A program made the translations under genes and the position numbers. Of a stretch of 25,846 nt of DNA, positions 1-25,846 are shown piece by piece (the first letter of the stretch is position 1; every line of letters starts with the position of its first letter). The stretch spans positions 1-25,846 of the IMG/VR virus record IMGVR_UViG_3300030116_003226. The stretch is one strand, 5' to 3'. The notes below the pieces were generated by a model. It was not told the origin of the DNA. It saw only the letters and a program-made list of their open reading frames with translations, and ran no database searches. Source of the stretch: a virus.

Positions 1-2
1 AA

Positions 3-89
3 GGTGAACCACGTCTTTCTGTAAGTGGCTGGTTTGTCTTTGAATCCATCGCACCAACACAAGTTGAAACTGTAGGTTGGGATGCTTGA
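3..89 (+). CDS. C-terminal end of probable 2OG-Fe(II) oxygenase (5' truncated by window)
   Basis: Frame 3 is open from the left edge to the TGA at 87-89 and gives the last 28 residues of a protein whose start lies outside the window. The visible part begins GEPRLSVSGWFVF. The RLSVSGWF stretch resembles the last core strand of prolyl-4-hydroxylase/Tpa1-like 2-oxoglutarate Fe(II) oxygenases, where the Arg and Ser bind the 2-oxoglutarate carboxylate. The HxD motif and second His would lie upstream and cannot be checked. The stop overlaps the next gene's ATG (TGATG at 87-91), so the two genes are translationally coupled. Such oxygenases are common auxiliary genes in marine viruses. The family call rests on one short motif. 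Confidence 0.5.
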   Translation, partial: GEPRLSVSGWFVFESIAPTQVETVGWDA

Positions 90-1012
90 TGTCTTGGGGC
101 AGTAAAACATCCGAACCAGAACGACCAGCATTTGGTCGAGAACACATGCGAGCAATGCTAGAAAAGCAAAAGGCTCGTGCAATCCGAACACCAGTCCGTA
201 TGGCGCTGGTTGGCAAGGAAAACACATGCAAGACAGGCCTAGCCCTAGACCTTGCAGGTGTTGAATCCAAGAAAACAATTACCATCCTTGACTTTGACAA
301 TTCGGCTTTGGAGACGGTTTCCCATCTTTACCCAAAGGCTAAGAACATCAATGTCATTTCCCTCTATGACGAGGCAGATGAATCCATCTTCAACGATGAC
401 AACACAACGAATTGGACTGCACTGATCGACAAGGTTGGTTGGTTCGTCAATCTAATCTCGGAGGACATCCAAGAAAATCCCGACGACCATTCAGCACTTA
501 TCTTTGATGGTGGTTCAACATTCATGAAGTGGTGTGAATTTGCTATGACCGAATCCCTTCTTCGACGTGGTGTTATCAAAGAGGAAGGCGATGGCTTCAA
601 CCAAAAGGAATGGCGTGAACGTAACCGTTTGTTCCGAGACATTATCAACCGTGTTCACGGTCTATCACTAGAGAAGGTTTTCTTTACCTTCCATTTGAAA
701 GACCACAAGACCTACGTCGACGTTGGCGGAGGTTCAAAGGGTCTGATGAAGATTGGTGAAAAGGTCGATTGGGTTGACGGCACACAGCGTATTGTCAGCC
801 AACAGATTTGGCTAGCCCGATACCGCAAAAAAGCAGATGATGCTGCGGGTGTTTCTGGCGACGATTCCCTTGATGAAAACGAATGGGTTGTTCGAGCAAC
901 CATCGAAGAAATGAAAGGGCGTGGCATGGAGCTTGTTGGTTCAACGCACGACATTCTACACATCCAAGACAAAAAGGTGTCATGGAACGGACTACCAGAC
1001 CTCAAGTGGTGA
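89..1012 (+). CDS. Sak4-like / AAA_24 RecA-fold ATPase
   Basis: 307 aa from ATG 89. This start is preferred over the in-frame TTG at 77 because it overlaps the upstream stop. A P-loop-like segment VGKENTCKTG lies at residues 41-50, with Cys47 where the Walker A Gly normally precedes Lys-Thr. A Walker B strand ALIFDGG ends in Asp140. Further on is FFTFHLKDHK, resembling the sensor strand of phage nucleotide-binding proteins of the AAA_24/Sak4 group. Sak4 proteins are RecA/RadA-like ATPases that act in single-strand annealing recombination, usually with an SSB. The place just before a clamp-like gene fits a replication-recombination role. A nucleotide-binding protein of unknown function remains possible. 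Confidence 0.68.
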   Translation: MSWGSKTSEPERPAFGREHMRAMLEKQKARAIRTPVRMALVGKENTCKTGLALDLAGVESKKTITILDFDNSALETVSHLYPKAKNINVISLYDEADESIFNDDNTTNWTALIDKVGWFVNLISEDIQENPDDHSALIFDGGSTFMKWCEFAMTESLLRRGVIKEEGDGFNQKEWRERNRLFRDIINRVHGLSLEKVFFTFHLKDHKTYVDVGGGSKGLMKIGEKVDWVDGTQRIVSQQIWLARYRKKADDAAGVSGDDSLDENEWVVRATIEEMKGRGMELVGSTHDILHIQDKKVSWNGLPDLKW

Positions 1013-1016
1013 TTTG

Positions 1017-1265
1017 GTGCAACGTGATGAATGGGGTGAACCCATCGAGGATGTTGAAGACTTAGGTGATAATGACCTAAACCTAGACCCGCCCGAGGAT
1101 GTTGCTAGCAATGTCCTTTCAGCACTACTAGACGAGATGTTCATAGATAACGCCAAACTTACTAGGATTGTCCGTGAACAGTCAAAAGCAATCGAGGAAT
1201 TACAAATGCGTGTATCAAAACTCGATGACAACCGACAATGGTTCTTTCAACCAGAGGTGATATGA
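1017..1265 (+). CDS. Small acidic coiled-coil protein
   Basis: 82 aa if translation begins at GTG 1017. The frame has no ATG near the gene junction. GGTGAT at 1008-1013 makes a fair Shine-Dalgarno site for GTG 1017, and TTG 1014 is the alternative. The first 30 residues are very acidic (EPIEDVEDLGDNDLNLDPPED). Residues about 35-72 look like an amphipathic helix or coiled coil (LTRIVREQSKAIEELQMRVSKL). I recognise no family. Its TGA at 1263-1265 overlaps the start of the next gene, so it is probably translated together with the clamp-like protein and may bind one of the neighbouring replication proteins. That last point is inference from position. Confidence 0.6.
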   Translation: MQRDEWGEPIEDVEDLGDNDLNLDPPEDVASNVLSALLDEMFIDNAKLTRIVREQSKAIEELQMRVSKLDDNRQWFFQPEVI

Positions 1266-2137
1266 TGAAATTTAACAAAAGCGATTTACTAAGTATGCTG
1301 AACAGAACAAAGCGTGAACAATTCATTAGTGGCAAGGCACAAAGTCAAGTCATGGCGTGTGTGCTACGTGCTGATGGCGATTCAACCTGCACAACAACAT
1401 CGTTGGTTCGAGATGGTAAAACCTCCCTATCTAACTTTGAATGTGGACTTCTAGGTGGTCTTGCCGATGAACAAATCCCAATCCCAGACATTGATACTGC
1501 GTTGGGTGTTCTATCTATGCATGGTCAAACTGTCTCCATCAAACATGAAGGTGACAACCTTGTGTTTAGGTCGGGCAACAAACGAACCATCCTTAAGACA
1601 AGTGGATCGGCTATGGCATTTCCGCACTCTACAGAAACCATTGATGCGTGGCAACAAAAGTCATTGGAGTTGTCAAAGAAGTTTATTTGGCATCGTGAAA
1701 ACAACGACGTTATTGACTGGTTTGCTGGCTATCAAATGGCGAACGGAACGGTTCGAGGACCCTTTGTAAGTTGGGTCGTTAGTGCGAACGAATTGTTTGA
1801 AGCACTTCGATGTGACAACATGAACGGGCAAAAATTCAACCGATACCAGATTGCATTTGACTCCAAAACAAAGACATTCCGTGTCGGTGTTGGCACTGAG
1901 ATTAAAGGATTTACCATTGTTGATTTCCCATGTGAGAACGATGATTTCCTGACCGTTCGTGTTGACGATGCCGACTTCGATTGGAATTTCAACGGTGGTT
2001 TAGAAAACGTCTTGAAAGGATTAGGAGGCAACGTCGTTGTTCATTTCCTAGACTTTAGAAGGGAGAATCAAGGAATCCGAATGGTTATCGAGATGGCGAA
2101 TGCTGGATGGATATATCAGGCGGGCGTTCTGGCGTGA
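1265..2137 (+). CDS. Probable sliding clamp (PCNA/gp45-like processivity factor)
   Basis: 290 aa from ATG 1265; ATG 1262, one codon earlier, overlaps the upstream stop. The ribosome site GAGGTGA at 1254-1260 sits 4 nt before ATG 1265. The protein looks like a duplicated beta-rich clamp fold. A first half contains ALGVLSMHGQTVSIKHEGD, like the interdomain strands of PCNA and T4 gp45. A second half has ANELFEAL and a hydrophobic C-terminal strand series ending in IRMVIEMANAGWIY. Clamps encircle DNA and tether the polymerase; a family B polymerase is encoded 1.8 kb downstream. It is a little longer than typical PCNA (about 250 aa). No clamp loader is visible here. The call rests on fold-like sequence texture and context, not on a diagnostic motif. 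Confidence 0.5.
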   Translation: MKFNKSDLLSMLNRTKREQFISGKAQSQVMACVLRADGDSTCTTTSLVRDGKTSLSNFECGLLGGLADEQIPIPDIDTALGVLSMHGQTVSIKHEGDNLVFRSGNKRTILKTSGSAMAFPHSTETIDAWQQKSLELSKKFIWHRENNDVIDWFAGYQMANGTVRGPFVSWVVSANELFEALRCDNMNGQKFNRYQIAFDSKTKTFRVGVGTEIKGFTIVDFPCENDDFLTVRVDDADFDWNFNGGLENVLKGLGGNVVVHFLDFRRENQGIRMVIEMANAGWIYQAGVLA

Positions 2138-2204
2138 TTCTGGGCGTTTCTTTGTGATTGTGGGCGTGGATAGCATGACGGACAAAACGGACGATTCTGG
2201 GCGA
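2122..2204 (+). repeat. Short direct repeats GGGCG(T/A), 20-bp spacing
   Basis: GGGCGT occurs at 2122, 2142 and 2162, exactly 20 bp apart, and GGGCGA at 2199. The last three lie in a longer shared unit GATT(C/G)TGGGCG at 2136-2146, 2156-2166 and 2193-2203. The first copies overlap the end of the clamp-like gene. The spacing is close to two helical turns, so the copies face the same side of the DNA, as operator or iteron clusters often do. Function is unknown. Confidence 0.5.
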
Positions 2205-2333
2205 CAGAAACGGGTTTCTGCGGTATTCGATGACATCCCCACATTATCAATTCTTTCTGAAAGAATAATTCATTTGCTGGGTTACGTTTTTGGGATTTAT
2301 TTATTTGTTCTTATATTCGGGAATCCTGTGTGA
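2175..2333 (+). CDS. Possible small membrane protein
   Basis: 52 aa from ATG 2175. The N-terminal half is charged (MTDKTDDSGRQKR). The C-terminal half holds one strongly hydrophobic segment, IIHLLGYVFGIYLFVLIFG, which would span a membrane. There is no clear Shine-Dalgarno site and no TATA-like box at the spacing used by neighbouring genes. The reading frame also runs through the repeats and the palindrome of this gap. It is therefore either a small viral membrane protein or a chance frame in regulatory DNA. Confidence 0.3.
   Translation: MTDKTDDSGRQKRVSAVFDDIPTLSILSERIIHLLGYVFGIYLFVLIFGNPV
2250..2266. promoter_or_regulatory. Perfect 8-bp palindrome, candidate operator
   Basis: ATTCTTTC and GAAAGAAT are exact reverse complements separated by a single T. 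A near-continuous palindrome of this size suits a dimeric DNA-binding protein, or a short RNA hairpin before the T-rich stretch that follows. It lies about 80 nt upstream of the methyltransferase promoter. Confidence 0.4.
2287..2318 (+). terminator. T-rich stretch, possible archaeal terminator
   Basis: A run of five T at 2287-2291 is followed by further T-rich sequence (TTTATTTATTTG). It lies after the clamp-like gene and before a new promoter. Archaeal RNA polymerase often terminates at T-tracts without a hairpin. The position fits the end of the first operon, but the call is weak. Confidence 0.3.
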
Positions 2334-2337
2334 TGAG

Positions 2338-2351
2338 ATACTATTATATAT
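2338..2351 (+). promoter_or_regulatory. TATA-box promoter of the methyltransferase gene
   Basis: ATACTATTATA begins exactly 35 nt before ATG 2373, and the TTATATAT octamer at 2344-2351 is centred about 25 nt before it. The mRNA would then start at or next to the ATG (leaderless). No Shine-Dalgarno site precedes this ATG. The element differs at one position from those before the regulator and polymerase genes. Confidence 0.65.
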
Positions 2352-2372
2352 CAACGTAAAGGTTCTGATATT

Positions 2373-3314
2373 ATGGCAAAGAATCCACATGGACTCCAAG
2401 AACGGTTCATGGATAATCCTTTCTCCATCATCAATACAGCAACGGGTCGTTGGCAGGATAGAAAGCGTATGTGGATTGCACAGGGTTTGAAGTCCGAGGT
2501 CGGTCGTTCTGCACGTGCATTCAACATCCAAGAATGGATGACGGACACCGATGACGTTCAAGTGGCAACACAATCTGACACATCCATATTTGACCCAGCC
2601 CTATGCGAATTGCTCTATACGTGGTTTGCACCCAAGAATTCTTTGGTTCTTGACCCGTTTGCGGGAGGATCGGTTCGTGGTATTGTTGCTGGCAAACTCG
2701 GCCACGAGTATTGGGGGCATGAACTCCGCAAAGAACAAGTCGAAGCCAACTATGAACAATGCAAAGAATTTGGTTTGCTTGATAGTGTTTGTTGGGTGCA
2801 GGGTGATTCTGCACATACCATATCAAACACACATGCTCCTTGTGATGACCATAACAAACGACGATTTGACTTCATGTTAACCTGTCCCCCATATGGCGAC
2901 CTAGAAGTTTATTCCGATGACCCAGCCGACATATCCAATATGACGTCGGAAAATTTCGACAAGGCATATGCCGAGATTATGAGTCATGCACTATACATGA
3001 TGAAGCCGAATACCTTTGTCTGTGTTGTTGTTGGCGACTATCGGGACAAAGAAGGTTTCCTATGCAATTTCGTATCAAAGACCATTGATGCCTGTCAGGT
3101 TCATGGATTCAGACTATACAATGAAATCATCCTACAAAATGTGGTTGGCACACTTGCCTTGCGTGTAGCAAAGCAATTTGAACGCAACCGCAAGATTGGC
3201 AAAATGCACCAGAATGTTTTGGTGTTTTACAACGGGTCAAAGGAACAACTTGCCGAGTTGGAGATCATCGACCTAGTAGAAGCAAAGCAACAAACGCTAG
3301 GGGAGTGGTTGTAG
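2373..3314 (+). CDS. DNA methyltransferase (N6-adenine/N4-cytosine type)
   Basis: 313 aa. S-adenosylmethionine-binding motif I is DPFAGGS at residues 94-100. The catalytic motif IV is TCPPYGD at 170-176, a (D/N/S)PPY-type motif with Cys before the two prolines. Motif I precedes motif IV with no large separate target-recognition domain. The C-terminal IGKMHQNVLVFYNG resembles the last strand of small phage DNA methylases. It would methylate an exocyclic amino group in viral DNA. No restriction enzyme is adjacent, so it looks like an orphan viral methylase that protects viral DNA from host nucleases or marks it. The ATG lies 22 nt after a TATA box and has no ribosome site. Confidence 0.85.
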   Translation: MAKNPHGLQERFMDNPFSIINTATGRWQDRKRMWIAQGLKSEVGRSARAFNIQEWMTDTDDVQVATQSDTSIFDPALCELLYTWFAPKNSLVLDPFAGGSVRGIVAGKLGHEYWGHELRKEQVEANYEQCKEFGLLDSVCWVQGDSAHTISNTHAPCDDHNKRRFDFMLTCPPYGDLEVYSDDPADISNMTSENFDKAYAEIMSHALYMMKPNTFVCVVVGDYRDKEGFLCNFVSKTIDACQVHGFRLYNEIILQNVVGTLALRVAKQFERNRKIGKMHQNVLVFYNGSKEQLAELEIIDLVEAKQQTLGEWL

Positions 3315-3338
3315 TGGGAACGTCAATAACCGAACGGT

Positions 3339-3346
3339 TTTTAAAT
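3339..3346 (+). promoter_or_regulatory. TATA-like box for the 71-aa gene
   Basis: TTTTAAAT is centred about 25 nt before ATG 3368, matching the leaderless spacing seen at neighbouring genes. It supports ATG 3368 as the start rather than the upstream GTG/TTG codons of the same frame. Confidence 0.5.
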
Positions 3347-3367
3347 TGTTTTAATATCGAGGTTCTT

Positions 3368-3583
3368 ATGAATACGCCACGTGATTTTAGAAAGGAATGC
3401 ACAACAATACTAGAGTTTGAACGCACCGACTTTGACGATTCCGCAGAATACTGGAAGGGTGTATGCCCTACGTGTGGCGATGTGTATGAGTTTCGTTCAG
3501 TCCGTCGCTTTGAAGGATTTCATCTCGTCGGACAGGAAGAACCAAAGCCTGACTACTTTACTCCCGATTGGCACGTTTCATGA
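3368..3583 (+). CDS. Small CxxC protein, unknown function
   Basis: 71 aa from ATG 3368. One metal-binding-type pair, Cys33-Pro-Thr-Cys36 followed by Gly, sits in a zinc-knuckle-like turn (GVCPTCGDVYEF). Cys11 and two His residues could add ligands. The rest is acidic in the first half and Arg-rich around residues 43-47. I do not recognise a family. It lies between the methyltransferase and the regulator and has its own TATA-like box, so it is probably an independently transcribed small regulator or accessory protein. Confidence 0.6.
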   Translation: MNTPRDFRKECTTILEFERTDFDDSAEYWKGVCPTCGDVYEFRSVRRFEGFHLVGQEEPKPDYFTPDWHVS

Positions 3584-3587
3584 ATAA

Positions 3588-3599
3588 ATACCATTATAA
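3588..3599 (+). promoter_or_regulatory. Promoter of the HTH regulator (shared core)
   Basis: ATACCATTATA at 3588-3598 starts 35 nt before ATG 3623 and is identical in sequence and distance to the element before the DNA polymerase gene. The TTATAA box is centred about 26 nt before the ATG. This spacing favours ATG 3623 over ATG 3617 as the true start. Confidence 0.65.
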
Positions 3600-3622
3600 C
3601 CTTTCTCGAAGTAGGTATGTAT

Positions 3623-3937
3623 ATGTCGATAGAATTAGAAGACGACGAATTGCTACTTATCCACTACAGAACGGAAGATGGCGATACTAGAAGTGTGAGC
3701 ATACAGAATGAAAACGATACTACAACCTTTGTTGATGGTGATTATTCCATCCAAGTAAAGGTTAAGAAGATCAACCTAGAAAAGAATTACAAGAACCGTG
3801 ATTGGCTTGTAAAAGCCTATGTCGACGAGTCCCGAACAATGCAGGACATTGCCGATGAATACGACGTTTCCCCTATGACCATTTACACTTGGCTAAAGCG
3901 TTTTGACATTCCAACCCGTTCTAGGGGTCGACGCTGA
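3623..3937 (+). CDS. Helix-turn-helix transcriptional regulator
   Basis: 104 aa from ATG 3623. The N-terminal 50 residues form a small acidic beta-rich domain (IELEDDELLLIHYRTEDGD). The C-terminal half is a homeodomain-like helix-turn-helix at about 58-100: a helix starting DWLVKAYVDESRTM, a turn with IADEYDVS, and a recognition helix MTIYTWLKRFDI followed by a basic tail PTRSRGRR. This layout is common in archaeal and phage DNA-binding proteins. It is a good candidate for controlling the shared promoters of this arm, possibly including its own, since its promoter matches that of the polymerase gene. That regulatory link is inference. Confidence 0.75.
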   Translation: MSIELEDDELLLIHYRTEDGDTRSVSIQNENDTTTFVDGDYSIQVKVKKINLEKNYKNRDWLVKAYVDESRTMQDIADEYDVSPMTIYTWLKRFDIPTRSRGRR

Positions 3938-3945
3938 ACCATAGC

Positions 3946-3959
3946 ATACCATTATATAT
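3946..3959 (+). promoter_or_regulatory. Promoter of the DNA polymerase gene (shared core)
   Basis: ATACCATTATA begins 35 nt before ATG 3981, and TTATATAT at 3952-3959 is centred about 25 nt before it. There is no Shine-Dalgarno site, so the transcript is probably leaderless. Confidence 0.7.
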
Positions 3960-3980
3960 GGCGGTCGCATTCTATTATTT

Positions 3981-6200
3981 ATGATAGTAGAGCGTATTGG
4001 TGGCTACGAATCCACAAAGGTCTGGATTCGATGGCGAGATGAAAACAACAAGGTCAAAACGATTGTTGACAACGAGTGGAAACCATTTGGTTTTCTTGAA
4101 ACCAAAGATGCAAAATATGTCAATGCGCTCGCAAAGGAAGATGGCTACAAAGGCGTCTATGGTGAGGATTTGACAAAGGTTACAATGTCCGCACCACATC
4201 AAGTAGGCTCGCTAAAGAATCGTTTTGAAAAGACATGGGAATGCAACGTCCCTTGGGTTGATCGAGTCCTTTCGCAACGCTTGAAAGCAAGGCTAGCACC
4301 AATTCCCAATTACAACCACCGCATCTGGTATTGGGATATGGAATGGGATTCCGATACTGAGATGATTACGGTCATTTCAATCTATGATAGTTACAACGAG
4401 AATATGTTGCTTTGGTATCTTAAAAATGATGCACACGACCCTGTTGGCGACATGGGAGTATTTACTTACTCCTTTGATTCCGAATCGTCTATGCTAATCC
4501 ACTTCGTAGAAACGCTAAAGCAATTTGACCCTGACATACTTACTGGTTGGAATGTCGTCAATGCCGACACAAGGGTATTGATTGAACGGCTACAGGCCAA
4601 TGACATCGACCCTAAATGTTTGTGTGCTCCAGGTGTCCGTAGGATTACCCATGATTGGTCGGATTGGGCTCAGCCTATCGGTGGTCGCCTAGTAGTCGAC
4701 CTAATGCTGTGTGCAACAAAATTGTGGCAAATAAAGAATGGAGCATTGCCCGACAAAAAGCTGGATACCGTAGCACGTATCATGCTAAATGAAAGCAAGG
4801 TTGACCTTCCAGACGGACACAATTCATATTACACCGACATTAACAAGTATCTCGAATACAACCTAATCGACACACGGTTGCTGGTCGACATCGACCATGC
4901 TGTCAATGCAATCAACCATCATCTTGCTATTCAACACATTGTTCAATGCAGTTTCAGGGCAACCCCTTTCGTAACCAAACTCTTTACGATTATGGCTATC
5001 AATGACCCACTGTTTGACCTACAAATACCATCGAAGGCACAATTTGAATACGTGCCGTATTCGGGTGCATCCATCATGGATCCTCGGCCTGGTCGCTATG
5101 AACGTGTAGCAATCATGGATATTAAGGCAATGTATCACAGCAATGTCAATCTGCACAACATATCTTGGGAAACATTGCGTGTTGGGGTTGATGTAGGCAA
5201 AGACTGTGGCAACGGCTCTAGATTCGCACAAGGACAACGAGGTTTGTTGGGTCGACAAATGGATTTGATGACCAACCTCCGTAACAAATACAAATCAAAA
5301 ATGCGTAATGCTAAGGATGAACGGGAAAAGCGTCGTTGGGATGCAATGCAGTTTGCTACAAAGTCATTGGTTGCTTCTATGTATGGAGCTGCGGGCGATT
5401 CTAAATATGGTTTGTATCACCCCGAAGTTGCAGCTGCGATTACATACACATCCCGTCAAACACTATTCCGCTTACAAGAAGAATGTGGAAAGCATGGTAT
5501 GTCAGTCATTTACGGACACACCGATTCTGTCTTTGTAACCTGTGATGGCATTGAACATGCGGAACGTGCTTTGGAGCAAATAAACAAAGACCTAGACCCT
5601 ATCATAACCGAGTTTGAAAAGTATTGCATGTCTATGGTTATTGTAGCCAAGAACCGATATGCAGGTGCGGTTACATACACCGATGGCGTGATTCACGACC
5701 CTGAATTATACGTCAAAGGTATCGAGATGAAACAAAGCAGATTGCCACCGATTATGAAGCAAGTTATGGCTAAAGCCATTTGGGCGGTTTTGCGAGGTCA
5801 TGATGGACTTCATTTAATGCGGTATTTAGAGGACATGATAAAGGATATTTTGTCTGGTAGAATACCTGAAACCGATCTATGCATTCAAGCAAGACTATCA
5901 CAGGATTTGCATGACTACAAAGTGTTAGGCGAATCACGTCGAGGTGCAGCATGGGCTAACCGTGTGCTAGGCAAAGGTTATCGCAAGGGTAGTAGTTTTC
6001 TGTCGGCCATTGATGCATCGGGAGAATACATTGCATTTGATGACCCGTCAGACATCGAGGGTATAACAACCATCGGCAAAGAATTGATGATTGACAAGTT
6101 TATTGTCGACAAAGTAAGGCCATACTTTGAATTGATGATGTGGGATATTCAACCCTTGCTAAACGCTAGAAACGGCATTTCCGATGTTGGTTGGCTTTGA
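3981..6200 (+). CDS. polB: Family B DNA polymerase
   Basis: 739 aa, compact for the family. The 3'-5' exonuclease motifs are complete: Exo I WYWDMEWD with Asp119 and Glu121, Exo II GWNVVNAD with Asp196, and Exo III YNLID with Tyr293 and Asp297. The polymerase motifs follow: motif A IMDIKAMYHS with Asp380, motif B around Lys461 (ATKSLVASMYG), motif C YGHTDS at 511-516 with Asp515, then KNRYAG near 557-562. In motif C the first Asp of the usual YGDTDS is His513; the catalytic Asp515 is kept. Motif B has Ala-Ser where Asn-Ser is usual. No intein is seen. It should be the viral replicative polymerase with proofreading, working with the clamp-like protein and primase encoded nearby. It has its own TATA promoter. 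Confidence 0.95.
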   Translation: MIVERIGGYESTKVWIRWRDENNKVKTIVDNEWKPFGFLETKDAKYVNALAKEDGYKGVYGEDLTKVTMSAPHQVGSLKNRFEKTWECNVPWVDRVLSQRLKARLAPIPNYNHRIWYWDMEWDSDTEMITVISIYDSYNENMLLWYLKNDAHDPVGDMGVFTYSFDSESSMLIHFVETLKQFDPDILTGWNVVNADTRVLIERLQANDIDPKCLCAPGVRRITHDWSDWAQPIGGRLVVDLMLCATKLWQIKNGALPDKKLDTVARIMLNESKVDLPDGHNSYYTDINKYLEYNLIDTRLLVDIDHAVNAINHHLAIQHIVQCSFRATPFVTKLFTIMAINDPLFDLQIPSKAQFEYVPYSGASIMDPRPGRYERVAIMDIKAMYHSNVNLHNISWETLRVGVDVGKDCGNGSRFAQGQRGLLGRQMDLMTNLRNKYKSKMRNAKDEREKRRWDAMQFATKSLVASMYGAAGDSKYGLYHPEVAAAITYTSRQTLFRLQEECGKHGMSVIYGHTDSVFVTCDGIEHAERALEQINKDLDPIITEFEKYCMSMVIVAKNRYAGAVTYTDGVIHDPELYVKGIEMKQSRLPPIMKQVMAKAIWAVLRGHDGLHLMRYLEDMIKDILSGRIPETDLCIQARLSQDLHDYKVLGESRRGAAWANRVLGKGYRKGSSFLSAIDASGEYIAFDDPSDIEGITTIGKELMIDKFIVDKVRPYFELMMWDIQPLLNARNGISDVGWL

Positions 6201-6212
6201 GTGCCGATAACG

Positions 6213-6225
6213 ATATATTTATATG
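6213..6225 (+). promoter_or_regulatory. TATA-box promoter of the Cas4-like/primase operon
   Basis: The AT-rich run ATATATTTATATG includes TTTATATG at 6218-6225, centred about 25 nt before ATG 6247. It would drive the nuclease, the mini zinc ribbon and the primase, which overlap one another. Confidence 0.6.
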
Positions 6226-6246
6226 TCATGGTGATGATGTGTTATT

Positions 6247-7134
6247 ATGACCCAAACCAGTTACAACCCGTCCGCCGATGGCCTACTGCGTGTCAGTAAG
6301 TCGTCGTTTATGCTATACAACACCTGTCCCCGTAAGTATTGGTGGCAACACATTGGACTTCCCGACATCCGTGAACCACCAACACCCGAGATGATTCGTG
6401 GCACAAACATCCACAAGATTGCCGAGGCAGTATTGACGACCGATGGTGCAACGGCAGTGAGACAAAAGGCATACCAAATGCTGAAAGACATGGATATGCA
6501 CATAACTGATATGTTCATGGATGAAACGCTAGCAAGTCTTGACGAACAAATACGTTCACGCTTTGGTGAGTATGAGGTTATCATGTGCGAGGAGAAGATT
6601 AGTGCTTTGGATGACAAACACAACGTCATGCTCGTAGGATCACTTGATGGTGTTCTACGCTTTTGGCATACCGACGACGAGGGCAACAAACATGAATACA
6701 TTGCACTGGTCGAAGTCAAGACGGGCAATTGGTCGACGGGCAAACTTGCACGAACCCGACGTGAATTGTGTTTCTATACCAAGTTGCTACATCACTACAA
6801 CGGATTGACTCCAACCCACTTCCTTTACATCACTCCCGACTACAACCCACAAAACGATGCATACAAGATGGTTGATGACTTTCGCTCTAGAAAAAACAAA
6901 CACGTTGTTCAATCGGATATTCGGTCTGGCGTTGCATGGATGGAGCGTATCAATCCTCGTAGTATCAACGCCTTTATGAAAGCGTATGACAGAACCATTG
7001 AAGGCATTCAGTCGCTAGATTTTAATATCCGATGGAATGACTACTACTGTGGCCAGTATTGCTCCTACATGGTGCAATGCGAGCCCGAGATGATGGGTCT
7101 AGCCGACGACCCCACAAAGGAGGAACAAGGATGA
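6247..7134 (+). CDS. Cas4/RecB-like PD-(D/E)XK nuclease with Fe-S cysteines
   Basis: 295 aa. Nuclease motifs appear in order: RGTNIH with His56, GSLDG with Asp134, the core VEVKTG with Glu156 and Lys158, and a QxxxY-like ELCFY with Tyr177. Four cysteines frame the domain as in Cas4, AddB and Dna2: Cys27 (NTCPRKYWW) near the N-terminus and Cys268, Cys272 and Cys278 (CGQYCSYMVQC) near the C-terminus, suited to a 4Fe-4S cluster. Such enzymes resect DNA ends or trim flaps during recombination and replication. There is no CRISPR array or other cas gene here, so a viral recombination/replication role is inferred. Its stop overlaps the next gene's ATG. Confidence 0.85.
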   Translation: MTQTSYNPSADGLLRVSKSSFMLYNTCPRKYWWQHIGLPDIREPPTPEMIRGTNIHKIAEAVLTTDGATAVRQKAYQMLKDMDMHITDMFMDETLASLDEQIRSRFGEYEVIMCEEKISALDDKHNVMLVGSLDGVLRFWHTDDEGNKHEYIALVEVKTGNWSTGKLARTRRELCFYTKLLHHYNGLTPTHFLYITPDYNPQNDAYKMVDDFRSRKNKHVVQSDIRSGVAWMERINPRSINAFMKAYDRTIEGIQSLDFNIRWNDYYCGQYCSYMVQCEPEMMGLADDPTKEEQG

Positions 7135-7292
7135 AACAAACCGTAACCGCATGTAATAAGTGTGCATCGCATAACCGTGTCGAAGAACATATGACGCTTG
7201 TAACAGGACAAGAAGGTGACCACCCCAAAGAAGTTATTTTAGTGACGTGCCTAGATTGTGGAGATGAAGAATATGTTACCGTTTCCTCGTGA
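7131..7292 (+). CDS. Mini zinc-ribbon protein
   Basis: 53 aa. ATG 7131 overlaps the nuclease stop (ATGA), and a strong ribosome site AAAGGAGG lies 7-8 nt upstream. Two CxxC pairs, Cys8/Cys11 and Cys40/Cys43, form a classic zinc ribbon. The second half (HPKEVILVTCLDCGDEEYV) is weakly like the TFS/TFIIS C-terminal ribbon, but the acidic DE loop of TFIIS is not clear, so no function is assigned. Its end overlaps the primase start region, so the three genes form one translationally coupled operon. Confidence 0.7.
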   Translation: MKQTVTACNKCASHNRVEEHMTLVTGQEGDHPKEVILVTCLDCGDEEYVTVSS

Positions 7293-8280
7293 GATTGGAT
7301 TGAAGAGACAACAATGCACCGACTACCAAGCCTTTTGCGATTACATCAACACACTCAACGGCAAGACTTCGCTTTACACATCCCTTTATTCCTTTACATC
7401 GACGAAGTATGACAAGCCTTGGCGATACGACTACACAACTGCAATCATTGACAAAGCGTGGTGGGATTTTGACACAACAGAACAATACGGCATTGAAAGG
7501 GTCAAAGAGGACGTTGCTCAACTTATCAGGCGATTGGTGGGAGACGTTCGGGTTGTTGCCACAGGACGTGGCTTCCACGTCTACCAATACTTCAAGCGAT
7601 CCGTCACAGGACACGAATGGCGACACCACCTGATTCGCTATCAACGTGAAATGGCAAAAGGACTCCCTACTTTGGATGGCGTTGGCCTTCCCGAGAAACT
7701 TGTTCGTATTCCTCGAACATACAACCCAAAGCGAGGTCGATGGGCTGTTCCCATTACACCGCATCTTTTTGCTGATGACCCATTATCCTATGACATTCCT
7801 AATCATCCGAACGATATTCAAGAATGCCCGTTTCTGGGCATTCCTAATGGCCGAGAATCGTTTGATTTGGTTTTGTGGGTGCATGATAACCCAATTCAAA
7901 CAAAGGCCACAGAAAGCGTTTCTGTGGCTTTCTCCGCCAACACCCAAACAACTGACGACATTACCATACCGCCATGCATCGGAAACCACATTGTATCAGA
8001 CAATCCATCACACTTCACAAGGTTGGCCTTGGTTCAGTTTCTATCCGAAGAATTGCGTTGGTATGCCGATCCTGATATTCTTTCAGACGAGGATTGGAAG
8101 GCGATTGAATCAAAGATATTCGACTACATCAAAGGCTTATCCTGGCGTGACTTCAACGAGTATCGCACACGTGTTGGTATTCGCACCAACATGAAATACA
8201 AACAATCGCCTACCTGTCGTGCGTTTTCATCACGGAATATGTGTGCAAGTAGGTGCTGGAAATACGACGGAACGTTTTAA
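7273..8280 (+). CDS. Archaeo-eukaryotic primase: PriS-like catalytic domain fused to PriL-type Fe-S domain
   Basis: 335 aa from ATG 7273, with GGAG at 7260-7263 as ribosome site; GTG 7258 and ATG 7264 are alternatives. The catalytic part shows the primase motifs: WWDFD with Asp65 and Asp67, ATGRGFH with His102, and a third-motif Asp135 followed by LVRIPRTYNPKRGRW. From about residue 230 the sequence matches the PriL C-terminal Fe-S domain pattern: TIPPCIGN, HFTRLALVQFLSEEL, DFNEYRTRVGI, SPTC and MCASRC. Its four cysteines are Cys235, Cys315, Cys324 and Cys328. In cells these parts are separate subunits. PriS-PriL fusions are known from a few archaeal plasmid primases. It would synthesise primers for viral replication. 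Confidence 0.85.
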   Translation: MLPFPREIGLKRQQCTDYQAFCDYINTLNGKTSLYTSLYSFTSTKYDKPWRYDYTTAIIDKAWWDFDTTEQYGIERVKEDVAQLIRRLVGDVRVVATGRGFHVYQYFKRSVTGHEWRHHLIRYQREMAKGLPTLDGVGLPEKLVRIPRTYNPKRGRWAVPITPHLFADDPLSYDIPNHPNDIQECPFLGIPNGRESFDLVLWVHDNPIQTKATESVSVAFSANTQTTDDITIPPCIGNHIVSDNPSHFTRLALVQFLSEELRWYADPDILSDEDWKAIESKIFDYIKGLSWRDFNEYRTRVGIRTNMKYKQSPTCRAFSSRNMCASRCWKYDGTF

Positions 8281-8296
8281 ACTTCTATACAATCAA

Positions 8297-8304
8297 TTTA
8301 AAGA
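8297..8304 (+). promoter_or_regulatory. TATA-like box for the 66-aa zinc ribbon gene
   Basis: TTTAAAGA is centred about 27 nt before ATG 8328. There is no ribosome site. The spacing selects ATG 8328 over the earlier in-frame starts, which overlap the primase gene. Confidence 0.5.
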
Positions 8305-8327
8305 GATTGACCCCCTACTGCATATCA

Positions 8328-8528
8328 ATGCCAATAAAGACTGACTACACCTTTGTTGTGGAGTGTTGGGGCTGTGCTAAGCAATGGGCGGACAATCAAC
8401 CGCTATCAAAGCAATGTCCTTATTGCCTTTCAAACGAGGTTCATGTTGTATGCAATATCATTGACCAAGCACACCTAATGGAGTCCGAGACAGCACTAGA
8501 AGCCGTTGATGATAGACAATTGATTTAA
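8328..8528 (+). CDS. Small zinc-ribbon protein
   Basis: 66 aa from ATG 8328. Two CxxC pairs, Cys13/Cys16 (ECWGCAKQW) and Cys30/Cys33 (KQCPYCLS), are 13 residues apart, a compact zinc ribbon or rubredoxin-like knuckle. An acidic C-terminal tail follows. No family is recognised. It is probably a leaderless monocistronic gene, or co-transcribed with the nuclease gene 25 nt downstream, which has its own TATA-like box. Confidence 0.65.
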   Translation: MPIKTDYTFVVECWGCAKQWADNQPLSKQCPYCLSNEVHVVCNIIDQAHLMESETALEAVDDRQLI

Positions 8529-8531
8529 AGG
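8524..8531 (+). promoter_or_regulatory. TATA-like box for the ERCC4 nuclease gene
   Basis: TTTAAAGG is centred about 26 nt before ATG 8554 and overlaps the stop codon of the preceding gene. No Shine-Dalgarno site precedes the ATG. Confidence 0.5.
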
Positions 8532-8553
8532 CCTGGTCGCCACACATATATTC

Positions 8554-9273
8554 ATGCTGACCATTGACGACCGTGAAAACGTCAAGGTCAAAAACAAAGT
8601 CTTGATGATGATGGGAGATCATCAGATAGACAAAAAAGGACAAGCACAAGTCGATAGGTTGCCTGTTGGCGACTACATCATCCCCGAAGTAGGATGGGGT
8701 GTTGAAGCAAAGGAAATCAATGACCTATACCAAAGCATTACAGGTCAGGGTCGTTCAAGAACGGTCAACGCACAATTGGTTGATTTGGCAGACCACTTCG
8801 ACATCCCCTTTCTAGTGGTCTATGGCACACAACTTAAACCATATGTTCGGGGAAAACCAAACCGTCGAGACCTAGCGATTCAAATGGAGCGAATGAAACG
8901 AACAATCAAAGCATTCAAAGAAACACTCCATGTCCGCCACCCAAAGATTCGATTCATGCAGTTAGATACGATGGACGACTTCGTTTCGTGGCTAGCACAA
9001 AACCACGCACAAATGATGATGGCTGCAAAAAAACAGAAAAATCCTTTTGTGGTTTCGGGAATGGTAAGTGAAAAAGACCCTCGCATCCGTATGCTATGCG
9101 GGATTCAAGGAATTACACCCTTTGTAGCCAAAAACTTGCTAGAAAAATTTGGTTCTATCAAAGGCATACTCGATCCTAAAGTTACGCAAAAGGAGTTAAT
9201 GAAAACCGATGGTGTTTCTAGGCAACGTGCTCGCATGATTAAGAAGGCGGGTCTTTCTTGGGGCGACTCCTAA
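8554..9273 (+). CDS. ERCC4/XPF-type structure-specific nuclease with HhH domain
   Basis: 239 aa. The N-terminal ERCC4 nuclease domain begins TIDDRE (Asp5, Asp6, Glu8), followed by PVGDY with Asp40 and then VEAKEINDL with Glu51, Lys53 and Asp57. This is the GDx(n)ERKxxxD signature with EAK in place of ERK. From about residue 175 come two helix-hairpin-helix motifs (IQGITPFVAKNLLEKFGSIK and MKTDGVSRQRARMIKKAG), the usual DNA-binding tail of XPF/Hef/Mus81 nucleases. No helicase domain is present. It should cut branched or flap DNA in viral replication or recombination. It is the last gene of the plus-strand arm. Confidence 0.88.
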   Translation: MLTIDDRENVKVKNKVLMMMGDHQIDKKGQAQVDRLPVGDYIIPEVGWGVEAKEINDLYQSITGQGRSRTVNAQLVDLADHFDIPFLVVYGTQLKPYVRGKPNRRDLAIQMERMKRTIKAFKETLHVRHPKIRFMQLDTMDDFVSWLAQNHAQMMMAAKKQKNPFVVSGMVSEKDPRIRMLCGIQGITPFVAKNLLEKFGSIKGILDPKVTQKELMKTDGVSRQRARMIKKAGLSWGDS

Positions 9274-9289
9274 ACCGCCTAAACCCTAG

Positions 9290-9294
9290 AAAAA
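9290..9294 (-). terminator. Possible minus-strand T-tract terminator
   Basis: AAAAA on the plus strand gives TTTTT in the minus-strand transcript about 60 nt after the stop of the tail hub gene. This gap, 9274-9354, separates the two converging arms. No strong hairpin is visible, so the call is weak. Confidence 0.25.
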
Positions 9295-9354
9295 CTGCAA
9301 TCCACCACAAAATTTCCAATCCTCCTAGCAAGTAAAGGGGCAATACTGGAAAAT

Positions 9355-12300
9355 TCACTTTAGTCCTCTCACACCGTTCGATTTGAAGCCAAGAATACGG
9401 CTTGTTCCTGAACGAGCGGGGTTTGTAGCCCTGTTGAATCGCACACGGACATTGTGCAAAACCAGTGATGTTTCGAGTGCTGTGTCATTCCCATTCCCCG
9501 CTTGTCGTTCAATCGTCACCTTGATTGTGTTATTGACTGTTGACGCACCTTCAAGGCTAACTGAACCTAGTGAAAATTGAGTATTTAGTGTATCGGTGGG
9601 TATTCCCGTAGTAACTGACAATGATTCACCAGTTTCAACGCATTCTATGGTGGTTTTAACGACGGCTACTTTTGCACTGCCTTCGACGTTTTCTAGCGAT
9701 ACAACTGCATCAACTACAACCAGCTTTCCGACTACGTTTTCGGGGACGGGAATCGTATAAGATACGTTGTGAATTGGCTGAGTAGCCGTCAAATCACCTA
9801 CACCCGCACCAGGCAATACATCACCTTCTTCCGACATCAATGAACCTGATGATGATGACCGAATAGCATTTATGCCATCTATTGCTGATTGACTTAGACT
9901 TGTCGACCCTTTGTTTTTACTGCCCAAAATGCTAAAATCACCATCGCTTCCCCCGAAGTCGCTTTGTAAATTCATTTTTCCTTTTACTAGGTCGAGCATA
10001 TCGGATGTTGTGTTGTTGACACCAAACACCTTGTTTGAAAAGTGTTGTCCTGTTATGCCCGTCGATCCTCCACCAATGCCGACGCCCGCAAAGTTTCGTT
10101 GTGTGCCTCCACCGATTATATCAAATCCGCCATCATATCCTGGTGCTGTGTTTGTTCCTTGACCTCCGCTATCGAATGGTGGGAATGGTTCGGGATTTAC
10201 ACCACTTCCACCCATCCCACCTCCAGGATTTCCTGATGACGGGTGTTGTTGTCTATCAGCCTCACGTGTTGTTGGTGTTCGGCTTTTGCTAACCTCAGGC
10301 ATGATGTATGACGCTAAATTGCCAATGGCTCGTGATTCATCACGTTCTAGTGTTAATGTTACGCTGTCCGTGTCTTGTTTGTTGACCGACCAATCTACCG
10401 CTTGTATGACAAAATTTGTAGCCGTTGAAATACCTAAGTGATCGTCGGTGTATGATACTACGGTTGACGGATAGAAGTTAATGTCGTCAACGATTGAAAG
10501 ACGTGGCGCATGGAAAATTGGTGCAACAGTTCCCGTAGGGACGGATGCTTCGGTTCGTAGTCCTAGTGGGAACGGTGATTGTTCTCGAACATTTGACCCA
10601 CCGTTTGTTGTATTAAATCCAGCAACATCGTGGGCGTTTGCATATTTGTATGTGCCACTCGACAAATCACCATTTCTTACACGCAATAGTGCTCGTAGAT
10701 ATTCGGCATTGATTGACACAATAATTCGCTCGTTTCCGCTATCGCTAGCCCAATACCCATTAGGTATTTCTATCTCATGTAATCCGCTATGCTTGAATTT
10801 TAAAGACGACTTAGCATGATAGCCGTCGTTGAAAATCTGATGGTCGGTGCTAACACCCGTATGTCCCGATGCAGCCGTTGTAAATGTTGTATTGGGGTCG
10901 ATTAGTGTCAAGTAAAATTCTACGTCGTCCTCCGTTGGCGAACCAGACGCTGCGTAGTTATCGGCCAACAAAATGCCAACACGTAGCATTTCACCGCTAG
11001 CATCACTTACCTTTGGCATTCCCTTTGGTATGTGAACAATCTTGACGGCCTCCGTGATTGATTTTGTGCCAATCCACTTGTATGTTGCATATGGTCTAAA
11101 TTCAGTCGATTGCCCTGCTGCCATACCGCCAGAACTTCCCTGTCCAAACACGTTGCCAGAACCAGTTGATGGGTCTGTTGCATTTCCACTTAGAACATTT
11201 CCATCCAATCCATTTTGTTCACCCGAGTAGTGCATTCCATTGTGCCATGACGTCCATGTCGCTGCGGAATTTGCACTCCATAATTCAGGCCAAACCGTTC
11301 GATGTGCGGGATCGAGAATGTAGCCATGACGTGCCTCGTATAGCATTTTGCTGGTTTCGGACAACTGCGTAACAAATTCCGCCTTTATCTTCAACGATGG
11401 TGTTTGTGCTTTGGCATATGTTGTCTGTGCAATAGATAATGCTTCACGGTGCGAACGGATTGATGGCAATTCAATAATCTTCCATCGGTTTTCAGTCCCT
11501 AGCGTTGGTGCAGGGTGGTCAACAAAAGACGCTCCGTTATTGTAGTAGACTCGAACATTTGACACACTTGAAATCGGTGAACCACTCATGCTTGACACTT
11601 GCAAATTATCACGTGTAAATGAAAATCCACTGTTATAGGCTGGACGGAAGTCTAGTCGACCATCACGCCCCGTTGTGTATGTAAAAACTGTGTTCACACC
11701 GTTAAGACCCGTTCTTGATAGGTCGCTTAGTTCTTGCAAAATGCTCATTAGTGACTTTCCTCGTGCGTCAAACGATGCCCCGTATGTGTCCCAGTCTTGA
11801 ACCGTTCCCGATGACAAATCATACTTCTTTACATTGGTGTCAACCGCTTGTTGTGTAGTGGTCATTCTGCGTGTAATAGGCACGTTCTTGTGGTTGAATA
11901 CCAATGGCATAGAGAATTGTGCCATAGGGTGTTCTGACGACGATAAAACGCTAATTATGCGTAGCATCTCGTCATAGTGAAATGAACCGACGTTTGGTGC
12001 TTCAACATATCCATCCAAATTCATCATAAATCGCAAAGCAAGTGGTGCGGTCATTCCAGAATAAAACACAATTTTTTCATATCCGTCGTTAATGTTGTTG
12101 ATCGAGTCATTATAGCGGATTGGCGTTGTAGTCCCAACGGTTATACCTGAAAGTGTTTTGTATTGTAACTCATTTAGTGCCTGAGCAACCATTTCTTCTT
12201 GTGTGAGCCGTGTTTCATCAACATCGGTTATTGACACACCGCTTAGCGTATTGGTTGACGTATTGTTGCCCGTCCAAGTGTAAATTAAAATGTTACGTTC

Positions 12301-15300
12301 ACGTGTATTTGAATTGCTATCACGCTCTAATTCGATAAAACCAATTCCTTGATTCGGAAACTCCGATGTGTCATCCAAAACAACTGTTGTATCGCCTGCA
12401 CGAATGTTATACTGCGACGAACCACTGCCTTGATTTGACCGCAAATTTGAACCCGCACTGAAAAAGTTATACCAATTTGGATGATATGAAATAGGTGATG
12501 CAGCATTAGCGGGTGTGGCAGCTGCTTCTTGCCAATAATCGTCAATTAGGGCTGGGTGGCCTTCGGTGTCTAATACAAGGTCGCCTAGCGTTGTTCGACC
12601 GCCCGATATTTGCGACGTTCTTCCGCCATTTGCTTCGGTATTTAAATTGAAGAACTTTGAAAAATCTATGATTAGGAAAGCACCCGCCTTATTTTGCCAA
12701 TTTTGGAATTGTGTTTGTGATAAAGAGTCTGATCCTAGTGCCGACCATGTTCCTGCGGTGTAAGGTTCGATTGTTGAATCAACTTCCCAAATATCACAAT
12801 CGTTTCCTACCGCAAGTGACACAAAATTGACCACGTTTCCGTCAATATCGGTCTGGTCGGTGTATTGAAGGGATATTGAATAGTTATCTGGGGTTGGGTA
12901 AAGTAGTCCAAAATCCTTTTTCCTTGTGCTTCCATCGGCATCTGCCTCACCATTGTTTCGCATATCCGCCCAAAGCACCCAAATATGCTTATAATCGTCA
13001 TCAATGTCTCGTATTTTGATGGTTGTTCCCGTTGCATGGGTTAAGGATGCAAATTTGACGCCCTGAAGTTGCACTTTACCACTAACATTTGCTACTGCAT
13101 TAAAACAAAACGAATCAACTCGACCATCGGCTTTGTGAAACTCACCTATTCCGCTAGCCAAAATTGCAGTTGCTACGGCACTGGTGTGAGTTACATCGGT
13201 TGTAACTGTTGTAGAAGAACCTGCAGTAAAAGTGGATGTGGTTAATGCCTCACGTTCAGGTGACGATGGAGTTTGGACTAGATCGACTGGTAATTCTTTG
13301 ATGCGCCCAAACATCTTTTTGAACCAAAGTGACTTAGGTAGGTCTTTCATCCACACCGCATGATTGACACGGTTTGCCACTTCATCCCAAGGACTGCCTG
13401 ATACTAGCGTTGCTGAGGATAAAGTGCCACCGCCATACGACACCTCATACGGTGTATTGCTTCCTGCACCGTTCTTTGTGTAAAATGGGGCTGTCGATGT
13501 TGCTATCGAGGAATCACCATCGGTTATGTCCGACCAAAGACCATCAGTGTAAAGGACATCGTATAATGTTCCGTTGACTGTTAACTGTGTTTTTATGCGA
13601 ACAGTAACTATTCTAGCACGAGTAAAAACAGGGTAGGATGTTCCTGCACTCCTAGTAACATATGGGTGTGGTGTAGAGGTCATGTTTGCTATTTCACTTG
13701 ATGTTGGGTTTTGCACTGCAATTGTATTTCCTACTATGTCCGCAGGAACACCTGAATGTCCTGGTGTAAGGTAAAGTGCGTAGTAACTTGTTCCACCATC
13801 AGTCCACCTTTTTGCGAATGCTACTGTAGCGTCGGCAGAATGAGTTATACCTGAAAAATAAACTGTGTTTCCTAAATTGGTAGTGTCATCAGTGCCTTCT
13901 GAAAAATAAATCAAAGACCCTGCATACCCATTTGTCGAGGTGGTTGTGTCGTATTTAGTGCCACCACCAATTGTGTGAGCTGTTCCGCCATGTGCAGAAT
14001 TTGTTCCTACACTTGCACAATGAACAAACATGCCACCCATAGCCTCACTACCCGCACCGCCTGTTGTATTAACACCCTTAGAAAATCCTAGAATCTTTCG
14101 ACCAGTCCATTGATCCTCTACAGAATTTGGCCCTAAATCATCCTCGTCGTTATACATCTGGATTGGATGGCTAGAGTAAAGGGATGTGCGTTGGTCATTT
14201 AACTCCTCGTAGGCCGATGTTATGTAGCCAATTTTGTCATCACGTAGAGTCAATTTTGCTGCACCAAAGTATAGGACGTCGGACAGTTTTTCCGCTAGCC
14301 CACGACGTTGTTCGATGCTATCAGTCGTTGTCGTTAATGCACCTTGTCCTATTTCCCACATTGGGAGTTGTCGGTCGAGGTTCTTTGCGGGGTCGCTAAA
14401 TTCAACCGTAATCATCCGTGTTGCTTGTTTGAGTGCTTGTGAAATACGGATTCGTGATATTGTTCCCGTTACGATTACTCGATTGTCACCGTTACGTGAA
14501 ACCATGACTAGCCACTCGGCACTAGACGCACCACTTAGCAATTGATAGACGTTCAATCGGTTGTTGTCGTCAATAATTTGCATGTTTCCTGACATCAATT
14601 TGTTCGAGGCCATTTTGGTTTGCATTGATTCGACCAACACATCATTTGTTCGACTTACGTGATCGGTCACAGGATGCAGTAGACCTACACGGTCAATCAT
14701 TGTTAGCACTTGCCATGAATAATTCATGTATGCAGTAACTGTTCCTGCCACGTTGTTTGCTGCTTGGTATGGTGCAATAACGCCCGATTGTAGTTTGAGT
14801 TGCCATCCGTAAAAGTCGGATGCAGTCCATGAGCCACCGCCAGGTCGGGATGCAAAGGCTACGTTTGTTGCTTTCGAGGTTCCGTCTAAATACCATGAAT
14901 ATCGTTGATTTGTAAAATCCAAGACAATATCAACATCTCCCCAAATATCGGTCATGGCAGTAGCCGTTGACGTTGTTGTTTGTGATGCGTGACCAGCAAC
15001 CGCCCCTTTGTGAATATGATGATGGTTTCCGCCTGCTAAATCGGTAATCGGGATTGAAAGTGTAATTGCAGGTGTGTTTGATAGACCAGTAGCCGATGCG
15101 GAGGTTGTTCCCGCCAAAAATCCTACTTGCAAAGACCATGTAGGTGTGTTTAGATTTCCAGCACGATTGGCAGTCAAATCCTGGTCGGTAAAGGACTGGT
15201 GGGCTAGTCGAATGTGAAACGTATCATTGTCTCCAATAGCGTTTAGTGTGCCATCGTAGGCACAAAGCAATTTGTCACTGCCCGTTTGACGAAGTTGTGT

Positions 15301-16167
15301 ATCGGGTGTTCCATCGGAATTTGTATCTAAGTTGTATGCCTTTACACGAGCATCGCAAAGCATAAATGGCTTACCCGATGGCGACGTAATTGTTTGACCA
15401 ATAGACTGCCGATAGCCCTTTGTTACTTCCGAGGTGTTTCCAGTAGGTATTTCCGCCCACCCAATGTTCATTCGAGTCCATTGTAGATACCCAGCCCTGC
15501 ACCAATCAACAAGTTCACCACTAGCATCGCTCCTAGCCCCAAAATTGTATGATGCTGGCGCTATTGATGTCGCACTTGCCGAGTTTGATTCGTGACTCAT
15601 GGCATTAGTTCTTCTTACAATGTATTTGTTACCCCCGCTAGTGTTGAATTGAGTGTTTTGATCCCAAATTCGCAAATTGTCTCGTCCAAACGAACCGTCA
15701 CGTGATGAGTAAAAGTAGTATTTTGTGCCTGTTCGACGTGGGTTGTTGACCCACATATAACCATCAGTGGTAACACCCGTATTTGTTATGCCCGTATTAA
15801 CACGGTTGCTGTGGAAATAAGTTTGTGGGCTGCGGGTAGTAGCCCTTCCTTCCCAATTGACGCCCCCAGAAAGGCGCACAGTGTCTTTTGTTAGGTATTT
15901 GTGGATTCCTTCGTTGTGTGCCTGACGTTGAATACCCGTTGTTGTGTATTTACCCGTAGCCTCGTCACGTTCGATCACTGAATGTCGGAATATAGGATTC
16001 AGTGGAGCCTCGCCATTAACGGTGTTTCCATGATGAGTCTTTTCATGGTCAAATGTCAAATCGCTCGCTGCATTTTTATCATCGGGAATACAAATGTTTG
16101 CCTCAAAGTCGTCATAGTAGCCTGCTAGCCACACTACATACTTTTTGTCACTTAGGTCTCTTGTCAT
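9355..16167 (-). CDS. Giant tail hub/tail tip protein (2270 aa)
   Basis: 2270 aa, starting 8 nt after the tape measure stop. By position it forms the tail tip or central hub. Segments seen: an N-terminal region of about 300 residues rich in Gly, Ser, Thr and Asn; a LamG/concanavalin-like part near 400-435 (DIVLDFTNQRYSWYLDGTSK); a first hub-like beta domain near 490-605 (SGNMQIIDDNNRLNVYQLL, then TRMITVEFSDPAKNLDRQLP); a beta-hairpin motif at about 1255-1300; a second hub-like part near 1440-1590 (SLMSILQELSDLS, DGRLDFRPAYN); a glycine-rich stretch near 1975-2037; and a C-terminal beta domain. It probably combines the hub with host-binding domains. The assignment rests on gene order and pattern similarity. 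Confidence 0.72.
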   Translation of the reverse strand: MTRDLSDKKYVVWLAGYYDDFEANICIPDDKNAASDLTFDHEKTHHGNTVNGEAPLNPIFRHSVIERDEATGKYTTTGIQRQAHNEGIHKYLTKDTVRLSGGVNWEGRATTRSPQTYFHSNRVNTGITNTGVTTDGYMWVNNPRRTGTKYYFYSSRDGSFGRDNLRIWDQNTQFNTSGGNKYIVRRTNAMSHESNSASATSIAPASYNFGARSDASGELVDWCRAGYLQWTRMNIGWAEIPTGNTSEVTKGYRQSIGQTITSPSGKPFMLCDARVKAYNLDTNSDGTPDTQLRQTGSDKLLCAYDGTLNAIGDNDTFHIRLAHQSFTDQDLTANRAGNLNTPTWSLQVGFLAGTTSASATGLSNTPAITLSIPITDLAGGNHHHIHKGAVAGHASQTTTSTATAMTDIWGDVDIVLDFTNQRYSWYLDGTSKATNVAFASRPGGGSWTASDFYGWQLKLQSGVIAPYQAANNVAGTVTAYMNYSWQVLTMIDRVGLLHPVTDHVSRTNDVLVESMQTKMASNKLMSGNMQIIDDNNRLNVYQLLSGASSAEWLVMVSRNGDNRVIVTGTISRIRISQALKQATRMITVEFSDPAKNLDRQLPMWEIGQGALTTTTDSIEQRRGLAEKLSDVLYFGAAKLTLRDDKIGYITSAYEELNDQRTSLYSSHPIQMYNDEDDLGPNSVEDQWTGRKILGFSKGVNTTGGAGSEAMGGMFVHCASVGTNSAHGGTAHTIGGGTKYDTTTSTNGYAGSLIYFSEGTDDTTNLGNTVYFSGITHSADATVAFAKRWTDGGTSYYALYLTPGHSGVPADIVGNTIAVQNPTSSEIANMTSTPHPYVTRSAGTSYPVFTRARIVTVRIKTQLTVNGTLYDVLYTDGLWSDITDGDSSIATSTAPFYTKNGAGSNTPYEVSYGGGTLSSATLVSGSPWDEVANRVNHAVWMKDLPKSLWFKKMFGRIKELPVDLVQTPSSPEREALTTSTFTAGSSTTVTTDVTHTSAVATAILASGIGEFHKADGRVDSFCFNAVANVSGKVQLQGVKFASLTHATGTTIKIRDIDDDYKHIWVLWADMRNNGEADADGSTRKKDFGLLYPTPDNYSISLQYTDQTDIDGNVVNFVSLAVGNDCDIWEVDSTIEPYTAGTWSALGSDSLSQTQFQNWQNKAGAFLIIDFSKFFNLNTEANGGRTSQISGGRTTLGDLVLDTEGHPALIDDYWQEAAATPANAASPISYHPNWYNFFSAGSNLRSNQGSGSSQYNIRAGDTTVVLDDTSEFPNQGIGFIELERDSNSNTRERNILIYTWTGNNTSTNTLSGVSITDVDETRLTQEEMVAQALNELQYKTLSGITVGTTTPIRYNDSINNINDGYEKIVFYSGMTAPLALRFMMNLDGYVEAPNVGSFHYDEMLRIISVLSSSEHPMAQFSMPLVFNHKNVPITRRMTTTQQAVDTNVKKYDLSSGTVQDWDTYGASFDARGKSLMSILQELSDLSRTGLNGVNTVFTYTTGRDGRLDFRPAYNSGFSFTRDNLQVSSMSGSPISSVSNVRVYYNNGASFVDHPAPTLGTENRWKIIELPSIRSHREALSIAQTTYAKAQTPSLKIKAEFVTQLSETSKMLYEARHGYILDPAHRTVWPELWSANSAATWTSWHNGMHYSGEQNGLDGNVLSGNATDPSTGSGNVFGQGSSGGMAAGQSTEFRPYATYKWIGTKSITEAVKIVHIPKGMPKVSDASGEMLRVGILLADNYAASGSPTEDDVEFYLTLIDPNTTFTTAASGHTGVSTDHQIFNDGYHAKSSLKFKHSGLHEIEIPNGYWASDSGNERIIVSINAEYLRALLRVRNGDLSSGTYKYANAHDVAGFNTTNGGSNVREQSPFPLGLRTEASVPTGTVAPIFHAPRLSIVDDINFYPSTVVSYTDDHLGISTATNFVIQAVDWSVNKQDTDSVTLTLERDESRAIGNLASYIMPEVSKSRTPTTREADRQQHPSSGNPGGGMGGSGVNPEPFPPFDSGGQGTNTAPGYDGGFDIIGGGTQRNFAGVGIGGGSTGITGQHFSNKVFGVNNTTSDMLDLVKGKMNLQSDFGGSDGDFSILGSKNKGSTSLSQSAIDGINAIRSSSSGSLMSEEGDVLPGAGVGDLTATQPIHNVSYTIPVPENVVGKLVVVDAVVSLENVEGSAKVAVVKTTIECVETGESLSVTTGIPTDTLNTQFSLGSVSLEGASTVNNTIKVTIERQAGNGNDTALETSLVLHNVRVRFNRATNPARSGTSRILGFKSNGVRGLK

Positions 16168-16174
16168 TCTATCA

Positions 16175-19100
16175 CTACACTGATGTCTGGTTCATCGGGA
16201 CTCCCGAATCAATTAACTGTCTTACTACGCTATCGCTAATCGTTGATACTGCTTGTTCAAAGGTAAGACCATAAAAGTTATTGGTCATTACCAATTCGAC
16301 GTTTGAGTAAAGGTTTTCAACACCTTTGTTCACCACTTGTTTCATCATATCGCCACTCATGTATGACGATTTGCCTCCAAAGAATAATTCCTCTCGTGCA
16401 TTGGCAAATGACCTCATTTTTTCTTCGGCACTTGTAAATCCGTCGGCAATACCATCTCCCATAGCAGTTGCACTGTCTTCAATAAACGAGAACCCAGTTC
16501 CTAACTCTTCTAGCGCAAAGAAAATGTTGGCATATGCAGACCTTGCTGTGCTACTAAACCTTACGGTGTCTTTACCCATTTTTGCATAAATTTCCTCGAA
16601 TGTCAAGCCTGTCATAGTGGCTACATCTTGGAGTGTCATTTCTTCTCGAAGTACTTCACGTTGTTCTCTGCTAAGTTGATTACGAAGTCCTTCACCACCA
16701 CCCTGAAATGTTCGACTACTGTCTGTAAATACTCCTAAGTCATCATAGTCTAGTCCAAATAGGTCTCCATATTGTGAGATAAAGGCGTTTTTACCTCCAA
16801 AGTTAATGTTCTTTCCTAAATCGAGGTCTATTCCCGTATCTAGGTGACCTTGCAAATCCTGCTCAAACAATGCAATCAAATGACCCGCTTGAGCCTTTCC
16901 TTCATCGACTGGGTAGTCAAACTCCATCGACAAAACACCTTCACCGATTCTAACGGTTCGCATTTGGTTGATTGTCGAACTAAAGTTGTCTAGGGCGTTG
17001 ATTTGGTCTTGGATTCGAGAATAAAACGGATCGTCCTCAGAAAATCCTGCTTGTGTTTGTCGTAGCGATTCTTGCTTTGCTTCCGCAGCCGATACCAAAG
17101 CCGTCATTTCCTCTAGGGATGCGGAGGTTAGGTCGATGCTAGCACCGAATTGTTCTGCGATTGTCGATGGGACTTCGAGGTTTTGTGCATCCTCCAACGT
17201 CAATTTTGATAGTAGGTCAGATGTAGTCTGCAACGATGCATTCAATGTGTCTATTTGGTCGGTTGCATCTTTGCCCTTTGAAAATAACTTGACAAGACCA
17301 ATAGTGACAATTGATAAAGCACCAGCAATACCAAGCATTTTTAAGCCATGCATTGCCATTGTCATTTTTGTAAATTCTTGAGCTGCCCCTGCTGCTGCAG
17401 CACCCATCGCTGTTGTTGAAATTGTCATTGCAGTCATTTGTAGTATTGCGGGAAGCATGGCTGCCGTCATCAAAACCATAGATGCAGTGGCACTATCCTG
17501 ATCGTCTCCTATAAATCCTAATGCCATAGATGCTATACCGAGTTGCATACTTAATTTTGACATAGCAATGCTCATCCGATTGATTTCAATAGTAGCAACC
17601 TTTCGACCCTCCATGTGGGCTCGTTCTGTATACATATTTTGTAGAGTCATTGCGTGATACGCATCTTGGATAGCAACGCCCTCCGCTAATTCTTGATTTA
17701 GCATTTCGAGTGCAGCATCCATTTGGATTGTGTGATTTCTTAAGTCGTCTAGTGTCAAACCAAGCTCCATGACGGCATACTTATTTTCGTCGTAGAGTTG
17801 TTTAGCACGTTCTAAATCCATAATCTCCTTTTGTCTGGCAGTCAAACCTGCTTCAAACTGTGCAATTACCTTTTGCCTTTCTATTTGACCTTCTCTTATC
17901 TTTTTATTTTCTTCCTCTAATTTACCTATTGCCTTTTCACTCAACACCATATCGGTTCTTCTGTTTCCTTGTGCTCTTCCAGTGTAGTAAAGCTGTGCAT
18001 CATGTTGGGCTAGTATTGCCTTATTTATAGCATATTCTTTTGCTTTTTCTATGTGCTTAGATTTCAGTGCTTTAATTAGATTTTCAGTATTCATGGTTCG
18101 GCTATGCAATTCTGCGGTAACATAAGGAACCATTCCTAAAGCAGTCTTTTGTAAGTCTTGCTCTATTTTTAATTGTTGAGTGTATGCATAGTGAAATGCA
18201 TTTAATTTTATTTGCTTTTCCAACTGAGCACCTGACATGCCAGTTACTTTCAGTGCGTTGAGCTCGGCTTGACGTGCCTTTATTTTGTCAAGGATTTGAA
18301 CTTCTTGCTCACGTAGTAAGTTACCTTCTTCTTCCAAAGCATTTACCTTTTGCTTGGTGTTTCCTATTTCATGTTCTTTGATGGCTATACTCTTTGCCAT
18401 ATGCCCCATGAATTTTTGGTTTTGAAGTGTGATACCAGAAAAGAGTCCTTGTTTTCGATAACTGTCGGTTCGGACAATTTCTTCACCATTGATTGCCCTT
18501 AGAATTGTTTTATGTGTTGCCATAGCAATGTTAACTGACTTCATTTGCATGAAGGCATTCATAAACGTGCCAAAAATTTGACCGTATTGCTGCATTTTGA
18601 TAATGTAGGCTGTTATGTGTTCTAGGACAGTATTGCCACCCATTACCGCTGCAAGTGCTACGTTGAATTGATTTGTTCGTTCGGTGGCCTTAGTCATTGC
18701 GGGAAGGAGTTGTTGACCTATTTGTGCCTTGATTAACTTTTGTTGTTCCAATGCAGCCTTATATGCAATCGCTGCATCTTCGGTTCTCAAATTTACTTCT
18801 TCTTGTGCCGTAGCCTGATTTTCCATAGCACCCGCTGCTAGTTCTGAAACACGTGCCTGGTTTTCAATCAACTTGACCAATCGAACATAGTGGTCGTTAC
18901 CTGCAACGGTTTGCACAAGGTTCTGTCGTTGTTGCTCCGTTAGGCTAGGGTATATCTTGTTTATGTCCTCTAGAATGTCGCTAAGGGATCGCAATGCACC
19001 ATTGGCGTCATGTGTGTTGACTCCATGTGATTTTAGGAGGTCGTTGTTGTCTTTGATGTTTGAACCTAATCGAGCGTAAATCATACGCAAAGCACGACCC

Positions 19101-19828
19101 GCTTTACCCTGCTCCTCACCCGCTTCTACTAGAACCGCAGACATTGCTGCCATGTCGGCAATAGACTCGCCCGTAATGTGGGCTTGTGCTGCGAATTGGT
19201 TCATAATGAAAATCAATTGCTTCATTGTAGCAACGGACGTGTTTTCAACGGTGTTGAGCTGATCCATTACTTCCATTGTATTTCCTAGAACGGTGGCTCG
19301 TTGGTTTTCGGCAGAAAGATGTCGGAAAGCACCTTCCTCCATGTCACCATACATGAATTTGGTTTGTTGCTGTAGGTTGATAAGACCTTTCATAGCCTCG
19401 TCGGTGCTCATACCACCAATCAATGCGAATTTTTGACCGAGTTCGGTTGCTACGTCGATTGATTCTTGACCAATCAATGCCGACAACTGCGCCATCTTTG
19501 CACCCGCACGTAGGGAATCGTCGGCTGCTAAACCAAACGCTACACCCGTTTGCATAATGTTTTTTTGTAGAGCTTCGGTTCCTCGTCCCGCAAACTTCTC
19601 GAACTCCAATGTCGCCTCGGATAGTGCTACACCAAGTGGGACAACCTCACGAGTAAGGTTTCCAATCATTTGTCCTATACCCGCAAACGACTGAACAATA
19701 GAATCAACCGAATCCAAAATAACGGACTCTAGAACGGTGGTTGCAGCCTTGCTATCCGCTAGGAGTCGCTGCGCATTGAATGTTCCCAAAACGTCGAAAA
19801 AGACTCGTGGGCCACCAACCTTACCCAT
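16175..19828 (-). CDS. Tail tape measure protein
   Basis: 1217 aa, with a strong ribosome site AAGGGGGGTG before ATG 19828. Residues about 70-330 match the TP901-type tape measure core: stretches such as AAQAHITGESIADMAAMSAV, EEQGKAGRALRMIYARLG and a GALRSLSDILEDI segment. Residues about 430-720 are long charged helices likely to form coiled coils. A strongly hydrophobic region lies near 770-855 (IASMALGFIG, MLPAILQMTAM, GIAGALSIVTIGLVKLF), typical of the membrane-interacting part. The protein sets tail length: a full helix of 1217 residues at 0.15 nm each would allow a tail of up to roughly 180 nm. It follows the tail assembly chaperone genes, as in siphoviruses. Confidence 0.93.
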   Translation of the reverse strand: MGKVGGPRVFFDVLGTFNAQRLLADSKAATTVLESVILDSVDSIVQSFAGIGQMIGNLTREVVPLGVALSEATLEFEKFAGRGTEALQKNIMQTGVAFGLAADDSLRAGAKMAQLSALIGQESIDVATELGQKFALIGGMSTDEAMKGLINLQQQTKFMYGDMEEGAFRHLSAENQRATVLGNTMEVMDQLNTVENTSVATMKQLIFIMNQFAAQAHITGESIADMAAMSAVLVEAGEEQGKAGRALRMIYARLGSNIKDNNDLLKSHGVNTHDANGALRSLSDILEDINKIYPSLTEQQRQNLVQTVAGNDHYVRLVKLIENQARVSELAAGAMENQATAQEEVNLRTEDAAIAYKAALEQQKLIKAQIGQQLLPAMTKATERTNQFNVALAAVMGGNTVLEHITAYIIKMQQYGQIFGTFMNAFMQMKSVNIAMATHKTILRAINGEEIVRTDSYRKQGLFSGITLQNQKFMGHMAKSIAIKEHEIGNTKQKVNALEEEGNLLREQEVQILDKIKARQAELNALKVTGMSGAQLEKQIKLNAFHYAYTQQLKIEQDLQKTALGMVPYVTAELHSRTMNTENLIKALKSKHIEKAKEYAINKAILAQHDAQLYYTGRAQGNRRTDMVLSEKAIGKLEEENKKIREGQIERQKVIAQFEAGLTARQKEIMDLERAKQLYDENKYAVMELGLTLDDLRNHTIQMDAALEMLNQELAEGVAIQDAYHAMTLQNMYTERAHMEGRKVATIEINRMSIAMSKLSMQLGIASMALGFIGDDQDSATASMVLMTAAMLPAILQMTAMTISTTAMGAAAAGAAQEFTKMTMAMHGLKMLGIAGALSIVTIGLVKLFSKGKDATDQIDTLNASLQTTSDLLSKLTLEDAQNLEVPSTIAEQFGASIDLTSASLEEMTALVSAAEAKQESLRQTQAGFSEDDPFYSRIQDQINALDNFSSTINQMRTVRIGEGVLSMEFDYPVDEGKAQAGHLIALFEQDLQGHLDTGIDLDLGKNINFGGKNAFISQYGDLFGLDYDDLGVFTDSSRTFQGGGEGLRNQLSREQREVLREEMTLQDVATMTGLTFEEIYAKMGKDTVRFSSTARSAYANIFFALEELGTGFSFIEDSATAMGDGIADGFTSAEEKMRSFANAREELFFGGKSSYMSGDMMKQVVNKGVENLYSNVELVMTNNFYGLTFEQAVSTISDSVVRQLIDSGVPMNQTSV

Positions 19829-19867
19829 AGCACACCCCCCTTACTTACTCCATATATGCTCGCATAT

Positions 19868-20143
19868 CTAAATCTGGCCTGTGGCTATTTTAAATGCCTC
19901 GTCATCTGATATACGAGCCTTTTGTGCTTGAGCCCTCGCTTGTTTGCGACGAGCCATCATGCCCTTTGTTCGGCTAGAAATGCCATCCGAGTCGGATGCA
20001 TTCTTTTGACTTGCTTCTTTTATTTGAAGTGAAATTTCACTAGCGATTTCAAGGTCGAGTTCCATCCTATACTTTCCTCCAACCCCATGATATTTTTCGT
20101 AGAGGTCGGAAGGGACTACGCCTTTGAAAGCACTGGCTAACAA
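19868..20143 (-). CDS. Tail assembly chaperone, frameshifted second part (gpT-like)
   Basis: The open frame is -1 relative to the preceding gene. It has only a TTG (20143) near the junction and no ribosome site there. The frame is open upstream to about 20190, so a -1 shift at 20167-20173 would join it to the first chaperone and add GIFPRVAPLLASAFKGVV before a 91-aa body. The body has a helix-rich middle (ELDLEIASEISLQIKEASQK) and a basic patch (RTKGMMARRKQARAQ). In many siphoviruses this extension recruits the tape measure protein. Internal initiation at ATG 20065, which has GGAGG upstream, could also make a 65-aa form. The gene sits directly before the tape measure gene. Confidence 0.7.
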   Translation of the reverse strand: MLASAFKGVVPSDLYEKYHGVGGKYRMELDLEIASEISLQIKEASQKNASDSDGISSRTKGMMARRKQARAQAQKARISDDEAFKIATGQI

Positions 20144-20148
20144 TGGCG

Positions 20149-20505
20149 CTACTCGGGGGAAGATCCCAAAGGGATTGCCCCATCCTCCTCATCGCCTCGA
20201 ACGAATGCTAATACACGACGAGCCTCAAACGAGTTCAAATCGTCAATGGTGATTGTTTCATCTAGGATGCACTTAGGTAGCCATTGTTCCATTTGGTGCT
20301 CGATACCGCCACCCAACGCTTCAACAATGTCTAGGAACTCGTTGTTTTGTTCTTCTGTCCACTTTGTAGGATCTCCAAACTCACGGCACTTGCGAACCGC
20401 TTTCGCTTGGATAGATTCGATTCTGACCTTTTCCCGTCCAGACGCTTGTCGCACCCAGATTTTTGTTCCGTCGTCTAATTCAATTTGCTTCTTTAGCACT
20501 GGCAT
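20149..20505 (-). CDS. Tail assembly chaperone, first part (gpG-like)
   Basis: 118 aa, starting inside the end of the preceding 57-aa gene. It begins with a beta hairpin (IELDDGTKIWVRQASGREK), then helices with TEEQNNEFLDIVEALGGGI and WLPKCILDE, and ends acidic (RGDEEDGAIPLGSSPE). Size, composition and position between tail tube and tape measure genes fit the first tail assembly chaperone of siphoviruses. A canonical slippery heptamer lies seven codons before the stop; frameshifting would give a fusion of about 212 aa. The chaperone coats the tape measure during tail assembly and is not part of the virion. Confidence 0.75.
   Translation of the reverse strand: MPVLKKQIELDDGTKIWVRQASGREKVRIESIQAKAVRKCREFGDPTKWTEEQNNEFLDIVEALGGGIEHQMEQWLPKCILDETITIDDLNSFEARRVLAFVRGDEEDGAIPLGSSPE
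20167..20173 (-). other. Candidate -1 ribosomal frameshift site C CCT TTG
   Basis: On the minus strand the heptamer CCCTTTG fits X XXY YYZ (X=C, Y=T, Z=G) and is in the correct phase of the first chaperone frame (codons CCT TTG). The -1 frame is open from just after a TGA at about 20191-20189 through the second chaperone frame. The site sits within ATCCC-TTT-GGGAT, a 5-bp hairpin, and is followed by a second small stem GGGA-TCT-TCCC. A run of five C just before the stop is a weaker alternative site. Confidence 0.65.
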
Positions 20506-20653
20506 CTTTCTTCACACTCTTCTTTGCTTTGCTTTTCTTTGCCTTTTCGACAAGGTTGTAGCGCACTACACCCTCTGGTGCGTCTGGGTCTAATCTGTAG
20601 ACATCACCGTTTTTATCAGTCCATTCTTCAATGGTATGTTCATCACAACTCAT
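20480..20653 (-). CDS. Small lysine-rich tail-module protein
   Basis: 57 aa from ATG 20653, with the ribosome site GAGGTGA 5 nt upstream. The first half is acidic with a short beta-like part (EEWTDKNGDVYRLDPDAP). The second half is strongly basic (VEKAKKSKAKKSVKKD). Its last 26 nt overlap the first chaperone gene in another frame. I recognise no family. The clear ribosome site and tight packing between two genes argue that it is translated. It may be a small tail or DNA-binding protein; position gives no more. Confidence 0.65.
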   Translation of the reverse strand: MSCDEHTIEEWTDKNGDVYRLDPDAPEGVVRYNLVEKAKKSKAKKSVKKDASAKEAN

Positions 20654-20663
20654 TTAATTCACC

Positions 20664-21128
20664 TCAGGCTTGGCCTTCAATGTATTCAACATAAAGTCGG
20701 ATTTTACCTGCCGTCAAATCGGCAGTTGCGATAGTAGCGAGAACAGTTGAAGGAACGGCTGACTTTAGTGGCAAGTCGTTTGCCGTGTTTAGGACTACAC
20801 CAGCACCTAGACTGCCCTTTGCGGTTGCACCAACAAATGCATCGGTGTTAGCAACAATCCCAAGTGCTACGGTTGCTGAACCACCCGATGTAACCGCTGT
20901 TTCAACTTCTGCATAAGCGTTGGTGATGATTGCGTTACCAGGAATTGTTTGTGCTGTGCCATCTTCGGCAGTCATGGTCAAAGACCCAGCAGAACCGCCT
21001 AGTGCAGCAAAATCATAAAGGAAAGTCAAGAACTTAGGAAGTCCGTGTGCAGTCTTTGCGTTCGTTACCGAATCATCCTGTAGGTGAGCGGTTCGGATTA
21101 CTTTGTTTAGGTATCGGTTATAAGGCAT
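20664..21128 (-). CDS. Small beta-rich virion protein
   Basis: 154 aa. AAGGGGA lies about 7 nt before ATG 21128, and a TATA-like TTTAATATAG at about 21164-21174 on the minus strand could start a separate transcript. After a short helix (MPYNRYLNKVIRTAHLQ) the body is a beta-rich Ala/Thr/Gly domain: LYDFAALGGSAGSLTM, then IPGNAIITNAYAEVETAV, SGGSATVALGI, and a C-terminal DLTAGKIRLYVEYIEG. This pattern recurs in small structural proteins of marine phages, often taken as capsid or fibre decoration. Here it lies inside the tail module, so it could decorate the tail or tail fibres. The structural role is inferred from pattern. Confidence 0.6.
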   Translation of the reverse strand: MPYNRYLNKVIRTAHLQDDSVTNAKTAHGLPKFLTFLYDFAALGGSAGSLTMTAEDGTAQTIPGNAIITNAYAEVETAVTSGGSATVALGIVANTDAFVGATAKGSLGAGVVLNTANDLPLKSAVPSTVLATIATADLTAGKIRLYVEYIEGQA

Positions 21129-21179
21129 GTTTTAGTCCCCTTGTTTTTTCTTAGTCTCCTTTGGCTATATTAAATCATC

Positions 21180-21377
21180 TCACTGGTCCTCGTATGTGAC
21201 GTAGGCCGTTACACGGTTGTTGTGCTTGTTCTTGACAATAGAGATGTCAATAATTTTATCACCGTTGGCAAAGTCGGATCCTCGCAACGATGCTTGGAGT
21301 TGTGCATCAATTGTTGACATATCGCCACTAACCTGAACAACGGTCAGTTTGGACTTGTCGGCTATTTGGTGGCTCAT
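21180..21377 (-). CDS. Small protein of the tail operon, unknown function
   Basis: 65 aa from ATG 21377 with GAGGTGA close upstream, 9 nt after the tail tube stop. Predicted fold is alpha/beta: a first strand KLTVVQVSG, a helix TIDAQLQASLRG, then two strands KIIDISIVKN and RVTAYVTYED. No family is recognised. Tight spacing places it in the tail tube operon. Confidence 0.6.
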   Translation of the reverse strand: MSHQIADKSKLTVVQVSGDMSTIDAQLQASLRGSDFANGDKIIDISIVKNKHNNRVTAYVTYEDQ

Positions 21378-21386
21378 CTAATCACC

Positions 21387-22430
21387 TCAAATAGTAGCGG
21401 TGTTGTTAATGATAGTAAGGTCGGCCATCTTTTTGTTTGTGGTTTCGTCAAAGAGGGCGGTAAAGTTAAGGGAGTATGATTGTGTGTCACGACCCGAAAC
21501 GGTGCTAGTAGGTGCTTCCCACTGAACCTTGTAAATCTTTAGGACTAGGCTGGTTGTGGATGATGCCGTAAATGTAAGTGTGATAGCAGGGTTTGTTCCT
21601 GATGGGTCAAAAAGACTGTTTGTGCCACCGTCAATAATATCACCGTAAAGTGGCTCATCGACGGACGTTGAATGTAGTGGTGCTAGGAACTCGATTGAAC
21701 CCGTAATCTCACGGAGTTGTGGTGGTGCTTCACGGACGCATGTGTCGCTTCCCAAAGAGAATGAAGCATCGACGTCACGGTTTAGCCCAATATCTAGGCT
21801 AACACTTCGCACGTTGGTTGATGCTGTTCCGTTGTTCTTGAAGTTAACGGCTGCAGATTGGAAGTGAACTGGTTCACCAGCGTCAGGAACCGTTGAACCA
21901 CCTTCGTTTGAAAGGTTTGCTGGGGAAGTAATGCTGTCCTCGCCCTCCGCCTTTCCTACAAAGTCAGCGGAAAGCATAACATACTCACCGACGTTTGCTT
22001 GAAGTCCAACACGGTTTAGGCTCATGGATGAATAGGAATGCTCCTTTTCATCACGTTGAATTAGGATGTGGTAAACAGGGAATGATTCGGCAGCAGCTCG
22101 ACCATTGTCGTGTGTGATTTCCGTCATAACGTGAGTGTATGGGCCAGATCCACTTGTGCTAACGGATGGGAAAATACCCTTTAGCAAAAGGGCAGTAAAG
22201 CCCGAATCATCGAGTGCCATGTTGATTGAACCTTCGGAATATCGCTTTCCTGTTTTTGTGGTTGTTGCACCATAGCGAGTCATGTCCGCTCGTGCGCTGA
22301 CGTCAAAAAGTGTGTTAAATGATTCGTCATCAATCAGTCCGAAGAATGCCGTTCCCGACCCAACTGTTCCGAATGATGTTTGTTGTTTCATTATGATTCC
22401 ACGATTGCCTGTTCCGATTGTGTAAGCCAT
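21387..22430 (-). CDS. Major tail tube protein
   Basis: 347 aa from ATG 22430; the in-frame TTG three codons earlier lacks support. The N-terminus IIMKQQTSFGTVGSGTAFFG, with the following RYGATTTKTGKRYSEGSI, resembles the first strands of siphovirus tail tube proteins. The middle contains YSSMSLNRVGLQANVGEYVM and a second copy of the beta-sandwich strands (VSLDIGLNRDVDASFSLG). The end (QSYSLNFTALFDE) is typical of the same fold. Two-domain tube proteins of about 350 aa are usual in phages with this gene order. It polymerises into the hollow tail tube. It has a promoter-like element 36 nt upstream, consistent with high expression. Confidence 0.8.
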   Translation of the reverse strand: MAYTIGTGNRGIIMKQQTSFGTVGSGTAFFGLIDDESFNTLFDVSARADMTRYGATTTKTGKRYSEGSINMALDDSGFTALLLKGIFPSVSTSGSGPYTHVMTEITHDNGRAAAESFPVYHILIQRDEKEHSYSSMSLNRVGLQANVGEYVMLSADFVGKAEGEDSITSPANLSNEGGSTVPDAGEPVHFQSAAVNFKNNGTASTNVRSVSLDIGLNRDVDASFSLGSDTCVREAPPQLREITGSIEFLAPLHSTSVDEPLYGDIIDGGTNSLFDPSGTNPAITLTFTASSTTSLVLKIYKVQWEAPTSTVSGRDTQSYSLNFTALFDETTNKKMADLTIINNTATI

Positions 22431-22455
22431 ATATACCAAGCCTCTTGTATTTCTC

Positions 22456-22466
22456 TATTATGGTCA
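22456..22466 (-). promoter_or_regulatory. Candidate promoter of the tail tube gene
   Basis: On the minus strand TGACCATAATA begins 36 nt before ATG 22430. It matches 8 of 11 positions of the ATACCATTATA element used by the plus-strand regulator and polymerase genes. No strong ribosome site precedes the ATG. Confidence 0.5.
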
Positions 22467-22478
22467 GTCTATTTGAAC

Positions 22479-23525
22479 TCATCTTCTCTTTAGATGGGAA
22501 CGTCGCATCATGTCAAACTGTAATTGATGCAAACAAACGATTTCATCATTGTCCAGTTTGTTATCCAATGTCAAATCGTAGGAAAGGATCGAGTCGGTGT
22601 TGAAATCCAACCCAAGGTCTAGCATTATCTCGTCAAACACATCGGATGCAATATCGAGTCCTAGTCGATAGGCATTTTTGTAATTCGATGCACGAGTGGT
22701 AATGTAAATCAAAACCTGATATTGGTTGTCTAGTCGATGACCACCCAATGCCAGTATTTCATTTGCCCGATAAGCCTTTAGGACAACGTGAACGGATGGA
22801 GTGGCAATACGTGAAATCATGTTTGAACTTAGGTCGTAGCCATAAACGATGGATGAGTTGTCAACGAAATTTTTAAGGAATGGTCGTTCCGATGCCTTCA
22901 ACGTCTCGACAATGTTTAGTCCACTACGCAGTAGTGTATCGTTTGTAAAGTCGCTTTGCGAAAACTCGTCGGGTGAAAACGCTCCATCCGTAGTAGCCAA
23001 CACGTTTAGCCATTGAACACTGCCATTTGTGTTTCCCCATGAAATACTACGGGAACTGCCCGATGCGCCCACAAGGGACTTTGAAATGGTGTTTGCATCA
23101 TCATCCTCGTCAATGTCATAGGGATAGACCTTCACATTCCCCGATGCATCCAAAGAAATGCGAATAACCATAGGTTCTGTGGTCAAAGTTAGGTCGGATA
23201 GGGTAACGGTAGTAGCACCTACAATCTTTAGCCCCGTAGCCGTTCCGTTTGATTTCAATTCGACTTTCTTTGTGGCGTTATCTAGTGTTACCAAAACTTC
23301 GTTGTCGTTAGGGATGCTGTTGTATTTAATGACTGCCCAAAATGTGTATGCGTCAGTTGTTGGTGTGTGAGACATTGTTTGATTTGTAACAACCCATGCC
23401 CCACCACTTGCTGATCCACCGACACCTGTTTTTACCCATGCGGTCAATTCACCATGCAATACGGTTGCAGGGTCGCCACCGTTTGTTCTTAATTGCCAAA
23501 AGGACTCTTTATCTGCTACAGCCAT
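22479..23525 (-). CDS. LamG-like domain fused to tail terminator-like protein
   Basis: 348 aa, ATG 23525 overlapping the upstream stop, with AAGGAGG about 10 nt before. Residues about 30-190 form a concanavalin/LamG-like beta sandwich (YTFWAVIKYN, KVELKSNGTA, MVIRISLDASGNVKVYPYD, VQWLNVLATTDGAFSPDEF). Residues about 205-315 resemble tail terminator or completion proteins (PSVHVVLKAYRANEIL, YQVLIYITTRASNYKNAYRL, then IASDVFDEIMLDLG). The terminator caps the tail tube and joins it to the neck. The extra lectin-like domain would project from the neck or collar. The gene order, neck protein before and tube after, supports the terminator call. Confidence 0.65.
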   Translation of the reverse strand: MAVADKESFWQLRTNGGDPATVLHGELTAWVKTGVGGSASGGAWVVTNQTMSHTPTTDAYTFWAVIKYNSIPNDNEVLVTLDNATKKVELKSNGTATGLKIVGATTVTLSDLTLTTEPMVIRISLDASGNVKVYPYDIDEDDDANTISKSLVGASGSSRSISWGNTNGSVQWLNVLATTDGAFSPDEFSQSDFTNDTLLRSGLNIVETLKASERPFLKNFVDNSSIVYGYDLSSNMISRIATPSVHVVLKAYRANEILALGGHRLDNQYQVLIYITTRASNYKNAYRLGLDIASDVFDEIMLDLGLDFNTDSILSYDLTLDNKLDNDEIVCLHQLQFDMMRRSHLKRR

Positions 23526-24265
23526 TAACGATACCCTCCTTTCATACCTTGAGGCCCCTTCCTAAATGTTGACGACCTACTCATGTAAGCATCCATAAAT
23601 CGGGGAATCGACTTTGATAACTCAGTATCCATAAATTCCTCGAATATAGCAATGTAATCATAGACCCTTAGTGAACGTCGACCAGTCCCAATACCTGGAA
23701 ACAACCCATTTGGCCTGAACCAGTTTTCCTTTCGACTATTTGTAGGGTTTGGAGTGAAAAGGTTTGAATGTTCAACCTCAGCACCCGTAGCATAAAACAC
23801 TGGGGCATAATCCCATGCAGTCTTTAAGCTATTGTATAGAGATGGAAGTGTTACATCGTAACCATGCATTCTAGAGGCAATTGGCCCACTTTTGTCTCCT
23901 TTGAATGGGTAAGGGAAAATACGTGCTCCCTGAATAACATTAAATCCGCTTTCTTTGCCGATTTTCTCGACCTTTAGGCTGTTTGCTATTCTATTGTATG
24001 ATATGTTTCCAGTGCTGTTACCCAATATCTGACCTTCATACTTGACGGTATCTAATGCTTCCTTTGCCCGCTCGAAAATTTCTTTACCAAGCTCCTTTGG
24101 CATATCATAGACCGTATTGTTAATGAAGTTTCTTAATTCAAAGTCATTCCAACGTAGTCGGCCACTGCTATGACCGCTAGCCTGCGTTACACGAATATCC
24201 CAACCACCAGCGCCACCTCGACGCCAATATGCCTTAGATGAACGACGAACTCCGCTAGTCATCAA
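23525..24265 (-). CDS. Neck / head-tail connection protein (HK97 gp10-like)
   Basis: 246 aa, ATG 24265 overlapping the adaptor stop (ATGA). The N-terminal 25 residues are basic (SGVRRSSKAYWRRGG). A helical part DMPKELGKEIFERAKEALD follows, then SLKVEKIGKESGFNVIQGAR, a helix plus beta pattern seen in minor neck proteins of the HK97 gp10 type. The C-terminus is again basic (MSRSSTFRKGPQGMKGGYR). The context, between the head-tail adaptor and the terminator-like protein, is the usual place of this component. Length is above the usual 110-170 aa, with an insertion rich in Tyr, Pro and Gly in the second half. Confidence 0.55.
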   Translation of the reverse strand: MMTSGVRRSSKAYWRRGGAGGWDIRVTQASGHSSGRLRWNDFELRNFINNTVYDMPKELGKEIFERAKEALDTVKYEGQILGNSTGNISYNRIANSLKVEKIGKESGFNVIQGARIFPYPFKGDKSGPIASRMHGYDVTLPSLYNSLKTAWDYAPVFYATGAEVEHSNLFTPNPTNSRKENWFRPNGLFPGIGTGRRSLRVYDYIAIFEEFMDTELSKSIPRFMDAYMSRSSTFRKGPQGMKGGYR

Positions 24266-24804
24266 TCCACACTCCCGAGATGTGCCAACCTACGGAGGTT
24301 GTCTAGTGCTCGGGAGCGCAAAACATTTGACCGCATACCACCCTTTTCAAACTCCATAGACGTTTGAAACACGGTTTCATCTTCCATGTAGTATGCAGCC
24401 CCTAAATCGGCACATATTTCACGCAGCACGTGTGCAAATTCACCTTCTTGAATGGTGACACCAGTTAGATGGTCAAATGAAACACCCGTTACTCCCGTTA
24501 GGTCATTGGATGATTTACCAGTCCATACAAAGGAATCACCATCAATGTTCCCATTACCAGCCGATGAAAAGGATGATGCGTCGGCAAGTGTGATCGTTGT
24601 TGCGCCAGCGGATATTGCACCATTGGCCGTTGATTCGGCAATAGACTTCGATGGGACATCACGACCATATTGTCTAAATTCCTGGTCTATGTCAATAGTA
24701 GCACGTCGAATAGCACTGGTTATGCGGGTCGATGCACGAACCCGTTGTGCGCTGTCTAATCCAATACGTGAGCCTACATCGGCTGTTGAACAATAGTATG
24801 TCAT
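24262..24804 (-). CDS. Head-tail adaptor with inserted beta-hairpin domain
   Basis: 180 aa from ATG 24804, with GGTGA 4 nt upstream; the earlier in-frame start is inside the previous gene. Residues 1-50 are helical and typical of connector proteins (CSTADVGSRIGL, then TSAIRRATIDIDQEFRQYG). Residues about 60-118 are a beta insertion (AGATTITLADASSFSSAGN, DGDSFVWTGK, LTGVTGVSF). The helical core resumes with HVLREICADLGAAYYMEDE. Such adaptors sit under the portal and receive the neck proteins. The insertion motif recurs in the 2270-aa tail protein. Confidence 0.65.
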   Translation of the reverse strand: MTYYCSTADVGSRIGLDSAQRVRASTRITSAIRRATIDIDQEFRQYGRDVPSKSIAESTANGAISAGATTITLADASSFSSAGNGNIDGDSFVWTGKSSNDLTGVTGVSFDHLTGVTIQEGEFAHVLREICADLGAAYYMEDETVFQTSMEFEKGGMRSNVLRSRALDNLRRLAHLGSVD

Positions 24805-24914
24805 GCTTTCACCGCCTGTGGTTTTCCGTGTGCTTCCCAACAATCATCGCAGAACCCAAAGGGTTTGTTGCTATCGGTAGCGTAGCAGTGACCGCAATAA
24901 ATGTATTCAATCAT
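24801..24914 (-). CDS. 37-aa zinc-knuckle protein
   Basis: 37 aa, ATG 24914 overlapping the upstream stop and its own TGA overlapping the adaptor ATG. Two CxxC pairs, Cys7/Cys10 (YCGHCY) and Cys22/Cys25 (FCDDCW), can bind one zinc. The short linker and the EAHGKP tail resemble minimal zinc knuckles. Double ATGA coupling to both neighbours argues for real translation. Function is unknown; it might be a small DNA-, RNA- or protein-binding factor made with the neck genes. Confidence 0.65.
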   Translation of the reverse strand: MIEYIYCGHCYATDSNKPFGFCDDCWEAHGKPQAVKA

Positions 24915-25063
24915 AGCATTGACCCCTGAATGTCTACACCGAGTGAGGCAAACAGGGCAATGGCTGCATATTTCAGATACTTTGCCATAGTGGATAATTC
25001 AAAGACGGCTTGTTCTAGTAGCCGAACTCGATCCTCTAAATCATCTATACGCTCTTTACTCAC
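24911..25063 (-). CDS. Small coiled-coil membrane protein (XhlA/holin-like layout)
   Basis: 50 aa from GTG 25063, with GGTGA 5 nt upstream inside the end of the preceding gene. A charged coiled-coil helix (KERIDDLEDRVRLLEQAVFE) is followed by one membrane segment (YLKYAAIALFASLG). This is the layout of XhlA-type lysis accessory proteins in phages. Archaeal virus lysis genes are poorly known, so the lysis role is only a possibility. Confidence 0.6.
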   Translation of the reverse strand: MSKERIDDLEDRVRLLEQAVFELSTMAKYLKYAAIALFASLGVDIQGSML

Positions 25064-25241
25064 CCTTTTCACCTTTGAGTTCTTCCTTTGCGTCGTCAAC
25101 AATATCCTTTGCTTCCTCGACAATATCTTGTAAGTCATCCAATCCTATTTTTCCATCTTTGTATCTAGAGTATAGTCGATAACTTCTTTCAATAGCAACA
25201 GCAAGAACACCGACAGCAAGCACAATATATTCAATATCCAC
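25056..25241 (-). CDS. Small single-pass membrane protein (possible holin)
   Basis: 61 aa from GTG 25241, which lies just after the upstream stop with AAAGGTGA 5 nt before it. An N-terminal membrane segment (YIVLAVGVLAVAIE) is followed by a long amphipathic acidic helix (DDLQDIVEEAKDIVDDAKEE). With the next gene it forms a pair of tiny membrane proteins in the structural operon, a layout seen in phage holin cassettes. No endolysin is visible in the window. Confidence 0.6.
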   Translation of the reverse strand: MDIEYIVLAVGVLAVAIERSYRLYSRYKDGKIGLDDLQDIVEEAKDIVDDAKEELKGEKGE

Positions 25242-25242
25242 A

Positions 25243-25416
25243 TTATTCACCTTTATATTCAACCGACCTGACCATAGAGTGAGGTATAACTGTAAAATGC
25301 CTATGCTCCCCGCTCCTATAAAGCTTGTAGCCGTGAGGTGTTTCTTCTATCAAGATATTCGCAAAACACCGTTCGACGGGCGCATAAACAATTTTTCCGA
25401 TTCGTTTGTTTTCCAT
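25243..25416 (-). CDS. Small protein, unknown function
   Basis: 57 aa from ATG 25416 with GAGGTGA 5 nt upstream. Mostly beta-type sequence (IGKIVYAPVERCFANILIEE, then GYKLYRSGEHRHFTVIP) with several His and Arg. No membrane segment or family motif is seen. It starts 11 nt after the stop of the structural gene to its right, so it belongs to the same operon. Confidence 0.55.
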   Translation of the reverse strand: MENKRIGKIVYAPVERCFANILIEETPHGYKLYRSGEHRHFTVIPHSMVRSVEYKGE

Positions 25417-25426
25417 ATTTTTCACC

Positions 25427-25846
25427 TCAAGGAATTACAGGTGCTCCACCTAATGCAGCAATCTCTTGGGCAGCATATGCTGCAATCCTATCAATAGCCT
25501 CTTGAATTGTAGCGGGAGGACCAGAACCTCCCCAAAATGGTGCTGATGATGTTGCAGTGAATCTATCACCTTCTGCTTGTGTTGGTTGAAGTGCCGAATT
25601 TGCCAAAGCACCATCGGCAGCAGTAGCAAAATTGGCAGCATCAAACGCTTTGACTTGCCCAAGATTTGTTACCTCGCTATCCATCAAAGCACCTGCTGCG
25701 GTTACATTTGCTGTGTCCGTTACGTCAGCACCATCCTCGACGTTTATTGCCGTTCGGACTTCTGCTGCCGTTAAACCTTCAACTGATGCCCCATCAATTC
25801 TTAGAAAGTCGTTATCGGCTACATTGGCATTTGCAGTCAAGTATTG
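25427..25846 (-). CDS. C-terminal part of a fibre-like structural protein (5' truncated)
   Basis: The frame is open to the right edge, so only the last 139 residues are seen. The sequence is rich in Ala, Asp and Thr and contains DNDFLRIDGASVEGLTAAEV and DVTDTANVTAAGALMDSEV. These repetitive segments are common in tail fibre and virion surface proteins of marine phages. The end (TIQEAIDRIAAYAAQEIAAL) is a helix that could form a trimeric coiled coil. The upstream part decides its identity and lies outside the window. Confidence 0.6.
   Translation of the reverse strand, partial: QYLTANANVADNDFLRIDGASVEGLTAAEVRTAINVEDGADVTDTANVTAAGALMDSEVTNLGQVKAFDAANFATAADGALANSALQPTQAEGDRFTATSSAPFWGGSGPPATIQEAIDRIAAYAAQEIAALGGAPVIP

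Follow-up and report, generated by a model that had tools for sequence, protein, structure and literature searches.

Can one short viral protein combine the catalytic part of a primase with a PriL-type domain, when cellular primases distribute these parts over two chains? The question is raised by a gene in a 25,846-base record from an uncultured virus, the whole of which we refer to as the window. The original prediction described the 335-aa product as a compact primase with PriS catalytic motifs and a PriL-type Fe-S domain. The observation behind it stands: all positions that it named (D65, D67, H102, D135, C235, C315, C324, and C328) are present in the open reading frame (ORF), all but C315 are invariant in the aligned homologs, and profile comparisons support both domains. 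The cysteines lie in the predicted contexts PPC (C235), SPTC (C315), MC (C324), and RC (C328), and the HFTRLALVQFL helix corresponds to residues 247–257. A GTG codon 15 bases upstream of position 7273 is a possible alternative start, but the start at 7273 is favored because the N-terminus, MLxFPRxIGLKR, is conserved.

Table 1. Features of the primase gene and of the surrounding replication block in the window.
Feature	Positions	Strand	Evidence
RecA/Sak4-like ATPase	77–1012	+	AAA_24 1e-9; phrog_124 8.5e-7
Possible sliding clamp (divergent candidate)	1262–2137	+	Conserved gene; phrog_947 (DNA polymerase processivity factor) 0.0016 only
DNA methyltransferase	2373–3314	+	phrog_12517 type, 2e-86
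Family B DNA polymerase (PolB)	3981–6200	+	PF00136 2e-35
PD-(D/E)XK (Cas4-like) exonuclease	6247–7134	+	PF12705 1.4e-12
Single-chain primase gene, 335 aa	7273–8280	+	ORF list; homologous loci in IMG/VR
AEP/Prim-Pol catalytic domain, residues 1–205	7273–7887	+	AF2 pLDDT about 90; Foldseek; hhalign to PriS
Motif I, D65-F-D67	7465–7473	+	Invariant 35/35
Motif II, GRGFH (H102)	7564–7578	+	H102 invariant 35/35
Motif III D135 and R-[IV]-[PS]-x-T-[YF]-N segment	7675–7734	+	D135, R145, T149, N151 invariant
Linker, residues 206–230	7888–7962	+	pLDDT below 50 at 210–228
PriL-type C-terminal domain, residues 231–335	7963–8277	+	hhalign to 30 archaeal PriL C-terminal domains
Cys235, putative ligand 1	7975–7977	+	Invariant 35/35; aligned with PriL FPPC
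H247-x-x-R250, predicted initiating-nucleotide site	8011–8022	+	Invariant 35/35; aligned with archaeal PriL H-x-x-R
Cys315, putative ligand 2	8215–8217	+	Pro in one sister clade
Cys324, putative ligand 3	8242–8244	+	Invariant 35/35; C2–C3 spacing 9 as in archaeal PriL
Cys328, putative ligand 4	8254–8256	+	Invariant 35/35
ERCC4-type nuclease with HhH	8554–9273	+	PF02732 1e-10; PF14520 1.7e-6

The AlphaFold2 model of the whole protein has a mean pLDDT of 84, with disorder in the linker at 210–228 and a C-terminal tail of low confidence, and the N-domain model has a Prim-Pol fold. The closest solved fold is that of the CRISPR-associated Prim-Pol CAPP (Foldseek 1.3e-4, prob 1.00), which differs from the viral primase in its C-terminal domain and its context; further matches in the PDB are LigD Pol (2e-3) and archaeal PriS (0.016). 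In profile comparisons, the N-terminal domain matches nine archaeal PriS sequences (hhalign 91 per cent, E = 1.1e-6; shuffles, 0/100) and the AEP of a distant phage AEP-helicase, L047 (hhalign 95 per cent, E = 1.8e-8), with which it also shares D135 of motif III and the segment that follows. The N-terminal domain is an AEP, and not specifically a PriS. The "PriS catalytic motifs" of the original prediction are therefore correct as AEP motifs, but their PriS specificity is not borne out, because the domain is equally close to mobile-element Prim-Pols (CAPP and phage AEPs). The outcome of the profile check proposed for residues 1–200 is similarly divided: archaeal PriS is matched, as given above, but the cellular PriS family PF01896 has no match to the primase above its cut-off, even with profiles.

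Single-sequence searches of the primase against Pfam, NCBIfam, PHROGs, and the PDB gave no match, and profile searches of the PDB (hmmsearch with the whole, N-terminal, and C-terminal alignments) returned noise only. Likewise, the C-terminal domain has no match to PF04104 above the gathering score. When its profile is compared with that of 30 archaeal PriL C-terminal domains (PF04104), the two match with an hhalign value of 92.6 per cent (E = 4.5e-7, score 43.1). This likeness exceeds chance, because none of 500 column-shuffles scores above 26.7 (0/500 reach 43.1) and five neighboring genes score at most 18.6; the profile check proposed for residues 225–335 thus favors the PriL assignment. All four cysteines are in register with those of archaeal PriL, the spacing between the second and third is nine residues in both, and the viral and cellular domains share FPPC, H-x-x-R, DF-x-E-x-TR, and P-[ST]-C...C...C motifs. 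In turn, the archaeal PriL profile aligns its own H-x-x-R with HGGR of human p58C, in which His303 and Arg306 are, via archaeal PriL, the counterparts of H247 and R250 (PMC5333051). H247 and R250 are therefore predicted to form the site for the initiating nucleotide. The model of the C-terminal domain alone consists of five helices (pLDDT 85), and a Foldseek search of the PDB with it gave no significant match. The AEP domain, the linker, and the C-terminal domain together leave no room for the N-terminal docking domain of PriL, so that the viral protein has the C-terminal half of PriL and lacks the N-terminal domain.

Scans of IMG/VR yielded 17 relatives at first and 46 loci in the profile scan, one of which is the phage AEP-helicase mentioned above, which matches the N-domain only. 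No relatives of the primase were found in a degenerate scan of GTDB genomes or by tblastn in INPHARED. In an alignment of 35 homologs (44–69 per cent identity), the catalytic residues D65, D67, H102, and D135, the cysteines C235, C324, and C328, and the pair H247 and R250 are invariant. Cys315 is found in 17 of the 35 sequences and is replaced by proline in the remaining 18, and exactly these 18 carry a CWxC motif that places a cysteine three residues after Cys328. Since the loss of Cys315 coincides exactly with the gain of CWxC, every sequence retains four cysteines. The 18 sequences form a single clade (support 100/99; primase C-termini of loci L019–L024 and L027–L043), and the canonical pattern, to which the window primase itself belongs, is paraphyletic and is shared with a sister marine family and with cellular PriL. 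The second putative ligand was therefore lost, and the new cysteine gained, once. Two cysteines were gained in this clade, and Cys331 (18/18) is preferred over Cys283 (17/18) as the probable replacement for Cys315, because it is present in all members. A lack of conservation of the cysteines in relatives had been set beforehand as a refuting condition for the domain assignment; the outcome favors the assignment, since they are kept, with one relocation in 18 of the 35.

The primase gene is part of a plus-strand block in which genes for the ATPase, the possible clamp, the methyltransferase, an HTH protein, PolB, the Cas4-like nuclease, the primase, a zinc-ribbon-like ORF, and the ERCC4-type nuclease follow each other. 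The block is present on at least 45 marine viral contigs, and the order ATPase, clamp-like gene, PolB, Cas4, primase, ERCC4 is kept across the loci in which it is readable. The methyltransferase gene belongs to the block in the closest relatives and was not detected in most other members. The best annotated relatives of the PolB are from haloviruses. No separate PriL was recognizable in 18 related records and no separate PriS family member in 14; many of these records may be fragments, so that the lack of further primase genes counts for little, although it is consistent with a self-sufficient viral primase. A Pfam search for MCM among the relatives matched all controls as well.

Both ends of the primase gene are overlapped by small zinc-ribbon-like ORFs on the plus strand, the start by 7059–7292 and the stop by 8253–8528. 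They are conserved in the nearest relatives (36–63 and 30–45 per cent identity, respectively) and are possibly translationally coupled partners. Beside the block, an ORF of 2270 aa occupies positions 9355–16167 of the minus strand. This length is unusual for a virus with related contigs of up to about 67 kb, and the product is presumably a tail or receptor-binding protein. We read the minus-strand genes after the block as structural from their ORF sizes and order.

Given these observations, the C-terminal domain could be read in two other ways. One is that it belongs to the helical domains of PriCT type and gained its cysteines independently: PriCT-1 and PriCT-2 are related to the Fe-S_N part of PriL and are common in AEPs of mobile elements (PMC5862659), and the failure of Foldseek to find a PriL fold for the domain model would fit such an origin. 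We consider it very improbable, given the four cysteines in register, the C2–C3 spacing of 9, and FPPC, H-x-x-R, DF-x-E-x-TR, and P-[ST]-C as in cellular PriL, and because the match extends to the part with the distal cysteines, the counterpart of Fe-S_C. The other is that the four cysteines form a zinc site, with a zinc finger as in PrimPol and UL52-type enzymes, instead of holding an iron-sulfur cluster. A cluster is only predicted at these positions, and the compact CxxxxCWxC of the clade with the relocated cysteine would suit zinc, but the homology and the order of the cysteines follow PriL, whose cellular cluster is 4Fe-4S, and not the UL52 zinc finger. Moreover, purified PolpTN2, which is also a PriS–PriL fusion, is light brown (PMC3973330). 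A zinc site is unlikely in our view, if not negligibly so.

A further alternative concerns the role of the enzyme and not its domains. It might be a Prim-Pol that acts mainly in repair, recombination-dependent replication, or gap filling, with a C-terminal domain that only binds DNA. Such a role would agree with the non-replicative functions of the enzymes with the closest solved N-domain folds (CAPP and LigD Pol) and with the recombination-type neighbors (the Sak4-like ATPase and the Cas4-like and ERCC4 nucleases). However, this is the sole primase found in the block and it is always near PolB, its C-terminal domain keeps the H-x-x-R and the cysteine set of replicative PriL, and its counterparts in the sister family and in haloviruses are located in replication modules. 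In our view, a mainly non-replicative enzyme is distinctly improbable.

We conclude that the gene very probably encodes a replicative single-chain primase, composed of an AEP domain, a linker, and a PriL-type four-cysteine domain, of a marine, most probably archaeal, tailed virus. Homology links each domain to a cellular or mobile-element counterpart, conservation covers the catalytic residues as well as the presumed ligands, and PolB is encoded nearby in the conserved block. By homology, the C-terminal domain is expected to bind a [4Fe-4S] cluster. An archaeal host is suggested by the halovirus affinity of PolB and the primase, together with the ERCC4 gene. In the mechanism that we propose, the cluster at the four cysteines would serve the folding of the C-terminal domain, and H247 and R250 would hold the initiating nucleotide by its 5' triphosphate. 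The flexible linker would then let the domain swing over to the active site (D65/D67/D135 and H102), where the AEP domain would join two nucleotides on single-stranded DNA into a dinucleotide, and the primer would be passed to the viral PolB for extension. More tentatively, these proteins may represent a minimal and widespread lineage of archaeal-virus single-chain primases without the PriL docking domain, one clade of which moved a ligand of the cluster site. Although we hold this broader reading to be doubtful, such a lineage, if real, could show the smallest architecture that starts primers in the manner of PriSL, as well as flexibility in cluster geometry.

With catalytic and presumed initiating-nucleotide sites on 335 aa, the protein would be among the smallest natural PriSL-like primases, and its single chain would make it convenient for testing the contribution of the PriL C-terminal domain. 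The assignment also offers a function for a family of marine-virus proteins that Pfam, NCBIfam, and PHROGs do not recognize. The need for the Fe-S cluster is debated, and in Sulfolobus PriSLX the cluster is dispensable for primer synthesis (PMC5700102); natural variants, such as the relocated ligand in one clade and the cysteine losses in some haloviruses, bear on this debate.

Compared with cellular PriS–PriL (Pri1–Pri2/p58), the viral primase has the same catalytic triad and histidine, PriL C-terminal cysteines, and H-x-x-R, but it is one chain, whereas the cellular enzyme is larger, has two chains, and includes the PriL N-terminal domain. Single-chain designs are known as well. The original prediction attributed such fusions to a few archaeal plasmid primases, which is correct for PolpTN2; their range is wider, however, as they are also annotated in haloviruses of the Hafunaviridae and a primase of this kind is reported for the archaeal virus JdFR1000234. 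PolpTN2 of the Thermococcus plasmid pTN2 (compared here as NC_014115, 10248–13013) combines PriS-like and PriL-like domains with four predicted Fe-S cysteines in one chain (PMC3973330) and, at 922 aa, has additional PriCT-1 and winged-helix parts (PMC5862659). Another pTN2 coding sequence (1785–4622) lacks cysteines and was ruled out as PolpTN2. The motif II histidine is replaced by glutamine in PolpTN2, whereas the much shorter viral primase retains H102, and the comparison of PolpTN2 with the viral profile is not significant (hhalign 2.5 per cent). As judged from their sequences, PolpTN2 shares with the viral primase the idea of the fusion and not close homology.

Fused primases with AEP and PriL-type parts are found in 53 INPHARED records of haloarchaeal viruses, many of which carry the depositor note "eukaryotic/archaeal primase small subunit (N-terminal region) and large subunit (C-terminal region)". 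Those of the Hafunaviridae (HRTV-27 gp62, UBF22755.1; HRTV-17 gp72; HF2 HrrHF2_285; HSTV-2 gp62; phrog_9660) have an AEP N-domain and a PriL-type C-domain in one chain, are encoded in a module with PolB and a Cas4-like/PD-(D/E)XK nuclease, and match the window primase over residues 30–331 in a whole-length comparison (hhalign 91 per cent, E = 9.7e-7). They differ in size (about 390–420 aa versus 335 aa) and in their halophile hosts. The phrog_9660 model has no match to the window primase but matches the sister-family locus L106 (4.5e-9). A direct comparison of the window-family C-terminal profile with the halovirus C-terminal domain is not significant, and each of the two matches PriL. Some fused primases of haloviruses or proviruses have lost C-terminal cysteines (HRTV-27 and L073) or even the first cysteine (L068) and so are natural variants in which the putative cluster site is incomplete (loci L049:3561–4802, L068, and L073). 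Halovirus-type fused primases are also present in haloarchaeal chromosomes or contigs (L059–L066; Natronorubrum, Halospeciosus, Halonotius, and others), where they are probably parts of proviruses.

A primase with a PriL domain has been reported for JdFR1000234 (PMC5340873). Structure matches in BFVD that cover the whole length of the window primase include A0A1S5Y2Y2 (E = 5e-9), a 327-aa protein of an uncultured archaeal virus named "Archaeal/eukaryotic-type DNA primase large subunit", which is presumably the JdFR1000234 primase; it is 18 per cent identical to the window primase and comes from a subsea-floor virus. The sister marine family (L102–L110 and L171–L250) comprises at least 189 loci, many of them on contigs of 85–97 kb. 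It matches the window primase over the full length (hhalign 99.8 per cent, E = 4e-28; about 24 per cent identity), conserves the PC, PxC, C, and KCWR cysteines and NPSHxxR, and has the order PolB, Cas4, primase, but it belongs to a separate virus lineage. Its contig sizes and marine source point to Magrovirales as its probable affiliation, and an archaeo-eukaryotic primase has been reported in members of this order (PMC10768690). Because haloviruses, JdFR1000234, the sister marine family, and PolpTN2 carry similar designs, the fused AEP–PriL architecture is not new, and the window primase is a compact, previously unannotated marine branch of it.
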